From an uncultured Dokdonia sp. (GTDB lineage Bacteria; Bacteroidota; Bacteroidia; Flavobacteriales; Flavobacteriaceae), in contig NZ_CANLNH010000020.1 in assembly GCF_947492535.1 (NCBI RefSeq), positions 1-64,000 of the forward strand: a stretch of 64,000 nt of DNA, written 5' to 3'. Positions 1 through 64,000 of the stretch are shown piece after piece (position 1 is the stretch's first letter; each line of letters starts with the position of its first letter). The position numbers were made by a program, and so were the translations under genes. The notes under the pieces were generated by a model. The model saw nothing but the letters and a program-made list of their open reading frames with translations, was not told where the DNA came from and did not search any database.

Positions 1-80
1 CAACTCCTCAACTCCTCAACTCCTCAACTCCTCAACTCCTCAACTCCTCAACTCCTCAACTCCTCAACTCCTCAACTCCT
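1..80. repeat. 8-bp tandem repeat (CAACTCCT)x10
   Basis: Ten perfect head-to-tail copies of CAACTCCT run from the first base to 80, followed by a degenerate eleventh copy (CAACTACT) that contains the stop codon of the TolC-like gene. The array may continue to the left of the window. The unit is not a multiple of three and copy number could vary by slippage. It lies immediately 3' of the efflux gene. Confidence 0.95.
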
Positions 81-83
81 CAA

Positions 84-1427
84 CTACTTTTTGTTTCTGT
101 AATCTGGTGTGTTTAATACTGTCTCTAGTTCGGCTTTAGAATTAATCATATTTAGCATAGCCTCTAGTACAGAGTTTTGAGCTGCATATAATTGCGTTTG
201 CGCTTGTCGTAATTCAAAACTTGAAGCAATTCCCTCCTTGAACTTAATTTGATTTTTTTGTTCTATGCGTTCTGCTAAGCTTAAGTTGTTTTTAAAAACT
301 TCTAAGTTGTCTATAGCGAGTTGATGTTGACTTTTTGCTTGTTCATATGCAAGTCTGATTTGTTCTTGTGCAAATTCAAAATCTGTTTCTGCTTGATCTA
401 GTGCTATTTTTGCTCTTTGTGTGCGAGCACTTCTTGCCCCCGAACTAAATAAAGGGACATCTAGTGTCAATCCAAAAATAGAAGATGCAAAATACCGCTG
501 ATCGCTGTCAAAGAAGTCGAAGATGTCACGCCCTGCTGCAGTACCTACATTTATAAAACCTCTTAAACTAGGTAATGCTTTACTGCGTTCTAGTTTTAAT
601 TCTAAAGAACGTTGCTCTGTAAGATTATAAGCAATCTTATAGTCTACATTTTTTTCTATTTCAGGATTGTCCTGAAAAAGCCCTAGTCCTGGTTTTGCAA
701 GTGATGTGAGTGTGTCTGTAAGTTGTGTGTCTGTAGCGATATCAACACCTATTGCTAAGTTGAGCATTTGAATAGCAATACCTTCAAGGCGTTCTGCATT
801 TACTTTTTGATTGAGTAATTGGCTATAGGTAATTTGTAATTGTTCTACATCTTCTTCTTCGGCAAGTCCGTTTTCAAAAATAATCCGAGTTTCATCTAGA
901 TTCTTTTTAACTGTAGCGATATTGCTATTGAGAATTGCAATATTCTCTCTAGTGATAAGCACACTTCCATAAGCGTTAATGACGCCTTTTCGAACTTCCA
1001 ATTGTGTTTTTTCATTTGAGTTTTCAGAAAAGTTTAGAAACGCTTTTGCAGCTTGTAGTCCTACTAAGTAGGAACCATCAAAAATTAATTGTGTAAGTGT
1101 TGCTGTTGCAGAAGCATTTTGTTGTGTCCCGAAAACTACAGGTGCAAATGTGCCAGGTTCTCCTCCAAAAAATTCTGCTGGAATAAACGCAGTGGGCTGT
1201 TTTAATTGATTTTGGTAGTCGATGACTCCATTAATTTGAGGAAGTCCCGAGGCGGTAGTTTCCCATTTTTGTTTAATCGCTTTTGCGATATCTCTACGCG
1301 CATTAATTGCGGTTTTATTATTGTCTAATGCAAAAGCAATAGCTTCTTCTAAAGAAAAGCTTTTTTTGTCTTGCGCCTGGATAGTGACCCCAGTTAACAA
1401 CAATAAGATGATTAGGATTCTTGTCAT
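84..1427 (-). CDS. TolC-family outer-membrane efflux protein
   Basis: 447 aa, the usual size of TolC/OprM-type outer-membrane factors. These trimeric channels connect an inner-membrane pump and a periplasmic adaptor to the outside. A clear signal peptide (hydrophobic residues 4-16, cleavage near VTIQAQ) is followed by two long alternating helical halves. Glu/Gln/Ala-rich coiled-coil heptads near residues 130-230 and 340-435 are typical of the family. The start codon overlaps the stop of the upstream tetR-type gene by one base, so the two are co-transcribed. The matching adaptor and RND pump are not in view. They may lie beyond the left edge, although the tandem repeat just after the stop codon interrupts the operon. 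Substrate unknown. Confidence 0.88.
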   Translation of the reverse strand: MTRILIILLLLTGVTIQAQDKKSFSLEEAIAFALDNNKTAINARRDIAKAIKQKWETTASGLPQINGVIDYQNQLKQPTAFIPAEFFGGEPGTFAPVVFGTQQNASATATLTQLIFDGSYLVGLQAAKAFLNFSENSNEKTQLEVRKGVINAYGSVLITRENIAILNSNIATVKKNLDETRIIFENGLAEEEDVEQLQITYSQLLNQKVNAERLEGIAIQMLNLAIGVDIATDTQLTDTLTSLAKPGLGLFQDNPEIEKNVDYKIAYNLTEQRSLELKLERSKALPSLRGFINVGTAAGRDIFDFFDSDQRYFASSIFGLTLDVPLFSSGARSARTQRAKIALDQAETDFEFAQEQIRLAYEQAKSQHQLAIDNLEVFKNNLSLAERIEQKNQIKFKEGIASSFELRQAQTQLYAAQNSVLEAMLNMINSKAELETVLNTPDYRNKK

Positions 1428-2032
1428 TATTCTTGATTTGATTGTATGAGTTTATTTAATAGTTTTCGACCTTTAGGCGTTACAACACCACGTAAATGAT
1501 ATTCTAAATACATATCGTATAAGACATTTGGAGGAAAATCAGAAGCTGGAAATATATCACCGTCTTTTATTCCTGTCATTCCTGTAAAGTAAATACGAGA
1601 CACAAATTGCACATTGATATTTTCTCTAAAAAGACCATCTTCAATCCCTCTGTTTATATTTTCTACCATGCAATCTTGCATAAAGTCATATTGCTTTTTG
1701 CGCAAGGTTCTATGAATTTTTGGGTAGTATTTTTGAAGTTGATACATAGGAGAAGTGCGCTCTCCTTTTAAATGTTCTAGAACAAAACGTTTAATGTCAT
1801 AAAGCTCTTCTATAGGATTTTTTTTATGTTCGGTGATAAGATCAATACCACTGCATATCATATTAAAAATTCCAGCGGTAGATGCTTCTATGATAGCTTC
1901 TTTATTGCTGAAATGACTATAAATTGTCTTTTTAGATATCGCCATTTCTCTAGCGATATCATCCATTGTGATGCTTTTAAATCCTTGATTTAAAAACAAT
2001 TCAGTGGCTGTATGTAATATTTTTTCTTTCAT
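1427..2032 (-). CDS. TetR/AcrR-family transcriptional regulator
   Basis: 201 aa, normal TetR length. The N-terminal helix-turn-helix spans about residues 8-50 (ITMDDIAREMAISKKTIYSH, then FSNKEAI), a canonical TetR DNA-binding domain. The remainder is a variable ligand-binding and dimerisation domain. It is the first gene of a two-gene operon with the TolC-like protein, so it probably represses an efflux system. A perfect 11-bp inverted repeat between its probable -7 and -33 elements (2056-2083) is a strong candidate for its own operator. The inducing ligand cannot be told from sequence. Confidence 0.9.
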   Translation of the reverse strand: MKEKILHTATELFLNQGFKSITMDDIAREMAISKKTIYSHFSNKEAIIEASTAGIFNMICSGIDLITEHKKNPIEELYDIKRFVLEHLKGERTSPMYQLQKYYPKIHRTLRKKQYDFMQDCMVENINRGIEDGLFRENINVQFVSRIYFTGMTGIKDGDIFPASDFPPNVLYDMYLEYHLRGVVTPKGRKLLNKLIQSNQE

Positions 2033-2043
2033 ATATTGCGATG

Positions 2044-2051
2044 CAAATGTA
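2044..2051 (-). promoter_or_regulatory. Probable -7 promoter element of the tetR-tolC operon
   Basis: Reads TACATTTG on the minus strand, a match to the Bacteroidota consensus TAnnTTTG, 12 bases before the tetR start codon. The inverted-repeat operator lies directly upstream. Confidence 0.6.
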
Positions 2052-2055
2052 CAAT

Positions 2056-2083
2056 GGAAACTTTAAAAACTATTAAAGTTTCC
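2056..2083. promoter_or_regulatory. Probable TetR operator (perfect inverted repeat)
   Basis: Arms GGAAACTTTAA and TTAAAGTTTCC are perfect reverse complements of 11 bp separated by AAACTA. The site sits between the probable -7 element (2044-2051) and the expected -33 region of the tetR-tolC operon. Repressor bound there would block RNA polymerase. That the neighbouring regulator binds it is an inference from position and symmetry. Confidence 0.7.
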
Positions 2084-2114
2084 AAAGTTTTTACGATTTT
2101 TTAACATTTGAGTA

Positions 2115-2130
2115 CGCTTTCGCGAAAGCG
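2115..2130. repeat. Dispersed palindrome, intergenic upstream of tetR
   Basis: Perfect CGCTTTCGCGAAAGCG, about 30 bp upstream of the TetR operator, between the tetR and lipoprotein genes. Confidence 0.95.
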
Positions 2131-2244
2131 TAAAAAGAAAAATTACAAGGGTCTAGAACTATCGGTAGTATATAAAAATGATGGTATACTTAGTGAGGAA
2201 TTTCAACTAGTATATAAACATAAAATGAGTGAGAATATGGCAGT

Positions 2245-2784
2245 TTATTGCTCTACAAAAAACCGACGTTGCGAGGAAGTATTGATATGAAAAGAACAAT
2301 TTTCTAAAGTATCGAAGGTTAAGGAAAGATCGTCATTATTAAAGATGAAATATTCTCCTAATCGTTCTAAAAGGATTTCAAAACGTAATTCATAACTATC
2401 TGATGCTTCAGAATATATTAAAACAGCAGCTCCGTCTTCTTCAAGTCTGCCTTTTAGTACATTAATTTCATTACCTAGCGTAATATCTTTATGATTAAAA
2501 CCTTCAAGAACAACTTCAGAGATAGAGGATGCTTGTAATAAATTTATTTCATCTCCAAAATAGGTAGTTGTATTTGGTACTGAAATGCTAGCCGTAAGTG
2601 TTATAAAACTAAAATGAATATTCCGTTCGGGCTCTATAAAGAAAAGTTGCGGTTGATTTGTAGATCCGTTTAAGGATTCATCAAGACATCGAAAACTGTC
2701 ATCATCACTTCTTCCATACCAACATGACACAAATAGTGGTAAGATAAAAAACAGGGAGATACAGTGTACTCGTTTTTGTGTCAT
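2245..2784 (-). CDS. Hypothetical lipoprotein
   Basis: I chose the ATG at 2782-2784. It gives a typical type II signal peptide (MTQKRVHCISLFFILPLFVS followed by Cys21), so the product is predicted to be a membrane-anchored lipoprotein of about 179 aa. A longer reading starting at 2862 would put 26 non-signal residues in front. The mature part is rich in Ser, Asn, Glu and Phe with alternating hydrophobic residues, suggesting a beta-sandwich. I do not recognise a family. It is transcribed divergently from the polyprenyl synthase gene. Confidence 0.6.
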   Translation of the reverse strand: MTQKRVHCISLFFILPLFVSCWYGRSDDDSFRCLDESLNGSTNQPQLFFIEPERNIHFSFITLTASISVPNTTTYFGDEINLLQASSISEVVLEGFNHKDITLGNEINVLKGRLEEDGAAVLIYSEASDSYELRFEILLERLGEYFIFNNDDLSLTFDTLENCSFHINTSSQRRFFVEQ

Positions 2785-2884
2785 TATACAGGCTTTAGAT
2801 TCGTTAAAGTTTTTATTATAAAATTCATATTTACTGTTGCTAAGATATAGAAAAGGAATCACCGTTTTTTAAAGATACAAGTCT

Positions 2885-2892
2885 TATTTTTG
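2885..2892 (+). promoter_or_regulatory. Probable -7 element of the polyprenyl synthase gene
   Basis: TATTTTTG matches TAnnTTTG exactly and lies 19 bases before the ATG at 2912. Confidence 0.55.
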
Positions 2893-2911
2893 CATTTAAA
2901 TTTTTTGTAGC

Positions 2912-3886
2912 ATGCTTTCTGTATTAGAATACTCATCTATATTTATAGATTATCTCAGTAAACGTTCCTTAGATAAGGAACCTAAAAATTTATATACCCC
3001 TATCAATTATATTTTAGATTTAGGTGGGAAAAGATTACGCCCAGTGTTGACACTCATGGCAACTGAGTTATTTGATCAACCGTATCAAAAAGCGCTAGAT
3101 GCCGCATTGGCTATAGAGATTTTTCATAACTTTTCATTAGTGCATGATGATATTATGGATGATGCTCCTTTACGAAGAGGACAACAAACCGTTCATGAGA
3201 AATGGGATATAAATACTGGAATACTCTCTGGTGATGCAATGTTAATTCTTGCGTATCAATTATTTGAGAATTATGAAGGTGATATTTTTAAGGAATTGGC
3301 AAAATTATTTTCAAAAACTGCCATAGAAGTATGCGAGGGACAACAGTATGATGTAGATTTTGAAACAAGAGATGATGTAACCATTCCTGAATATCTCACA
3401 ATGATTGAATATAAGACAGCAGTTCTTGTAGGTGCAGCTCTTAAAATGGGAGCTATTGTTGCCGGTGCGTCATCAGAATGTCAGGAGTCTATTTATAATT
3501 ATGGTAGAGATTTAGGAATTGCTTTTCAATTACAAGATGATTACCTAGATGCATTTGGCGATCCAGAAACATTCGGAAAGCAAGTAGGTGGCGATATCAT
3601 TGAAAATAAGAAAACATTTTTATACCTCACTGCTTTGCAGAAATCTGAAAAAGATGAAGCAAAACAATTAGAACATTTATTTTCTATAACACCTGTAGAT
3701 CCTACAGAAAAAATAGAAACAGTAAAACAACAATTTATAGATAGTGGTGCCGCAGCAGCGACAAAAGCCGAAATGGAAAAATATACACAACAAGCTTTTG
3801 AATCCTTAGAAACTGTAAAGATATCTGAAGATAAAAAAGAATTATTGCGCGCGTTTGGAAATAACCTTATGAAAAGAACGGTTTAG
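2912..3886 (+). CDS. Polyprenyl (isoprenyl) diphosphate synthase
   Basis: 324 aa, all-helical trans-prenyltransferase. It extends an allylic diphosphate with isopentenyl diphosphate, most likely to make the side chain of menaquinone or a related carrier. Visible motifs are GGKRLRP at residues 38-44 (substrate diphosphate binding), the first Asp-rich motif DDIMD at 79-83, and the second, DDYLD, near residue 210 (FQLQDDYLD). Both chelate Mg2+. The product chain length cannot be set securely from sequence alone. The 3' end overlaps the stop of the convergent barrel gene by four bases. Confidence 0.92.
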   Translation: MLSVLEYSSIFIDYLSKRSLDKEPKNLYTPINYILDLGGKRLRPVLTLMATELFDQPYQKALDAALAIEIFHNFSLVHDDIMDDAPLRRGQQTVHEKWDINTGILSGDAMLILAYQLFENYEGDIFKELAKLFSKTAIEVCEGQQYDVDFETRDDVTIPEYLTMIEYKTAVLVGAALKMGAIVAGASSECQESIYNYGRDLGIAFQLQDDYLDAFGDPETFGKQVGGDIIENKKTFLYLTALQKSEKDEAKQLEHLFSITPVDPTEKIETVKQQFIDSGAAAATKAEMEKYTQQAFESLETVKISEDKKELLRAFGNNLMKRTV

Positions 3887-4419
3887 AAATAAACCCTCAC
3901 AAAAGGCTGCCAAGCTTCGGCATAAATCCCGTCATTATTATCAAATAGGACATTATATCGTGCACCTATTGTGACCCCTTGAATTCGATAACCTGCACCA
4001 AGAAAGAAGGCTGTATTGTTTACATCATTGGTAATATCACCTTGAATATCTTCGAAGCGTTGTGTTCCGAATAGCTGTTCTAATTCTGCAGAAAGCTGAA
4101 TTTCAGGAATTGGATTGGCTAAAAAGATACCACTTACACCATAAAGGGTCGATGAAAAATCACCAAACTTTTGATAATTAAAATTTAATCCAGGTCCAAA
4201 AGCGATATATGGATTATATTGATAAATAGCACTTGGAGCAACAGTAACTTGTGTGTTATTTGTACCAAACGATAATCCTAAACCACCGCCAAAGCGAACT
4301 TTTTTCCAAAACTCACTTTTTTGTTTAGGTAATGGGTCTTCTTGTGCTAGTACATCATTTTGAAAACTAAAAAAAAGAACAAAAACGATGCATATTGAAA
4401 GGTAACTTTTAAATTTCAT
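3883..4419 (-). CDS. Small outer-membrane beta-barrel protein (OmpW/porin-like), hypothetical
   Basis: 178 aa with an N-terminal signal peptide (hydrophobic residues 7-20, cleavage after VLAQ). The mature part has amphipathic beta-strands with alternating aromatic and glycine residues and ends in an aromatic strand (PFVRVYF), the usual C-terminal signature of an outer-membrane barrel. Eight strands would fit the length. No specific family name or substrate can be given. It converges on the polyprenyl synthase gene with a 4-base overlap. A near-consensus promoter (TATATTTA, minus strand 4445-4452) lies upstream. Confidence 0.75.
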   Translation of the reverse strand: MKFKSYLSICIVFVLFFSFQNDVLAQEDPLPKQKSEFWKKVRFGGGLGLSFGTNNTQVTVAPSAIYQYNPYIAFGPGLNFNYQKFGDFSSTLYGVSGIFLANPIPEIQLSAELEQLFGTQRFEDIQGDITNDVNNTAFFLGAGYRIQGVTIGARYNVLFDNNDGIYAEAWQPFVRVYF

Positions 4420-4483
4420 GAGGCTGTTTGTTAAAATAATCTCATAAATATAGGAATTATATACCCTAAAATGTTAAATATTG

Positions 4484-4491
4484 TATTTTTG
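4484..4491 (+). promoter_or_regulatory. Probable -7 element of sucA
   Basis: TATTTTTG, an exact TAnnTTTG match, 39 bases before the sucA ATG. Confidence 0.55.
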
Positions 4492-4530
4492 TACGTCTAT
4501 ATATCATTAAGATATAGCTTATAACTAACA

Positions 4531-7290
4531 ATGGATAGATTTTCTTTTCTAAACGCAGCCCATACAGCCTATTTTTCAGAGCTTTATGATCAGTATTTAC
4601 AAAACCCAGACAGTATTGAACCTAGTTGGCGTGCCTTTTTTCAAGGTTTTGACTTTGGTATGGAAAGCAGTGAAGCTGTTTCTGAAGAAGTAGGAAGTAC
4701 TCAAATTACGATTCCTGAAAATGTAAAAAAAGAGTTTCGAGTAGTCAATTTAATAGACGGATATCGAACACGTGGACATTTGTTTACAAAAACAAACCCT
4801 GTAAGAGATCGTCGTAAATATGAGCCTACACTAGCTTTAGAGAATTTTAAATTATCAGATAGTGATCTAGATCAACAATTTGAAGCAGGCTCTATTTTAG
4901 GATTAGGAAAAACTAGCTTACGCGAAATACGCCGACACCTAGAAGCAATTTATTGTGATGCGATTGGGGTAGAGTACATGTATATACGTAAGCCAGAAGA
5001 AAGACAATGGATTCAAAATTGGTTAAACACCAATGATAATCATCCTTCTTTTAACCCAGATGAAAAAAAACATATTCTTCATAAATTAAACCAAGCCGTA
5101 TCTTTTGAAACGTTCTTACATTCTAAATATGTAGGACAAAAACGTTTTTCTGTAGAAGGATTGGATGCAATGATTCCAGGATTAGATACATTGATTGAAC
5201 GTGGATCTGAAAAAGGAATTCAGCAATTTGTATTAGGAATGGCACACCGTGGTCGTTTAAATGTACTGGCAAATATCTTTGGAAAATCACCAGAGGCTAT
5301 TTTTTCTGAGTTTGACGGAAAAGAATATGACGAAGATGAATTATTTGATGGAGATGTAAAATACCATATGGGGTGGACAAGCTTTCGCGAAAGCGATAAA
5401 GGACATAACATTCGTATGGATCTTGCTCCAAATCCTTCGCATCTAGAAACTGTAGGTGCTGTTATAGAAGGAATGTCAAGAGCAAAAATTGACACAAAAT
5501 TAAACGGAAACGAAAAAGCAATTCTTCCCATAGCCATTCATGGTGATGCCGCTGTTGCTGGTCAAGGAATTGTTTATGAGATTGTACAGATGTCACAATT
5601 GGACGGATATCGTACAGGAGGAACCATTCATGTGGTTGCAAATAACCAAGTAGGATTTACAACAAACTATTTAGATGCAAGATCATCTACCTACAGTACA
5701 GATATAGGAAAAGTAACGTTATCTCCAGTGCTTCACGTAAATGGAGATGATGTAGAAGCTGTATGTCATGCATTTGCATTTGCATTGGATTTTAGAATGG
5801 AATTTGGGCGTGATGTGTTTATAGATATTTTAGGATATCGTAAATATGGTCATAATGAAGGAGATGAACCTCGTTTTACACAACCTAAATTATACAAAGC
5901 AATTTCAAAGCATAAAAGCCCAAGAGATATTTATGCAGCTCGTTTATTAAGTGAAGGCGTGATTGCTGATGGACATGTAAAAGAGCTTGAAAAAACATAT
6001 AAAAGTGATCTCGAAGAAGATTTAGAAGCTTCTCGTAAAAAAGATAAAACAGTTATTACTGAGATTCTTGCAGATGATTGGAATGATTATGAATTAGGGA
6101 CGCTAGAAGATATTCTTACTCCAATAGATACTAGTTATGATCTAAAGAAATTAGATGTACTAGCAAATGGGATTACTAAATTGCCAGAAGACAAGAAGTT
6201 TATTCGTAAGATAGAGCGTATTGTAGCAGATCGTCATAAACAATATACAGATGTAAATAAATTAGACTGGGGAATGGGTGAGTTACTTGCCTATGCTAGT
6301 TTAATGGAAGAAGGATTTAATGTACGTATCTCAGGACAAGATGTAGAGCGTGGTACGTTCTCACATCGTCATGCCATTATAAAAACAGAAGATGGTAGTG
6401 AAGAAGTTAATCTTCACAACACACTAGGTGTAAAAGGGCATATGGATATCTACAATTCGCTGCTCTCTGAATATGGCGTCGTAGGATTTGATTATGGATA
6501 TGCTATGGCAGCTCCAAAAACATTAACGATTTGGGAAGCTCAATTTGGAGATTTTTCAAATGGAGCACAGATCATGTTAGATCAATATATCTCTGCCGCA
6601 GAGTCAAAGTGGAAGACACAAAACGGATTGGTAATGTTATTACCGCATGGATATGAAGGACAAGGGTCTGAGCATTCAAGTGCACGTATGGAACGGTATT
6701 TACAATTATGCTCTCATGATAATATGATCATGGCAGATATTACAACACCTGCTAACTTTTTCCATTTACTGCGTCGTCAGATGAAATGGAATTTTAGAAA
6801 ACCATTGGTGGTGTTTACCCCTAAGTCATTACTTAGAGATAAATTAGCTGTTAGTACAAAAGAAGAGTTAGCGACAGGTAGTTTTCAGGCGGTTATAGAT
6901 GATGCACAGGTAGATAAGAAGAAAGTAACCTCTCTTGTGTTTTGTACAGGAAAATTTTATTATGACCTTTTGAAAGAAAGAGATGGAGATGATAAAAAGG
7001 AAGGAAATGGTCGTACGGATGTTGCACTTGTTCGAATAGAACAGTTGTTCCCATTGCCACAAGATATGATTAAAGAAATTATAGCTGGATATCCTAATGT
7101 AACAGATTATGTATGGGCACAAGAAGAGCCTAGAAACATGGGAGCTTGGGGATATATGCTTATGAATTTTGATCAAGTAAAATTACGTGTTGCTTCACGT
7201 CGTGTGTATAGTTCGCCTGCAGCGGGAAGTAGTACACGATCAAAAGCAAGACATAGAAAAGTAATTGAAAGTGTTTTTCAAGCACAATAA
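4531..7290 (+). CDS. sucA: 2-oxoglutarate dehydrogenase E1 component
   Basis: 919 aa, close to the family's usual length of about 930. Thiamine-diphosphate-dependent E1 decarboxylates 2-oxoglutarate and passes the succinyl group to E2 in the TCA cycle. The N-terminus (FLNAAHTAYFSELYDQYLQN) is the E2/E3-binding segment. Family landmarks include MAHRGRLNVLANIFGKS near 237, NPSHLE near 300, HGDAAVAGQGIVYE near 337 and the Mg-ThDP segment NNQVGFTT near 370. The C-terminal half has the transketolase-like fold (HGYEGQGSEHSSAR). Residues 284-288 (SFRES) are encoded by a copy of the dispersed palindrome GCTTTCGCGAAAGC, just before the conserved NPSHLE. The E2 gene follows 147 bases downstream. Confidence 0.97.
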   Translation: MDRFSFLNAAHTAYFSELYDQYLQNPDSIEPSWRAFFQGFDFGMESSEAVSEEVGSTQITIPENVKKEFRVVNLIDGYRTRGHLFTKTNPVRDRRKYEPTLALENFKLSDSDLDQQFEAGSILGLGKTSLREIRRHLEAIYCDAIGVEYMYIRKPEERQWIQNWLNTNDNHPSFNPDEKKHILHKLNQAVSFETFLHSKYVGQKRFSVEGLDAMIPGLDTLIERGSEKGIQQFVLGMAHRGRLNVLANIFGKSPEAIFSEFDGKEYDEDELFDGDVKYHMGWTSFRESDKGHNIRMDLAPNPSHLETVGAVIEGMSRAKIDTKLNGNEKAILPIAIHGDAAVAGQGIVYEIVQMSQLDGYRTGGTIHVVANNQVGFTTNYLDARSSTYSTDIGKVTLSPVLHVNGDDVEAVCHAFAFALDFRMEFGRDVFIDILGYRKYGHNEGDEPRFTQPKLYKAISKHKSPRDIYAARLLSEGVIADGHVKELEKTYKSDLEEDLEASRKKDKTVITEILADDWNDYELGTLEDILTPIDTSYDLKKLDVLANGITKLPEDKKFIRKIERIVADRHKQYTDVNKLDWGMGELLAYASLMEEGFNVRISGQDVERGTFSHRHAIIKTEDGSEEVNLHNTLGVKGHMDIYNSLLSEYGVVGFDYGYAMAAPKTLTIWEAQFGDFSNGAQIMLDQYISAAESKWKTQNGLVMLLPHGYEGQGSEHSSARMERYLQLCSHDNMIMADITTPANFFHLLRRQMKWNFRKPLVVFTPKSLLRDKLAVSTKEELATGSFQAVIDDAQVDKKKVTSLVFCTGKFYYDLLKERDGDDKKEGNGRTDVALVRIEQLFPLPQDMIKEIIAGYPNVTDYVWAQEEPRNMGAWGYMLMNFDQVKLRVASRRVYSSPAAGSSTRSKARHRKVIESVFQAQ
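5381..5394. repeat. Dispersed palindrome inside sucA
   Basis: Perfect GCTTTCGCGAAAGC, read SFRES (residues 284-288) at the end of a variable loop before the conserved NPSHLE region. Confidence 0.95.
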
Positions 7291-7352
7291 GAAGAATAGT
7301 AAATAAATAGATGAGATTTCTAATTTAGTAAGGATCTCATAACAAGAAACAT

Positions 7353-7360
7353 TAATTTTG
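7353..7360 (+). promoter_or_regulatory. Possible internal -7 promoter element for sucB
   Basis: TAATTTTG, an exact TAnnTTTG match in the sucA-sucB spacer, 77 bases before sucB. It suggests that sucB can be transcribed on its own as well as from sucA. Confidence 0.4.
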
Positions 7361-7373
7361 AAGAGAGGATGAG

Positions 7374-7393
7374 ACTTCCTCCTTTGAGGAAGT
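7374..7393 (+). promoter_or_regulatory. Hairpin in the sucA-sucB spacer
   Basis: ACTTCCTC and GAGGAAGT form a perfect 8-bp stem with a CTTT loop. It is followed by TTAATTAA rather than a run of T, so it is not a convincing terminator. It may stabilise or process the dicistronic message. Confidence 0.5.
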
Positions 7394-7407
7394 TTAATTA
7401 ATAAGTC

Positions 7408-7423
7408 CGCTTTCGCGAAAGCG
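7408..7423. repeat. Dispersed palindrome CGCTTTCGCGAAAGCG upstream of sucB
   Basis: Perfect 16-bp palindrome in the sucB 5' leader, ending 14 bases before the ATG. One of eleven copies with the identical 14-bp core in this window. Confidence 0.95.
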
Positions 7424-7437
7424 TAATTAGAACAACT

Positions 7438-8649
7438 ATGGTTTTAGAAATGAAAGTCCCTTCACCGGGAGAATCGATCACCGAAGTAGAAATCGCACAA
7501 TGGCTCGTTGAAGACGGCGATTATGTAGAAAAAGATCAGGCTATTGCCGAGGTAGATAGTGATAAAGCAACACTAGAACTTCCTGCTGAGGTAAGTGGTG
7601 TGATTACACTAAAAGCTGAAGAAGGTGATGAGGTCGCTGTAGGTGCTGTAGTTTGTCTGATAGACACTGCTGCCGAAGCACCAGTTGGAGATGCTAAAAA
7701 AGAAGCACCTGCAGAAAAGAAAGTAGAAGCAGCTCCCGCTCCTAAAGTAGAGGCACCAGCAACTAAAACATATGCGTCTGGATCTCCAAGTCCAGCAGCA
7801 AAAAAGATTCTTGACGAAAAAGGAATGGACGCTAGTCAAGTGTCTGGATCTGGTCGTGATGGCCGTATCACAAAAGAAGATGCCGTAAAAGCAGCACCTT
7901 CTATGGGAACACCTGGTCCTGGTGCTAGAGGAGAAAGCCGTACTAAACTATCGATGTTACGTCGTAAAGTTGCAGAACGTCTTGTAGAAGCTAAGAATAC
8001 AACGGCGATGCTTACCACGTTTAACGAGGTAAACATGCAACCTATTTTTGATCTTCGTAAAGAATATAAAGAAGCTTTTAAAACAAAGCATGGTGTAAGT
8101 TTAGGATTTATGTCTTTCTTTACATTGGCTGTTGTAAGAGCCTTAGAAATGTATCCTGCGGTAAACAGTATGATTGATGGTAAGGAGATGCTTACGTTTG
8201 ATTATAAGGATATTTCTATAGCTGTTTCTGGACCTAAAGGACTCATGGTACCTGTGATTCGTAATGCAGAAAACCTTTCGTTTAGAGGTGTGGAGAGTGA
8301 AGTAAAACGCTTAGCAATACGTGCGCGTGATGGACAGATTACCGTAGATGAAATGACAGGGGGTACCTTTACGATCTCTAATGGAGGTGTATTTGGATCG
8401 ATGTTATCTACACCTATTATTAACCCACCGCAATCAGGTATTTTAGGAATGCACAATATCGTAGAACGTCCTATTGTAAAAGATGGGCAAATCATTGTGG
8501 CACCTATTATGTTTGTAGCATTGTCTTATGATCACCGTATCATTGATGGAAAAGAATCTGTAGGATTCTTAGTAGCTGTTAAAGAAGCATTAGAAGACCC
8601 AATTAATATATTAATGGGTGGAGATATTAAGAAAGCATTAGAAATGTAA
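7438..8649 (+). CDS. sucB: Dihydrolipoyllysine-residue succinyltransferase (2-oxoglutarate dehydrogenase E2)
   Basis: 403 aa, standard E2 length. The lipoyl domain occupies residues 1-78 with the lipoylated Lys43 in EVDSDKATLELP. An Ala/Pro/Lys/Glu-rich linker (83-112) leads to a peripheral subunit-binding domain (about 113-150, ASPAAKKILDEKG and SGRDGRITKED). The catalytic acyltransferase domain fills the rest, with the active-site His366 and Asp370 in SYDHRIIDG. The substrate assignment (succinyl rather than acetyl) follows from the adjacent sucA. The hairpin at 8672-8699 terminates the operon. Confidence 0.96.
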   Translation: MVLEMKVPSPGESITEVEIAQWLVEDGDYVEKDQAIAEVDSDKATLELPAEVSGVITLKAEEGDEVAVGAVVCLIDTAAEAPVGDAKKEAPAEKKVEAAPAPKVEAPATKTYASGSPSPAAKKILDEKGMDASQVSGSGRDGRITKEDAVKAAPSMGTPGPGARGESRTKLSMLRRKVAERLVEAKNTTAMLTTFNEVNMQPIFDLRKEYKEAFKTKHGVSLGFMSFFTLAVVRALEMYPAVNSMIDGKEMLTFDYKDISIAVSGPKGLMVPVIRNAENLSFRGVESEVKRLAIRARDGQITVDEMTGGTFTISNGGVFGSMLSTPIINPPQSGILGMHNIVERPIVKDGQIIVAPIMFVALSYDHRIIDGKESVGFLVAVKEALEDPINILMGGDIKKALEM

Positions 8650-8671
8650 TCTTTATATACAATACTATTTT

Positions 8672-8699
8672 AAAACCGAGCTTTTAGCTCGGTTTTTTT
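8672..8699 (+). terminator. Rho-independent terminator after sucB
   Basis: AAAACCGAGC, loop TTTTA, GCTCGGTTTTTT: a GC-containing stem followed by a T run, 23 bases after the sucB stop. Confidence 0.9.
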
Positions 8700-8863
8700 A
8701 TGTTGAATAATTTTATCTTAAGAAGATAGTAATGTGTGAAATTGGTATGAATTTAATAGCAGTATAAGGTGTATTGACTAGTAAAAAAAGATAAAAGAGA
8801 TTGCAAAAATGTAAATACCCAATATCTTTAGATGATATAAAACTACAACTAAAAATAAAGAAT

Positions 8864-9358
8864 ATGAAAGAATCAATTATTGCAAATTTTGAACAGGAAA
8901 TGAATACGACACGTCGTTTTTTTGACGTGATATCGGATGAATTTTTTGCGTACCAACCTCACGAGAAATCAATGGATGCAACAAAACTCATGAATCATAT
9001 AGCTAATATTCCAGCTATTGTTCCAGCAATTTCGGGTGCGTCAAGTCTTGATTTTAGTCAAGTACCACCTTCTGAGCCTGCCAAAACAAAAGAAGCAATT
9101 ATTGAACTTTTTGAAACGAATGTAACACAAGCAAAAGAAGCGTTGAGTCAATTGCCAGAAGCACAACTTACAGCTCCTTGGTCATTAAAAAATGGCGAGA
9201 CTACTTATATAAATAATGCTCCTAAACAAGATGTAATACGTAATTTAATAATTAGCCACACGATACATCACAGAGCACAATTAGGTGTATACTTACGCAT
9301 GAATAATCTAAAAGTACCAGCATGTTATGTGGCGTCTGCAGATGAGAGCCTTATATAA
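8864..9358 (+). CDS. DinB-superfamily (damage-inducible/YfiT-like) protein
   Basis: I chose the ATG at 8864 (MKESIIANFEQEMNTTRRFF). An upstream TTG at 8801 would add 21 residues that do not resemble the family. The result is about 164 aa, normal for the DinB four-helix-bundle superfamily. These proteins carry a metal-binding His triad: here a His in LMNHIANIP near residue 47 and a pair in SHTIHHRAQL near the C-terminal helix. Members act as thiol-dependent transferases or have unknown roles, and 'DNA damage-inducible' is only a historical name. Single gene, ending at a bidirectional terminator. Confidence 0.75.
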   Translation: MKESIIANFEQEMNTTRRFFDVISDEFFAYQPHEKSMDATKLMNHIANIPAIVPAISGASSLDFSQVPPSEPAKTKEAIIELFETNVTQAKEALSQLPEAQLTAPWSLKNGETTYINNAPKQDVIRNLIISHTIHHRAQLGVYLRMNNLKVPACYVASADESLI

Positions 9359-9385
9359 CATAACTTAGTATACATCTATATCAAT

Positions 9386-9418
9386 AAAAGACCGAACAAT
9401 TACGTTCGGTCTTTTTTG
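9386..9418. terminator. Bidirectional terminator between dinB-like gene and first surface-protein gene
   Basis: AAAAGACCGAAC, loop AATTAC, GTTCGGTCTTTTTT. The stem has A-run and T-run on either side, so it can serve both convergent genes. Decayed relatives of the same stem lie beyond the other two surface-protein genes (14691-14723 and 22207-22240). Confidence 0.85.
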
Positions 9419-9485
9419 TAAATGACTTAAAGATCCCCCAATCAATAAGCCATTTTGAGGATGAGTGTTCAACATAGTTGTAGAC

Positions 9486-11030
9486 CCTTCCTGTTATCGT
9501 AAGATTAATTTTTTAATAATTGTATTTTCTTGTGAGGTGATCTGCATAAAATACATCCCTCTGGCAAGTTCACTTACATCCATGGTTTGTGTTTGATTAA
9601 AATTCGTTAGATCGATACGCTTGATGATTTTTCCATTCACATCAGTAATTACCGCATTTTCAAGAGTTGAGGTTCCAGTATATGCGAGTGTCACCTGACC
9701 CTGTGATGGATTTGGATACAGGGTAATTACGCTTTCGCGAAAGCTTTCTTCGCCTGCATTCAATACGTCACGATCTTGGAACACAATCGTGAATCTATCT
9801 GTATATACCCCTTTCTGAGCCGTAAACGTATAGGATTGCTCGTTTAGGTTAACAATCGTATTTGACAGATGATCAATGATAAAAACAGATGCGTTTCCTA
9901 TAGCGATTCCTTCAAGATTGCCAATGCTTATGGTGTATGGTGTTGCTTCTTCGATAGACGTTGAAAAACCAAGCGCAATTTCCATTTCAGGATCAAAAGC
10001 TTCTCTTGCCTGAATGCCTAAAAGTTCCCCAGAATCTAGGGTTGTAAATAAGGACAAGAAGGTCCCCACTCGCGGACTATCATACCCTTTGTCAATTGCG
10101 GGAGTGGCATTAGTTGTAAAGCCAATACCTGTTTGTGCAATCGCTTCGTCAAAAGCTGTTGTAGTCAAATTGAGCCATAGTTTATCAATATCGGTACTGG
10201 TTTCAGCGTTTCTAAAGCCATCATTATTTCCAGTAACACGGATGCTATTGGTAAATACAACAGGTGTTCCAGCAACCATTTCGGCTTGATCTGCTTTGAT
10301 GCCAAATCCTTGTCCAGAGGCCATAAACTGACTAGGAGATGTTCCTCCATTTACGGCAGCAATTCCCATCATGGCATTACGAATAGAAATATCATTCATA
10401 GAGAAGTTACTCGTTCCAAAACCGGGTAAGTCTGACGTAGGATTGGTGATATGATCCCAATAGTACACTTCGTTTATCGCATCATTAGCATTGATAAAAG
10501 CAGTGACATCTATCGCCGAAGCATATGGATTTCCTAATAGATTATAGTTGTTGGTAGTCGCTGGGCCATTGTAATTAATCGGCACGGTAATCGTTCCTGA
10601 GTTTAAGGTTCCCGGATTCATGACATCTTGTGTATAGGTAAGGGTATAGGCACCATCTCCTACATTGGGTTCTGGTTGTGGGAATATGAGTTGTCCGATA
10701 CCTGCACTTGGTAAAGCAGTACTTCCAGTGACAGGTAATAAATAATCATTGTTATCATCAAGGAAGTTTTCTGAAAACTCAAATTCTGGGAACTCCACAA
10801 AGTCAATTGTAAAAGGTACAAAGTTACTTGGTATGATACTAAAAACGGCTCTAGAATTTCCATAGACTCGATCTCTAGCTTCGGCAGTAACGGGACTACT
10901 CATGGCTACAAAATTACGATCGTCTATGATTGGGGTTGTTTTCGCGACAGCTATAGATCCATTATTGATAGTCACAGCATCTTCTTCTACCTGTACGATG
11001 CTTCCTGCGTTAGCTACATTTATGGCACCG
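9486..11030 (-). repeat. Shared surface-protein 3' module, copy 1
   Basis: About 1.5 kb encoding the C-terminal ~500 residues of the BspA-type protein. It is highly similar at DNA and protein level to 14783-16325 and 22313-23850. The left end extends into the 3' flank, where a short GATCCCCCAATC-type sequence is shared. The right boundary is approximate, placed where similarity fades (near the codons for AGSIVQV). Confidence 0.85.
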
Positions 11031-14000
11031 TTAGTATTAACAGTGATATCTCCTTGGGTTTGCACATACGTGTTGTCTGCTATTGTAAGCGTAGCAAGCG
11101 CAGTATCACCTTGTACTTCTAGGGTGTTTACATCAAGATTTCCATTTGTGGCGGTGTTATAATCGCCGGCAATGATGGCCATATCATTTTGTCCGGGTAC
11201 ATTTGGAGACCACATAGAACCGTCCCATGTCGTCATAATACTAGGACAAATAATGGCATGAAAATCGTTATAATTAGCACTATTGGTATAAGTATCTAAT
11301 GCATCACAAGGGACTGTGAGCGTAAGATCTGAGCGATTAGGAGTGGTGAATTGTGCAAAACTATTAGACTCTATTGTAGGAGGAGTAGCACCTAAAAAGG
11401 TCACACTATGCTCACCCGTACCAGGAGAAGAGGGTGCTGCAAATCCAAAAGCACTAGCACCTATACTTGTTACATTATTTCCAATAGTAACACTTGTTAA
11501 TTGATTAAAACCAAAAGCTCGCTCGCTTAGAGTTGTTACATTATTAGGAATGGTTACCGCAGTTAAGCCACAACTACCAAAAGCTGCTATTCCTATAGTT
11601 TCTACACTGCTAGGAATGGTAACTGCTGTTAATAAAGCTTCGCCTTGAGCAGCTCCTTGCCCCTCAAAAGTTTCTCGTTCTATACTAGTAATCTGGCTGG
11701 GTTCTTCAAAGTGAACACTGCTTAATCTATTAAATCGAAAAGCATTACGTGCTAAAACAGTTACACTGTTAGGTATATCAATACTCTCGAGTAAATTACG
11801 TTCAAAAGCAGCGTTTCCTATGCTAGTAACACTATCTGGAATGGTAACTTCTGTTAATGAATTAGTTTGAAAAACACGATCCCCTATAGTCGTTATGCTA
11901 TTAGGAATGGTAACCTCTGTTAGACCTTTACCAAAAAAGGTAAAATCATCTCCTCCAATAGCACCTATACTGGTTACACTATAGTCAATAGCATTGTTTG
12001 TTACTGTTGATGGAATGTTCACTACAGTACCTCCTGCCACATTATAATCTATAGCACTTACTGTAGATGGTGTGGTTTCTATATAGGTTATAAAATCAAC
12101 CGTAAACATAGTTGCTTCTCTTTCTCTAATTAAAGTAAAACTCCCTAAGTCCCAGCCTGCGCTTTCGTAGGCCTCTGTTGTGCCTATTGGGACTGTTATT
12201 TCAATAATTGTTGCTGATAAGGTAAAGTAATTATCATATGTAGGTATGTTGTCTGGTATAAATGAGTTTACCGAAGTTAAATTAGGGTTATTAGCAAAAG
12301 CAAATCCTCCAATACTCGTTACACTTCTCGGAATCGTAATTTCTGTTAAGTTATTATCAAAAAAAGCTGCTTGCTCAATACTAATTACACCATCAGGAAT
12401 CGTTACCTCTGTTAGGCCGTTAAGGAAAAAAGCTTCTGTACCTATGCTTGTTACATTATAATTAACTCCATTATTTGCTACAGTAGCAGGAATCGTAACA
12501 ACAGTCCCTCCTGCATCATTGTAATCAAATACTTTTACCGTAGAGGGACTGGTTGTTTCGTAGGTTATATTGTTTATTGTAAATCTTCCTCCAAGTGTTT
12601 TAAACCCTGTCCAACCTGCATTTAAATAAGCTTCTCTTGTTCCAACAGGCACTTCTACGGTAATATTTTGTCGTATGTCTCCACCTGCTTCATCCGAAAA
12701 AATAGTAGTGTTATAAGTAGGGATATTTTCTTCAACATGTAAAGTTAATGTATCAACAAGCGGATTATCTGCAAAAGCACGATTTCCAATATTGGTAAGA
12801 CTATTTCCTAAACTAATTTCTCTTAATGAATTATTTAAAAAGGCATCTTCGCCTATACTCATTACACTATCAGGTATTGTAAGAAAAAATATTCTATTAT
12901 CTTCAAAAGCCCTTGAACCAATACTGGTTACACTATTTCCAAGAGTGATATCTTCTAGTGAATTACCAAAAAAAGCTCCATCACCTATAGTCTCTACACT
13001 ATCAGGGATCACAACTTCTAGTAAATCATTATTTACAAATGCGCTAGCTCCTATAGTAGTTATCGTATTTGGAATACTAACAGTTTCTAAGGATGAATTG
13101 TTACCAAAAGTACTAGCTTCTATACTTGTAATACTGTTTGGAATGATAACGCTTGTTATTGAATTAAGAAAAAAAGCTCTTTCTCCAATACTCGTAAGGC
13201 TATTAGGCAGGGTAATACTATTAATAAAATTACCTTCAAAAGCACTAGCACCTATACTTGTTACAGTATTTGGTATTACAACCCCTTCTATTATAGCACT
13301 ATTAAAAAAAGCAGCTTCTCCAATACTAGTTACCATCAAACTGGTACCATTATTCGTTACGCTTGATGGAATAGTGATACTTCCTTGGCTACCATTATTA
13401 TTATGTGCAATAGCACTTGCTGTAGTTGGAGAAGTTGGGGTGTAGGTTATATCATCAATAGTAAATGTTTGTTCTAGAATAGTAAAGGCATCCCAACCAG
13501 CATTTTCGTACGCATTTATAGTTCCGTTAGGTACTATTAAAGTAACATTTCCTGGAAAATCAACATAAAAATTGTACATAGGGATATTTGATGCAATATT
13601 TGATCTTATTGTGACAAGAGCTGAATTGTTACCAAAAGCTCCTATGCCAATGCTAGCTGAACTGGTAAGGATGTTGATATTTATTAATTCGTGGCCTGCA
13701 AAAGCGCGCGCTCCTATGCTACTTACGTTATCGGGAATAATAAGCTCTGTTAAATCACCAATTTCAAAAGCTTCTTCACCTATATTAACAACACTACTTG
13801 GAATGGTAAGACTTGTCAAGGTATTATTTACAAAAACTCTTTGTCCTATACTCGTTAAACTACTAGGGCTTTCAAAAATGACTGCACCTACCCCTAAAGG
13901 AAATAAATTACTATCACGAATTCCAGCAAAAGCACCGGCTCCCATACTCGTCACACCATTCCCTATTATAACGGTATTCATATTTCTGATACCAGAAAAA

Positions 14001-14428
14001 GCCCCATCACCTATAGTCTCTACGCTATTAGGAATTATAATAGTGCCCATTAAATTATGAGCAGTAAAAGCACCAACTCCAATACTAATTACACTATCCG
14101 GAATCGTAATACTTGTTAATAGACTCTCTCGAAAAGCTATATTTTCAATAGTCGTTACCGTATTTGGAATACTAACACTATTTAATTGGATTTGGTCAAA
14201 GGCTGCTTCTCCTATAGTAGTTACTGTATAATTAGTCCCATCATATATTACAGTAGGAGGAATAATAATGTTACTTGTACTAGTTGCTCGACCAGTGACT
14301 TTTACTGTAAATGGAAAAACAGTCGATGTTACTTCGTAATTTAAATCGTCTCTAGTAAAGGTGTCTTGTGCTTGTAAAGCATTTGTGATACTAGTAATGC
14401 AAATAATAATAAGTAGTATTCTTTTCAT
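9494..14428 (-). CDS. Giant T9SS-secreted BspA-type leucine-rich-repeat surface protein
   Basis: 1644 aa. A signal peptide (residues 1-20, ending LQAQ) precedes about 1000 residues of BspA-like LRR_5 repeats. The repeats are roughly 23 aa each with the pattern VTIPxSVTSIGxxAFxxN, organised as several blocks that each begin with FTIDDITYTPTSPT-like sequence. Residues from about 1133 to 1644 form a module nearly identical in the next two genes. It ends in a type A T9SS sorting domain (YPNPSQGQVTLAY ... GMYFMQI ... KKLILR). BspA repeats in other bacteria mediate adhesion and co-aggregation; the target here is unknown. The linker before the sorting domain (SFRESVITLYPNP) is encoded by a copy of the dispersed palindrome. 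The upstream region carries three helically phased TACGTA boxes. Confidence 0.92.
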   Translation of the reverse strand: MKRILLIIICITSITNALQAQDTFTRDDLNYEVTSTVFPFTVKVTGRATSTSNIIIPPTVIYDGTNYTVTTIGEAAFDQIQLNSVSIPNTVTTIENIAFRESLLTSITIPDSVISIGVGAFTAHNLMGTIIIPNSVETIGDGAFSGIRNMNTVIIGNGVTSMGAGAFAGIRDSNLFPLGVGAVIFESPSSLTSIGQRVFVNNTLTSLTIPSSVVNIGEEAFEIGDLTELIIPDNVSSIGARAFAGHELININILTSSASIGIGAFGNNSALVTIRSNIASNIPMYNFYVDFPGNVTLIVPNGTINAYENAGWDAFTILEQTFTIDDITYTPTSPTTASAIAHNNNGSQGSITIPSSVTNNGTSLMVTSIGEAAFFNSAIIEGVVIPNTVTSIGASAFEGNFINSITLPNSLTSIGERAFFLNSITSVIIPNSITSIEASTFGNNSSLETVSIPNTITTIGASAFVNNDLLEVVIPDSVETIGDGAFFGNSLEDITLGNSVTSIGSRAFEDNRIFFLTIPDSVMSIGEDAFLNNSLREISLGNSLTNIGNRAFADNPLVDTLTLHVEENIPTYNTTIFSDEAGGDIRQNITVEVPVGTREAYLNAGWTGFKTLGGRFTINNITYETTSPSTVKVFDYNDAGGTVVTIPATVANNGVNYNVTSIGTEAFFLNGLTEVTIPDGVISIEQAAFFDNNLTEITIPRSVTSIGGFAFANNPNLTSVNSFIPDNIPTYDNYFTLSATIIEITVPIGTTEAYESAGWDLGSFTLIREREATMFTVDFITYIETTPSTVSAIDYNVAGGTVVNIPSTVTNNAIDYSVTSIGAIGGDDFTFFGKGLTEVTIPNSITTIGDRVFQTNSLTEVTIPDSVTSIGNAAFERNLLESIDIPNSVTVLARNAFRFNRLSSVHFEEPSQITSIERETFEGQGAAQGEALLTAVTIPSSVETIGIAAFGSCGLTAVTIPNNVTTLSERAFGFNQLTSVTIGNNVTSIGASAFGFAAPSSPGTGEHSVTFLGATPPTIESNSFAQFTTPNRSDLTLTVPCDALDTYTNSANYNDFHAIICPSIMTTWDGSMWSPNVPGQNDMAIIAGDYNTATNGNLDVNTLEVQGDTALATLTIADNTYVQTQGDITVNTNGAINVANAGSIVQVEEDAVTINNGSIAVAKTTPIIDDRNFVAMSSPVTAEARDRVYGNSRAVFSIIPSNFVPFTIDFVEFPEFEFSENFLDDNNDYLLPVTGSTALPSAGIGQLIFPQPEPNVGDGAYTLTYTQDVMNPGTLNSGTITVPINYNGPATTNNYNLLGNPYASAIDVTAFINANDAINEVYYWDHITNPTSDLPGFGTSNFSMNDISIRNAMMGIAAVNGGTSPSQFMASGQGFGIKADQAEMVAGTPVVFTNSIRVTGNNDGFRNAETSTDIDKLWLNLTTTAFDEAIAQTGIGFTTNATPAIDKGYDSPRVGTFLSLFTTLDSGELLGIQAREAFDPEMEIALGFSTSIEEATPYTISIGNLEGIAIGNASVFIIDHLSNTIVNLNEQSYTFTAQKGVYTDRFTIVFQDRDVLNAGEESFRESVITLYPNPSQGQVTLAYTGTSTLENAVITDVNGKIIKRIDLTNFNQTQTMDVSELARGMYFMQITSQENTIIKKLILR
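9731..9744. repeat. Dispersed palindrome in surface gene 1
   Basis: Perfect core, read SFRES just before the T9SS sorting domain. The homologous copies are at 15027 and 22551. Confidence 0.95.
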
Positions 14429-14454
14429 AACAATAGGGATGTTAGTTTAGGATG

Positions 14455-14521
14455 TAAAAGTAGGTGTAAGCGTTTTCTTTACCTATACGTACCTCCTGCA
14501 AAAATTACGTAGGGGTACGTA
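14455..14521 (-). promoter_or_regulatory. Control region with three phased TACGTA boxes (surface gene 1)
   Basis: TACGTA occurs at 14486, 14506 and 14516, spacings of 20 and 10 bp, so all three face the same side of the helix. On the minus strand the block reads ACTACGTACCC, CTACGTAA, then TTTTTGCAGGAGGTACGTA. A near-consensus -7 (TACTTTTA, 14455-14462) lies 23 bp downstream of the last box, so the box would sit over the -33 region. Binding by an activator is inferred. Confidence 0.6.
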
Positions 14522-14645
14522 GTCTTTGAAGTTGAAAAATGAAGTCGAAATTGAAGATGAAAATATGAGATTTCCGCCTTCACGGAAATGAAGAGAGGAT
14601 AGAATATAGATTTTAAAAAGCTATCTAAAAGCAACTTAATACGTC

Positions 14646-14666
14646 ATTCTGAATTCATTTCAGAAT
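14646..14666. repeat. REP-like inverted repeat, copy A
   Basis: ATTCTGAA, loop TTCAT, TTCAGAAT. The same element, within a longer shared stretch, is at 21839-21859 and 28173-28193. Confidence 0.8.
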
Positions 14667-14690
14667 CTCATCACACTAGTTGTCAAACTA

Positions 14691-14723
14691 AAAAAGACCG
14701 AACCTATGTTCAGCCTCTTTTTT
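14691..14723 (-). terminator. Degenerate terminator after surface gene 2
   Basis: Imperfect stem related to the perfect one at 9386-9418 (AAAAAGACCGAAC ... GTTCAGCCTCTTTTTT), with A-rich and T-rich flanks. Mismatches in the stem make its strength doubtful. Confidence 0.45.
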
Positions 14724-14782
14724 AAAATGGTTTAGTGATCCCCCAATCCATATTCCATTTTAGCCTATTCTTATTTTAGAAA

Positions 14783-16325
14783 TATACAATTATCGTAAAA
14801 TTAATTTTTTAGTAACCGTATTTCCTTGTGATATGATCTGCATAAAATACATGCCTCTCGCAAGATCGCCTAGATCCATAGTTTGTGTTTGATTAAAATT
14901 CGTTAGATCAATACGTTTGATGATTTTTCCGTTGATGTCTGTAATCACGGCGTTTTCAAGTGTTGAAGTTCCGCTATATGCCAGTGTTACCTGACCCTGT
15001 GACGGGTTAGGGTAGAGGGTAATTACGCTTTCGCGAAAGCTATCTCCGTCTGCACTCAATACCTCGCGATCTTGGAAAACCATCGTGAATCTATCTGCAT
15101 ATATTCCTTTCTGAGCCGTAAACGTATAGGATTGCTCGTTTAGGTTAACAATCGTATTTAACAGATGATCAATGATAAAAACAGATGCGTTTCCTATAGC
15201 GATTCCTTCAAGATTGCCAATGCTTATAGTGTACGGAGTTATTTCTTCGATAGATGTTGAAAAACCAAGGGCAATTTCCATTTCAGTATCAAAAGCTTCT
15301 CTTGACTGAATGCCTAAAAGTTCCCCAGAAGCTAGGCTTGTAAATAGGGACAGGAAGGTCCCCACTCGCGGACTATCATATCCTTTGTCAATACTTGGTG
15401 TGGCATCAGAGGTAAAACCAATGCCTGTTTGTGCAATCGCTTCGTCAAAAGCCGTTGTGGTCAAATTGAGCCATAGCTTATCAATATCGGTACTGGTTTC
15501 AGCGTTTCTAAACCCATCATTATTTCCAGTCACACGGATGCTATTGGTAAATACGATAGGTGTTCCAGCAACCATTTCTGCTTGATCTGCTTTGATGCCA
15601 AACCCTTGTCCAGAGGCCATAAACTGTCCAGGAGGTGTTCCACCATTCACGGCGGCAATTCCCATCATGGCATTACGGATAGAAATATCATTCATGGAGA
15701 AGTTACTGGTTCCAAAACCAGGAAGATCAGATGATGGCATCGAGATATGATCCCAATAGTATACTTCATTTACCGCATCATTGGCATTAATAAAGGCAGT
15801 CACATCTATTGCCGAAGCATATGGGTTTCCTAATAGATTATAGTTATTGGTGGTTGCAGGACCATTATAGTTGATCGGTACCGATATGGTTCCTGAGTTT
15901 AAGGTTCCTGGATTCATAGGACTTTGTGTGTAGGTAAGGGTATAGGAACCATCTCCTACATTCGGTTCTGGTTGTGGAAATATGAGTTGTCCGATACCTG
16001 CTGCTGGTGTTGTAGTACTTCCAGTAACAGGCAATAGATAATCATTATTATCATCTAGGAAATTTTCTGCGAACTCAAACTCTGGGAACTCCACAAAGTC
16101 AATATCAAATGGTACAAAGTTACTTGGGATGATGCTAAAAACCGCTCTAGAATTTCCATAGACTCGATCTCTAGCTTCAGCAGTCACTGGACTACTCATG
16201 GCTACAAAATTACGATCATCTAAGGTTGGGGTTGTTTTCGCGACAGCTATACTTCCATTATTTATGGTGACAGCATTCTCATCTATTTGTACCACACTTC
16301 CTGTGTTAGCTACATCTAGTGTTCC
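14783..16325 (-). repeat. Shared surface-protein 3' module, copy 2
   Basis: About 1.5 kb, highly similar to 9486-11030 and 22313-23850. Similarity to copy 3 continues further upstream, to about 16500 (a domain beginning near TTYTTAGGWDNGTP), which copy 1 has in diverged form. Confidence 0.85.
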
Positions 16326-19300
16326 GTTTATAATAATATTATTCTCTACGCTTACAGAGTTACCATCTGCCACGGTAAGCGTTGCACCGCTATTAATAAT
16401 AAGTTCGCAAGCTGTGATATCACCAAGCCCTACAGTTGACGTATTGTAATCTTCGGCAATAATAGCTCTTGTGGTTGCATTTGGGGTTCCATTGTCCCAA
16501 CCTCCTGCTGTTGTATAGGTGGTCGTGGTAGGACAACTAGTCCCTGCAGAAAATACATTCACAAACGCATTGCACGTATTTACATTTCCATGTATGTCGG
16601 TTACGGTATACATTACTGGGTTTGATCCTATATCTGCTGTGGTAAATGTGGTTTGATCCATGGTAATAGAGGCAATTCCGCAGGCATCAAAAACAGCTAA
16701 ATTTTCGTTGATTACCGCAGAACCATCTGATTCGGTAAGGGTTTCGGTCCAGTTTGCAGTGGCAAATTGCCCTTGAAAGCTTGGTTGAAAGTTAGTAATG
16801 GTGGTCGTCGCAGGACCAAAGGTGTTATCTAGCGTAAAGGCCCTAAATCCAAAAGTGTCACCATTACTTAACATTACGGCTTCTGTACCCGATTGATTGA
16901 ATTCATCACCAGCGATATCCGTTAGTTCTGTAAAAACACCATTGAGGAGATATCCAAAAGGGTCAAACTCTGCGCCATCATCGGTTGCGTATGTCCAATC
17001 AAAAGTGATGGTAACATCTTCGGTGATAGGCACTGTAATATCAGAACTTCCTGGTAAATTTGAATCATTATTTCCACTTACAAGGACTACTTCAAAAGTT
17101 GCTAAGTCAGCTAAAACAGTTGCTGGATCTAAGGTAATTGTACCACTCATGTCGAGATCTACGGTGAGATCCTGACAATTAATCGTAGGAGCAATGTTGT
17201 CTTCTACCGTAACCATCGCAGTACAGGTATCTATATTACCACTACCGTCATCTACAGTGAGTGTGACCATTTGTGGGGTTCCTACATCTGCACAACCAAA
17301 AGTAGTACGACTTACACTAAGATTTATACTATTACAATCATCTGTACTACCCCCATTTATATCCTCAGGATTAAGGGTAGCCATACCATTTGCATCCAGT
17401 TGTAAGGTAAAAGGTTGACACACTGCAACAGGTGGTGTGCTATTAGCAACAATAACATTAAAAGAGCATGTTGCCACATTTCCAGCAGCATCTACTGCTT
17501 CAAAAGTAACTACAGTAGTTCCTGATGGAAAAAATTCGCCAGAAGCAAGGCCTGCTACTTGAGTAACAGTAGCTGTTGAACAATTATCTGTTGCGGTAGG
17601 GGTTGTGAAAGTTGCTATAGCTCCACAATCTGTTGGGTTTGTTGGTTCAGGAACCATGATGTCTGTAGGGCAATCTGAAATTACAGGCGGTATGTTTTCA
17701 GTACCTATATCTATGATATCCCAATTAAAATTATCTATGATAGATTGTCTAGCAGCTTCTGCAGTACAGTATCCGCTATTTCCTGCATCAAATTCTACAT
17801 CATTTTGAAGTGTTTGTGTGCTCCAACCTGTGAGTAGACTGTCATAATTATCACTAGAAAGTGTAACGCCAAAAAACATAGCCGTCATATTGCTTACACT
17901 TTCTACATTCCAACTGCTTATATTTTGATCAAAGCTTGTTGCCTCATTGAACATAAATTCCATATTCACAACACTCGCTGTAGTTGCTCCCCAGCCTCCA
18001 ATAGGCATATTAAAAGAGGTTGCACCAGAGAACATACCAGCCATTAATTGTACATTGCTTACATTCCATCCACTTATATCTTGATTAAATGCGGTAGCTC
18101 CTTCAAACATGTTAGTCATATCCGTCACATTTCCTAAGCGTGTTGCCCATTGATCCAGAGGTTGATTAAATGCAGTCGCATCAGAAAACATAAAAGCCAT
18201 ATTGCTTACATTACTTACATTCCAAGTATTGATATCTCTATTAAAAGCGGTGCCTTCAAATACCCCTACCATATTGGTCACTGTGGTTACATCCCAGTTT
18301 TCTATAGCGCCATTAAAAGCAGTAGCGCCTCTAAACATAGATGCCATATCATCTGCACTTCCTAAACGAGTTCCCCAAGCACTTAAATCTTGATTAAACG
18401 CAGTGGCGCCATCAAACATAAAAGCAAAAACGCTTACATTGCTCACATCCCAATTACTTATATCTTGATTAAAGGAGGTGTTTCTAAACATCCCATTTAG
18501 ATTCTGTACATTGCTCACATCCCAGTCTCCAATATCCTGATTTATAGCAGTAGCTCCATCAAACATTCCAGCCATGCTAGTAACTTGAGATAAATCTGGG
18601 GAGTCGGGTGCGTTTATAACCAAATTGGTACATCCATGAAAAGCCCTTGCCATCGAATTCCATACTGGATTTCCCCAATTTTCTACAGTAAGGATTTTCT
18701 CGCGGTCTCCTCCATTATTAAAAAATATCGTTGGGAATGTTCCAGAAATCGTTACTGTATAGGTTCCTGTTGTGGGGTATGTATGAGTAATCGCTCCACT
18801 TACATTGGTGTCAGGCGTAGACATATCTCCCCAATCTACGGTATAGTTGCCTCCAATAGCAGGTATGGTAATCTGGTTGTCATTAGAAGTACCTGGGTTA
18901 TCAGTTTTCCAAGTGGTTATAAATTCTGACATTTCAGTAAACACTTCTATGGTATCACTGGCAGTAGCAGCACAACCGTTATCATCTGTAAATGTAAAGG
19001 CAATTGTATGCGTACCTAAGCCTGCAACTGCTGGATCAAAGCTATAGGTAGTTCCATTGGCATCCATGGTAACACCTGAGCCAGTATATAGGCGAGAGCC
19101 AACAAAATCTGTAGTTGCAGTTCCTGTACCTGATAAGAAGTCTAGAAGATCTCCACCAACAGTAAAGTCAGTACCAGAGATGAAATTTATAGTTCCTGAA
19201 GCACCTATAATTGCAGTATCTGCAACGATATTTGGTGTTTGACCATTATCAAATGTTAGTGTTATAGTGTCGCCTAAAGCGGCTGCATTTACTAAATTTA

Positions 19301-21623
19301 CTGTACTACCACTAGCTTCATTGTTTGCAGTAACGTCTGTGGATAGCATAGCTCCAGAGCCATCAAATATGATATTTCCTCCAATAAAACCTGAAAATCC
19401 AGCAACATCATAGCTAACATTTAGGGTAACTGTAGTTGATGCAATACTTACCGTTGGTGTACCGCCGCTAAGCCCCATTTGTATCCCTGCATCTACGGCT
19501 AGATTTGGTGGTGCTGTAAAGCTTACTGCAGGTAAAGGAACGACTTCTATACTCTCTGCTGCGTTGTTAGTACATCCATTAGTATCTGTCACTTCATAGG
19601 TTATTGTATATGTTCCTAATCCAGTTGCTGCTGGGTCAAAACTATAGGTCATCCCGTTACCATCATCTGTTACTCCTGGTCCTGAGTACACTCCGCCAGA
19701 TGGAGTAGCGCCACCTAAACCAGTTTGTACCCCGGCATCTATACATATAGGCGCTGGCGAAACAAATGTTATCATAGGTAAATCAAATACTTCTATAGTG
19801 TCACTAGCGCTATCAGAGCACCCAACTCCATCTATAAAAGTGTAGGTTATGACATGTATTCCAACACCTGCTGTTTGGGGATCAAAACTATAGGTCATCC
19901 CGTTACCATCATCTGTTACTCCTGGTCCTGAGTACACTCCGCCAGATGGAGTAGCACCACCTAAACCAGTTTGTACCCCGGCATCTATACATATAGGCGC
20001 TGGCGAAACAAATGTTATCATAGGTAAATCAAATACTTCTATAGTGTCACTAGCGCTATCAGAGCACCCAACTCCATCTATAAAAGTGTAGGTTATGACA
20101 TGTATTCCAACACCTGCTGTTTGGGGATCAAAACTATAGGTCATTCCATTACCGTCATCAGTAACTCCAGGACCTGAGTATGCTCCGCCTTCTGATAATC
20201 CACCGCTTAGATTAGTTTGTACACCTGCATTTAAGCAAATAGCTGCGGGTGCAGTAAATGTTACTGGAACTTCACAACCAGCTAGTACCGTTAGGACAAC
20301 ATTAGTAGGATTATAATTTACTTCCCATATCAATCCTATAGCTAATGAAGGTAAAGACGTTTGATCGAAAGTTCCTGATAAATTAGCCCCAGTGAGTATG
20401 GTGTACTCATCGCCGATCTGAGGAGTATAACCAAATGGTAATTGAACAAGAAGCCTACCTGCTAATGTAATATCTCCAGTCACATTTACTCGGTCATAGT
20501 CAATACCCGCTTGAGTATTGCCATTAATATCAATAAAAAGAGTAGGGAAAAATTCACTAGACTGTAGGATAAAGTTATCATTAAACGTATAGGTGCCTAT
20601 TAGATTTTCTGGAAGTATACCTCCAGGGCTTACATCTCCTATAGCTGCATTAACAAAATCACTAGTATGTGCTATATTGGTGCCGCGTAGGAATCCATTA
20701 TTGGTATAAACATTATTATTAATTAGAGAGCCATTGTTCGTAAGATCACTGTTGTTAATGAAAGTTGCATTATTGGTAATAGTGCCTGTTGAGGAGTTTG
20801 TAAGTATCCCACCACTGTTTATTGCAAAGGTGAAGTTGTTAATATTAAGGAAACCACTATTAGTTAATGTTCCTCCATTTGATATCGAAAAATTTCTAAT
20901 ACTATTTATGGTGCCATCATTGATAATCGTTCCGCCAGAAAGAATAGTAAAATTGCTATCAGGGTTAGCTATCGTTCCAGTATCGGTATTGGTTAACGTA
21001 CCTAAAAGACCTGCATTAAAAAATGTAATGGAGCCAGAATTGCTAAAGTTTCCTGTTAAGTTAAATCCTAATAGGGTTAATTGCCCGCCAAAATCATTAA
21101 AGATACCGGAATTCATATTCACAAATGGAGAACTACTAGACAAATTCATTTCACCTCCAGTTCTGTTGCGAATAACATTTTGATTGTTAAAATCACCACT
21201 ACCACCACTTGAGAATAAACGATCGTTATTTATAAAACCATTATTGATGAGCATACCAGAATTTATAAAATTGCCGTCATTAAAAATGGTAGAATTGTTC
21301 TGGAGGGTTCCTGTTGAATTAATACGAATATTAAATAAAGGGCTTATAGTTGAAAAAGAAGAGGTGGTATTAATAATAAGTGTCCCATCAATATCTATTC
21401 TTCCTTCAATACTAATACCACCGCTACCATTAGGCACTGTAGCTTGAGAACCTTCCGAAATAATGGCGGTGTCACCATTAGGTATAAACAGTCCAGGATA
21501 CGAAGGACTCCAATTTGCAGTATCTGTCCAGTCACCTGTTCCTGTGTAGGTGTATATAGTTTGTGCCTGTAGCGTATTTGTAATACTGATGATACAAATA
21601 AAAACAAGTAGTATTCTTTTCAT
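14790..21623 (-). CDS. Giant T9SS-secreted multidomain surface protein (DUF285, PKD, HYR)
   Basis: 2277 aa. Signal peptide 1-20 (MKRILLVFICIISITNTLQA). Residues about 25-440 are Asn/Gly-rich beta-helix-like repeats (INNG, LTNSG). About 450-920 hold repeated ~80-residue units of the type ICxxAGVQTGLGG ... YSGPGVTDDGNGMTYSFDP, two of them almost identical (nt 19636-20127). A PKD-like segment near 925-965 (YTVDWGDMSTPD) precedes DUF285 repeats at about 970-1275 (MFxGATAFNQDISxWNVSNV), best known from Mycoplasma and some Bacteroidota surface proteins. HYR-type domains follow near 1314-1480. From about 1765 the C-terminal module and T9SS sorting domain are shared with both neighbours. No enzymatic motif is visible, so adhesion or matrix formation is likely. 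At 6.8 kb it is the longest gene in the window. Confidence 0.92.
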   Translation of the reverse strand: MKRILLVFICIISITNTLQAQTIYTYTGTGDWTDTANWSPSYPGLFIPNGDTAIISEGSQATVPNGSGGISIEGRIDIDGTLIINTTSSFSTISPLFNIRINSTGTLQNNSTIFNDGNFINSGMLINNGFINNDRLFSSGGSGDFNNQNVIRNRTGGEMNLSSSSPFVNMNSGIFNDFGGQLTLLGFNLTGNFSNSGSITFFNAGLLGTLTNTDTGTIANPDSNFTILSGGTIINDGTINSIRNFSISNGGTLTNSGFLNINNFTFAINSGGILTNSSTGTITNNATFINNSDLTNNGSLINNNVYTNNGFLRGTNIAHTSDFVNAAIGDVSPGGILPENLIGTYTFNDNFILQSSEFFPTLFIDINGNTQAGIDYDRVNVTGDITLAGRLLVQLPFGYTPQIGDEYTILTGANLSGTFDQTSLPSLAIGLIWEVNYNPTNVVLTVLAGCEVPVTFTAPAAICLNAGVQTNLSGGLSEGGAYSGPGVTDDGNGMTYSFDPQTAGVGIHVITYTFIDGVGCSDSASDTIEVFDLPMITFVSPAPICIDAGVQTGLGGATPSGGVYSGPGVTDDGNGMTYSFDPQTAGVGIHVITYTFIDGVGCSDSASDTIEVFDLPMITFVSPAPICIDAGVQTGLGGATPSGGVYSGPGVTDDGNGMTYSFDPAATGLGTYTITYEVTDTNGCTNNAAESIEVVPLPAVSFTAPPNLAVDAGIQMGLSGGTPTVSIASTTVTLNVSYDVAGFSGFIGGNIIFDGSGAMLSTDVTANNEASGSTVNLVNAAALGDTITLTFDNGQTPNIVADTAIIGASGTINFISGTDFTVGGDLLDFLSGTGTATTDFVGSRLYTGSGVTMDANGTTYSFDPAVAGLGTHTIAFTFTDDNGCAATASDTIEVFTEMSEFITTWKTDNPGTSNDNQITIPAIGGNYTVDWGDMSTPDTNVSGAITHTYPTTGTYTVTISGTFPTIFFNNGGDREKILTVENWGNPVWNSMARAFHGCTNLVINAPDSPDLSQVTSMAGMFDGATAINQDIGDWDVSNVQNLNGMFRNTSFNQDISNWDVSNVSVFAFMFDGATAFNQDLSAWGTRLGSADDMASMFRGATAFNGAIENWDVTTVTNMVGVFEGTAFNRDINTWNVSNVSNMAFMFSDATAFNQPLDQWATRLGNVTDMTNMFEGATAFNQDISGWNVSNVQLMAGMFSGATSFNMPIGGWGATTASVVNMEFMFNEATSFDQNISSWNVESVSNMTAMFFGVTLSSDNYDSLLTGWSTQTLQNDVEFDAGNSGYCTAEAARQSIIDNFNWDIIDIGTENIPPVISDCPTDIMVPEPTNPTDCGAIATFTTPTATDNCSTATVTQVAGLASGEFFPSGTTVVTFEAVDAAGNVATCSFNVIVANSTPPVAVCQPFTLQLDANGMATLNPEDINGGSTDDCNSINLSVSRTTFGCADVGTPQMVTLTVDDGSGNIDTCTAMVTVEDNIAPTINCQDLTVDLDMSGTITLDPATVLADLATFEVVLVSGNNDSNLPGSSDITVPITEDVTITFDWTYATDDGAEFDPFGYLLNGVFTELTDIAGDEFNQSGTEAVMLSNGDTFGFRAFTLDNTFGPATTTITNFQPSFQGQFATANWTETLTESDGSAVINENLAVFDACGIASITMDQTTFTTADIGSNPVMYTVTDIHGNVNTCNAFVNVFSAGTSCPTTTTYTTAGGWDNGTPNATTRAIIAEDYNTSTVGLGDITACELIINSGATLTVADGNSVSVENNIIINGTLDVANTGSVVQIDENAVTINNGSIAVAKTTPTLDDRNFVAMSSPVTAEARDRVYGNSRAVFSIIPSNFVPFDIDFVEFPEFEFAENFLDDNNDYLLPVTGSTTTPAAGIGQLIFPQPEPNVGDGSYTLTYTQSPMNPGTLNSGTISVPINYNGPATTNNYNLLGNPYASAIDVTAFINANDAVNEVYYWDHISMPSSDLPGFGTSNFSMNDISIRNAMMGIAAVNGGTPPGQFMASGQGFGIKADQAEMVAGTPIVFTNSIRVTGNNDGFRNAETSTDIDKLWLNLTTTAFDEAIAQTGIGFTSDATPSIDKGYDSPRVGTFLSLFTSLASGELLGIQSREAFDTEMEIALGFSTSIEEITPYTISIGNLEGIAIGNASVFIIDHLLNTIVNLNEQSYTFTAQKGIYADRFTMVFQDREVLSADGDSFRESVITLYPNPSQGQVTLAYSGTSTLENAVITDINGKIIKRIDLTNFNQTQTMDLGDLARGMYFMQIISQGNTVTKKLILR
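15027..15040. repeat. Dispersed palindrome in surface gene 2
   Basis: Perfect core, homologous position to 9731-9744 in the shared module. Confidence 0.95.
19636..20127 (-). repeat. In-frame 246-bp tandem duplication
   Basis: Two nearly identical 246-bp units (19636-19881 and 19882-20127) encode the same 82-aa domain twice, followed by a diverged third unit. The period is exactly 82 codons, so the frame is kept. The near-identity points to a recent duplication and could make the repeat number variable. Confidence 0.88.
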
Positions 21624-21649
21624 AACAATAGGGATGTTAGTTTAGGATG

Positions 21650-21716
21650 TAAAAGTAGGCGTAAGCGTTTTCTTTACCTATACGTACCTCCTGCAAAAAT
21701 TACGTAGGGGTACGTA
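21650..21716 (-). promoter_or_regulatory. Control region with three phased TACGTA boxes (surface gene 2)
   Basis: TACGTA at 21681, 21701 and 21711 (spacings 20 and 10 bp) with TACTTTTA (minus strand, 21650-21657) 23 bp downstream. Essentially the same sequence as upstream of surface gene 1. Confidence 0.6.
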
Positions 21717-21838
21717 GTCTTTGAAATTGAATTTGAAATCGAAATTGAAGATGAAAATATGAGATTTCCGCCTTCACGGAAATGAAGAGAGCATAGAATA
21801 TAGATTTTAAAAAGCTATCTAAAAGTATTTAATACGTC

Positions 21839-21859
21839 ATTCTGAATTCATTTCAGAAT
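21839..21859. repeat. REP-like inverted repeat, copy B
   Basis: Same ATTCTGAA / TTCAGAAT hairpin as at 14646-14666. Confidence 0.8.
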
Positions 21860-22054
21860 CTCATCATACTAGTTGTCAAATTTATGTGATCTTGAAATGC
21901 TGAAACAAGTGCAGTACAGGCAAGTTCAATATGACGTATTAATTAACCTCTAATTCTACATTACAAAATGACAACACAAAATAGAGTATTATTCTATTTT
22001 TAGAGTGTTACTCTATTTATGGTTTTGCGAAAAAGGATCACATTATGTTTGTTT

Positions 22055-22096
22055 CTTCGAGCCTGCCTTTGTCGGTAGACAGGCTTAGTCGAGAAG
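22055..22096. repeat. Imperfect inverted repeat with GCCTG/CAGGC core
   Basis: CTTCGA and GCCTGCC on the left face AGACAGGC and TCGAGAAG on the right, an imperfect hairpin of about 42 bases. It resembles short intergenic repeats common in Bacteroidota; I see no transposase. Confidence 0.55.
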
Positions 22097-22121
22097 TTTT
22101 AGGTATGTATTTTTGCGAGCT

Positions 22122-22137
22122 CTCGACTGCGCTCGAG
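22122..22137. repeat. CTCGACTGCGCTCGAG dispersed element, copy 1
   Basis: Short element with 5-bp inverted ends (CTCGA/TCGAG) inside a longer shared stretch (GCGAGCT upstream, GTGACA downstream). It is repeated at 28498-28513. Confidence 0.75.
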
Positions 22138-22206
22138 GTGACAAGATGAGATTCCCTCCCCTATCTGCAGACAGGCAGGTTCGTAGGAACGAAGAGAATA
22201 TAAAAT

Positions 22207-22240
22207 CAAAAAAGACCGAACTTGCGTTCAGCCTTTTTGG
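22207..22240 (-). terminator. Degenerate terminator after surface gene 3
   Basis: AAAAAAGACCGAAC ... GTTCAGCCTTTTT, related to the stems at 9386 and 14691 with similar stem mismatches. Confidence 0.45.
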
Positions 22241-22312
22241 TAAAATGGTATAGCGATACCCAATCCATATTCCATTTTATTCTAAGCTTCCTTAATACTT
22301 TAGGAGTATATC

Positions 22313-23850
22313 ATTATCGTAAAATCAATTTTTTAGTAACCGTATTTCCTTGTGATGTGATCTGCATAAAATACATGCCTTTGGCAAGATCACTTACATC
22401 CATGGTTTGTGATTGATTAAAATTCGTTAGATCAATGCGTTTGATGATTTTTCCGTTGATGTCTGTAATCAGGACGTTTTCAAGAGTTGAGGTTCCAGTA
22501 TATGCGAGTGTAACCTGACCCTGCGATGGATTCGGGTAGAGGGTAATTACGCTTTCGCGAAAGCTTTCTTCGTCTGTATTCAATACGTCACGATCTTGGA
22601 ATACAATCGTAAATCTGTCTGTATGTAGGCCTTTCTGAGCTGTAAACGTATAGGATTGTTCGCTTAGGTTAACAATCGTATTTAACAGATGATCAATAAT
22701 AAAAACGGTTGCATTTTCTATAGCGATTCCTTCAAGGTTTCCAATGCTTATTGTGTATGGCGTTACTTCTTCAATAGAGGTGGAAAAACCAAGGGCAATT
22801 TCCATTTCAGGATCAAAAGCTTCTCTTGCTTGAATGCCTAAAAATTCCCCAGAAGCTAGTGTTGTAAATAACGATAAGAAGGTTCCCACTCGCGGACTAT
22901 CATACCCTTTGTCAATCGCGGGAGTGGCATTAGGTGTAAAGCCAATACCTGTTTGTGCAATGGCTTCGTCAAAAGCCGTAGAGGTCAGATTTAGCCATAA
23001 TTTATCGACTCCTGTTTGGGTTTCAGAATTTCTAAAGCCATCATTATTTCCAGTCACACGGATGCTATTGGTAAATACGACAGGTGTTCCAGCGACCATT
23101 TCTGCTTGATCTGCTTTGATGCCAAATCCTTGTCCAGAGGCCATAAACTGTCCAGGAGGTGTTCCACCATTCACGGCGGCAATTCCCATCATGGCATTAC
23201 GTATAGAAATATCATTCATAGAGAAGTTACTGGTTCCAAAACCAGGAAGATCTGATGTAGGATTGGTAATATGATCCCAATAATACACTTCATTTACAGC
23301 ATCATTGGCATTGATAAATGCTGTGACATCTATCGCCGAAGCATATGGATTTCCTAATAGATTATAGTTGTTTGTTGTTGCAGGGCCATTGTAATTAATC
23401 GGCACCGATATGGTTCCTGAGTTTAAGGTTCCAGGATTGGAAGGATTTTGTATGTAGGTAAGGGTATACGCGCCATCTCCTACATTCGGCTCTGGTTGTG
23501 GGAATATGAGTTGTCCGATACCTGCTGCGGGTGTTGCAGTGCTTCCAGTGACAGGTAATAGATAATCATTATTATCATCGAGGAAATTTTCTGCAAACTC
23601 AAACTCTGGAAACACCATAAAGTCAATTACAAAAGGCACAAAGTTACTTGGGATGATGCTAAAAACCGCTCTCGAATTTCCATAGACTCGATCTCTAGCT
23701 TCAGCAGTCACTGGACTACTCATGGTTACAAAATTACGATCATCTAGGGTTGGGGTTGTTTTCGCGACAGCGATAGATCCATTATTAATAGTCATAGCAT
23801 CTTCTTGAACTTGAACAATACTTCCCTCATTAGAAACATCAAGTGTTCCG
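22313..23850 (-). repeat. Shared surface-protein 3' module, copy 3
   Basis: About 1.5 kb matching 9486-11030 and 14783-16325. It begins at the stop codon region and includes the palindrome copy at 22551-22564. Confidence 0.85.
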
Positions 23851-26800
23851 TTTATGGTAATGTTATTTTCTACGCTTACAGAATTGCCATCAGTAATGAT
23901 AAGCGTAGCTCCAGCATTAATGATTAGTTCACAGGCGGTGATGTCTCCAAGACCTATGGTTGACGTGTTATAATCATTGGCAATAATGGCAGTCATGGTT
24001 GCATCAGGAATACCATTGTTCCATCCCATGGCAGTATAGGTGGTGGTACCCCCTGCACAAAGGGGTAGTACATTTTTATACCAAATTATGTGTTGATCGA
24101 TTACATCTATATCCCCATCACCATCGAGATCTCCAGTAGTAAATGAGTTATTAAACGAACTAGGTAAACCGGCTGTTACAATGTTGGGTTGTCGAGTAAA
24201 AATTCCAGCACCATTATTTTTATGCCAGGCAATACTGCTCTCAAAAGTTGAAAGTGATCGTGATATTATATCCAGATACCCATCGCCATCAAGATCTGCG
24301 GTAGCGGTATCAGTAATATCATCAGGAGTCGAGGTATTATTAGATTGTTGAGTAAACGTGCCAGATCCATCATTTTTATACCAAATTAGCTCGCCATTGG
24401 CAAAAGAATTGCTAGAAAACACATCTAAATCTCCATCATTATCAAGATCTGCTGTATTTACAGTAACCGTATTTATTGTAGAAGTTGTAATATTTTGTGA
24501 AGCACCAAAATTTCCAATGCCATCATTTTCATACCAATTAACCTTACCTTCTGTAGCCAAAGCTGCAAGTACATCGATATCTCCATCGCCATCAAGGTCT
24601 CCAATAGTAAGATCAGAAAAACCAGTTGCATTTGAACTAATGTCTGGTTGTGATGTGAAATTTCCTGAACCACCATTTTTAAACCAAGTAATACGGCTGC
24701 TTTGAAATGATGATGACGTTGTTATGACATCTATATCTCCATCGCCATCAAGGTCTGCGGTTAAAATATTATCAGCAAAACTTATATCAGAGTTAATATT
24801 TGGTTGTTGTGTAAAATTTCCAACACCATCATTTTTAAACCAGATAATACGACTGTCTGATATTGAGTTTACTAAGATATCTAAATTGGCATCTCCATCA
24901 AGATCCCCAAATGTAACTTCAGAAATGAATTGTGCGTTCGAACTAATATTTGGTTGTTGTGTAAAATTTCCTGTACCATCATTTTTGTGCCAGAAAAGAC
25001 GGCTATCAGAAGAACAAGAAACAACGTCCAAATCGCCATCGTTATCTATATCTGCGATATTAATTCTTACAGTTGCAAGTGCATCTGTTACTATCAAATT
25101 ATGACCAATTATAGGAAAAGTACCTGGGCTATTTGGGTTTGCAGCGGCTGTATATTGATAGGTAAAAGGTTTTCTAAGTGATTCTTGTACAGTATTTAAA
25201 ATACCAGTAGTTAAAGTAGTTGTGATCGTCTCGCCAGGAAAGAAATCGCGATTTGGGTCTATGTTTGCTCCGGCTCCGGTAACTATAGGATTAGAAAAAG
25301 TAAGCGGCACTCCATAATTTCCTGAAATTTTTATAGAAGAATTAGTTATTGAAGTAGGATCAATATTTTGATTAAATGTAAGAGCAATATCTGTACTATT
25401 ATTTACATTAAGCGCGTTAATGTCTGGTAATGAGGTAGCTAATCTTAATGCGGGTATTATTTCTAATATGACACTGGTAGGAGTGTAGTTAATTTGCCAA
25501 TCTTCATTAATTAAATCAGGAAATAATGCATCATCAAAAGTTCCAGAGACTGCATTTCCAGTTATTATGGTAAAGGTTTCGCCTACCTGCGGTTCATATC
25601 CAGTAGGTAAACTTACAGTAAGTGTCCCTGCCAGTAAGACAGACTCTGCAACAAGTATTTGATCATAATCTGTTCCTGGTATAGAAGCACCTTGAATTTC
25701 AATATTTAGATTTGCCGTATTTTGGTGCGTATACGCATTTGTGAAAGAATAAATACCTGGAGAATTACCCGGAGATAAAGTGCTCGCATTAACAAAGTTG
25801 CCTTCATGCGATGCATTTGTACCCGTAAGTGTCCCATTGTTAATAAGCATGCCGTTATCTTGCGCGATAAAATTATTTCCGTTCGATAGTATACCTGTAG
25901 TTGTATTTGTTACGCTACTATTTGTTCTTGTGATCAATTCTCCACTACCTGTAATAATAATTGAAGCTTGGTTGGTGATCGTTGAAAAATTACTTAATTC
26001 TCCTCCAGAGCTTATGTTGATCATAGCTTGATTAATCACATTACCACCTGAAAAATTACTTAATTCTCCTCCAAAACCTAAATCAATCATTCCTTGATTA
26101 GTGAGATTTCCTTCAGGAAGATTGCTAAGTATACCTCCAGACCCATTATTAATTGCAAATTCAATAGCTCCCAGATTCATAAAAGAGCCAGAGTTATTTA
26201 TAATTGAATTGCTGCCATTAATTAATATAGAACCATTGTTTGTAACCGTAGCCATATTGTTATTAAACGCGTCCCCTCTATTATCGAATTCTCCACTATT
26301 GTTGAGCGTCAATATGCCATTTAATTGATAATGACCATCACCTTTATTTCTAAACTCTCCATTATCAATAGTTAATGTACTTCCCGCATTATTAGTAAAT
26401 GCGCCATCATTTATTAATAGTCCAAAATTTACATTGGCAGATCCTGTAATAGTTACTTGACCCCCAGGATTATTATTAAAAACAGATGCAACATCGGAGA
26501 CATTTAACGAGCCTTCTATAGAAACTGTACCTGTATTGGATAAGGTAGCAGTGGGAAGCGATAATGCTGCTCCAGATTGAACCGTAAGTGATCCTGTATT
26601 ATTTATTAATGATGTACCTGTGACCCTGCTTACTATGCCATTGGTTAACACTGTAAATGTGCCTTCATTATTAAATGTGCCATTATTGTTCATAAATTGG
26701 CTACTCATATTTGCTGTATTCGTAATCGTTCCACTATTGATAAAGAAAAATGAATTTGTAAATGTGGCATTATTGGTAATAGTGCCTGTCGTATTTATAG

Positions 26801-27962
26801 TAGCAGAGATAGCAGGTGTAGCTGGACTATTTACATTAGTAAATGTTCCAGCATTATTTGTAATCCCACCACCAGCATTAATAAGTTGCCCATTATTCAC
26901 GAATGTTCCTGTGTTAACAATTGAGGAAGTAATATCATTATTTAATGTGCCGAAGCCACTGTTTGTAAATGCACCACTATTTTGTATACTTCCTCCTGTA
27001 TTTTGTATTGTAGCATTATTATTGAGTGTTCCATTATTGATAATGCTAAAAGTAGAATTTAATTGACTATTGTTTGTTAGCGATGCATTGTTAATAGTTA
27101 GGGTGCCATTATTATTAAGTGTAGCATCATTTGTAAAAGAAACTAGGGCGTTTAAAAAACGTTGTATCGAGATAGTTCCTCCTGACTGATTCGTAATTGT
27201 TCCAAGATTAGTAGCTGCCGTAAAATCTTCAGAACTATTAAATTCACTTCTAATAGTAATAGTACCTGCATTTACTATGGTACCTCCAGCTAAATTGTCA
27301 AGATTCCCAATCCCATCATTAGGCCTATTTGCATCTATCAATGCAGGGTTTATCGTTAGATTACCAGCCCCATTGGTTATTGATCCGTTGTTGGTAAGTG
27401 AGTGAAGACCTTCTATTATGCCAGTATTTTCTATAGTTCCTTCATTGGTGATGTCTATATTTAGTCTACGTCTCAAAGTACCGTTGAGATTTCTAAAAAC
27501 ACCTGTTAAAGTATTATTAAATTCTCTTTGTCTCGCTGTTATTATTGGAGCATCTATTAAGCCACTATTTATAAAAGTTCCATTATTAGTAATGACATCT
27601 TTGTTAAATACAGAGGTGTCCTGATTTACATAAACCAGAAAGCCTCCAGAATTTATGGTTATGTTTCCATTATTGATAATAGTAATTACATCAGGATTTC
27701 CTGATCCTGATATATTTAAAACACCTTCAAGTTGTATGGTTCCATTATTAGTGAAATTAGAAGTTATTAGAGATACACTACGACCTGCAGGAATAATAAC
27801 AGTTGCATTACTATTTACATTGAACCCAGGAGAAACACCTCCTTCCCAAGAAGAACCCTGTGACCAAAAACCACCTTCAACAGATGCTGTAAAAGTTTGT
27901 TGTGCAGTAAGTATAGGAGTAATTGAAACTATAACAATTATAAATAAGAGTAACTGTTTCAT
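22314..27962 (-). CDS. Giant T9SS-secreted adhesin-like protein with FG-GAP/VCBS repeats
   Basis: 1882 aa. Signal peptide 1-20 (ending PILTAQ). Residues about 25-770 are Asn/Gly/Thr-rich short repeats (TNNGTFxNxG), a pattern expected of a right-handed beta-helix. About 845-950 resembles an SbsA-type Ig-like domain (LNVNNSTDIALTFNQNIDP). About 967-1294 contains FG-GAP/VCBS repeats with Ca2+-binding DLDGDGDIDV loops (at least six visible), likely a seven-bladed propeller. From about 1385 the module shared with the two neighbouring surface proteins begins, ending in a T9SS type A sorting domain. Its 5' control region differs most from the other two but keeps the TACGTA boxes. Function: probably adhesion. 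Confidence 0.92.
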   Translation of the reverse strand: MKQLLLFIIVIVSITPILTAQQTFTASVEGGFWSQGSSWEGGVSPGFNVNSNATVIIPAGRSVSLITSNFTNNGTIQLEGVLNISGSGNPDVITIINNGNITINSGGFLVYVNQDTSVFNKDVITNNGTFINSGLIDAPIITARQREFNNTLTGVFRNLNGTLRRRLNIDITNEGTIENTGIIEGLHSLTNNGSITNGAGNLTINPALIDANRPNDGIGNLDNLAGGTIVNAGTITIRSEFNSSEDFTAATNLGTITNQSGGTISIQRFLNALVSFTNDATLNNNGTLTINNASLTNNSQLNSTFSIINNGTLNNNATIQNTGGSIQNSGAFTNSGFGTLNNDITSSIVNTGTFVNNGQLINAGGGITNNAGTFTNVNSPATPAISATINTTGTITNNATFTNSFFFINSGTITNTANMSSQFMNNNGTFNNEGTFTVLTNGIVSRVTGTSLINNTGSLTVQSGAALSLPTATLSNTGTVSIEGSLNVSDVASVFNNNPGGQVTITGSANVNFGLLINDGAFTNNAGSTLTIDNGEFRNKGDGHYQLNGILTLNNSGEFDNRGDAFNNNMATVTNNGSILINGSNSIINNSGSFMNLGAIEFAINNGSGGILSNLPEGNLTNQGMIDLGFGGELSNFSGGNVINQAMINISSGGELSNFSTITNQASIIITGSGELITRTNSSVTNTTTGILSNGNNFIAQDNGMLINNGTLTGTNASHEGNFVNASTLSPGNSPGIYSFTNAYTHQNTANLNIEIQGASIPGTDYDQILVAESVLLAGTLTVSLPTGYEPQVGETFTIITGNAVSGTFDDALFPDLINEDWQINYTPTSVILEIIPALRLATSLPDINALNVNNSTDIALTFNQNIDPTSITNSSIKISGNYGVPLTFSNPIVTGAGANIDPNRDFFPGETITTTLTTGILNTVQESLRKPFTYQYTAAANPNSPGTFPIIGHNLIVTDALATVRINIADIDNDGDLDVVSCSSDSRLFWHKNDGTGNFTQQPNISSNAQFISEVTFGDLDGDANLDILVNSISDSRIIWFKNDGVGNFTQQPNINSDISFADNILTADLDGDGDIDVITTSSSFQSSRITWFKNGGSGNFTSQPDISSNATGFSDLTIGDLDGDGDIDVLAALATEGKVNWYENDGIGNFGASQNITTSTINTVTVNTADLDNDGDLDVFSSNSFANGELIWYKNDGSGTFTQQSNNTSTPDDITDTATADLDGDGYLDIISRSLSTFESSIAWHKNNGAGIFTRQPNIVTAGLPSSFNNSFTTGDLDGDGDIDVIDQHIIWYKNVLPLCAGGTTTYTAMGWNNGIPDATMTAIIANDYNTSTIGLGDITACELIINAGATLIITDGNSVSVENNITINGTLDVSNEGSIVQVQEDAMTINNGSIAVAKTTPTLDDRNFVTMSSPVTAEARDRVYGNSRAVFSIIPSNFVPFVIDFMVFPEFEFAENFLDDNNDYLLPVTGSTATPAAGIGQLIFPQPEPNVGDGAYTLTYIQNPSNPGTLNSGTISVPINYNGPATTNNYNLLGNPYASAIDVTAFINANDAVNEVYYWDHITNPTSDLPGFGTSNFSMNDISIRNAMMGIAAVNGGTPPGQFMASGQGFGIKADQAEMVAGTPVVFTNSIRVTGNNDGFRNSETQTGVDKLWLNLTSTAFDEAIAQTGIGFTPNATPAIDKGYDSPRVGTFLSLFTTLASGEFLGIQAREAFDPEMEIALGFSTSIEEVTPYTISIGNLEGIAIENATVFIIDHLLNTIVNLSEQSYTFTAQKGLHTDRFTIVFQDRDVLNTDEESFRESVITLYPNPSQGQVTLAYTGTSTLENVLITDINGKIIKRIDLTNFNQSQTMDVSDLAKGMYFMQITSQGNTVTKKLILR
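22551..22564. repeat. Dispersed palindrome in surface gene 3
   Basis: Perfect core, homologous position to 9731-9744 in the shared module. Confidence 0.95.
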
Positions 27963-27988
27963 GATTTAGGGAATTATCAGTTTGATTG

Positions 27989-28057
27989 TAAAAATACAAT
28001 AAAATTGATTCATCAATAAATACGTACCTCTTGCAAAAACTACGTAGGGCGTACGTA
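27989..28057 (-). promoter_or_regulatory. Control region with three phased TACGTA boxes (surface gene 3)
   Basis: TACGTA at 28021, 28041 and 28052 (spacings 20 and 11 bp), with a possible -7 (TATTTTTA, minus strand, 27989-27996) 24 bp downstream. Sequence around the boxes is conserved with surface genes 1 and 2 (TTTTTGCAAGAGGTACGTA) while the rest has diverged, which points to selection on the boxes. Confidence 0.6.
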
Positions 28058-28172
28058 GTGAGGAATGATGAATGTAGAACGACGAATTCAGAATTATGAA
28101 GGAGAATGAAAAAAGAGAAGAGAATAAAGAAAATAGATTTAAAAAAGCTATCTAAAAGCAACTTAATAGGTC

Positions 28173-28193
28173 ATTCTGAATTCATTTCAGAAT
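28173..28193. repeat. REP-like inverted repeat, copy C
   Basis: Same ATTCTGAA / TTCAGAAT hairpin as copies A and B. Confidence 0.8.
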
Positions 28194-28497
28194 CTCATCA
28201 CACTAATGAGAAACTGAAACAAGTTCAGTTTGACAAAAATTCCCTCCTAAGAATGCGTTGTGCTGAGTTTGTTGATATAAGAGCTAGAGAGGTGTGATTT
28301 TTTAGATGATCGTTGAATAGTTATTCCCTATAAAAAAAAGTAAAATAGAGTAATACTCTATTGTTAGCGTGTTACTCTATTTGTGGTTTTATGAAAAGGC
28401 GTTGTTTAGGGGTGTATGAAATTTTTCGACTGCCCCTTCGATAAGCTCAGGGTGACAAATTTAATTGAGAAGTTTTTAGTGTATGGTTGTGCGAGCT

Positions 28498-28513
28498 CTC
28501 GACTGCGCTCGAG
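28498..28513. repeat. CTCGACTGCGCTCGAG dispersed element, copy 2
   Basis: Identical 16-mer to 22122-22137, with matching flanks (GCGAGCT before, GTGACA after). Confidence 0.75.
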
Positions 28514-28636
28514 GTGACAGCTTGAGTTGATAGAGTTAGATTTCCTTTATAAATGATGAAATTTCCTTCTATGAGATGAGGTTTTCTCTGTATATGATGA
28601 GTATCACGATGAGATTCCCGCCTTTGTGGGAATGAA

Positions 28637-29284
28637 TTAAATGGAGAGTATCAATTCTTGATGTTCTTGGGTCCAGATAGAAAGAGAGTCTAAGCCTGTA
28701 GGTAACTCTAGTTTTGCAATGATATTAGCACGATGTTTTTGTACCGTACGTACAGAAATGCTAAGTAATTCTGCAATTTCTTTAGAGTTTTTATTTTGAG
28801 CAATGAGTCGTAAGATGGTACGTTCTGAGGGAGATAGAAGTTTAACTTTTTGTAGTTGAGGACTGATTTCTCCTTCGAAAACAGCATCAAATGTCGCACT
28901 GAAATAGGTGTTTCCTGCTGCTACTTCTTGAATGCATTTGTCTATCTCCATAAAAGGTTCGTCTTTTATGATGTATCCAGCAATGTTTAATTTTTTAGCT
29001 TTTAAAACAAAGCCTTTTTCTTTGTGGGAGGTTAAAATAATAAAACGTGTAGTAACGCTTAATGCTTGGCATTTTTTAATGACTTCAAACCCTGTTAATA
29101 AGGGCATCTCAATATCGAGTAATGCGACATGGGGTTGTTCTTCTTTTACATAATCTAATGCGAGCGCGCCATTTTCTACGGCTACTATATGGGAATATCC
29201 GTGGGTGTGTAGCGCGTTTTTAAGCCCTTCCAATAGTAATGGGTGATCATCTGCTATGAGTAGGTGTATGTCATTTTTTTGCAT
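28637..29284 (-). CDS. NarL/LuxR-family response regulator
   Basis: 215 aa. The receiver domain (1-120) has acidic residues Asp12/Asp13 and the phospho-acceptor Asp57 in ALLDIEMP. A LuxR-type HTH occupies about 145-205 (LSPSERTILRLIAQNKNSKE, then SVRTVQKHRANI). Its start overlaps the 3' end of the kinase gene by 14 bases, so they form a cognate pair. The next genes downstream are the three surface-protein genes, each with TACGTA boxes, making them candidate targets; this is inference. Confidence 0.92.
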   Translation of the reverse strand: MQKNDIHLLIADDHPLLLEGLKNALHTHGYSHIVAVENGALALDYVKEEQPHVALLDIEMPLLTGFEVIKKCQALSVTTRFIILTSHKEKGFVLKAKKLNIAGYIIKDEPFMEIDKCIQEVAAGNTYFSATFDAVFEGEISPQLQKVKLLSPSERTILRLIAQNKNSKEIAELLSISVRTVQKHRANIIAKLELPTGLDSLSIWTQEHQELILSI

Positions 29285-32200
29285 AACTATGGGGGATTTG
29301 TGCCGTGGTTACTGTTCCTGATGTTAGACTACTTTCTATAGTTACTATTCCTGCTAATATACGAATACGTTCTTCCATGGTTTTTAATCCTAAACTATGG
29401 TTCTTTTGTTTTTCTGATACCTCAAAACCTTTTCCGTTGTCTTTTATGGTGATTTGTATTGTATTTTTTTCTTTTTGGATTGTTACTGAGAATGCTTTCG
29501 CGAAAGCGTGTTTTATAATATTAGATACATTTTCTTGAACAAACCGGTAAATGTGTAGCGCTTCATTTTCGTCAAAAAGGTCGTCAATATCATCAATATC
29601 TGCTGAGACAAAAAGGTCGGTTTGCTCATCTACGTCATAGAGTAACTGCTCAATACTACCGCTTAGTCCTAGTTGTTTGATAATGGTAGGATACAATCCG
29701 CGAGAGATATGACGTATTTCTTCTAGGGCTTTGTGGGTAAGCTCACTTATAGTTGTTTTTCCTTGTTCTTGGAGTTTTTGTTTGATCAAAGTGAGTTGTT
29801 GACCAACACTATCATGTAAATCTTTAGCAATACGAGCGCGTTCTTCTTCTTGCGATTGCATTAAGTCTTGTGAAAAGCCTTCTTGTAGGCGTTTGCGAAG
29901 TTGTTGTTGTCTGAGCATCCAGAAAAGGATACTAGATATGATTACAGTTATTATTAGGAAAAACCACCAGGTCTTATAAAAGAAATCTTTTGAATGTATG
30001 GGAAGTAGGAGGGAGTCTCCAATTTTCTTACCTGAAAAGTCTAGTGCTTCAACTTCTAGCATGTATCGTCCCGCAGCAAGATTTGGAAAGCGTATGGATT
30101 GTGTATTTCCTATAGATACCCATTCTTTATCATCAAGGCGGTAGCGATAACGTTCGTTTCGGGTTACATCAGGTTGTGTCAAGGCAAAACCAATCTCTAA
30201 GGCACGATTTTCTGATGGGAGTGTGATGGTTTTTGCTTTACCGCTTCGCTCTCTCGATAGTCGTGAATCTCGCAAGCTCGATTTCGCGAAAGCGAACTGA
30301 TTATGTGATACGCTATATTTTTTATCTTGTGTATTATAGGTGCTGATACGTAAAGGGACGATTTGTGCCGTATTTACTTCTGGTTGAAGTTTTTCTGGGT
30401 CAAAAAAGTTTAACCCTTGTATGGTGCCTACCAAAAATCCGTCTTCTGTCTTTAAAGCACTATATCTATTGGCTTCGTTATTTGTAAATCCGTTTTTTAC
30501 AGAAAAGCGATGTGTTTGTTTTGATGCTGGATTAAAGGATACGATGCCGTTAAAGGTATTGATCCACCAGTTGTCTTGATCATCAAAAAGAATGGTCGCA
30601 ATACCAGCTTGTAGTTCATCTTGATATAGGGTCTTGAATTCTTTAGTTGCAAGATCAAACGTGGTGATGATGCCAGAACGTGACCCTTGAATATATCCAT
30701 ACTCAGGGTGATATTCTCCCATAAGAAGAAAGGGATCGGGGAGTTGTGCTGGATCATTATATAATGCATGCTCTTTTGAGCTAAGATCATAGGTGAGTAC
30801 TCCTTTACTTGTACTTGCTACGATGTGATTATCTGCTTTACGCCATTCGAGATCATAAATCTCTAAGGAATCTGTAGCTACCAGAGGTGTGTGGGTTTTC
30901 TTATGTGTGTTAAACTCCATAAGGTTGTACCCCTTGGTTCCATATACAATGGTAGAATCTGTAGGGCGTACCATACATATTACAGGGTAATGTCTATAAT
31001 ACTGTATTTCTCGTGTTAAGGTGTCTACCTCAATAATTCCTCCAGCAGTATCATTACTCCATATCGTACTGCCTTCTATAAAAAAATTACGAGAGGAGGA
31101 TGGTTTTAAAACGTCTCCTTGTTCAAGAGTGGTATAGGGTTTTATGGTATTGTTGCTACTATTAAAAAGCTGCCATCCATCCTTTTCTGTAGCAATTAGG
31201 TGTTTTTTTTCTGAGAGAGGCGTTATGGCTCTTATCTCTTTATCAGGGAGTAATGTCGTTACAATATCTGATGGGAATTTTATGTAGTGTAATGTATTGT
31301 TAGTTGTAAACCAGGCATCACGTTGTATGTCTTTAGATACGATTTCAAAACTACTAGCAGCGCCAAATTTTTTGTCTTCGTATACAGTGGTTAGCCCTTT
31401 CGTTTTATGTAATGTTTGTATTGATAATTGGTCTTTATAGGAAGAAATAATAGAATGTCCTCCTTTTGGATCATTGTACGTTTTTAAAATGGTGCTAAGA
31501 ATTTGATTTTCTGTAGCCATTACAGGGATTAGCTCCATTACGTCAGGGTCTATGCGATATACTTGATGGTAATTATATAAAAGTACATAGTGCTGTCCAT
31601 TCATTTGGAAATGTCCATCAATCCATTTTTTACGCAAAGCGAGTTCTCGTTCGTTTTCAAACCCTTTTGGGTCAATGGTTTTTACAACGTCTCCTTCCCA
31701 AGTAACAAAGGTGATAGGGAAGTTATCATCACTAATAACAACGACATCTTCAAAAGGAATAAACTGTGTTTTTTTATCTATCTTAATACGATTGACCTTT
31801 GTGGTAAATCGAAATATTTCTTCTAATTTTAAATCAGGATGTATGGTATTGACAATTACTTCAAGGTTATTTTGAGTAATGACATAGTTTTTGTCTTGAT
31901 ACTCAAAAACAGAAGATGTTCCTTTGTGTGTAGAGGTGTGTATTTCTATAAATTTGGTTGTAATAGGATCAAAAAGATACAGTGAACTATCTGTGACGAT
32001 GTAAAATTGCCCATCCTTCCTTTTGTAGATGTCAAAAATGTTACTATTGTCAGGTGTCGGGATGGTATGAAAAGAATTTCCGTTAAAGCGTTGTAAAATA
32101 GTTGGATTTGTGTTTGCTATAAGTTTAGAGCGTGCTGGATTAACACCACCGCCTAACCAAAGAAATCCATTTTGATCAAATGCAAGTGCGTTTACCTTAT

Positions 32201-32309
32201 CTATCTCTAGTCCGTCTTGTTGGGTGAATTGTTTTAGATATACTTCATTGTTTTGCGCATGAGATACATACCAAAAACAACTAAAAAAAAGTACGATTAA
32301 GATTCTCAT
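29271..32309 (-). CDS. Sensor histidine kinase with periplasmic beta-propeller (Reg_prop / Y_Y_Y type)
   Basis: 1012 aa. After a signal peptide (1-18, YVSHAQ) comes a long periplasmic region (about 20-670) of propeller-type repeats (FDQNGFLWLGGG, FDDQDNWWINTFNGI), then a Y_Y_Y-like Ig domain (about 690-760) and one membrane helix near 775-795. The HisKA_3 domain has the His box in RARIAKDLHDSVGQQL. A HATPase domain follows (NVSNIIKHAFAKAF, DNGKGFE, LGLKTMEERI). The AFAKA in the ATPase domain is encoded by the dispersed palindrome at 29494-29507. A 64-bp repeat element (30231-30294) encodes part of the periplasmic region just before the Y_Y_Y domain. Signal unknown. Start lies 47 bases after the retropepsin gene, so it may belong to that operon. 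Confidence 0.93.
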   Translation of the reverse strand: MRILIVLFFSCFWYVSHAQNNEVYLKQFTQQDGLEIDKVNALAFDQNGFLWLGGGVNPARSKLIANTNPTILQRFNGNSFHTIPTPDNSNIFDIYKRKDGQFYIVTDSSLYLFDPITTKFIEIHTSTHKGTSSVFEYQDKNYVITQNNLEVIVNTIHPDLKLEEIFRFTTKVNRIKIDKKTQFIPFEDVVVISDDNFPITFVTWEGDVVKTIDPKGFENERELALRKKWIDGHFQMNGQHYVLLYNYHQVYRIDPDVMELIPVMATENQILSTILKTYNDPKGGHSIISSYKDQLSIQTLHKTKGLTTVYEDKKFGAASSFEIVSKDIQRDAWFTTNNTLHYIKFPSDIVTTLLPDKEIRAITPLSEKKHLIATEKDGWQLFNSSNNTIKPYTTLEQGDVLKPSSSRNFFIEGSTIWSNDTAGGIIEVDTLTREIQYYRHYPVICMVRPTDSTIVYGTKGYNLMEFNTHKKTHTPLVATDSLEIYDLEWRKADNHIVASTSKGVLTYDLSSKEHALYNDPAQLPDPFLLMGEYHPEYGYIQGSRSGIITTFDLATKEFKTLYQDELQAGIATILFDDQDNWWINTFNGIVSFNPASKQTHRFSVKNGFTNNEANRYSALKTEDGFLVGTIQGLNFFDPEKLQPEVNTAQIVPLRISTYNTQDKKYSVSHNQFAFAKSSLRDSRLSRERSGKAKTITLPSENRALEIGFALTQPDVTRNERYRYRLDDKEWVSIGNTQSIRFPNLAAGRYMLEVEALDFSGKKIGDSLLLPIHSKDFFYKTWWFFLIITVIISSILFWMLRQQQLRKRLQEGFSQDLMQSQEEERARIAKDLHDSVGQQLTLIKQKLQEQGKTTISELTHKALEEIRHISRGLYPTIIKQLGLSGSIEQLLYDVDEQTDLFVSADIDDIDDLFDENEALHIYRFVQENVSNIIKHAFAKAFSVTIQKEKNTIQITIKDNGKGFEVSEKQKNHSLGLKTMEERIRILAGIVTIESSLTSGTVTTAQIPHSYAKK
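29494..29507. repeat. Dispersed palindrome inside the histidine-kinase gene
   Basis: Perfect GCTTTCGCGAAAGC, read as AFAKA in the ATPase domain. Confidence 0.95.
30231..30294 (-). repeat. 64-bp coding repeat element, copy 1 (in histidine kinase)
   Basis: 60 of 64 bases identical to 34939-35002 in the CHAT gene. On the minus strand it starts CGCTTTCGCGAAATCGA and ends GAGAGCGAAGCGGTAAAGC. Here it is read as AFAKSSLRDSRLSRERSGKA. The copy in the CHAT gene is read in another frame. Confidence 0.92.
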
Positions 32310-32356
32310 GGGGGAGATGTTACAATAAAATCCTCTTTTACAAGATAAGCTATATT

Positions 32357-32797
32357 TTACTTTTTAAGATATAAGCAAGTGTACTGATAATCAATGATTC
32401 CTTTTCCGAGGTTGAGGATGTCTGCTCCTAAAATGCCATGTACAGGAGGGGTGTTGTGATTTTCTAAAGCAGTATTTACATGAGAGAGATCAAAAAGGAC
32501 AAGGTTGATGTCTTCTCGTTTCCAAGTGCCTATTTTGATAGTATTATCTTTTGAGATTTCAGTACGCATATCAGTGGCACCAGCACCAGCAGCCAGCACC
32601 TCGCTTTCTTCACTAGTAAGTTTAAAATGGGGTGCAAAATTAAAATCCACACAAGAATTTGAGGCACCTGTATCGAGAATAAAAGAGCCTTTAACGCCAT
32701 TGATTTTGGCTGTAATTTCTAAATGTTGTGTGAGGGTAGGGAATAACCGAATGCGTGTATATCCTTTTTCTAGTAAAAATTCTCTAAGACTTGCCAT
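32357..32797 (-). CDS. Retropepsin-like aspartyl protease
   Basis: 146 aa, the size of a single retropepsin-type monomer that would act as a dimer. The catalytic motif FILDTGASNSCVDF is near residue 40. The flap region is followed by the second family signature GILGADIL near residue 124. No signal peptide or membrane segment is visible, so the protein is predicted to be cytoplasmic. Its start overlaps the end of the CHAT gene by 14 bases, indicating translational coupling with the CHAT protein. Substrate unknown; the tight linkage suggests it acts in the same pathway. Confidence 0.85.
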   Translation of the reverse strand: MASLREFLLEKGYTRIRLFPTLTQHLEITAKINGVKGSFILDTGASNSCVDFNFAPHFKLTSEESEVLAAGAGATDMRTEISKDNTIKIGTWKREDINLVLFDLSHVNTALENHNTPPVHGILGADILNLGKGIIDYQYTCLYLKK

Positions 32798-35399
32798 ATT
32801 TTCTAATCAAAACAATACTCAAAAGTACTCCAAAAATACCCAGTATCCACCACCATAGGATATGATTTTGTTGGCTCGGAATATCTGTAGGACCATAGTA
32901 TACAAAGGCACCCCAATAATAGGGTGATTTTTTAATATTAGATATGTTTTCATCTTGAAGATAGATACGTTGAACCTTATGTAAACTACTACTTCTTGAC
33001 GCTGTTTTTTTGAGTGATTTGTAATACCGACTCATTAGGTTTGCGGTAGATTGATCATTTACTTTCCATAGTGAGAAAAGGACACTTTTTGCACCCGCAT
33101 ATTGAAACCCTCTAGCAAGACTAAGCGGTCCTTCACCAGAAGCAATGCGTCCAATACCAGTCTCACAGGCACTTAATACAACCAGATCTGGGTTTAGGTT
33201 TTTGCTATACAATTCGTTAAGGTATAATGATCTGTCGATAAATGCGATACTAGCAGGTTCTGTAAAACTGCCACCTGAAGCATGCGTAGAAAAATGGAGT
33301 ATGGTATGTTGCGACGCTTTTGTAAATGCGTTATTGATAGATGCAGTATCTCCCATAAGTGTAGTTGTGTTAAATGTCTCGCTTATTGCTTTTGCTTCCT
33401 CTTTGGAATGCTCTAAAGCTAACGGCGTGTTTTCAAAAACAGGAAATATGCCTAATACGGTTGAAATATCTCGCAAGCCAAGATTTGGCTTCAGATATTC
33501 GGTGTATGAGAGTTGAGATGTAACCTGCGTTTCCTTTAATAGGAAAGGCATTTCACTAAAAGTACGCTGAGTACTTGCTGAGGTGAGTAGGGTATTAAAA
33601 GGGACAAAGGCAAGTATGCCATCTGGAATGATCACCATTTGCTGTGATGGCGTTAACTGCAGTGTCTTAAACAGTTTGAAAGATTGGGAGCTAAAACCAG
33701 ACGGATCATTGAGTATCGCGCTTGCATTTTCAAAATACCGATTATAAGCTACGCAGTTATTAAATAATTGATCTCGTGCTTTTCTGTCTTTAGCAATCTG
33801 GTGGAAACGTATTTCATCAGGACTTATCACAAATTGAAAGACGGTTTCAAATCCGAAAAAGTAGCTTACAATAGTTTGTTGAGATTGCGTTGTTTTTTCT
33901 TGGAGATCTTTAAGTGTGAAAGTAGCCTTGGATGATCTTAAATCTGGATATTTTTTAGAAATGGCCTCACGCAGTTTCTTTTGTAATAAGAATTCACTGG
34001 AATATGCGCTTTGTAACTCTTCTAAGCCTTTGATGTCTGAGGTTTGTCTTTTTTGAAATAACTGCACTTCCAGTTGTGCTAATTTTTGAGTACGCTGTTC
34101 ATATTCAATGACTAAACTGTCTTGCGCATATTGCGAGAGTTTAGCCTTATCATTCATCGCTTCACTCACTAAGTTAGCCTTGGATCGGTCGCTTATTTGT
34201 ACTGCTTTTTCCAGTAGAGTACTATCTTTTTGATCTTTGTATGCTTCATATAACAAGGTGAGTCGTTCTTCGCTTCTTTTTTTATCAGAAGCTTCTAGAA
34301 CAAGTCTAGACGGTTGTGAAAGTTGCGGTACATTCAATGCATCAGATACCTCAGCAGCAAGTGCATATGCTTGAAGTGCGTTTTCTTTTTGATCTTTTTG
34401 GGTATAGATTTCTGCATGAAGATCTAAAACATCCATCAAAGTATTATCTGCAACTAGACGTTTTACTTCGGGCAAGTTTCCAGAAACATAGTCTGGAAAC
34501 CATGTAGTGTATATCTGTTCTAATTGTGCGGTAGCTAACTCATACTCTTCTCGAATATGATACACTTGCGCAAGTGCAAGCTTTGTTTTTGAAAGATCTC
34601 TTAAGGTTTGATTCGGTAGTTTAGATTGTATGTCAATAGACGTTTCAAGAAATTGAACGGCTTTTTTTGTATCTCCTTTTTGAAGGGCTACTTGTGATAC
34701 TAGTTTATAAGCATTTACTTGATTCGGGTCCTTTTTTATGAGTTGTTTTGCTCTGTCTTCAGCTTTTTGATAATCTCCAACGCTTAGATAATTGGTCGCC
34801 AGATTCATCTGAATATCTTTATTTTCAGGTGCTAGTGCATACGCTTCCTCTAGAATACGAATCGCTTGTGCATACTTTCCTTGATTTTGAAGCGGTACTG
34901 AAAGATTAATAAGGCCAGAAAGGAGGTTTTGAGCATTGTTTTGCTTTACCGCTTCGCTCTCCCGATGGTCGTGAATCTCGCGAGTTCGATTTCGCGAAAG
35001 CGTAATATACCCCTTTATCAAGTTTTCTGCTTCAATATATGCATTGGTCTTTGTGTATAAATTTCCAAGCGGAATCATGGCAGAAGTAACGATATCATAG
35101 CCTTCTAAGTGATGCCTACTATAACGGTCTATCGCATTCTCATAACGAGCGATTGCTTTTTGAAGATTCCCTTGACGCTCTTGATAATATCCAATATTAC
35201 AATCTACGACTACTTTAGCGAGATGGCTTTTTAAGTCTGGTGTTTGTAGGCTGTCTGATGAGGTAATTAATAGCTGAAAATTATCTTGGGTTGGGGTTTC
35301 TAAAAATTGATCTAACACTTTGTAAAAAGCAGCTTCTTGCCCATGTACTCTGCCAAAGAAGATGAGAAAAAAAATACCTAAGAATACTTTTCTGGACAT
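32784..35399 (-). CDS. Periplasmic TPR-CHAT (caspase-like) protein
   Basis: 871 aa. Signal peptide 1-20 (ending GRVHGQ), then TPR repeats over about 50-420 (for example YAQAIRILEEAYALAPENKD and GDYQKAEDRAKQLIKKDPNQ). A helical linker leads to a C-terminal CHAT domain of about 570-840. The catalytic dyad of the caspase-like CHAT family is present: His in HFSTHASGG (near 703) and Cys in VVLSACETG (near 746), followed by GEGPLSLARGFQYAGA. A final membrane helix (ILWWWILGIFGVLLSIVLI) has a basic tail. The topology implies that the protease domain sits in the periplasm, anchored to the inner membrane. The 64-bp repeat element (34939-35002) encodes an insertion between TPRs near residue 133-154. 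Whether it cleaves or only binds partners is unknown. Confidence 0.92.
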   Translation of the reverse strand: MSRKVFLGIFFLIFFGRVHGQEAAFYKVLDQFLETPTQDNFQLLITSSDSLQTPDLKSHLAKVVVDCNIGYYQERQGNLQKAIARYENAIDRYSRHHLEGYDIVTSAMIPLGNLYTKTNAYIEAENLIKGYITLSRNRTREIHDHRESEAVKQNNAQNLLSGLINLSVPLQNQGKYAQAIRILEEAYALAPENKDIQMNLATNYLSVGDYQKAEDRAKQLIKKDPNQVNAYKLVSQVALQKGDTKKAVQFLETSIDIQSKLPNQTLRDLSKTKLALAQVYHIREEYELATAQLEQIYTTWFPDYVSGNLPEVKRLVADNTLMDVLDLHAEIYTQKDQKENALQAYALAAEVSDALNVPQLSQPSRLVLEASDKKRSEERLTLLYEAYKDQKDSTLLEKAVQISDRSKANLVSEAMNDKAKLSQYAQDSLVIEYEQRTQKLAQLEVQLFQKRQTSDIKGLEELQSAYSSEFLLQKKLREAISKKYPDLRSSKATFTLKDLQEKTTQSQQTIVSYFFGFETVFQFVISPDEIRFHQIAKDRKARDQLFNNCVAYNRYFENASAILNDPSGFSSQSFKLFKTLQLTPSQQMVIIPDGILAFVPFNTLLTSASTQRTFSEMPFLLKETQVTSQLSYTEYLKPNLGLRDISTVLGIFPVFENTPLALEHSKEEAKAISETFNTTTLMGDTASINNAFTKASQHTILHFSTHASGGSFTEPASIAFIDRSLYLNELYSKNLNPDLVVLSACETGIGRIASGEGPLSLARGFQYAGAKSVLFSLWKVNDQSTANLMSRYYKSLKKTASRSSSLHKVQRIYLQDENISNIKKSPYYWGAFVYYGPTDIPSQQNHILWWWILGIFGVLLSIVLIRKYGKS
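34939..35002 (-). repeat. 64-bp coding repeat element, copy 2 (in CHAT gene)
   Basis: 60/64 identical to 30231-30294. Here it is read as TLSRNRTREIHDHRESEAVK, a different frame from copy 1, and still without a stop codon. Confidence 0.92.
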
Positions 35400-35402
35400 A
35401 GG

Positions 35403-37406
35403 CTAAAATTTCCAAATACCATACAATTGTATTTGCGATTGGGGTTCGTTGAAATTATACACATATCGTATGCCTCCACTGGGGCCAATGCGAACACCTC
35501 CAAAATTAGCACCTACAAACCAACCTGCTTGAAAATTCCCAAAGCCTTTATCGCATTTGGTTTCTTGAAAGGTGTCTTGTGTCTCGTCTCGTATTTCACC
35601 CTCTCCCGGAATGAGTAATGAAAATTCTCCAAGTGTTTGTTGCTCACAATTGCTTTGTAAATCAACGCGAAGTTGAGGTCCTGTGCCTATCGCCATAAAG
35701 TTATTTAGATTGTACCTAAAAGAGATCGGGACGAGGTAAGTAGAAATATTATTTTCTTCAGCTTGTTCGGTAAATCGGGTGATACTCTCAATGCCAATAT
35801 CGTTTATTTCACTTGTTTCAAAGTTCCGTAAGGTCTCAAAAGAGCCTGCTGAAAAGAACAACTCAGATTGTAAATACCATTTGTATGATTTAAATGGTGA
35901 AATCGTCACGCCTGCAAAATACTCCTGACTATTCTCACGGTCTGGTGTAAAAATGGTTCCTGCTTTTGCGCCTATAGAAATGCCAGGTGTAAATCGAGTA
36001 GTGCTATAATTCGTATAAATAGGTTCGTTTTTGTCAAAGTAAATGGCCGTACGACTTCGCGTTTTCTTCTTGTGAAAATCGTTGCCAAACTTCATAGAAT
36101 ACTTGACAAATCCTTTGGTAGAATCTCGATCTGTTACGTTTTTCTGGGCAGTACCTGGAAGATATATTCTTTTAAAAGTAAAGATGATTTTGTCTTTTTT
36201 GAAAATAGTATCGAGACACGAATAATCAACTTCACGACCTTTAGGACAAATACGGCATAGAGGATACATGTCTTCTACTTTCAAGGTTGTTTTGTCAAAC
36301 ATTTCTGGAGTATCTACTTCTAGTCTGATTGTATTTGCGGGACCTTCTCCATCATTTTGGAAACGTACTTTAAACTTAAGTCGTTTAAATCGAACAAGGC
36401 GATAATTCATCAGCGTACCATTGGATGACATTTTGTTAGGATCATGTGAAGTGACAATTTCCATTTCAGTGTCTTTTACGGTATGATTTTCATAATTCTC
36501 ATCAGGAACATATACACTTCGTAACGTAACAATAGCACTGGTGTCTTTAATCATTTCTGGAGTGGTTTCCAGCGTGCGGAAAATATTGCGTTCTTCTCCA
36601 GGTTGCATGTCTTTAAACTCAATCACCTGACTGTTACGATACAATGCTTTTGATTCATCTATCGTATTTAAAAGGTTTGTTTTTTTTACGCTGTCGCGAA
36701 AAGATAGCTTTGGTCTTTCAATTGGAGAGCCATCTGTTGATGTGAGATATTCTGACGAAAAATCAATGCCCGTATTGGAGGTAATTAACTGTTCTTCTAC
36801 AACCGATTCATTATGATGAAGACGGGTGTCTTTAAGTGTGAAATTGTCATTTTTAAAAGCTTCGTCATTGTAAAAGAGATATAACTTTCCGCTTGTGGTG
36901 TAGTCTTTGGTGTTTTTATAACTGGTAATCACCACAAGTTCTTGCTCAGGTACAGGATCACGATTGGTCTTTATGATTAAATTTTCGTCAAGTTGAAAAG
37001 GAGATTTGTTTACAGAAGGATCTGCATCTAGACTCGATTGGTCATCTTGATCATCAGCAATTGTAACGCTTTTGGGTCTACTCGCAGGAGGTTTGCCATT
37101 TGCGTAGTTGTTGGTGCTCCATAAGCGTACTTCATAATTACCTTGTTTCTTATAGGTGTGTTTTGGTTTTTCTTCGTTGCTATAATTCCCATCGCCAAAT
37201 TCCCAATAATAGGTGTAATAGGCTTTTGGGGCTCCTGCTATTTGATTAAGTTGAGGCATTGTTGCGCCGTAGGTCACTTTATTACCTAATACATCGTAAA
37301 ATATAGGAGCACTTCTAGTAAGTGTATCTTGTATAGTAGTTTGTGAGTAACTACTGTAACTCAATATACTTGCGAAGAGAACGGTTATGAAAATTCTTTT
37401 GCTCAT
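35403..37406 (-). CDS. PKD-domain protein with C-terminal outer-membrane barrel
   Basis: 667 aa. Signal peptide 1-21 (ending YSSYSQ). A PKD domain near 55-115 has the typical YYWEFGDGNYS and KHTYKKQGNYEVRLWS motifs. A large Ig/beta-sandwich region (about 140-470) includes SHDPNKM, reminiscent of domains in Bacteroidota secreted proteins. The last ~180 residues look like an outer-membrane barrel (TPGISIGAKAGTIF ... IRYVYNFNEPQSQIQLYGIW). No T9SS sorting domain. Three bases separate it from the CHAT gene and three from the upstream lipoprotein gene. A degenerate palindrome (36689-36703) encodes SFRDS. Probably an outer-membrane anchor or receptor of this operon. Confidence 0.8.
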   Translation of the reverse strand: MSKRIFITVLFASILSYSSYSQTTIQDTLTRSAPIFYDVLGNKVTYGATMPQLNQIAGAPKAYYTYYWEFGDGNYSNEEKPKHTYKKQGNYEVRLWSTNNYANGKPPASRPKSVTIADDQDDQSSLDADPSVNKSPFQLDENLIIKTNRDPVPEQELVVITSYKNTKDYTTSGKLYLFYNDEAFKNDNFTLKDTRLHHNESVVEEQLITSNTGIDFSSEYLTSTDGSPIERPKLSFRDSVKKTNLLNTIDESKALYRNSQVIEFKDMQPGEERNIFRTLETTPEMIKDTSAIVTLRSVYVPDENYENHTVKDTEMEIVTSHDPNKMSSNGTLMNYRLVRFKRLKFKVRFQNDGEGPANTIRLEVDTPEMFDKTTLKVEDMYPLCRICPKGREVDYSCLDTIFKKDKIIFTFKRIYLPGTAQKNVTDRDSTKGFVKYSMKFGNDFHKKKTRSRTAIYFDKNEPIYTNYSTTRFTPGISIGAKAGTIFTPDRENSQEYFAGVTISPFKSYKWYLQSELFFSAGSFETLRNFETSEINDIGIESITRFTEQAEENNISTYLVPISFRYNLNNFMAIGTGPQLRVDLQSNCEQQTLGEFSLLIPGEGEIRDETQDTFQETKCDKGFGNFQAGWFVGANFGGVRIGPSGGIRYVYNFNEPQSQIQLYGIWKF

Positions 37407-37409
37407 TTC

Positions 37410-38396
37410 TTACAGGGAATTAATAACTGTGATGAGTTCTTCTTCGGTAGCATCAATGGTCGTTGTTGTAGCTCCAATATTGTTTTGTGTTACGCGTATC
37501 TCAGAAGTATCTACCATGTATATTCCATCTTGTCTTGAAACAAAAATTAACTGTCCCTGAGTTTCTATAGGTATTTCGCTATATACTTCACTAAAGACAC
37601 CTAAACCTATATCATATTGTTCAAATAAGCTTACAGCAATCTTGTCATTGTTATAACGGAAGAATACATTGCTATTGGTGTCATTAAATCCAGGAGGAGG
37701 TACATTGTAAACGATCGTTCTTTCATTCTGATTAGGATTAAATTGGCCTATATGATACCATCCTGTTTGAGAGGTAATGCCACTATATCCATTACTATTA
37801 TTGCCATTTGGATCTATGATTTCAGTAGGAAATGCAATGCCTGTATTTTCCCAAGTGACCATGCAATCTATATCAGAACAGGAAGGAGAATTAAAAAGTA
37901 GTTGTTCTTGTGCGTTGTTTTCTTCTGGAATAAAAATTTGTATTTCTCCTTGGATCACTACAGGATTACCATTAAAACGAATATCAAAAAACAATAAACC
38001 TTCACTTAAAGTAGGTTCTATCGTTCCAGCAGCATTACGTGTATTTGTAGATAATTGACAAGCTACGATATCTCCTGAAGTGAACATTTCTAATAGACTT
38101 ACTTCTACTTCGCCATCTATAGGGGTTCCATCTTCATTAAATAAGGTTTGTCCTGGAATATTAATAACACCTCCTTGTGTGCCGAAGAGTAGACCTCCTT
38201 CAAATCCTTGTATCGTAAATGTTTGTACTTTAGGCAATCGACAATCTAAAAGACTTGTAGTATAATCAGCTCCATTTATAGGAGCGACGGCATTTGGAGT
38301 TTCAATAACCCCTTCTTCACAATCGTGATCTTCAGAACAGCTTATAGCGAGGCATCCCGCCAAAACGAGCGCACATAGGAATTGAATATATTTCAT
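37410..38396 (-). CDS. Surface lipoprotein, paralogue of the next upstream gene
   Basis: 328 aa with a lipoprotein signal (MKYIQFLCALVLAGCLAISC, Cys20) and an acidic tether (SEDHDCEEG) that may direct export to the cell surface. A ZU5-like stretch near 65-115 (TFTIQGFEGGLLFGTQGG, then DGEVEVSLLEMFTSGDIV) is shared with the neighbouring lipoprotein (38534-39580). Both also have a C-terminal segment with NDTNSNVFFRYNNDKIAVSL. Together they look like an ancient tandem duplication. Function unknown; the operon context suggests an envelope receptor or ligand-binding role. Confidence 0.75.
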   Translation of the reverse strand: MKYIQFLCALVLAGCLAISCSEDHDCEEGVIETPNAVAPINGADYTTSLLDCRLPKVQTFTIQGFEGGLLFGTQGGVINIPGQTLFNEDGTPIDGEVEVSLLEMFTSGDIVACQLSTNTRNAAGTIEPTLSEGLLFFDIRFNGNPVVIQGEIQIFIPEENNAQEQLLFNSPSCSDIDCMVTWENTGIAFPTEIIDPNGNNSNGYSGITSQTGWYHIGQFNPNQNERTIVYNVPPPGFNDTNSNVFFRYNNDKIAVSLFEQYDIGLGVFSEVYSEIPIETQGQLIFVSRQDGIYMVDTSEIRVTQNNIGATTTTIDATEEELITVINSL

Positions 38397-38533
38397 ACTA
38401 TGGATTGTTAGTTAGCTGCAAAAGGGGGGTAATGCATTTTAAATATAGGTAAAAACAATGAAAGCGACTAAGAAGTAAGAAATCTCAAAGCAATACTGTC
38501 ACTTTGAGATTTCTCTAACTTAATAAAAAATTA

Positions 38534-39580
38534 CTATGGTAATGCATTGATTAATGCCGTTAAACCTGCTTCTGTTGTCGTTTGTGTGGTCGTAATAGTT
38601 TCAATATGATCTGCTCCAATAGTAGCGCCTTGTATCGCATATACATAACTACCTTCTTGTACAGATACAAATATGAAATGAACTTCTAACCCTATAGGCA
38701 TTTGCCCGTAATGCTCTGTGAACATATCTAAATCGGTATCGTACGTATCAAAAAAGGCTAATGCATTCGGTTCTCCATCATACGAAACATATACAGCACT
38801 ATTCGTTTCGTTAAATCCTTCAGGAACGTCTACGTATACTAATGTTTTAGGACCGTCGTAAGACCACCATTTATCTAAATTTGTCCAGCCAAAGTTGGTA
38901 AGTGGTGCAAAATATGCCGAAGTCCAAGTTCCATCTGCATTTTGAATTTCACCTCCTTGTATGTTAGCATTTTCATCTTCTTCCCATACAACATCACAAT
39001 CTAATCGATCACAATCTTCTGGTAAGAAAACAGTCATTTCAGGATCAAAATCGGCTGTAGGAGCGGTTAAGCCAAATGGAACATCAGCAACAAGTTGATT
39101 TCCATCTTGAGTAGCATTGATATAAAATTCGCCGCCAGAAATAATAGATACAATGTCACCATTATCTCTTTTTCCATTTGTAGGTAAGTTTAGGGTTAGC
39201 ATATCTGCTCTGCTATACACTTCAATAAGTACTATAGTAACATCTCCAGATACAGTTTCTCCTCCCAAATGTGTAAGTCCGTTAGGGGGGAAATACAGTT
39301 GTGTTCCATTGTTTCCTATAATAGTACCCCCTGTAGAAGCATCAATTGTAAAGCTTTGAATAGCATTTTCACGTGCCTCTAAGATACTAGCTGCGTATTC
39401 TAATCCTCCAAATATTTGGACAATGTCATCAGGTAGTTGATCAATGATGTCAGCGTCATCATTTGTCTCGCAACTTGTCATCAGCATAAATGATAATAGA
39501 CATACGATAATTGATTTAGTTACTCTGTACATATTCATACTATTGTTCTGATCTGTGTACTTCATGTTTGTTGTTTTCAT
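38534..39580 (-). CDS. Surface lipoprotein, paralogue of the next downstream gene
   Basis: Up to 348 aa. The lipobox LMTSC (Cys36 in the long form) is unusually far from the first ATG. The internal ATGs at 39536-39538 or 39530-39532 (MNMYRV) give a normal lipoprotein signal and are more likely starts. The mature part has the same ZU5-like block as its neighbour (SFTIDASTGGTIIGNNGTQ ... GDVTIVLIEVYSRADML). It is the first gene of a minus-strand run of at least five genes reaching the retropepsin, and is divergent from the ECF sigma factor gene, so both may share control. Confidence 0.75.
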   Translation of the reverse strand: MKTTNMKYTDQNNSMNMYRVTKSIIVCLLSFMLMTSCETNDDADIIDQLPDDIVQIFGGLEYAASILEARENAIQSFTIDASTGGTIIGNNGTQLYFPPNGLTHLGGETVSGDVTIVLIEVYSRADMLTLNLPTNGKRDNGDIVSIISGGEFYINATQDGNQLVADVPFGLTAPTADFDPEMTVFLPEDCDRLDCDVVWEEDENANIQGGEIQNADGTWTSAYFAPLTNFGWTNLDKWWSYDGPKTLVYVDVPEGFNETNSAVYVSYDGEPNALAFFDTYDTDLDMFTEHYGQMPIGLEVHFIFVSVQEGSYVYAIQGATIGADHIETITTTQTTTEAGLTALINALP

Positions 39581-39697
39581 AATGATATTAATTTGATGTT
39601 TTGTTTTTCTGTTTTACACCCTTATATCAGTATGCTCTTTCTATTGTTACCCCTTTTCTAGAACTTTTTTTTATATTTACTCATAAATCCAGCAAAA

Positions 39698-40282
39698 ATG
39701 GGAGATCACAAAGTACATGCAGATCAGAAATATGTACAGGCATTACTTGTAAGTGACAATAAACTCATTGCTGAAATATATACTCGTTTTGCTCCTAAAG
39801 TGGTTGGGTATATTCAAAAGAATAGTGGCGATGAATCTGCTGCTAGAGATATTATTCAAGAAGCACTCATCACGATATATGATCAAGCAAAAACTAAAGG
39901 ACTCACACTTACCTGTCCTTTTGATGCTTACTTTTTCCTAATATGTAAACGGAAGTGGCTCAACGTTCTAAAAAAAAATAAACCGGAAGGGGTAACAATT
40001 AATGATGAGGTTACATCTATAGATATACATGTACAACAGCAAGCAGATCAAACGGCCTTGTATGAAGACAGAGCAAGCTTATTTAATCAAATGCTCGAAC
40101 AGATGGGTGATGCCTGTAAGAAACTTTTAAAACTTAGTTTTTCTATTAAATCTATGGAGGAAGTAGCGAAAAAACTAGATGTTTCTTATGCATATGCTCG
40201 GAAGAAAAAATCACTTTGTGTAGGCAAGCTTACGAAGATGGTGCAAGGATCTGCTCAGTACCAAACCCTTAAAAATCTATAG
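39698..40282 (+). CDS. ECF-type RNA polymerase sigma factor
   Basis: 194 aa. The region 2 segment near 45-85 (DESAARDIIQEALITIYDQA, then AYFFLICKRKWLNVLKKNK) contacts core polymerase and the -10 element. A region 4 HTH lies at about 130-185 (LLKLSFSIKSMEEVAKKLDV, then SYAYARKKKSLCVGKL). The region 4 sequence is more divergent than in typical FecI-like factors. The next gene starts 3 bases after its stop and looks like an anchored anti-sigma-type protein. Divergent orientation from the lipoprotein/CHAT operon suggests it controls that operon. Confidence 0.85.
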   Translation: MGDHKVHADQKYVQALLVSDNKLIAEIYTRFAPKVVGYIQKNSGDESAARDIIQEALITIYDQAKTKGLTLTCPFDAYFFLICKRKWLNVLKKNKPEGVTINDEVTSIDIHVQQQADQTALYEDRASLFNQMLEQMGDACKKLLKLSFSIKSMEEVAKKLDVSYAYARKKKSLCVGKLTKMVQGSAQYQTLKNL

Positions 40283-40284
40283 TC

Positions 40285-41019
40285 ATGGACGAGAAAACCA
40301 TACTACTTTTTGACGATTATCTACAAGGAGCGCTTTCTCCCGAAGCAAAAAACGCCTTAGAGTCAAGATTAAAAACAGAACCAGCACTTAAAGATGCATT
40401 TACCATTTTTAAAGAGGTAAACGGACACTTAAGTCATCAGCTATCTGAAGAACGCGTAGCATTTAAAGATACGTTGGAAACACTAGCAGATCAGCATTTA
40501 AAAACAACGATGACCCCTAAAAAAGAAGTGAAGGTTATTTCCTTTAAACCATTGCGATATCTCGTTGCAGCCTGTGTGATCGTATTATTCGGTATTACAT
40601 TTTGGATTCAGATGCAGGCGGTAAGCTATGACGATTATTCTTTTAAAGGAACTATAGACTTGGTAGAAAGGGGTGGTGATGTGTCCGCTTTCGCGAAAGC
40701 GGAAAAAGCATTTAACAATGGGGAGTATAATGAAGCTATTGCTCAATTTGATACGATTCTAGCTGACGATCCTGAGAATACACAAGTACTATTTTACAAA
40801 GGAATTGCTTCTGTCGAAACAGAAGACTATGCTAAAGCAACATCGATTTTTGAAAATTTAAGTAATGGGACTTCTATTTTTAAATACAAAGCACAATGGT
40901 ATCATGCGTTGAGTTATTTAAAACAAGGGGATACAGATCGATGTAAGCAAATCCTAGAACGTTTGCCTCAGGAGGCGGAAAACTATAAAGAAGCACAAGA
41001 ACTTCTTAAAAAACTATAA
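40285..41019 (+). CDS. Membrane-anchored TPR protein, candidate anti-sigma factor
   Basis: 244 aa. The N-terminal 90 residues (LLFDDYLQGALSPEAKNALE and onwards) resemble the cytoplasmic part of anti-sigma factors. A single membrane helix follows near 94-112 (YLVAACVIVLFGITFWIQM). The C-terminal half, predicted periplasmic, has TPR repeats (NNGEYNEAIAQFDTILADDP). Topology and its place 3 bases after an ECF sigma gene suggest it holds the sigma factor and senses an envelope partner through the TPRs, perhaps the TPR-CHAT protein; that link is inference. AFAKA near residue 137 is encoded by the palindrome at 40687-40700. Confidence 0.7.
   Translation: MDEKTILLFDDYLQGALSPEAKNALESRLKTEPALKDAFTIFKEVNGHLSHQLSEERVAFKDTLETLADQHLKTTMTPKKEVKVISFKPLRYLVAACVIVLFGITFWIQMQAVSYDDYSFKGTIDLVERGGDVSAFAKAEKAFNNGEYNEAIAQFDTILADDPENTQVLFYKGIASVETEDYAKATSIFENLSNGTSIFKYKAQWYHALSYLKQGDTDRCKQILERLPQEAENYKEAQELLKKL
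40686..40701. repeat. Dispersed palindrome inside the TPR/anti-sigma-like gene
   Basis: Perfect CGCTTTCGCGAAAGCG, extended by one more pair (18 bp), read as AFAKA just before the first TPR. Confidence 0.95.
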
Positions 41020-41046
41020 GTGTTAGGTTAGGTTGTAGGCTATTTC

Positions 41047-41054
41047 TATTTTTG
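41047..41054 (+). promoter_or_regulatory. Probable -7 element just before the TatD gene
   Basis: TATTTTTG, an exact TAnnTTTG match ending only 4 bases before the ATG. If used, transcription would begin at or next to the start codon, giving an essentially leaderless message. Confidence 0.45.
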
Positions 41055-41058
41055 ACCC

Positions 41059-41838
41059 ATGCAATTTACAGATACCCATACCCATTTATATAGTGAAGCA
41101 TTTGATGAAGATCAAGATTTGATGATTCAACGAGCAATTGATGCTGGCGTTACACGCTTTTTTATTCCTGCCATAGACTCTGAATACACACAACGTATGT
41201 ATGATTTAGAGACTGCTTATCCAGACCATATGTTTTTAATGATGGGATTACATCCTACACATGTAAAAGAAAATTATGAAGAAGAATTGGCACATGTTGA
41301 GGCTCAGTTTGAAAAACGATCCTTTTATGCAGTAGGGGAGATAGGAATTGATTTGTATTGGGATAAAAGTACATTAGGTATACAGATAGATGCATTTAAA
41401 CGACAGATACAGTTAGCAAAAAAATATAAATTACCTATAGTGATACATTGTAGGGAGGCATTTGATGAGGTGTTTGAAGTACTCGAAAGTGAGAAAGGAG
41501 ATGATCTTTTTGGTATTTTCCATTGCTTTACAGGAACAAAAGAACAAGCGTTACAGGCAATAGGCTATAATTTGAAGTTAGGAATAGGAGGCGTTGTAAC
41601 ATTTAAGAATGGGAAAATTGATCAGTTTTTAGCTGAAATTCCAATAGAGCATATTGTTTTGGAAACCGATGCTCCTTATTTAAGTCCTGTGCCGTACAGA
41701 GGAAAGCGTAATGAAAGTAGCTATGTAACGTTAGTTGCTGAAAAAATGGCGACTATTTATCAAAAACCGCTAGATGAAATTGCAAGAATCACTTCAGAAA
41801 ATGCAAATGCTGTTTTTATGAATATAAAAGCAATCTAA
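41059..41838 (+). CDS. TatD-family metal-dependent deoxyribonuclease/hydrolase
   Basis: 259 aa, standard for TatD. The amidohydrolase-like TIM barrel has the N-terminal metal motif FTDTHTHLYSEAFDED, GEIGIDLYWD with a metal-ligand Glu near 96, HCREAF and HCFTG His ligands near 134 and 157, and the final Asp in ETDAPYLSP near 207. Family members degrade DNA in repair or apoptosis-like processes. The exact physiological role here is not shown. It is the first gene of the + strand segment running through asparaginase. Confidence 0.92.
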   Translation: MQFTDTHTHLYSEAFDEDQDLMIQRAIDAGVTRFFIPAIDSEYTQRMYDLETAYPDHMFLMMGLHPTHVKENYEEELAHVEAQFEKRSFYAVGEIGIDLYWDKSTLGIQIDAFKRQIQLAKKYKLPIVIHCREAFDEVFEVLESEKGDDLFGIFHCFTGTKEQALQAIGYNLKLGIGGVVTFKNGKIDQFLAEIPIEHIVLETDAPYLSPVPYRGKRNESSYVTLVAEKMATIYQKPLDEIARITSENANAVFMNIKAI

Positions 41839-41870
41839 ACTTAGTCTATATATAATAGAGTAAACTGAAA

Positions 41871-41878
41871 TAATTTTG
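41871..41878 (+). promoter_or_regulatory. Probable -7 element of the acyltransferase gene
   Basis: TAATTTTG matches TAnnTTTG. It lies about 25-40 bases before the region where the family's N-terminus should start (41903-41919) but over 110 bases before the first in-frame ATG at 41991. This supports an upstream, non-ATG start. Confidence 0.5.
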
Positions 41879-41909
41879 TTTCTTTTGTGGCTAATAACCT
41901 AAATGTAGT

Positions 41910-43034
41910 ATTATCTCCATATTTGATCACATACGACCGTATCACGACAGCGAAGTAAATAAGGCTTTACAACAAGCTTCTAGACATCCTATGTTTAAAG
42001 TGCTATTGCAGTTTACATTTCCAAACGCATCGATGAGCGAAATTCAGGAGATACTATCACAGTGTCATTCCATCCATGATTTTCAAACCAAAGTAATTTA
42101 CAAATCAGTTCAGAACCTATTAGCAAAAAGCTCCGAAGGTTTCTCTACAGCAGGTTTTGATACGTTACTACCTAATAAACCTTATTTTTATATATCAAAC
42201 CATCGTGATATCGTATTAGATACATCATTGATTAATGTAGGCTTAATAGATAATGGATTGATTACGACAGCCTCTGCAATAGGAGATAACCTAGTACAAA
42301 AAGAATTCTTGATGGCATTATCTAAGCTTAATAGAAATTTTTTGGTACTCCGTAATCAATCTCCTAGAGAATTACTAAAAAGCTCGAAGCTTTTATCTGA
42401 ATATATGCAGTTCTTATTATCTGAAGGACGATCTGTATGGATGGCACAACGAGAAGGACGTACAAAAGATGGTAATGATCTTACACAACAAGGCGTACTT
42501 AAGATGGTTACCATGGCCAGAGGAAAAACGCCTTTGTTACAATATATAAAGGAGCTTGATATTGTTCCAATTGCTATTTCATATGAGTATGATCCTACAG
42601 ATATTCTAAAGGTTCCTGAAATTGTGGCTAAGCAAGAAAACGTACCTTATATAAAAACAAATAATGAAGACTTTAATAGTATTCTTAAGGGTGCATTAGG
42701 GTTTAAAAAACGTATTCATATAGAAGCAGCTCCTCTAGATGCATCTATTTATGATCAGATAGAGAAAGAGGCACAAAGCGATAATGAAAAATTAAAACGA
42801 TTGGCTTCAGAAATAGATAAAAGCATACATCGTCATTATAAATTATGGCCTTCTAATTATATAGCATATGATTTATATCATAATACGACAGAGTATGCAT
42901 CTTACTACGATGAAAAAGAATTGCGCCATTTTGAAAGGCGTTTAGAGCGTAGAGTGAATAAAGAAAATCAATTGGAGATTGATAGTTTCTTATTAATGTA
43001 TGCAAACCCTGTGATTAATACATCTAAGTTATGA
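41910..43034 (+). CDS. 1-acyl-glycerol-3-phosphate acyltransferase-like (PlsC/PlsB superfamily) protein, irregular start
   Basis: The first in-frame ATG is at 41991 (347 aa form). The reading frame stays open upstream to a stop at 41895 and encodes IRPYHDSEVNKALQQASRHP, which I recall as typical of the N-terminus of this Bacteroidota family. No ATG, GTG or TTG exists there in frame; ATT at 41910 is used as a provisional start. An out-of-frame ATG followed at once by TAG at 41903 would be in frame if one base were absent. The acyltransferase motif is YFYISNHRDIVLDTS (near residue 68 of the ATG form), with EGRTKDG and an IVPIAISYEYDP block downstream. Probable membrane-associated lipid acylation; acceptor unknown. 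It overlaps the asparaginase gene by 4 bases. Confidence 0.72.
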   Translation: MISIFDHIRPYHDSEVNKALQQASRHPMFKVLLQFTFPNASMSEIQEILSQCHSIHDFQTKVIYKSVQNLLAKSSEGFSTAGFDTLLPNKPYFYISNHRDIVLDTSLINVGLIDNGLITTASAIGDNLVQKEFLMALSKLNRNFLVLRNQSPRELLKSSKLLSEYMQFLLSEGRSVWMAQREGRTKDGNDLTQQGVLKMVTMARGKTPLLQYIKELDIVPIAISYEYDPTDILKVPEIVAKQENVPYIKTNNEDFNSILKGALGFKKRIHIEAAPLDASIYDQIEKEAQSDNEKLKRLASEIDKSIHRHYKLWPSNYIAYDLYHNTTEYASYYDEKELRHFERRLERRVNKENQLEIDSFLLMYANPVINTSKL

Positions 43035-44056
43035 GTACAAAACCTAGTATACTTTTAATATACACTGGAGGTACTATAGGTATGATTAAAGATTATGAGA
43101 CAGGAGCTTTAAAAGCTTTTGACTTTGATCAATTATTACAGAACATTCCTGAACTTCAACTGTTAGATTGTGATATTAGCACGTCTTCTTTTGAAACTCC
43201 TATTGATTCGTCAAATATGAATCCTGAATATTGGAATGAATTATGTGATTTGATCAGCTCAAATTATGATAAATTTCAAGGTTTTGTGGTTTTGCATGGA
43301 AGTGATACGATGAGCTATACAGCCTCTGCGATCAGTTTTATGTTAGAAAACTTGAATAAACCTGTTGTTTTTACAGGATCTCAATTGCCTATTGGAGATT
43401 TAAGGACAGATGCGAAAGAAAATTTAATTACAGCGATTCAAATTGCAGCTTTGCAAAAAAGAAATAAACCTGTTGTACAAGAAGTATGTCTCTATTTTGA
43501 ATATAAATTATACAGAGCAAATCGTACATCAAAAGTAAGTGCTGAGCATTTTGAAGCATTTGATTCACCTAATTACCCACCTTTAATCACTTCAGGAGTT
43601 CATCTTTCTGTAAGCCATGAATTGCTTTTTAAGCCAAGAAAGAAACCTTTTAAAGTACATAAAGGCCTTGTTACAGATGTGTTACTGTTAAAAATGTATC
43701 CTGGTATTCCTAAGAGTCTGGTATTAGGTATGCTTGCTATGGAAGATGTTAAAGGAGTTGTGTTAGAGACCTATGGATCTGGTAATACAACTACAGAGAC
43801 ATGGTTTATCGATGCTCTAAAAGCAAGTATTAAAAAAGGTGTTCCTGTCGTTAATGTGACGCAGTGTACTGCAGGAAGTGTGCAAATGGGTAGTTATGAG
43901 ACAAGTGTAGCACTTAAGAAAGTAGGTGTGATTAGTGGAAGAGATATTACTACAGAAGCAGCAATTACAAAAATGATGTATTTGTTAGGACAAGAATTAG
44001 GTCCAAAAGTCTTTAAATCAGTTTATGAAACCCCTTTAAGAGGAGAGCTTACATAA
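43031..44056 (+). CDS. ansA: Type I L-asparaginase
   Basis: 341 aa, normal for cytoplasmic type I asparaginase. The first catalytic Thr is in IYTGGTIGMI near residue 14. The second catalytic motif is in VVLHGSDTMSYTASAISFML near 93-112, with TGSQLPIGDLRTDAKEN downstream. It hydrolyses L-asparagine to aspartate and ammonia. No signal peptide is present, which argues for the low-affinity cytoplasmic form. ATGA overlap with the acyltransferase gene indicates translational coupling. Confidence 0.93.
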   Translation: MSTKPSILLIYTGGTIGMIKDYETGALKAFDFDQLLQNIPELQLLDCDISTSSFETPIDSSNMNPEYWNELCDLISSNYDKFQGFVVLHGSDTMSYTASAISFMLENLNKPVVFTGSQLPIGDLRTDAKENLITAIQIAALQKRNKPVVQEVCLYFEYKLYRANRTSKVSAEHFEAFDSPNYPPLITSGVHLSVSHELLFKPRKKPFKVHKGLVTDVLLLKMYPGIPKSLVLGMLAMEDVKGVVLETYGSGNTTTETWFIDALKASIKKGVPVVNVTQCTAGSVQMGSYETSVALKKVGVISGRDITTEAAITKMMYLLGQELGPKVFKSVYETPLRGELT

Positions 44057-44179
44057 ATTTAAGATATATCTTTTTAGCAGGTCAGTTTTTTTTTGTTATT
44101 TGGCACTCCTTTTGATGAAGGTAACTGCATTGTCTAAATATATTAAATTAACGTTAAGGTATTAGATGATGTAATTTTT

Positions 44180-44267
44180 AGAGAGGTGGCCGAGCGGTCG
44201 AAGGCGCACGCCTGGAAAGCGTGTATACGTCAAAAGCGTATCGAGGGTTCGAATCCCTTCCTCTCTG
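44180..44267 (+). tRNA. tRNA-Ser (GGA anticodon)
   Basis: 88 nt. The acceptor stem AGAGAGG pairs with CCTCTCT, with G as discriminator base. The D-arm holds GGCCGAGCGGTCGAAGGC. The anticodon stem CACGC/GCGTG has loop CTGGAAA, anticodon GGA. A long class II variable arm (TATACGTCAAAAGCGTAT) identifies a Ser-type tRNA. The T-arm is GAGGGTTCGAATCCCTT. CCA is not encoded. A hairpin at 44270-44298 follows. Confidence 0.97.
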
Positions 44268-44269
44268 CT

Positions 44270-44298
44270 TAATAAAGAGTGCTTTATGCTCTTTATTA
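44270..44298 (+). terminator. Possible terminator after tRNA-Ser
   Basis: TAATAAAGAG and CTCTTTATTA form a perfect 10-bp AT-rich stem with a TGCTTTATG loop. There is no strong T run, so it may act as a processing or weak termination signal. Confidence 0.5.
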
Positions 44299-44442
44299 TA
44301 AGTTCTTACAAATAGAAACGTTTTATACTTAAAAAAGCTATTCCACTCTAATTAAGCAAGTCTGAGGTATATGATATGCTTCCTATGAAGCATAATGAGT
44401 TTCTATCTGCTATTTTTTTCAGAATTAATCTAATTAATTACT

Positions 44443-44450
44443 ATATTTAA
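44443..44450 (+). promoter_or_regulatory. Possible -7 element of the ExbB operon
   Basis: TATATTTA, one mismatch from TAnnTTTG, 33 bases before the exbB ATG. Confidence 0.35.
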
Positions 44451-44483
44451 CCCTTTACTAATTTAAATTTAAGATCAAGAGCA

Positions 44484-45278
44484 ATGAAAAAATTATTCTC
44501 TATTATGGCAATCGCAGCTGTTGTAGCTTTAGGGACTTTTACAACTAAAGCCAGCAATGCGCAAACAACCCTTCCAGTTCAAGTACAGCAAATAGTTGCT
44601 AGTGTTGATTCAGGAGCAACATTTCAAGACGATACAGCAGATGAAGAACTATCTTTTACACAAGATTTAAAGAAACGTTTTATAGAAGGAGGACCTGGGT
44701 TTATGGGGATTGTTCTTTTATGTCTTATCTTAGGTTTAGCTATCGCAATAGAAAGAATTATATACTTAAACTTAGCTTCTACGAATAGTAAAAAACTATC
44801 TCAAAGTGTAGAAGATGCATTAAATAGTGGTGGTGTTGAAGCTGCAAAAGAAGTTTGCCGTAACACAAAAGGGCCAGTTGCTTCCATATACTATCAAGGT
44901 CTTGATCGTGTAGGTGAAGGAGTTGAAGCAGCAGAAAAAGCTGTAGTTTCTTATGGTGGTGTACAAATGGGACAATTAGAAAAGAATGTTTCTTGGATCT
45001 CATTATTTATCGCATTAGCACCAATGCTTGGTTTCATGGGAACGGTAATCGGGATGATTCAAGCATTCGATAAAATTGAAGCAGCAGGAGATATGAATCC
45101 AGCACTGGTAGCAGGAGGTATTAAAGTAGCACTTCTTACAACCGTATTTGGATTAATCGTAGCTATTATACTTCAAATATTCTATAATTACATTATTGCT
45201 AAAATTGATAGTATTGTAAATGATATGGAGGATTCTTCAATCACTCTAATCGATATGTTAGTGAAGCATAAAAAATAA
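44484..45278 (+). CDS. exbB: MotA/TolQ/ExbB proton-channel family protein
   Basis: 264 aa. An N-terminal cleavable-like segment (residues 1-30, ending SNAQ) precedes the family core, a feature of many Bacteroidota ExbB proteins. TM1 lies near 72-95 (GFMGIVLLCLILGLAIAIER). The conserved proton-channel domain is at about 165-245 (SWISLFIALAPMLGFMGTVIGMIQAF, then VALLTTVFGLIVAIILQIFY). With ExbD it forms the inner-membrane motor that energises TonB, Tol or gliding/secretion machinery. First gene of a four-gene operon. Confidence 0.92.
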   Translation: MKKLFSIMAIAAVVALGTFTTKASNAQTTLPVQVQQIVASVDSGATFQDDTADEELSFTQDLKKRFIEGGPGFMGIVLLCLILGLAIAIERIIYLNLASTNSKKLSQSVEDALNSGGVEAAKEVCRNTKGPVASIYYQGLDRVGEGVEAAEKAVVSYGGVQMGQLEKNVSWISLFIALAPMLGFMGTVIGMIQAFDKIEAAGDMNPALVAGGIKVALLTTVFGLIVAIILQIFYNYIIAKIDSIVNDMEDSSITLIDMLVKHKK

Positions 45279-45308
45279 TTAGTAATACCTTAAAAACTTT
45301 AAAAAATT

Positions 45309-45785
45309 ATGGGATTACATAAAATATTAAAAATAGTAGTAGGTGTCATTGGTGTTATCGCTATGATATTTGCTGGTATTGTATGGACAATAGATAGTGA
45401 GCCACTTCAAGAGGAGGTGAAAGCTTTAGGAATAAATGCAGTAGACGTACCTTCTAGTATTGGTAATTTAATGACTATTGGGTATATCGTATTAGCTTTG
45501 ATTCTAGTGCTAGTTATAATCTTTGTTATAAAAGGACTTTTCAGTGGTAATGCTAAAAATGTATTAATAGGTGTTGGTATTTTCTTACTTGTAATAGCTA
45601 TTTCATATTTCGTGGCATCAGATGCGATACCTGAAGACATTATGAAAGCAGCTGCAAAACAAGATATAGAGCTTACGCCTAATATCATGAAATGGGTAGG
45701 TGCAGGTATAAATTCATTCTTTATATTGGCTGCTACTGCTATCGGATTAATGTTGTTCTCAGGAGCAAAGAAACTCGTAAAATAA
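45309..45785 (+). CDS. Small membrane protein of the ExbB-ExbD operon, unknown function
   Basis: 158 aa with four hydrophobic segments near 8-27, 49-72, 80-102 and 130-152. The N-terminus (MGLHKILKIVVGVIGVIAMI) looks like an uncleaved anchor. It lies between exbB and exbD with 30 and 6 base gaps, so it is certainly co-transcribed and probably part of the motor complex. I do not recognise a named domain. Confidence 0.75.
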   Translation: MGLHKILKIVVGVIGVIAMIFAGIVWTIDSEPLQEEVKALGINAVDVPSSIGNLMTIGYIVLALILVLVIIFVIKGLFSGNAKNVLIGVGIFLLVIAISYFVASDAIPEDIMKAAAKQDIELTPNIMKWVGAGINSFFILAATAIGLMLFSGAKKLVK

Positions 45786-45791
45786 TTTATT

Positions 45792-46409
45792 ATGGCAAAA
45801 CGCTCAGCACCCGAAATTAATGCAGGATCTATGGCAGATATTGCGTTCTTGCTTCTTATTTTCTTTCTAGTTACTACAACTATAGATAAAGATAAAGGAT
45901 TAGTAAGGCAATTGCCACCTCCACTGGATGAGAATATTGTGCCTCCAATTATCAAGCAAAAGAATTTGTTTGTGGTATTGGTAAACAGTAATAATGATCT
46001 TCTAGTAGAAGATGAGCCAATGGAGTTAAAAGATTTACGTCAAGCGGCTATAGATTTCTTAGATAATGGTGGAATTCCAGCTGGACAAGAAGGATATTGT
46101 GATTTCTGTCAAGGAAGTCGTAGTCCAAGTTCATCAGATAATCCAGATAAGGCTATTATCTCTATGAGTAGTGCAAGAAAAACAGATTACACTACATATA
46201 TAGCTGTTCAAAACGAATTAGGAGCAGCCTATAATGAACTTAGAGATAGAGAGTCACAAAGACTTTTTGGATGGAAATATACAGAAGTTAAGGCGGCAAT
46301 AGACGCTGGAAACTATGAAGGAAATGAAGAAAAAGCTAAAGAAAAATTAAAGCAGGTTAGAACACTAATCCCATTTAAACTATCTGAAGCAGAACCTAAA
46401 AGTAATTAA
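45792..46409 (+). CDS. exbD: ExbD/TolR-family biopolymer transport protein (first copy)
   Basis: 205 aa, longer than the usual ~140. The N-terminal anchor carries the family signature EINAGSMADIAFLLLIFFLV, with the conserved Asp near 18 used in proton translocation. The periplasmic part has an insertion with paired Cys (GYCDFCQGS) and a Lys/Glu-rich C-terminus. Two ExbD copies follow one ExbB, as in many Bacteroidota loci. The next copy starts 5 bases downstream. Confidence 0.9.
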   Translation: MAKRSAPEINAGSMADIAFLLLIFFLVTTTIDKDKGLVRQLPPPLDENIVPPIIKQKNLFVVLVNSNNDLLVEDEPMELKDLRQAAIDFLDNGGIPAGQEGYCDFCQGSRSPSSSDNPDKAIISMSSARKTDYTTYIAVQNELGAAYNELRDRESQRLFGWKYTEVKAAIDAGNYEGNEEKAKEKLKQVRTLIPFKLSEAEPKSN

Positions 46410-46413
46410 TACT

Positions 46414-46881
46414 ATGTCAAAGTTTAAAAAGAAAAAAGGAGGAGAACTTCCTCCAGTAAATACAGCTTCATTACCTGATATTGTATTTATGTTACTGTTT
46501 TTCTTTATGGTAGCTACTGTACTTAGAAAAAATGATCTTAAAGTTTTAAATCAATTGCCTCCAGCAGATCAAATTGAAAAACTTGACAAATCAAGAACAG
46601 TTTTTATCTATATTGGTAAACCTAGTGATAATTATAAAGGAAAATCTAAAGAGGCAATCGTACAAATTGGTGATCGTATTGTAGATGTTAGTGAAGTTAA
46701 AACAGCTATCCTACAAGAAGTAAGTACACTTCGACAAGAACTTCAGAGTTCAGCAATTGTTGCTTTGAAAATTGATCAAGATGCAGAAGCAGGATTAGTA
46801 TATGATGTGAAGCAAGAATTGCGTGAAGCAAATCTGCCTAAAATCATTTTTATTACTACGCCTAATAGTGCAGTCGAATAA
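46414..46881 (+). CDS. exbD: ExbD/TolR-family biopolymer transport protein (second copy)
   Basis: 155 aa. The signature VNTASLPDIVFMLLFFFMVA near 16-35 has the functional Asp at 23. The periplasmic domain is of ordinary length. It ends at a strong terminator (46907-46935), which closes the operon before the barrel gene. Confidence 0.9.
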   Translation: MSKFKKKKGGELPPVNTASLPDIVFMLLFFFMVATVLRKNDLKVLNQLPPADQIEKLDKSRTVFIYIGKPSDNYKGKSKEAIVQIGDRIVDVSEVKTAILQEVSTLRQELQSSAIVALKIDQDAEAGLVYDVKQELREANLPKIIFITTPNSAVE

Positions 46882-46906
46882 AATCAAAATTTTATATTAG
46901 TAAAAA

Positions 46907-46935
46907 AACGCCTTGATCATTCAAGGCGTTTTTTT
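46907..46935 (+). terminator. Rho-independent terminator of the ExbB-ExbD operon
   Basis: AACGCCTTGA, loop TCAT, TCAAGGCGTT plus TTTTT. Perfect stem and T run. Confidence 0.92.
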
Positions 46936-46962
46936 ATGTTTATTCATAGTGTTCATTTCTTG

Positions 46963-46970
46963 TATCTTTG
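46963..46970 (+). promoter_or_regulatory. Probable -7 element of the PorT-like gene
   Basis: TATCTTTG, an exact TAnnTTTG match. Transcription would start near 46976, downstream of the ATG at 46936 but just before the GTG at 46987, which decides the start codon. Confidence 0.6.
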
Positions 46971-46986
46971 TTATAAATCCAATCTT

Positions 46987-47694
46987 GTGAAATATCTTTC
47001 TTTTTATATACTACTCTTTTTGTTATGTAATATTCACACAGTTTTAGGTCAAGAAGAAATTGAAGAATATACGGTAGTTGATTCTTTGTATCGAGAAGAT
47101 CAAGTTTATATTGGAGTTACATTTAATTTATTGTCTAATAAACCCGAAGGAATATCACAAAATGGTCTTAGTGGTAGTTTACAGTTGGGTTTTATACGTG
47201 ATATGCCTTTTAACAAACGTCGTAATAAGGCCATAGGAGTTGGCTTAGGTGTTTCTATAGATACATTTAATCAAGATCTTTTTATAGGTGAAGAAGGAGA
47301 TGGTAATACAACTATATTTTCTACAATTGCAGATGATATAAATGAAGATAAAAATAGGTTTACCTTTTATACATTAGAAATGCCTATACAATACCGATGG
47401 AGAACATCAACTCCAACAAAGTATGCTTTTTGGCGTATTCATGCAGGTGTACAGTTAGGGTATATTTTTCGATTTAAATCTACATTTATTCAAGAAGGTA
47501 ATGAAGTAAATCAAACAGATCTTCCAGAGTTAAATAAATTGCAATATGGGTTGACATTTGCTTTTGGTTATGGTGCTTTCAACTTTCAAACGTATTATGG
47601 TTTAAATACGTTATTTAATGACGATGCTGTTATTAATAGAGAGAATGTAAACCTACAAGTAATTCGTTTGGGACTTCAGTTTTATTTCTTGTAA
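46987..47694 (+). CDS. porT: PorT-like outer-membrane beta-barrel protein
   Basis: I use GTG 46987, giving about 235 aa (VKYLSFYILLFLLCNIHTVL then GQ, a clean signal peptide). The ATG at 46936 sits on the T run of the terminator and upstream of the probable promoter. The mature part has barrel-type strands ending in VIRLGLQFYFL. Length, the NRxNxxxxRLGLQF-type end and the polar extracellular-like loops resemble PorT/SprT, an outer-membrane protein needed for type IX secretion, fitting the T9SS substrates in this window. The family assignment is from memory of sequence character and is not certain. Confidence 0.6.
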   Translation: MKYLSFYILLFLLCNIHTVLGQEEIEEYTVVDSLYREDQVYIGVTFNLLSNKPEGISQNGLSGSLQLGFIRDMPFNKRRNKAIGVGLGVSIDTFNQDLFIGEEGDGNTTIFSTIADDINEDKNRFTFYTLEMPIQYRWRTSTPTKYAFWRIHAGVQLGYIFRFKSTFIQEGNEVNQTDLPELNKLQYGLTFAFGYGAFNFQTYYGLNTLFNDDAVINRENVNLQVIRLGLQFYFL

Positions 47695-47718
47695 TGGTAT
47701 TTTACTTGCTGCTCCCTT

Positions 47719-48324
47719 TTATATCCAATATTTAAATGACATAAGTTGGGGTAGTGCTCCTACAAAAGAACCGATAATCAATTCTGGATATGTATGTGCT
47801 TTTGCATCTAATCTCGAAGTTGCTGTACCACCACATCCTATAATCAAGAATCCGATGAGAAGAAGTAGATTTTGATTGAAATGAATGCTAAGCCCAATAA
47901 TAAATGTAGTCAAACCAGCGACACCTATCATATGAAGGCTTGTTTTAAAATTAAAGAGTACTAATATAAAAGCCGCTAGACTTGATCCTAAAATGCCAAC
48001 AAAGAAAAAATGAAGTTCTGGAATCTCATATCCTTTAAAAACAATTTGAATCAATAAAAACGTAAAGAATAATTGCATTAATAAAGGATAACGACGCTCT
48101 TTTACATTTTTAAGATGAATATCTGATACCAAATTTAAGTTTTTAAGCATATAATAGCTTAAAATAGGTATGATAACAGTCATGATTGCCGTAGCAAAAA
48201 GCTTAGAAAAAAGAAACGAAGCATTAAAAAACCTAGGTGAAATTTTAAAATAGAGTAGTACGCCCGCTATTGGCATCAATAGTGGATGAAAAATATAGGA
48301 TAGACTTCGTAAGAGATACTTCAT
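47719..48324 (-). CDS. Multi-pass membrane protein (PAP2-like?), unknown function
   Basis: 201 aa with about six hydrophobic helices. The order of helices and the SLHMIGVAGLTTFIIG and SRLDAKAHTYPELIIGS segments recall phosphatidic acid phosphatase type 2 proteins, but the full catalytic motif set (KxxxxxxRP, PSGH) is not evident, so I call it only PAP2-like. Its start overlaps the rpoN stop codon by one base, so it is translated with the sigma factor. It converges on the PorT-like gene. Confidence 0.6.
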   Translation of the reverse strand: MKYLLRSLSYIFHPLLMPIAGVLLYFKISPRFFNASFLFSKLFATAIMTVIIPILSYYMLKNLNLVSDIHLKNVKERRYPLLMQLFFTFLLIQIVFKGYEIPELHFFFVGILGSSLAAFILVLFNFKTSLHMIGVAGLTTFIIGLSIHFNQNLLLLIGFLIIGCGGTATSRLDAKAHTYPELIIGSFVGALPQLMSFKYWI

Positions 48325-49775
48325 CAGATTTGTTTGCGGAGTCTTGCAACAGGAAGATCTAATTGTTCTCTGTATTTTGCTACAGTACGTCTAGCTATAG
48401 GATATCCTTTCTCTTTTAAAATACCTGCTAATTTATCGTCAGTCAGTGGTTTTTTCTTATCCTCTTCTTCAATAACAGTTTCTAAAATCTTCTTAATCTC
48501 ACGTGTAGATACTTCTTCACCTTGATCATTTGTCATACTCTCACTGAAGAACTCTTTAATAAGTTTTGTCCCGTAAGGTGTATCTACATACTTACTATTT
48601 GCTACACGAGAAACGGTTGATACATCCATGTCAATTTCATTGGCAATATCTTTCAATATCATGGGACGTAAACTACGTTCATCACCTGTAAGGAAATACT
48701 CTTTTTGATAGTACATAATAGCACTCATGGTTACAAATAATGTCTGCTGGCGTTGTAAAATGGCTTCTATAAACCATTTAGCAGCATCTAGTTTTTGTTT
48801 TATAAACATAACCGCATCTTTTTGCGCTTTTGTTTTTTCTTTAGAGGCTTTATATCCTTTAAGCATATTACTGTAGTCTCTCGAAACTCTTAACTCAGGT
48901 GCATTACGACCATTGAGTGAAAGTTCTAATTCCCCTTCTACAATGCGTATCGTAAAATCAGGAACTACATGCTCTACTATTTTTGTATTACTAGCGTAGG
49001 AGCCTCCAGGTTTTGGATTTAAATGCTCAATTTCTTGTATGGCGTTTTTAAGTTCTTCTTCAGAAATAGAGAACTTAGACATTAATTTCTTGTAATGCTT
49101 CTTGCTAAAGTGATCAAAAGACTTTTCAAGAATCGCTATCGCAAGTTCTACGGACTTCGTAGGTGTTTTTCGCGAAAGCTGTAAAATCAAACACTCCTCT
49201 AGATTACGAGCTGCAACTCCAGAAGGATCCAGTTCTTGTACTGTAAACAGTACCTCTTCTATTTTTTCTTCTGTCGTATATACATTTTGAGTAAATGCAA
49301 GATCATCCATTAAATCTTCAAGAGACCTTCTTAAATAACCGCTTTCATCAAGGCTTCCAATGATAAATTCAGCAATATCACGTTCTTCTTGTGATAAACG
49401 AAAGGTATTGAGTTGTGTCTTTAAGTATTGATTAAACGAAGTTCCTGAAGCATAAGGTACTTGCTTATCTTCATCATCTATACTATAATTATTAGCGCTT
49501 AACCGATAGTCAGGAATTTCATCATCGCTTAAGTATTCGTCTACATTGATATCGGTTTCTATAGTATCATTTCCAAAATCTTCTTCAATATTACTAAACT
49601 CATCAAATTCATCCTTAACTTCTTCCTTGCCACTATCTAGCGCAGGGTTTTCTTCAAGCTCTTGTTTTATCTTTTGTTCAAAAGCCTGTGTAGGCAATTG
49701 AATCAATTTCATCAACTGTATTTGTTGAGGAGATAGCTTTTGAGAGAGTTTAAAATTAAGTTGTTGTTTCAGCAT
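48324..49775 (-). CDS. rpoN: RNA polymerase sigma-54 factor
   Basis: 483 aa. The Gln/Leu-rich region I (KLSQKLSPQQIQLMKLIQLP) contacts bacterial enhancer-binding proteins. It is followed by an acidic region II (50-110), the core-binding domain, and the DNA-binding domain ending in the RpoN box ARRTVAKYRE near 466-475. No enhancer-binding protein is encoded in this window. LSRK near residue 200 overlaps a degenerate copy of the dispersed palindrome (TTTTTCGCGAAAGCTG at 49167-49182). A -7-like motif (minus strand, 49780-49787) lies just before the ATG. Confidence 0.95.
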   Translation of the reverse strand: MLKQQLNFKLSQKLSPQQIQLMKLIQLPTQAFEQKIKQELEENPALDSGKEEVKDEFDEFSNIEEDFGNDTIETDINVDEYLSDDEIPDYRLSANNYSIDDEDKQVPYASGTSFNQYLKTQLNTFRLSQEERDIAEFIIGSLDESGYLRRSLEDLMDDLAFTQNVYTTEEKIEEVLFTVQELDPSGVAARNLEECLILQLSRKTPTKSVELAIAILEKSFDHFSKKHYKKLMSKFSISEEELKNAIQEIEHLNPKPGGSYASNTKIVEHVVPDFTIRIVEGELELSLNGRNAPELRVSRDYSNMLKGYKASKEKTKAQKDAVMFIKQKLDAAKWFIEAILQRQQTLFVTMSAIMYYQKEYFLTGDERSLRPMILKDIANEIDMDVSTVSRVANSKYVDTPYGTKLIKEFFSESMTNDQGEEVSTREIKKILETVIEEEDKKKPLTDDKLAGILKEKGYPIARRTVAKYREQLDLPVARLRKQI

Positions 49776-49779
49776 GTAA

Positions 49780-49787
49780 CAAAAATA
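49780..49787 (-). promoter_or_regulatory. Probable -7 element of rpoN
   Basis: TATTTTTG on the minus strand, an exact consensus match ending 4 bases before the rpoN ATG, so any message from it would have almost no leader. Confidence 0.4.
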
Positions 49788-49875
49788 AGCAAAAGAGAGA
49801 AGACCAACGCGTTCTATTTTGTTATAGAAATAGTAATTACTGAAGCTACTGAAAAAAATAAACTATAATCCTTGG

Positions 49876-50505
49876 TTAAGGCTTAAACAACCCATGCTTT
49901 ATGGCATAAATAACTAAACCTGTTCTGTTTTTTAAATTCAATTTAGAAAAGACACTATCTCTATAGCCTTGCACCGTTTTTGGGCTTAAAAACATACGAT
50001 CTGCTATCTCATTATAGGTCATTTCTGTACAGGCATGTTTTATAAATTCGAGTTCTCGTTCCTTAAGGGTAAGCGAACTCTCCTCATGTAGACTTCGCAC
50101 TAAGATTTGAGCGACGGTATTGGTGTGATAAAACCCTTGACTTATTAGTTCTTTTAAGGCACTTTCTAAGACCGATTTTTCAGTGTCTTTTAGCAAATAT
50201 CCTTTTGCACCAGCACGGAGCATTTTTAAGATGGTACGCTCTTCTTCTTCTACAGAAAGGGCCAGTACTTTTATATTGGGATGATGCTCTTTAAGATAGG
50301 CGGTGGTTTCAATGCCGTCCATAATAGGCATGTTGACATCCATGAGAACGATGTCTGGACGTTTATTTTCAAAAACGAGCTGATCTACAAGTTCTTGTCC
50401 GTTTTTGCAAGTGTATAATACTTCAAAATCTTCAAAAGAATTTACAAGGCCACTAATGGCTTGTGAGAGCAATGTATGGTCGTCTACTACTACAAGTTTG
50501 TTCAT
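49876..50505 (-). CDS. NarL/LuxR-family response regulator
   Basis: 209 aa. Receiver domain with Asp8/Asp9 and the phospho-acceptor Asp56 (DIVLMDVNMP). LuxR HTH at about 145-205 (LTLKERELEFIKHACTEMTY, then SPKTVQGYRDSVFSKL). Its start overlaps the end of the kinase gene by 4 bases. Partner of the next gene. Targets unknown. Confidence 0.92.
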   Translation of the reverse strand: MNKLVVVDDHTLLSQAISGLVNSFEDFEVLYTCKNGQELVDQLVFENKRPDIVLMDVNMPIMDGIETTAYLKEHHPNIKVLALSVEEEERTILKMLRAGAKGYLLKDTEKSVLESALKELISQGFYHTNTVAQILVRSLHEESSLTLKERELEFIKHACTEMTYNEIADRMFLSPKTVQGYRDSVFSKLNLKNRTGLVIYAIKHGLFKP

Positions 50506-51296
50506 GTGATGTCGTTTTTTGATGTGTATGAAAGATGCATTTCAGTACCATCTCCCTCCTTTGACGAGACTTCAATCGTAGCGCCAATCAATTTTCCTCT
50601 AGACTCTATATTTGAAAGTCCTATTCCTTTTTTCGCTTTCGCGAAAGCCATATCAAACCCAATCCCGTTGTCTTTAGCCTTAATATCTAAACTGTCTTTG
50701 GTATATGTGATACAAACATCTAGATGACTTGCTTTAGAATGTTTAATCGTATTGGTGAAAAACTCTTGAAATATTCTAAAAATAATAGACCCTATTTTTT
50801 TATCTATTTCAATTGGAACTCCAGTTACTTTTAAACTCGTGGTTAGATATTCCATACGCGTAAAACGATCTAACTCTAGTTCTAATGCTTCAACAAGCGT
50901 CATGTTTTTGAGCGCTTCTGGATTAATAAGCTTAGACAAGGCTCGTATTTCTGTAAGTCCTTTTCCTATGGTTTGTGCTGCTTCGTCTAGTTGTGCTTGA
51001 TCACTGCCAGCATTTTGTGTTTGTATTTTAGCCAGAGTTAATAACTGGCCTATATTATCATGCAATTCCCAACTAATATTTCGTAAGGTTTCTTCTCTAA
51101 TTTCTATTTGGGACTCAGCAATCTCTCGTTCAAAACGTTTTTGAGAGTCTTGTTGTTCTATCAAAAGTTCATTTTTACGTCTGATAAAAACAGAAAATAA
51201 TACCCCTACTACAATTAATAACAATAATAAAATAGTTATTGATACTAATGCTAGTATCAGCGTGTTATTGTCTGGTTTGATTACATAATATGGCAA
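50502..51296 (-). CDS. Sensor histidine kinase (HisKA_3 type)
   Basis: 264 aa with one N-terminal membrane helix (about 13-36, LALVSITILLLLLIVVGVLF) and no periplasmic sensor domain. A HisKA_3 domain carries the His box RNISWELHDNIGQLLTLAK near 75. A HATPase domain follows (FQEFFTNTIKHSKAS, DNGIGFD, GIGLSNIESR). In the ATP-lid loop the residues AFAKA are encoded by a perfect palindrome copy (50635-50648), just where family members vary in length. It probably gets its signal from the membrane protein encoded 37 bases upstream. Confidence 0.92.
   Translation of the reverse strand: MPYYVIKPDNNTLILALVSITILLLLLIVVGVLFSVFIRRKNELLIEQQDSQKRFEREIAESQIEIREETLRNISWELHDNIGQLLTLAKIQTQNAGSDQAQLDEAAQTIGKGLTEIRALSKLINPEALKNMTLVEALELELDRFTRMEYLTTSLKVTGVPIEIDKKIGSIIFRIFQEFFTNTIKHSKASHLDVCITYTKDSLDIKAKDNGIGFDMAFAKAKKGIGLSNIESRGKLIGATIEVSSKEGDGTEMHLSYTSKNDIT
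50635..50648. repeat. Dispersed palindrome inside the second histidine kinase gene
   Basis: Perfect GCTTTCGCGAAAGC, read AFAKA in the ATP-lid loop. Confidence 0.95.
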
Positions 51297-51333
51297 ATTT
51301 CTTTAATAAATTGGTTAATGATATTAAATATAA

Positions 51334-51999
51334 CTAATTAAGTTGAGACCTTTTTTCAGACCATATAAATCCAAAAATGATTACTAGGTTAGAAATTATG
51401 ATAATTGTATATAAAACAGCGGGTAATTGTATTTCATGTAATCTATTATCGATATCTGATGGGTCATAAAATTTTTGAGTCGCAATTATAATTGGATATG
51501 AGATATTAAATATTAGAAAACCGATATTAATCCATAATAATAAGTCTTTTTTGATTTTTGAAATTCGAGTACTTTTTATAAGATCTATTAGATAATACAT
51601 AATAGAAATTACAGTTATAATAGCACCATAAATAAACGCATAGTCTAATGAAGTGTTTATGGGATTCTCAAATAAGATATTAATAGCATAAAATAACCAA
51701 AGGCTATATAATAAGATTTTTAAAATTTTCTGTCGAAGACCTTTAGGATCATTAATACTTTTCATTAAAACCCAGATAATTATAGAAAATTGAGTAATAT
51801 CAAGTATGTTGTAAAAAAACTTATTTGTTGTGTTGTAATGCTCCCAATATTTAACAGCTATTATTTCATTAATGGCAATATACCAGAATAAGAATAAGAA
51901 TAATTTTAATTCTGTGTGTTTATATTTATAGAAATAGAAAGTAGCTATTATAGCTGTAATAAAGAGAGACGTAAATTGTAGGTTGTCTAAAAACTCCAT
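51334..51999 (-). CDS. Seven-helix membrane protein, unknown function (candidate signal sensor)
   Basis: 221 aa with about seven hydrophobic helices and short loops. Rich in Ile, Phe, Tyr and Lys. I recognise no named family. It lies 37 bases upstream of a kinase that has one membrane helix and no sensor domain, and 41 bases downstream of a lipoprotein gene. Co-transcription with both is likely, and a role as the kinase's input component is an inference. AT-rich codon use stands out slightly from the neighbours. Confidence 0.6.
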   Translation of the reverse strand: MEFLDNLQFTSLFITAIIATFYFYKYKHTELKLFLFLFWYIAINEIIAVKYWEHYNTTNKFFYNILDITQFSIIIWVLMKSINDPKGLRQKILKILLYSLWLFYAINILFENPINTSLDYAFIYGAIITVISIMYYLIDLIKSTRISKIKKDLLLWINIGFLIFNISYPIIIATQKFYDPSDIDNRLHEIQLPAVLYTIIIISNLVIIFGFIWSEKRSQLN

Positions 52000-52040
52000 A
52001 GATACTTTCTATTCCTATATGCTAATAATTACTATATCTT

Positions 52041-52706
52041 TTAATTATTGTTTCCATCATCATAATCGTCATCATCTGTAGACGGAGGTGGTCTCTTTCC
52101 TCCACGATTTGCAGCTAAACTAGTAATGTCATCATCATCTTGAACTAATACTAAGTTTGCTTTTCCAGGAGTTTTGATTTTACCAATTTTAAGATAATAT
52201 TCCTGTAATTGCCCTACAGGAACTGCTGTAGGATTTCCATTTTGGTTTTGAATAGCAAAGGCAACTTCATTATCACCCTTTTTCATCGTAGGGTTAAAAA
52301 ATACAGTCCCAGAATTAGGATGACGACCTTCTATATCATATTGTCCTAAGTATACACGAAGTCCTAATATCTCAGTGTCAGCTTTTTTAGCTTCTTGTTC
52401 TACATAATCTAAGTATTGTCTTAACTCTTTGTAGTTAAACGTGAGGGAACGTGTAGCTTGAAAATTATCAACTTCTCCTACTTCTTCGTTTTCATGGTCT
52501 TCAATAAGTTTAACTCTATTTGCTCCGTAGTTTTGATATAAAGCAATAGCTTCATCAAGTTCAATAGCCATATCTGGTCTTTCTACTACAACAACAGTTG
52601 GTGGACCATTATTACCATCGTCTTCATTATTAGTGTGATCTCCCTTACAATCAACAAGCACGAGTGCCATCATTGTGAGTGGAATCATAAGATTTAAAAG
52701 TTTCAT
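52041..52706 (-). CDS. Hypothetical lipoprotein
   Basis: 221 aa. Lipoprotein-like signal (MKLLNLMIPLTMMALVLV then Asp-Cys20). The Asp before Cys is unusual for a lipobox, so lipidation is probable rather than certain. The tether is acidic and Asn-rich. The mature domain is mixed alpha/beta (ELDEAIALYQNYGANRVKLI ... RSLTFNYKELRQYLDYVEQE) and ends in an Asp/Asn-rich tail (STDDDDYDDGNNN). No named family recognised. It is the first gene of the four-gene cluster with the seven-helix protein, kinase and regulator. Confidence 0.65.
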   Translation of the reverse strand: MKLLNLMIPLTMMALVLVDCKGDHTNNEDDGNNGPPTVVVVERPDMAIELDEAIALYQNYGANRVKLIEDHENEEVGEVDNFQATRSLTFNYKELRQYLDYVEQEAKKADTEILGLRVYLGQYDIEGRHPNSGTVFFNPTMKKGDNEVAFAIQNQNGNPTAVPVGQLQEYYLKIGKIKTPGKANLVLVQDDDDITSLAANRGGKRPPPSTDDDDYDDGNNN

Positions 52707-52782
52707 AATTGTTTTTGGTTTTAGTGGTTATGAATGTGATTTTTTGTAAGGTACAATGATACGGGTAGTAATCACAAAAAAA

Positions 52783-52803
52783 AAGGGGCGAAAGCCCCTT
52801 TTT
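52783..52803 (-). terminator. Terminator after asnS
   Basis: On the minus strand AAGGGGC, loop TTTC, GCCCCTT followed by a run of nine T. Strong Rho-independent terminator 121 bases past the asnS stop. Confidence 0.88.
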
Positions 52804-52923
52804 GATGTTGTATACTGCCTAGAATAAATAACCTTCTCAATCCAAGGATGCGATATTTATTTTTTTATAAATAACCTTCGAAACAAGTTTTAGAGAATTA
52901 ATTCCTTAGCTATCGCCTTGCGA

Positions 52924-54372
52924 TTAAAACTCAGCATGTCCTGGAAACCTAGGATAAGGAATCACGTCTCGTATGTTGGTCATACCGGTTGCAAAAAGTA
53001 CTAGGCGCTCAAAACCAAGCCCAAAGCCACTGTGAACACAGGTGCCAAATTTACGTGTGTCTAGATACCACCATAACTCTTCTTCAGGAATATCTAAAGC
53101 CGCCATTTTTTCTTTCAAAACATCCAAACGCTCTTCTCGTTGCGATCCACCTACAATTTCTCCAATGCCAGGGAATAAAATATCCATAGCGCGTACTGTT
53201 TTTCCATCTTCATTTAAACGCATATAAAATGCTTTGATGTTTGCAGGATAATCAAAAAGAATTACAGGGCATTCAAAATGCTTTTCTACAAGATAACGTT
53301 CATGCTCACTCTGTAAATCTGCTCCCCATTCATCTATCAGATACTGGAATTTCTTTTTCTTGTTAGGCTTACTATTACGTAATATCGCAATTGCTTCGGT
53401 ATAGCTTACGCGCTTAAAATTGTTATTGATAACAAATTCCAATTTTTCACGTAGTAACATGGTTGAACGTTCAGCTTGTGGTTTTTTCTTGTCTTCCTCT
53501 AGAAGACGTTTTTCTAGAAATTCTAAGTCATCTTGACAATGCTCTAACACATAGCTTATCACGTACTTTATAAAATCTTCTGCAAGATCCATGTTGGCAT
53601 CTAAGTCATTAAAAGCCACTTCAGGCTCAATCATCCAGAATTCTGCAAGGTGACGTGATGTGTTACTATTTTCTGCTCTGAAGGTAGGTCCAAATGTATA
53701 TACTTTACCTAATCCTAGGGCATACGTCTCTGCCTCCAATTGTCCAGAAACCGTAAGGTTGGTTTCTTTTCCAAAGAAGTCCTGACTATAATCGATGCTT
53801 CCATCTTCTTTTTTAGGAAGATTTTCTAAATCTAATCCCGTTATCTGAAACATTTCTCCGGCACCTTCTGCATCACTACCTGTAATCATAGGTGTATGTG
53901 CTTGGTAAAAACCATGCTCATTAAAATATTGATGCACAGCAAAAGAAAGCTTAGAACGCATTCTCATAATCGCGCCAAAGGTATTGGTGCGAACACGTAA
54001 GTGTGCTTGCTCTCGTAGCTTTTCTAGTGTATGACGTTTAGGTGATAAGATGGTAAGTTTTACCTCTTCTGGATCTGCATCTCCTTCTATTTCTATAGAT
54101 TTCACTTTGATCTCTACACGCTGTCCAGCTCCTTGACTTTCTTCAAGAATTCCAGTGACCACAATAGCCGCACCCGTATTGACACGATTTAAAAGCGCGT
54201 CGTCCATATTTTCATAGTCTACGACGCATTGTATGTTTTTGATGGTAGATCCATCGTTAAGTGCAATAAATTGATTAGCTCTAAACGAGCGTACCCATCC
54301 TTTTACAGTGAACTCCTGATGTATAGCATCACTTGCTAAAAGATCAATTACAGAGATATAGGTCATGTTCAT
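52924..54372 (-). CDS. asnS: Asparaginyl-tRNA synthetase
   Basis: 482 aa class II synthetase. An N-terminal OB-fold anticodon-binding domain (about 10-110, VKGWVRSFRANQFIALNDGS) is followed by the catalytic core with motif 2 (FGPTFRAENSNTSRHLAEFW) and motif 3 (GFGLGFERLVLF). The TSRHLAEFWMIEPE segment distinguishes Asn/Asp enzymes; the overall pattern fits AsnRS. It charges tRNA-Asn with asparagine. The start at 54372 (MNMTYISVIDLL) could also be the second Met. A structured leader of about 110 bases precedes it (54373-54486). Confidence 0.95.
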   Translation of the reverse strand: MNMTYISVIDLLASDAIHQEFTVKGWVRSFRANQFIALNDGSTIKNIQCVVDYENMDDALLNRVNTGAAIVVTGILEESQGAGQRVEIKVKSIEIEGDADPEEVKLTILSPKRHTLEKLREQAHLRVRTNTFGAIMRMRSKLSFAVHQYFNEHGFYQAHTPMITGSDAEGAGEMFQITGLDLENLPKKEDGSIDYSQDFFGKETNLTVSGQLEAETYALGLGKVYTFGPTFRAENSNTSRHLAEFWMIEPEVAFNDLDANMDLAEDFIKYVISYVLEHCQDDLEFLEKRLLEEDKKKPQAERSTMLLREKLEFVINNNFKRVSYTEAIAILRNSKPNKKKKFQYLIDEWGADLQSEHERYLVEKHFECPVILFDYPANIKAFYMRLNEDGKTVRAMDILFPGIGEIVGGSQREERLDVLKEKMAALDIPEEELWWYLDTRKFGTCVHSGFGLGFERLVLFATGMTNIRDVIPYPRFPGHAEF

Positions 54373-54486
54373 ACTATTTTTAAACCCGTCATGGGTTTTG
54401 ATTCCTTCAACGTTTACAGTTGAAACTTAAATGATGTTTTCTCAATCACCTTCTTATGTCCCGTTTAAGGTATGGTGGATTGAGAA
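54373..54486 (-). promoter_or_regulatory. Structured 5' leader of asnS
   Basis: From the probable start site the minus-strand RNA can fold three hairpins. The first is 5'-terminal: TTCTCAATC-C-ACC pairs with GGT-GATTGAGAA (12 bp with one bulge, 54439-54486). The second is TTCAAC / GTTGAA (around 54400-54420). The third is AAACCC / GGGTTT just before the start codon. No long T run or leader peptide is apparent. Confidence 0.5.
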
Positions 54487-54489
54487 CCG

Positions 54490-54497
54490 CAAATATA
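54490..54497 (-). promoter_or_regulatory. Probable -7 element of asnS
   Basis: TATATTTG on the minus strand, an exact TAnnTTTG match. It places the transcription start at about 54484, right at the 5' end of the first leader hairpin. Confidence 0.55.
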
Positions 54498-54550
54498 AAT
54501 GATGTTTTGAAATTGACAGCGTATTTTTGGAGGGCAATTTTTGGTTATAC

Positions 54551-54564
54551 GCTTTCGCGAAAGC
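54551..54564. repeat. Dispersed palindrome, intergenic
   Basis: Perfect GCTTTCGCGAAAGC between the exporter gene and asnS, upstream of the asnS promoter. Confidence 0.95.
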
Positions 54565-54608
54565 ATATAGAAAAGAATCCTCTAGTATTCACGGGTGTTT
54601 GTGATAGA

Positions 54609-57035
54609 TTAGTCTTTAGAATCTCCTTCGGTTTTGTCTTTTTCAGCTTGCTGATCTTCGGGTAATTCTGCGATAATTTGAAGCGCAGGTTCTTTAAGTG
54701 TTTTCTTGTTGGCAATACTGCGTTCTAGCGAAAGTAATAAAGAAGGAAGTAATAATAAATTGGCGAGCATGGCAAATAATAATGTTGCACTTACAAGACC
54801 TCCTAGTGCCACGGTTCCTCCAAAACTACTAATCATAAATACTGAAAATCCAAAGAAAAGGACAATAGAGGTATAAAACATACTCACACCCGTCTCACGT
54901 AGCGAAGCATATACCGATTTTTTAATTCTCCATTTGCTAGCGCGTAGTTCTTGTCTGTATTTAGCTAAGAAATGAATTGTATCATCTACAGAAATCCCAA
55001 AAGCAATACTAAAAACCAATATGGTGGAGGGTTTAATAGGAATGCCTATGAAACCCATCATCCCTGCTGTTATCAATAGTGGTAATATATTAGGAATCAG
55101 CGAAACTAAAATCATCTTAAAAGATCGAAACATCCAAGCCATAAATAGAGCAATAAGCAGGATGGCTAGGGATAAGCTAATAATAAGATTGTTTACCAGG
55201 TAATTGGTTCCTTTTTGGAAAACCAATGCTTTTCCAGTAAGAGTGACCTCATATCGATCTTCTGGGAATAGCGTTTTTATTTTGGTTCTTAAATTTTCTT
55301 CGGCACGCTCCATTTTGTCGGTGCCTATATCTTTCATAAAGGTAGTAATACGGGCATATTGTCCTGTGCTATCTACATAGGCACCCATAAGATTGGTTTG
55401 ATCAGAAAAACTACTCGTGTAGGGCAGAATAAAATTACGCTCATTACTACTAGGGAGTTGGTAATATTTTGGAGAACCATTGTAATACGCTTGTTTTGCG
55501 TATTTGACCAAGTTTACAATAGAAACAGGTTTTGACAACTCGGGTTGTTCTTCTATCACAATGCTTAATTCTTCCATGCGTTTTAAAGTGGCAAGTTTCA
55601 TTACCCCTTTTTTGCGCTTAGTATCTATTAAGATTTCTAAAGGCATAATGCCATCAAACTCCTGTTCAAAAAACTTAATGTCTTTAAAAAAGGAAGTGTT
55701 TTTTGGCATATCTTCTATGAGACTACCAGAAACACGTATCTGATTAATGCCAATCATACTAGCGGTTAGCAGGATAATACTAACTATAAAAATAGCAATA
55801 CGTTGTGTTCTTACCATGCGCTCCATCCAGTCAACAAAGCCTTCAATCCAGTTTTTACCCAAATGTTTTAAATGCTTCTCCTTAGGCGGTGGCATATAAC
55901 TATAGATGATAGGAATAATCAATAAAGAGAGTAAAAATATCCCTATAATATTAATACTGGCTACGACTCCAAATTCTTTAAGCAACGAACTCTCCGTTAA
56001 AATAAATGTAGCAAATCCGGATGCAGTGGTAATGTTTGTCATCAACGTGGCGTTTCCTACTTTAGTAATCACCCGTTGGAGTGCCTTTACTTTATTACCA
56101 TGTGTTTTATACTCTTGTTGGTATTTATTGATTAGAAAAATACAATTAGGAATTCCTATCACAATGATGAGTGGAGGAATCAGTGCGGTAAGCACAGTAA
56201 TTTCATATTTTAATAATCCCAAGAATCCAAAAGCCCACATAACTCCTACGATTACTGTAATCATAGATATAAATGTTGCTCGATAAGATCTAAAAAAGAA
56301 AAAGAATAATAATGAAGTTACAACCAATGCACCACCCACAAACCAGCCTATCTCATCAATAATGTTTTGTGAATTGAGTGTACGTATATATGGCATTCCA
56401 CTGGTGCGAACTTTAAGACCAGAATCTGCTTCAAATTTTTCAATAAGTGGTTTTAGATCATTGACAATAAAATCTCTTCTTACAGGGGTATTTACGATTT
56501 CCTTATCTAGATAAATAGCAGATCGTACAGTCCCTGTTTCCTTATTGTAGATTAAATTCTCGTAAAAAGGGAGGTCATTAAAAAGTTGTTTTTTGTAATC
56601 AGATGCTTGCTTTGATGAAGTGACGCTGTCTGGAATAAATGATTTTAAATCAAATCTAGCTGGATTCTCTTGTTTGTCTAATAACTTAAGATCTTTGAGT
56701 GATATGGATAGCGTAACTTCGGAGTATTGATCAATCTTTTGTGATAAGTCGTTCCAAGCATTTAAAATATTTGGTGTAAATAGGCTATCGTTTTTAATAC
56801 CGATGACAATAAGATTGCCCTCTTCTCCAAACTTATCAAGAAACTTGTTGTATTCTAAGTTAACTTCATGGTCATCTGGAAGGAGATTTGCTTCTGTGTA
56901 GGTAAATCGCATGTGTTGCCACTGAAGGCCTAAAAAAATGGTAGTAGACAAAATGAGGATAAGAATAAGAGGCCTATTACGCAGGATAACTCCTGCAATG
57001 CTCTCCCAAAATCCCGAACTTAAAAATTTTGCCAT
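54609..57035 (-). CDS. MMPL/RND-superfamily exporter
   Basis: 808 aa with the duplicated RND topology: one helix near 18-38, a periplasmic loop, five helices about 225-375, then the same again (about 410-430, periplasmic loop, 630-770). GxxxD-type segments in the helices (FGISVDDTIHFLAKYRQEL near 705) are typical of MMPL/HpnN-like transporters. Predicted to move hydrophobic or lipid substrates with the proton gradient. No membrane-fusion partner adjoins it. The C-terminus is acidic (EDQQAEKDKTEGDSKD). A -7 motif lies upstream (57054-57061). Confidence 0.88.
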   Translation of the reverse strand: MAKFLSSGFWESIAGVILRNRPLILILILSTTIFLGLQWQHMRFTYTEANLLPDDHEVNLEYNKFLDKFGEEGNLIVIGIKNDSLFTPNILNAWNDLSQKIDQYSEVTLSISLKDLKLLDKQENPARFDLKSFIPDSVTSSKQASDYKKQLFNDLPFYENLIYNKETGTVRSAIYLDKEIVNTPVRRDFIVNDLKPLIEKFEADSGLKVRTSGMPYIRTLNSQNIIDEIGWFVGGALVVTSLLFFFFFRSYRATFISMITVIVGVMWAFGFLGLLKYEITVLTALIPPLIIVIGIPNCIFLINKYQQEYKTHGNKVKALQRVITKVGNATLMTNITTASGFATFILTESSLLKEFGVVASINIIGIFLLSLLIIPIIYSYMPPPKEKHLKHLGKNWIEGFVDWMERMVRTQRIAIFIVSIILLTASMIGINQIRVSGSLIEDMPKNTSFFKDIKFFEQEFDGIMPLEILIDTKRKKGVMKLATLKRMEELSIVIEEQPELSKPVSIVNLVKYAKQAYYNGSPKYYQLPSSNERNFILPYTSSFSDQTNLMGAYVDSTGQYARITTFMKDIGTDKMERAEENLRTKIKTLFPEDRYEVTLTGKALVFQKGTNYLVNNLIISLSLAILLIALFMAWMFRSFKMILVSLIPNILPLLITAGMMGFIGIPIKPSTILVFSIAFGISVDDTIHFLAKYRQELRASKWRIKKSVYASLRETGVSMFYTSIVLFFGFSVFMISSFGGTVALGGLVSATLLFAMLANLLLLPSLLLSLERSIANKKTLKEPALQIIAELPEDQQAEKDKTEGDSKD

Positions 57036-57053
57036 TACCTTTCTTTACAGTCG

Positions 57054-57061
57054 CAAAGGTA
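57054..57061 (-). promoter_or_regulatory. Probable -7 element of the MMPL exporter gene
   Basis: TACCTTTG on the minus strand, exact TAnnTTTG match, 18 bases before the start codon. Confidence 0.55.
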
Positions 57062-57100
57062 TTCTTTTATTAAAGAAAATCCGAGAGGTAAGATACTTTT

Positions 57101-59218
57101 CTAAAGTTGTAAATTAAAAGTGAATTTAAAAGCAATATTGTCTTCAAAATTAGGCAAATGATAGGCGCCATATCTGTAGGTGAAGCTAGTTCCAAAACCA
57201 AAAAGTAGTTTGTTGATTTCAAAGCCAGTTTCTGTATAGCCTTCTTTTAAAGATCCAAATTGAATGTCTAAATGATCTTCAGGGTTGCTAATGTCTCCTA
57301 TAGCAAATCGAGTGATAAAAACCATTTCAGGTTTGAAATACTTGCCAAAATTGAAAGGGGCAAGCCTATGCTTAAGTTGAGCAGTGATAAGTCTATCTGA
57401 GAAGAACTCACTAAAAAACATGGTTTCAAAACTATTAACACCAGCTACTGAAAAACGTTGAAGAATCGTTTCTTTAGTTGGTGCATTAGGATATGCTTGG
57501 AATAAGTGCGTTATAGGTAGATCTCCAAATCCAACATTTCCTTCCACTAGCAATTCTGTAGCAGATTTATTAAGCCTATCTAATCTGTAAAATACTTTAG
57601 CACCTATTTTGGTAAAATTAAAATCTCCTTCTAAACCATCTATACTTTGAGAGATTTGAGCAGTGACTTTAGGATAGCCATCGTATACTTCATTAATACC
57701 CGCTTTTGTTTTCATAAACTTACTTCCAGGACTCCATCGTACTCCTGCGGTTATTTCTGAAATATTGTAATTGCTGATCTCTTGTCCATCTTTAATATAG
57801 CGATATGGAGTAGTTTGCTCTATACGTCTATGTGCTACTTGAAATTCAGAAAGTAATTTTGGTGCAATACGATATTCAAGATTTGTCCTTGTAGTGCGAT
57901 GTTTGTAAAACAAGTTAATGTTTACGAGTCGTGGTTCAAATAAGGAATATACACGTCTGTCTGTTAAATAGGAATAATTACCTACCTCTTCAAGGTCACT
58001 ATTATAGGTTAGACTAAGCCAAGCATCTTTTTTGGAATTGAGCAGCACACCTCCACCAACACCGTATTTTATGTCTTTATCTTTAAATCCGTAAGCACCA
58101 TATCCTTCTAAGCGAAAACGTTTTGAGAAGCTTTCGTTCGTTACGCCTCCTAAGCCTAGACGCAGTCCTTCAAAATTGTTGAATTTTACTGGGTAGGTGA
58201 GATCAAAATCAAAGAAGTTAACACTGTAATACCCAACACTAAAATTATTAATTGTCCCCAAACGGCGTTCAATATTTTCCGCACTAATGATTCTTTCTAT
58301 TTCAGAAAAGCTTCGTTTGTCTTTGTTGGTTAAATCTTCTAAACGATAGTCCTGCCAGAAGCTTGGAAGTTGTTCTGTAGCATCTGGTTGTATCGTAATA
58401 GCATAGGGTTGTGTTTTTATTTCTTTCGCTTTAAGCGAAAAATTACTATTACTAGTTGTAGAAACAAGATACTTTTTGGTGATCATTTCTTCTAAATCTT
58501 CTTCTTGTATCGTGCCTATGGAAATTCGACCTCCAAAAAAGGAAAGACGCCTATCACTACTTCCTTTATCAATAAAAAGAGCCCTGTTTTTAGGGAGATA
58601 CAGATTTGCTTCTTTATTGAAAATATAAGATTGGTTTAATTTAATTTTTATGTCATCATCAAGACGTACCTGTACATTTTTTAGCGCAAGTTTTTCTTTG
58701 TCTAAGATCATAACTCCAGATAATCCAGGAATTGCCTTAGGTCTTTTTGGAGTAAATGATATATGTATTTCATCATTTGAATCTGATGAGACAATAGAAT
58801 AAATATAATTCCGAACCCCTCTTCGGGATAAAATACCTGCATATCGCGTATTGAAAACTACAAAGTCTTCATCATAAAAAGAGCGAGATTGTAAATTTAC
58901 GGCAAGTACTTCATAGCGTGTTTTTTCAAACCCTGCTAATTGAAATCCAATGACGTCTTCAGTAAAACCCTGAGCGGAAGTATAGGAAGTGTTGCTTACT
59001 TTTTCCGATAAATAACTATGTGTGCTTGTGTTAAGGCTATCCGTTATGATTGTTTTTTCATAACTGGTATATGTATAATTAGATAGGACTGTGCGTGGAT
59101 CATTTGTATCTCTTAATGAGATAGCTTTTTGTATAAGTTCTTCTGCGGTTTTGCTAGATTCAGTTTGCGCAAAAGAAGTAGCTTGTATACATAATAAAAC
59201 AGCAAGTATTTTATACAT
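57101..59218 (-). CDS. DUF5686-type outer-membrane protein
   Basis: 705 aa. Signal peptide 1-17 (ATSFAQ). The N-terminal region (about 20-250) contains a heptad-like AEELIQKAISLRDTNDPRTV start and NYTYTSYEKTIITD, typical of this Bacteroidota family. Here the usual N-terminal carboxypeptidase-regulatory domain is missing. The C-terminal ~400 residues form a large barrel of alternating strands ending in FKFTFNLQL. Function not established; usually annotated DUF5686. A -7 motif sits at 59238-59245. Confidence 0.78.
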   Translation of the reverse strand: MYKILAVLLCIQATSFAQTESSKTAEELIQKAISLRDTNDPRTVLSNYTYTSYEKTIITDSLNTSTHSYLSEKVSNTSYTSAQGFTEDVIGFQLAGFEKTRYEVLAVNLQSRSFYDEDFVVFNTRYAGILSRRGVRNYIYSIVSSDSNDEIHISFTPKRPKAIPGLSGVMILDKEKLALKNVQVRLDDDIKIKLNQSYIFNKEANLYLPKNRALFIDKGSSDRRLSFFGGRISIGTIQEEDLEEMITKKYLVSTTSNSNFSLKAKEIKTQPYAITIQPDATEQLPSFWQDYRLEDLTNKDKRSFSEIERIISAENIERRLGTINNFSVGYYSVNFFDFDLTYPVKFNNFEGLRLGLGGVTNESFSKRFRLEGYGAYGFKDKDIKYGVGGGVLLNSKKDAWLSLTYNSDLEEVGNYSYLTDRRVYSLFEPRLVNINLFYKHRTTRTNLEYRIAPKLLSEFQVAHRRIEQTTPYRYIKDGQEISNYNISEITAGVRWSPGSKFMKTKAGINEVYDGYPKVTAQISQSIDGLEGDFNFTKIGAKVFYRLDRLNKSATELLVEGNVGFGDLPITHLFQAYPNAPTKETILQRFSVAGVNSFETMFFSEFFSDRLITAQLKHRLAPFNFGKYFKPEMVFITRFAIGDISNPEDHLDIQFGSLKEGYTETGFEINKLLFGFGTSFTYRYGAYHLPNFEDNIAFKFTFNLQL

Positions 59219-59237
59219 AGAAAGTTTGTAGTGAATT

Positions 59238-59245
59238 CAAATGTA
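59238..59245 (-). promoter_or_regulatory. Probable -7 element of the DUF5686 gene
   Basis: TACATTTG on the minus strand, exact consensus, 19 bases before the ATG. It abuts the frr terminator. Confidence 0.55.
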
Positions 59246-59249
59246 TTAA

Positions 59250-59276
59250 AAAAGCGACCGATAGTGGTCGCTTTTT
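59250..59276 (-). terminator. Terminator after frr
   Basis: AAAGCGACC, loop ACTATC, GGTCGCTTTTTT on the minus strand. Strong stem and T run, 27 bases past the frr stop. Confidence 0.9.
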
Positions 59277-59303
59277 GTATATGTTTAACGATCGTCTTAT
59301 GAA

Positions 59304-59861
59304 TTAAACGGTCATAATTTCTTTTTCTTTTGCTGCAAGTGTATTATCTACATTTTTGATAAAAATATCTGTAAGATTTTGCACATCAATCTCAGCATTT
59401 TTAACAGCATCTTCAGAAACGTCTTCTAGTTTTTTAAGATCATTGTTAGCACTCTTTCTGTCATTACGAACTCCAATTCTAGCATCTTCTGCTTCTGCGC
59501 GTGCTTGTTTTACAAGTTCTTTACGTCTTTCTTCTGTAAGTGGGGGTACATTTATAATAATGCTCTCACCATTATTCATAGGGTTAAACCCTAAATTAGA
59601 ATTAATAATAGCACGTTCTATGTCTGCAATGATTGATTTTTCCCAAGGCTGTATAGATATAGTACGTCCATCAGGAGTATTTACATTTGCTACCTGAGAA
59701 AGAGGTGTAGGGCTACCATAATAGTCAACCATAACACTTTGAAGCATTGCAGGGCTTGCTTTTCCAGCACGAATAGTAAGTAATCTTTTAGAAAGATGTG
59801 AAATAGCACCTTCCATAGCTTCTTTTGTGCTATCTAATATAAATTGAATATCTTCATTCAT
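59304..59861 (-). CDS. frr: Ribosome recycling factor
   Basis: 185 aa, exactly the family's length. With EF-G it splits post-termination ribosomes. Landmarks: LLTIRAGKASPAMLQSVMVD near 28-47, YYGSPTPLSQVANV, the PWEKSIIADIERAI block near 73 and NVPPLTEERRKELVKQARAE near 104. It is 51 bases downstream of pyrH, the classic pairing. Confidence 0.97.
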   Translation of the reverse strand: MNEDIQFILDSTKEAMEGAISHLSKRLLTIRAGKASPAMLQSVMVDYYGSPTPLSQVANVNTPDGRTISIQPWEKSIIADIERAIINSNLGFNPMNNGESIIINVPPLTEERRKELVKQARAEAEDARIGVRNDRKSANNDLKKLEDVSEDAVKNAEIDVQNLTDIFIKNVDNTLAAKEKEIMTV

Positions 59862-59912
59862 AATAAAACATATTTTAAACGCAATTTAACAAAAACTACG
59901 CCATATACTAAA

Positions 59913-60620
59913 TTATAGGTTTACTGTGGTTCCTATTTGTTCTCCAGTCACTACTTTTAGTAGATTACCTGGGGTATTCATATCAAAAACGATAATAGGG
60001 AGTTCGTTTTCTTGACTTAAAGTAAAAGCAGTCGTATCCATTACTTTTAACCCTTTGCGGAGTACGTCGTCAAATGATATATGATCATACTTTACAGCAT
60101 CACTATCTTTTTCTGGATCTGATGTATAAATACCATCTACACGAGTTCCTTTAAGGATAACATCTGCTTCTATTTCTATAGCGCGTAAAACGGCTGCAGA
60201 ATCTGTTGTGAAGTATGGGTTTCCTGTACCACCTCCAAAAATAACTACACGTCCTTTCTCTAAATGGCGCATTGCTTTTCGTCTTATAAAAGGTTCTGCT
60301 ACTTCATTTATTTTTATAGCGGTTTGTAGTCTTGTTGGGATATCTGCATCTTCTAGGGCATCTTGTAATGCAAGACCATTTATTACTGTGGCTAGCATTC
60401 CCATATGATCACTTTGTACGCGATCCATACCTTTGCTTGCTCCAGCAACGCCTCTAAAAATATTTCCCCCTCCTATTACAATAGCAACTTGAACTCCAGT
60501 GTCAATCACTTTTTTGATGTCTGTTGCATATTCAGATAGGCGTTTAGGGTCTATACCATATTGGCGATCACCCATTAAGGATTCGCCAGATAACTTAAGT
60601 AAAATTCTTTTGTATGTCAT
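59913..60620 (-). CDS. pyrH: Uridylate (UMP) kinase
   Basis: I chose the ATG at 60618-60620 ([17 protein letters not shown]), 235 aa. The longer reading from 60641 would lie at or upstream of the probable transcription start and adds an atypical N-terminus. Amino-acid-kinase fold with KLSGESL, the GGGNIFRG nucleotide-binding loop near 53, and [20 protein letters not shown] near 145. It phosphorylates UMP to UDP. Promoter motif at 60639-60646. Confidence 0.96.
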
Positions 60621-60638
60621 AGGTTGAAAAAGATTATG

Positions 60639-60646
60639 CAAATATA
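60639..60646 (-). promoter_or_regulatory. Probable -7 element of pyrH-frr
   Basis: TATATTTG on the minus strand, exact consensus. Transcription would begin near 60633, supporting the pyrH start at 60620. Confidence 0.6.
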
Positions 60647-60833
60647 GTGCTTATACTACTTTTTTAAAGAAAATCTTTTAGACAAGATTTTAGTGATTGT
60701 GATTATGCATTTTTATGTAAACTATTATAAACTCTTACCTTTTGGGAGTGTCAAGTTTATTATATTTATAATATAAATAGATATGCTGTTGTTAGCGCAT
60801 CTTATTTTTCCAAAATATTTATTAGAATCAAAA

Positions 60834-61550
60834 ATGCATAGATCATTTACAAATATAGTATTCAAACTAAGTTGTTTGATTATTCTTTCTTTTTTTATAA
60901 ACTGCGCAAGTGATGATGATGGAGGTCCTGCAGATGAAAATCCTACAGATCCTGGATCGGGAGAAGTAGCAGCTACTTATAACCTTGAGTTGACAACTAG
61001 TTTTACTGAAATAGAGAATCCTCAAGATTACCCTACTAATGCTTCTTTTGGAACGATTGTAGCCATAGTGCATGCACCAGAGATTTCAGTGTATAGACTT
61101 GGTCAAATTGCATCAGATGGAATGGCTCTATATGCAGAATCTGGTGATGTAGAAGGTCTAGCTGCTTTTATAGGTGCGTCTTTAGGACAAAATACAGATG
61201 GATTGTTTAGTATTACGACAGGAGGTACGGTTGGTGCTGAATCATCAGTAACTACTTCTGTTTCTGTAACACCTGTGCGAAGTAGAATTACATATCTAGC
61301 AAGATTAAATCCAAGTCCAGATTGGTTTTTAGGTGTAAGTGATTTTGATGTTGTAGATGGTAACACGCTAATAGATATGGCAGAATTACCATTACAGCCT
61401 ATAGATGCAGGTGTTGTTTTAGGAGATACGTATGAAGCTAATGGTGGAAGTGAAAATGCTACTATCGATATTTATAATGGGGCTCCTTTTGGAAATGGGA
61501 ACTCAACTGCTCAACCTATAGCGACTCTTAGTATAGAGAGGATGAATTAA
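60834..61550 (+). CDS. Spondin-domain lipoprotein
   Basis: I chose ATG 60834 (MHRSFTNIVFKLSCLIILSF then FINC), giving a lipoprotein of about 238 aa with lipobox Cys24. The alternative at 60783 adds 17 residues. After an acidic/Gly tether (SDDDGGPADENPTDPG) comes a spondin N-type domain (YNLELTTSFTEIENPQDYPT ... ARLNPSPDWFLGVSDFDV). Eukaryotic spondins bind matrix and cell surfaces; the bacterial relatives have no established role. It lies alone, on the opposite strand between pyrH and tsf, breaking the usual tsf-pyrH adjacency. Confidence 0.8.
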   Translation: MHRSFTNIVFKLSCLIILSFFINCASDDDGGPADENPTDPGSGEVAATYNLELTTSFTEIENPQDYPTNASFGTIVAIVHAPEISVYRLGQIASDGMALYAESGDVEGLAAFIGASLGQNTDGLFSITTGGTVGAESSVTTSVSVTPVRSRITYLARLNPSPDWFLGVSDFDVVDGNTLIDMAELPLQPIDAGVVLGDTYEANGGSENATIDIYNGAPFGNGNSTAQPIATLSIERMN

Positions 61551-61579
61551 TTAGAGTTAGAAAAATAATAATACAAAAA

Positions 61580-61606
61580 AATGCGCTCCATTGGAGCGCA
61601 TTTTTT
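61580..61606. terminator. Bidirectional terminator between spondin-type gene and tsf
   Basis: AATGCGCTCCA, then TTGGAGCGCATTTTTT: long perfect stem with A and T runs on either side, serving both convergent genes. Confidence 0.9.
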
Positions 61607-61630
61607 ATATGTATTTGATGTTCTTTTTCC

Positions 61631-62596
61631 TTATCCTAAAGAAACTCTTTCAAATCCTGTAACACTTATGTCTCCTTTGCTAGCTACATAATCTGCAACA
61701 TTAACACTATCATCCATAATGAAACGTTGATCAAGAAGACACTGCTCGTGATCAAGAGTTGTATTATCTGAAATAAAACGCTCTAGTTTCCCAGGAACGA
61801 TTTTGTCCCAGATTTTTTCTGGTTTCCCTTCAGCTTGTAATTGCGCTTTGATATCATCTTCGGCTTTTGCAAGTACCTCAGGAGTTAATTGAGACATAGA
61901 GATATATTCAGGTACATTTTTAAGTGTTTTACCTAAACGACCTAACTCGATATTATCTTTTTCAATAGCAGCAATTCTTGCTTCTGTTTCAGAAGCAACG
62001 TATGCAGGATCAAAATCTTTATAAGATAATGTAGTCGCTCCCATAGATGCTACTTGCATAGATACAGATTTAGCTACTTCAGCAGATACATCTGAACCAG
62101 CAGATAATCCTACTAATGCTCCAATTTTATTTCCGTGTACATAAGATCCTACAAAAGGAGCTTCTAGTGTTTTGAAACCTCCTATTTCTATTTTCTCTCC
62201 GATAACACCCGTTTGCTCGATTAATTTTTCGGCAACAGTCATGCCTTCAAAATCAGCAGCAAGGAACTCTTCTTTAGAATTTGTTCCTAATGCAATATCT
62301 GCCATTTGGCGAGCCATAGCTACAAAAGAATCATTTTTTGCTACGAAGTCAGTTTCGCAATTTAAAGAAACAACAACACCTCTTGTGTTATCATCATTTA
62401 TTTTTGCGACAACAGCACCTTCGCTAGAGTCTCTGTCTGCTCTTTTTTCTGCAATTTTTTGTCCTTTCTTACGAAGGATAGCAATTGCTTTGTCAAAATC
62501 ACCTTCTGCTTCTACTAATGCTTTTTTACAATCCATCATACCGGCTCCGGTAGATTTTCTAAGCTTGTTTACGTCTGCGGCTGTAATTTTTGCCAT
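61631..62596 (-). CDS. tsf: Translation elongation factor Ts
   Basis: I chose the ATG at 62594-62596 (MAKITAADVNKLRKSTGAGM), 321 aa; the eight upstream residues MEMKMKII are unlike the family. The N-terminal UBA-like domain has MMDCKKALVEAEGDFDKAI. The core motif CETDFVAKNDSF near 85 contacts EF-Tu. It recycles EF-Tu-GDP. An inverted repeat (62656-62700) separates it from rpsB. Confidence 0.96.
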   Translation of the reverse strand: MAKITAADVNKLRKSTGAGMMDCKKALVEAEGDFDKAIAILRKKGQKIAEKRADRDSSEGAVVAKINDDNTRGVVVSLNCETDFVAKNDSFVAMARQMADIALGTNSKEEFLAADFEGMTVAEKLIEQTGVIGEKIEIGGFKTLEAPFVGSYVHGNKIGALVGLSAGSDVSAEVAKSVSMQVASMGATTLSYKDFDPAYVASETEARIAAIEKDNIELGRLGKTLKNVPEYISMSQLTPEVLAKAEDDIKAQLQAEGKPEKIWDKIVPGKLERFISDNTTLDHEQCLLDQRFIMDDSVNVADYVASKGDISVTGFERVSLG

Positions 62597-62655
62597 AATT
62601 ATTTTCATTTTCATTTCCACAAAGGTGGAAATCTCATTGGTTATACATTAAAAAA

Positions 62656-62700
62656 AAGTCGTTTAATTTAATCCCTTTAAGAAAAAAACTAAACGACTTC
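62656..62700 (-). terminator. Terminator-like inverted repeat between rpsB and tsf
   Basis: AAGTCGTTTA and TAAACGACTT are perfect 10-bp arms around an A-rich loop of about 24 bases. On the minus strand a run of T follows. It may attenuate between rpsB and tsf rather than stop transcription fully. Confidence 0.6.
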
Positions 62701-62720
62701 TGTCTTTAATAAATTTCTTA

Positions 62721-63563
62721 TTATTCTTCTTCTTCGCTTGCTGCTGCTTCTACTTTTGCTGGTTCAGCTTTTGCTACAGGCGGTGCTGGAGCTGCTTTTT
62801 CAGCTGGAGCTGCTTTTGCCTTTGCTTTTGGAGCAGGTTTGTCTTTACCTTCAGCTTGTGCGTCTTTTCCAGCTTTACGCTCAGCAAGACCTTCAATTAC
62901 TGCGTCAGATACGTATCCTACAATCTTATCGATAGATTTTGAAGCATCATCATTAGATGGAATAAGATAATCAACCTGACGTGGGTCAGAGTTGGTATCT
63001 ACCATCGCAAATATTGGAATGTTTAATTTTTGTGCTTCTTTAATCGCGATGTGCTCACGCTTAATATCTACAACAAATAATGCACCTGGAAGACGTGTCA
63101 TATCTGCAATAGATCCTAAGTTTTTCTCAAGCTTCTCACGAAGACGATTCATTTGTAGTTTTTCCTTTTTAGAAAGTGTGTCAAAACGCCCATCAGCCTT
63201 CATACGGTCGATAGTTTGCATTTTCTTAACTGCTTTTCTAATAGTAACAAAGTTAGTAAGCATTCCACCAGGCCATCTTTCTGTGATGTACGGCATGTTT
63301 GCTTTTGCTGCTTTGTCTGCTACGATATCTTTTGCTTGTTTTTTGGTAGCTACAAAAAGTATTTTTCTACCTGATGCTGCGATTTTCTTAAGAGCTTCTG
63401 AAGACTCTTCAATTTTTGCAGCTGTTTTGTATAAGTTAATGATGTGAATACCATTACGCTCCATATAGATATATGGTGCCATATTTGGATCCCATCTTCT
63501 TGTGAGGTGACCAAAGTGTACACCTGCATCAAGTAATTCTTTAACTTCTATGTTGTTTGCCAT
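62721..63563 (-). CDS. rpsB: 30S ribosomal protein S2
   Basis: 280 aa, longer than the usual ~240 because of an Ala/Pro/Lys/Glu-rich tail (about 230-280, APKAKAKAAPAEKAAP) seen in several Bacteroidota. The core shows LLDAGVHFGHLTRRWDPNMA near 10-29, FVATKKQAKDIV and ERWPGGMLTNFVTIRKAVKK. Upstream is rpsI, with the dispersed palindrome in the spacer. Confidence 0.97.
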   Translation of the reverse strand: MANNIEVKELLDAGVHFGHLTRRWDPNMAPYIYMERNGIHIINLYKTAAKIEESSEALKKIAASGRKILFVATKKQAKDIVADKAAKANMPYITERWPGGMLTNFVTIRKAVKKMQTIDRMKADGRFDTLSKKEKLQMNRLREKLEKNLGSIADMTRLPGALFVVDIKREHIAIKEAQKLNIPIFAMVDTNSDPRQVDYLIPSNDDASKSIDKIVGYVSDAVIEGLAERKAGKDAQAEGKDKPAPKAKAKAAPAEKAAPAPPVAKAEPAKVEAAASEEEE

Positions 63564-63653
63564 TTTTGTAATAGTTTACGTTCCGTTGGACTTAAATTAG
63601 CAACACTGTATGTGACAGCGTTTAGATGCTAAACTAACCTTGATTCTGTATAC

Positions 63654-63667
63654 GCTTTCGCGAAAGC
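63654..63667. repeat. Dispersed palindrome in the rpsI-rpsB spacer
   Basis: Perfect GCTTTCGCGAAAGC in the 162-base spacer, 90 bases before the rpsB start. Confidence 0.95.
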
Positions 63668-63725
63668 GAACCAAGCAACGACAACATTTTTAATTTTCTT
63701 AATTCTGAGATTAATACACGATGTA

Positions 63726-64000
63726 TTAACGCTTAGAGAACTGGAATTTCTTACGAGCTTTCTTCTGTCCGAATTTCTTACGCTCTACCATTCTTGGATC
63801 TCTTGTCAATAAACCTTCTGGTTTAAGGATGCTACGGTTTTCTGCATCTAGCTCACACATTGCTCTAGAAAGCGCAAGGCGAATTGCTTCTGCTTGACCT
63901 GTAATACCACCTCCGTATACGTTTACTTTAATGTCAAAGTTTCCATCATTTTCGGTTAATACCAATGGTTGGTTTACTTTGTACTGTAACGTAGCGGTAG
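63726..64000 (-). CDS. rpsI: 30S ribosomal protein S9, C-terminal part (cut by window edge)
   Basis: The frame is open to the window edge. It encodes [20 protein letters not shown] and onward to the typical S9 tail ([20 protein letters not shown], then QFSKR) that reaches the decoding centre. [19 protein letters not shown] is the conserved central motif. About 91 of roughly 128 residues are visible; the 5' part lies outside. Confidence 0.95.

What the first reader, a model, noticed from the sequence alone, without database searches (positions are those of the whole stretch)
30231..35002. A 64-bp repeat element inserted in two coding genes and read in different frames
30231-30294 (histidine kinase) and 34939-35002 (CHAT protein) are 60/64 identical and in the same orientation, but translated in different frames: AFAKSSLRDSRLSRERSGKA versus TLSRNRTREIHDHRESEAVK. 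Neither introduces a stop. DNA identity without protein identity means the DNA itself moved or was copied into open reading frames, as in Rickettsia palindromic elements. One end carries CGCTTTCGCGAAA, the half of the short palindrome, and the other GCGAAGCGG, so the short palindrome could be a deletion derivative of this element, or the element an expanded form.
Basis: seen in the sequence. Interest (0 to 1): 0.85.

Follow-up and report, generated by a model that had tools for sequence, protein, structure and literature searches.

The report
Genome-wide palindrome that gains 45-bp inserts
The repeat found in two genes is a 45-base-pair module sitting inside a short palindrome that is scattered hundreds of times through Dokdonia genomes and is kept almost unchanged, much like the unexplained "highly iterated palindromes" and their tiny inserted repeats known from cyanobacteria.

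Summary
In detail: 30231-30294 and 34939-35002 are 60/64 identical, same orientation, different frames, no stop. But the 64-mer is not one unit: it is a palindrome (core GCTTTCGCGAAAGC) with a 45-bp module at a fixed place inside. The core occurs 827 times in the own genome (reversed control 0) and 369-905 times in 18 of 18 Dokdonia genomes; outside genera g1, g11, g213 no sampled genome exceeds 19. Between two species with flanks about 86% identical, 48 of 52 aligned cores are exact. Cores avoid each other within 1.5 kb. In 8 of 8 hand-picked enzymes the palindrome codons align to solved homologues without a gap; against one outgroup 2 of 3 close orthologues agree and one has a 6-residue gap. 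The long form is the short form plus the module: at 13 orthologous sites, 6 are long in one species and exact short in the other, 5 long in both, 1 another insert, 1 without palindrome. Closest precedent: HIP1 of cyanobacteria with SDR5 inserted in it; sequence, length and phylum differ, and none of three methyltransferase families tracks it. The Rickettsia-like reading is partly supported (module only). What maintains the palindrome and what moves the module are unknown.

The parts
30231..30294 (-). Long form in the histidine kinase gene (palindrome plus module), peptide AFAKSSLRDSRLSRERSGKA
   Evidence: D. pacifica orthologue has the short palindrome here
30240..30284 (-). 45-bp module of the kinase copy (the bases absent from the D. 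pacifica orthologue; ends ambiguous over the shared TTT/AAA)
34939..35002 (-). Long form in the CHAT/TPR gene, peptide TLSRNRTREIHDHRESEAVK
   Evidence: also long in D. pacifica; G015 (52% identical protein) has the palindrome with one extra A and is 15 codons shorter
34948..34992 (-). 45-bp module of the CHAT copy (by analogy with the kinase copy; same ambiguity at the ends)
29494..29507 (.). Short palindrome inside the same kinase gene (IIKHAFAKAFSVTI, within the HATPase_c match)
2116..2129 (.). Short palindrome, intergenic
5381..5394 (.). Short palindrome in ORF 4531-7290(+), SFRES frame
7409..7422 (.). Short palindrome, intergenic; classed as INDEL against D. pacifica (alignment not printed)
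9731..9744 (.). Short palindrome in ORF 9494-14428(-), near the C terminus
15027..15040 (.). Short palindrome in ORF 14790-21623(-), repeated C-terminal region
22551..22564 (.). Short palindrome in ORF 22314-27962(-), repeated C-terminal region
40687..40700 (.). Short palindrome in ORF 40285-41019(+), AFAKA frame
50635..50648 (.). Short palindrome in ORF 50502-51296(-), AFAKA frame
54551..54564 (.). Short palindrome, intergenic
63654..63667 (.). Short palindrome, intergenic

Best explanation
The 64-mer is a two-layer feature. Layer 1 is a highly iterated palindrome of Dokdonia (core GCTTTCGCGAAAGC), a DNA-level signal that arises mostly by base substitution at tolerant places in genes and between genes and is then kept nearly invariant, by selection or by biased conversion or uptake (shown: frequency, conservation, avoidance of close neighbours, no indel in most of the few cases tested; inferred: that a protein or an uptake/recombination process reads it). 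Layer 2 is a 45-bp small dispersed repeat (about TCGAACTTGTGAGATTCACGACCATAGGGAGAGCGAAGCGTTAAA) gained at one fixed point, CGCGAAA^GCG; it keeps 13 of the 14 core bases, or all 14 in some copies. It has a multiple of three bases, and in each of 28 own-genome loci at least one of six frames runs through without a stop, so some copies survive inside genes. Most likely mechanism of gain (inferred): a break or nick in a palindrome is repaired from another long copy using the palindrome arms as microhomology. Tandem arrays arise by slippage, and precise loss by deletion between the shared AAA trinucleotides, helped by the 10-bp terminal inverted repeat TATACGCTTT/AAAGCGTATA.
For: 827 cores in the own genome, reversed control 0; 369-905 in 18 of 18 genomes of the genus. 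Genus name: 42 of 43 stretches carrying the module are titled Dokdonia, one is a MAG titled Cytophagaceae; G011 contig C21 has the length of a D. pacifica DSM 25597 contig, 1,616,484 bp. Of 67 cores in 344 kb, 52 align with 100-bp flanks to the D. pacifica DNA held: 48 exact, 1 substituted, 3 with an indel; core identity 0.98-1.00 per ungapped position against about 0.86 in flanks. In 2.04 Mb, 350 exact against 37 one-mismatch cores outside long elements; order-5 Markov expectation 1.65 against 286 in contig C21. Gaps under 1500 bp: 22 against 66.5 expected, 0 of 2000 simulations as low. 184 of 286 cores lie in ORFs of 80 aa or more. 8 of 8 enzymes chosen by eye align without a gap over the palindrome codons in the two printed PDB alignments each. 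Long = short + 45: 6 of 13 orthologous sites differ by a module inside an exact palindrome; tandem 45-bp arrays. Precedent: SDR5 inserted inside HIP1 (PMC4390886 passages).
Against: Outgroup test: 12 rows could be judged, 7 without and 5 with a gap. At over 50% identity these are 3 distinct sites: two without a gap, one (76% identical to G038, seen in both species) with a 6-residue gap at the palindrome, so some palindromes may come with inserted bases; the other rows are distant (22-42%). 15 of 67 cores had no homologue aligned over 100 bp on both sides, so their origin is untested. The CHAT relative G015 has the palindrome with one extra A, not the exact core. At one long site the other species has no palindrome in the printed stretch (L008) and at one a different decayed insert (L015). 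No binding protein, recombinase or uptake preference was identified. The repair mechanism rests on anatomy alone; Pfam Y1_Tnp was the only transposase family searched. The kinase polarity is not settled.
Confidence: 0.7

Rival explanations
1. The palindrome is a DNA uptake signal: competent Dokdonia cells take up DNA carrying it, so it accumulates by drive without indels; the module is a hitch-hiker copied during recombination of incoming DNA.
For: 64% in ORFs (184 of 286; PMC1939737 gives 65% for H. influenzae and 35% for N. gonorrhoeae, passages); no strong orientation bias along C21 (orientation 0 in 87 of 188 sites of the first 1.1 Mb and 55 of 98 of the rest); avoidance of close neighbours; asymmetric A/T-rich flanks after orientation; lineage-restricted; few sites in species-specific stretches of one D. 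pacifica region (1 of 37 cores in 42.8 of 200 kb). Two Riemerella species of the family are reported naturally competent (PMC7965970, abstract start and passages).
Against: Known uptake sequences are not palindromes (PMC1939737). In the own genome the depletion is weak (7 of 67 cores in 57.5 of 344 kb; in one of three regions there is an excess, 3 of 18 in 9.4 of 80 kb). F. johnsoniae was not competent in the same study. No competence gene or uptake was tested here.
Confidence: 0.3
2. HIP1-like by-product: a DNA methyltransferase plus biased mismatch repair creates and maintains the palindrome without any other function.
For: Same formal pattern as HIP1: palindrome, spread by substitution (title of Robinson 1997 in a reference list), deviations concentrated near the ends (33 of 37 one-mismatch sites at the two outermost positions on either side; HIP1 abstract).
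Against: No one of three methyltransferase families tracks it. Among 14 palindrome-rich genomes, matches over the cut-off: PF01555 in 2, PF00145 in 6, PF02086 in 8; G006, G009 and G289 have none of the three. Other methyltransferase families were not searched.
Confidence: 0.15
3. Selfish mobile element: the 64-69-mer is a MITE or REP-type element moved by a transposase, and short palindromes are its deletion remnants.
For: Terminal inverted repeats, many copies, tandem arrays, gain or loss between two species; one palindrome coincides with a 6-residue gap.
Against: The short form outnumbers the long (286 exact cores against 38 long places in the same 1.6 Mb), is conserved at orthologous sites, and sits without gaps in 8 of 8 enzymes chosen by eye. 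No Y1_Tnp match in the own genome.
Confidence: 0.14
4. The two window copies arose from each other by local gene conversion, with no genome-wide element.
For: They lie 4.7 kb apart and are 60/64 identical, closer than any other listed copy.
Against: 40 separate places in the own genome; the CHAT copy is long in D. pacifica while the kinase copy is short there.
Confidence: 0.01

Closest known systems
HIP1 (GCGATCGC) of cyanobacteria
   Same: Highly iterated palindrome; said to spread by substitution; function unresolved; lineage-restricted (PMC4390886 abstract and passages)
   Different: 14-bp core (24-bp intergenic consensus) instead of 8 bp; Bacteroidota; no common methyltransferase among three families; avoidance of near neighbours was not compared for HIP1
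SDR5 inserted in HIP1 (Elhai 2008, seen only as cited in PMC4390886)
   Same: Very small dispersed repeat placed precisely inside an iterated palindrome
   Different: Different sequence and host; the 45-bp module leaves 13-14 of 14 core bases intact; tandem arrays; SDR5 itself not read about (paper not held)
DNA uptake sequences (Pasteurellaceae, Neisseriaceae)
   Same: Many copies, many in ORFs, no orientation bias, accumulation by point mutation; A/T-rich flanks in the H. influenzae consensus (PMC1939737 passages)
   Different: Palindromic here; uptake not tested
Rickettsia palindromic elements (RPE)
   Same: Repeat read in frame inside protein genes and also intergenic (PMC2229807 passages)
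   Different: RPEs are 105-146 bp with long stem-loops; here 45 bp enter an existing palindrome and the folds are weak
REP elements with RAYT transposases (recalled; listing of PMC3733652 only)
   Same: Short palindromes in high copy
   Different: About two thirds of the copies are inside ORFs; no Y1_Tnp gene in the own genome

Membership tests
HIP1 | Sequence GCGATCGC | tested here: not met
   Core is GCTTTCGCGAAAGC
HIP1 | Gross over-representation across the genome | tested here: met
   827 against control 0; 286 against 1.65 expected in C21
HIP1 | Spread by substitution, not insertion | tested here: inconclusive
   8 of 8 hand-picked enzymes gap-free; close outgroup orthologues 2 without and 1 with a 6-residue gap
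HIP1 | A methyltransferase for the motif in all bearing genomes | tested here: not met
   No one of PF01555, PF00145, PF02086 in all 14; other families not searched
DNA uptake sequence | Preferential uptake of DNA carrying the motif | not testable with these tools
   Needs transformation assays
[quoted passage not shown]
   184 of 286 in ORFs; orientation 87 of 188 and 55 of 98; one 1.6-Mb contig only
Rickettsia palindromic element | 105-146 bp element inserted into ORFs | tested here: not met
   45 bp added inside a pre-existing palindrome
Rickettsia palindromic element | Long stable stem-loop | tested here: inconclusive
   Two window copies, both strands: z 0.54, -0.27, -1.66, -1.44; 143, 70, 13 and 14 of 200 shuffles fold at least as well
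REP/RAYT | RAYT (Y1) transposase in the genome | tested here: not met
   PF01797 in 0 of 1 genome; controls ring in 5 of 14
MITE | Terminal inverted repeats | tested here: met
   TATACGCTTT/AAAGCGTATA in the consensus, but these are the palindrome arms
MITE | Autonomous partner with the same ends | not tested
   Only half-site pairs up to 160 bp apart were sought

The most novel reading that the evidence does not exclude
Dokdonia and two other genera carry a palindromic genome-wide uptake or recombination signal, not found in print for Bacteroidota in the searches, whose sites repel each other within about 1.5 kb and which serves as the docking site for a family of very small mobile modules that are gained and precisely lost.
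Probability: 0.33. Interest if true: 0.8.

Novelty: new variant of a known kind. Interest (0 to 1): 0.62.

Why it matters
A 14-bp palindrome that stays about 99.7% identical per ungapped base between species while its flanks differ by 14%, mostly inside genes and spaced as if one per kilobase or more suffices, is probably read by something. Finding the pattern of HIP1 plus a small inserted repeat in another phylum, without a common methyltransferase among three families, helps separate explanations that cyanobacteria alone could not. At least one bearer is a culture-collection strain (D. pacifica DSM 25597), so uptake, binding and methylation tests are direct. It also explains recurring peptides such as AFAKA, LSRK and RFRES in these proteins as DNA-level constraints.

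Tried and rejected
A transposed 64-bp unit was rejected because orthologues differ by 45 bp. RNA structure was set aside: weak folds, no Rfam match at E<=1 in 29000-36000, no consistent excess of dyad pairing in the flanks over independent base composition (a few distances lie slightly above, such as coding +-2 at 0.39 against 0.31, others below). RAYT mobilisation: no Y1_Tnp. Chi/KOPS-like strand bias: none strong in C21 (counts compared by eye, no test). A methyltransferase cause was weakened. Half-site pairing listed 7 non-intact pairs: two 36-bp-gap and one 47-bp-gap copies of another repeat type, and four that look spurious.

Literature: the 16-mer and the 14-mer appear in 0 papers of the held library. 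Dokdonia plus 'palindrom' lists 5 papers, seen as listing only. Other listings. Absence in print is claimed only for these searches. Seen as passages: PMC7965970, PMC1939737, PMC2229807, PMC4390886. Elhai 2008 is not held.

Rows dropped or limits: one search left out L028 and L029 (tandem or contig-end pieces) of 30 loci. One search used sites aligned over 15 bp on each side. One search set aside 15 of 67 sites. One search kept pieces of 40 nt or more and mapped them only to the G000 DNA held. One search kept only rows spanning the palindrome. The 8 enzymes were picked by eye from the list, not at random; in two of them (glutamate-tRNA ligase, aminotransferase) the two printed alignments are to near-identical proteins. 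In one search only 11 candidates were scored in each palindrome-rich genome.

For the outgroup tally I lowered the main confidence from 0.72 to 0.70 and raised the mobile-element rival from 0.12 to 0.14.

Full report
Observation. The genes are a two-component histidine kinase (Reg_prop, Y_Y_Y, HisKA_3, HATPase_c) and a TPR-CHAT protein. The frames differ and neither copy has a stop. The own genome holds 43 matches at E<=1.9e-6 at 40 places (40 of 268 first-look candidates were scored, so this is a lower bound). 344 kb of it scanned in full hold 11 places, the two in the window included.

Host. Of 43 stretches carrying the module in a collection of 84,980 species genomes, 42 are titled Dokdonia and one is a MAG titled Cytophagaceae; records near the window's own genome may be left out there. 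G011 is taken to be D. pacifica DSM 25597 from the contig length 1,616,484. The window's own genome is of the same genus by the tool's kinship.

Anatomy. The genomic copies share about TATACGCTTTCGCGAAA-TCGAACTTGTGAGATTCACGACCATAGGGAGAGCGAAGCGTTAAA-GCGTATA, read by eye from 30 copies. Removing 45 bp leaves TATACGCTTTCGCGAAAGCGTATA. This short palindrome is the dominant form. The core GCTTTCGCGAAAGC occurs 827 times in the own genome with a reversed control of 0, and 369-905 times in 18 of 18 genomes of the genus, the own one included. The three sampled genomes of genus g11 have 578, 664 and 609 and the one of g213 has 408. All other genomes (79 searched; 397 searched) have 0-19. In 79 relatives the long form appears near full length in 13 of 18 genomes of g1 and in one place of G027 (g11); for G006, G008, G009, G013 and G016 only palindrome-length matches were listed, with 11 candidates scored in each.

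The short palindrome is a maintained DNA signal. In 344 kb compared with the D. pacifica DNA held, 52 of 67 cores have aligned 100-bp flanks; 48 are exact, 1 is substituted, 3 have an indel. Core identity is 0.98-1.00 per ungapped position, flanks about 0.86; chance retention of 14 bases at 86% would be about 12% (own arithmetic). Sites were chosen as exact in this genome. In 2.04 Mb, outside long elements, there are 350 exact against 37 one-mismatch cores. Cores avoid each other: 22 gaps under 1.5 kb against 66.5 expected, 0 of 2000 simulations as low; in 200 kb of G238 the smallest of 33 gaps is 1319 bp. 184 of 286 cores in C21 lie in ORFs of 80 aa or more. Across 218 genic cores the frames are AFAKA 129, RFRES 47, LSRK 42. 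Orientation shows no strong bias along the contig (87 of 188 sites of the first 1.1 Mb, 55 of 98 of the rest, not tested further), although an asymmetric A/T-rich flank appears after orientation, above a random-flank control. Flank dyads show no consistent pairing beyond base composition.

Origin of the short palindrome. Eight palindrome-bearing D. pacifica enzymes, chosen by eye, were compared with solved structures: phosphoglycerate kinase, glutamate-tRNA ligase, enoyl-CoA hydratase, SufS-type cysteine desulfurase, peptidyl-tRNA hydrolase, a relative of D-3-phosphoglycerate dehydrogenase, biotin carboxylase and branched-chain aminotransferase. In 8 of 8, in both printed alignments, the palindrome codons align without a gap (in two enzymes the two alignments are to near-identical proteins). 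Against outgroup stretches of G238 and G038, 12 rows could be judged: 7 without and 5 with a gap. At over 50% identity they are three distinct sites: two without a gap (a 58-59% and a 59% identical pair) and one with a 6-residue gap (76% identical, seen from both species); the other rows are 22-42% identical. So substitution without an indel is the commoner finding in a small, partly hand-picked sample, and insertion occurs or cannot be excluded at some sites.

The long form is a 45-bp gain inside it. Kinase: long in G000 and G007, short in D. pacifica and G012, with 15 codons of difference; G005 has no palindrome there. CHAT: long in G000 and D. pacifica; G015 has the palindrome with one extra A; G012 (L076) and G038 (L079) have no palindrome and the same 15-residue gap, so at this site the palindrome itself cost no length. 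At 13 distinct orthologous sites between G000 and D. pacifica where at least one is long: 6 long/exact short (L001, L018, L025; D. pacifica C21 593136, 1355833, 733357), 5 long in both (L002, L007, and the sites of C21 669166, 373241 and 1353350, the last degenerate), 1 a different decayed insert (L015), 1 with no palindrome in the printed stretch (L008). Two further palindromes carry a different insert in one species (A 101968, B 120769). The module occurs in tandem in G005, in D. pacifica and at contig end C19 of the own genome, with another piece at the start of C22. Some units contain a second palindrome (CCTGCC...GGCAGG) after GAGA. Of 28 own-genome long loci examined, 5 lie clearly inside ORFs (L001, L002, L004, L005, L023); four of these share the frame LSRNRTREI(H/Q)DHRES. 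L003 lies at the edge of an ORF and was not counted. That is fewer than the short form's two thirds, as expected if a 45-bp gain is harder to tolerate in genes (inference).

Polarity at the kinase. G000 and G007 modules share GACTA and a following C against the consensus GACCATAGGG (by eye), which suggests one older gain and a precise loss in D. pacifica; two gains are not excluded.

Mechanism (inferred). Constant junction, absence of longer shared flanks, tandem arrays and possible precise loss fit repair of a broken palindrome from another long copy through arm microhomology, with slippage for arrays. A site-specific recombinase is an alternative; Pfam Y1_Tnp, the only transposase family searched, is absent from the own genome.

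Known kinds. HIP1 of cyanobacteria is the nearest: an iterated palindrome said to spread by substitutions (title cited in PMC4390886), with the repeat module SDR5 inserted precisely between its third and fourth nucleotides (passage). The cause proposed there, a methyltransferase with mismatch repair, is not supported here for three families: none of them is in all 14 palindrome-rich genomes searched, and G006, G009 and G289 have none over the cut-off. Uptake sequences share the genomic habits but are not palindromes (PMC1939737 passages). RPEs share the in-frame reading inside genes (PMC2229807 passages) but are 105-146 bp elements.

Verdict. The thing is a HIP-like palindrome with an SDR-like module in another phylum: a new variant of a known kind, with function and mover unknown.

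Noticed in passing
L289 (G135:C1:2560000-2565000), cores at 1728 and 2661: Genera that otherwise lack the palindrome have small clusters of it; in G126, G135, G149 and G262 two cores lie 933 bp apart. In G135 they fall in a TolC-like outer-membrane efflux gene beside an RND pump and a multicopper oxidase (names by eye), so a metal-efflux island may have moved between genera carrying palindromes with it.
   Followed up: partly
L021, L029; D. pacifica C21 about 291727, 373323, 733446, 869414, 920041: A second palindrome (CCTGCC...GGCAGG, about 20 bp) sits after GAGA inside some 45-bp modules (read in L021, L029, 373323, 733446; the other three inferred from match lengths of 87-89), giving nested repeats.
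   Followed up: partly
window 14590-14678, 21783-21871, 28117-28205: Another repeat (GTCATTCTGAATTCATTTCAGAATCTCATCA type) lies about 160 bp upstream of the starts of three large genes whose last 300 bp are also repeated.
   Followed up: no
window 1-90: Near-perfect 8-bp tandem repeat CAACTCCT at the start of the window.
   Followed up: no
L166-L188 (viral contigs): The 17-mer ACGCTTTCGCGAAAGCG occurs in 23 stretches of viral contigs, one or two listed matches per stretch; possibly phages or prophages of Dokdonia.
   Followed up: no
G000 C4 region A 101968 and D. pacifica C21 667765, 903955, 828625: Other inserts of a TTCATACTGAGTTAGTCGAAGTAC type also sit inside palindromes, so the palindrome may receive more than one kind of small repeat.
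   Followed up: partly
D. pacifica C21 400000-500000: Only 6 cores in 100 kb against a contig mean of about 18; perhaps an acquired region.
   Followed up: no
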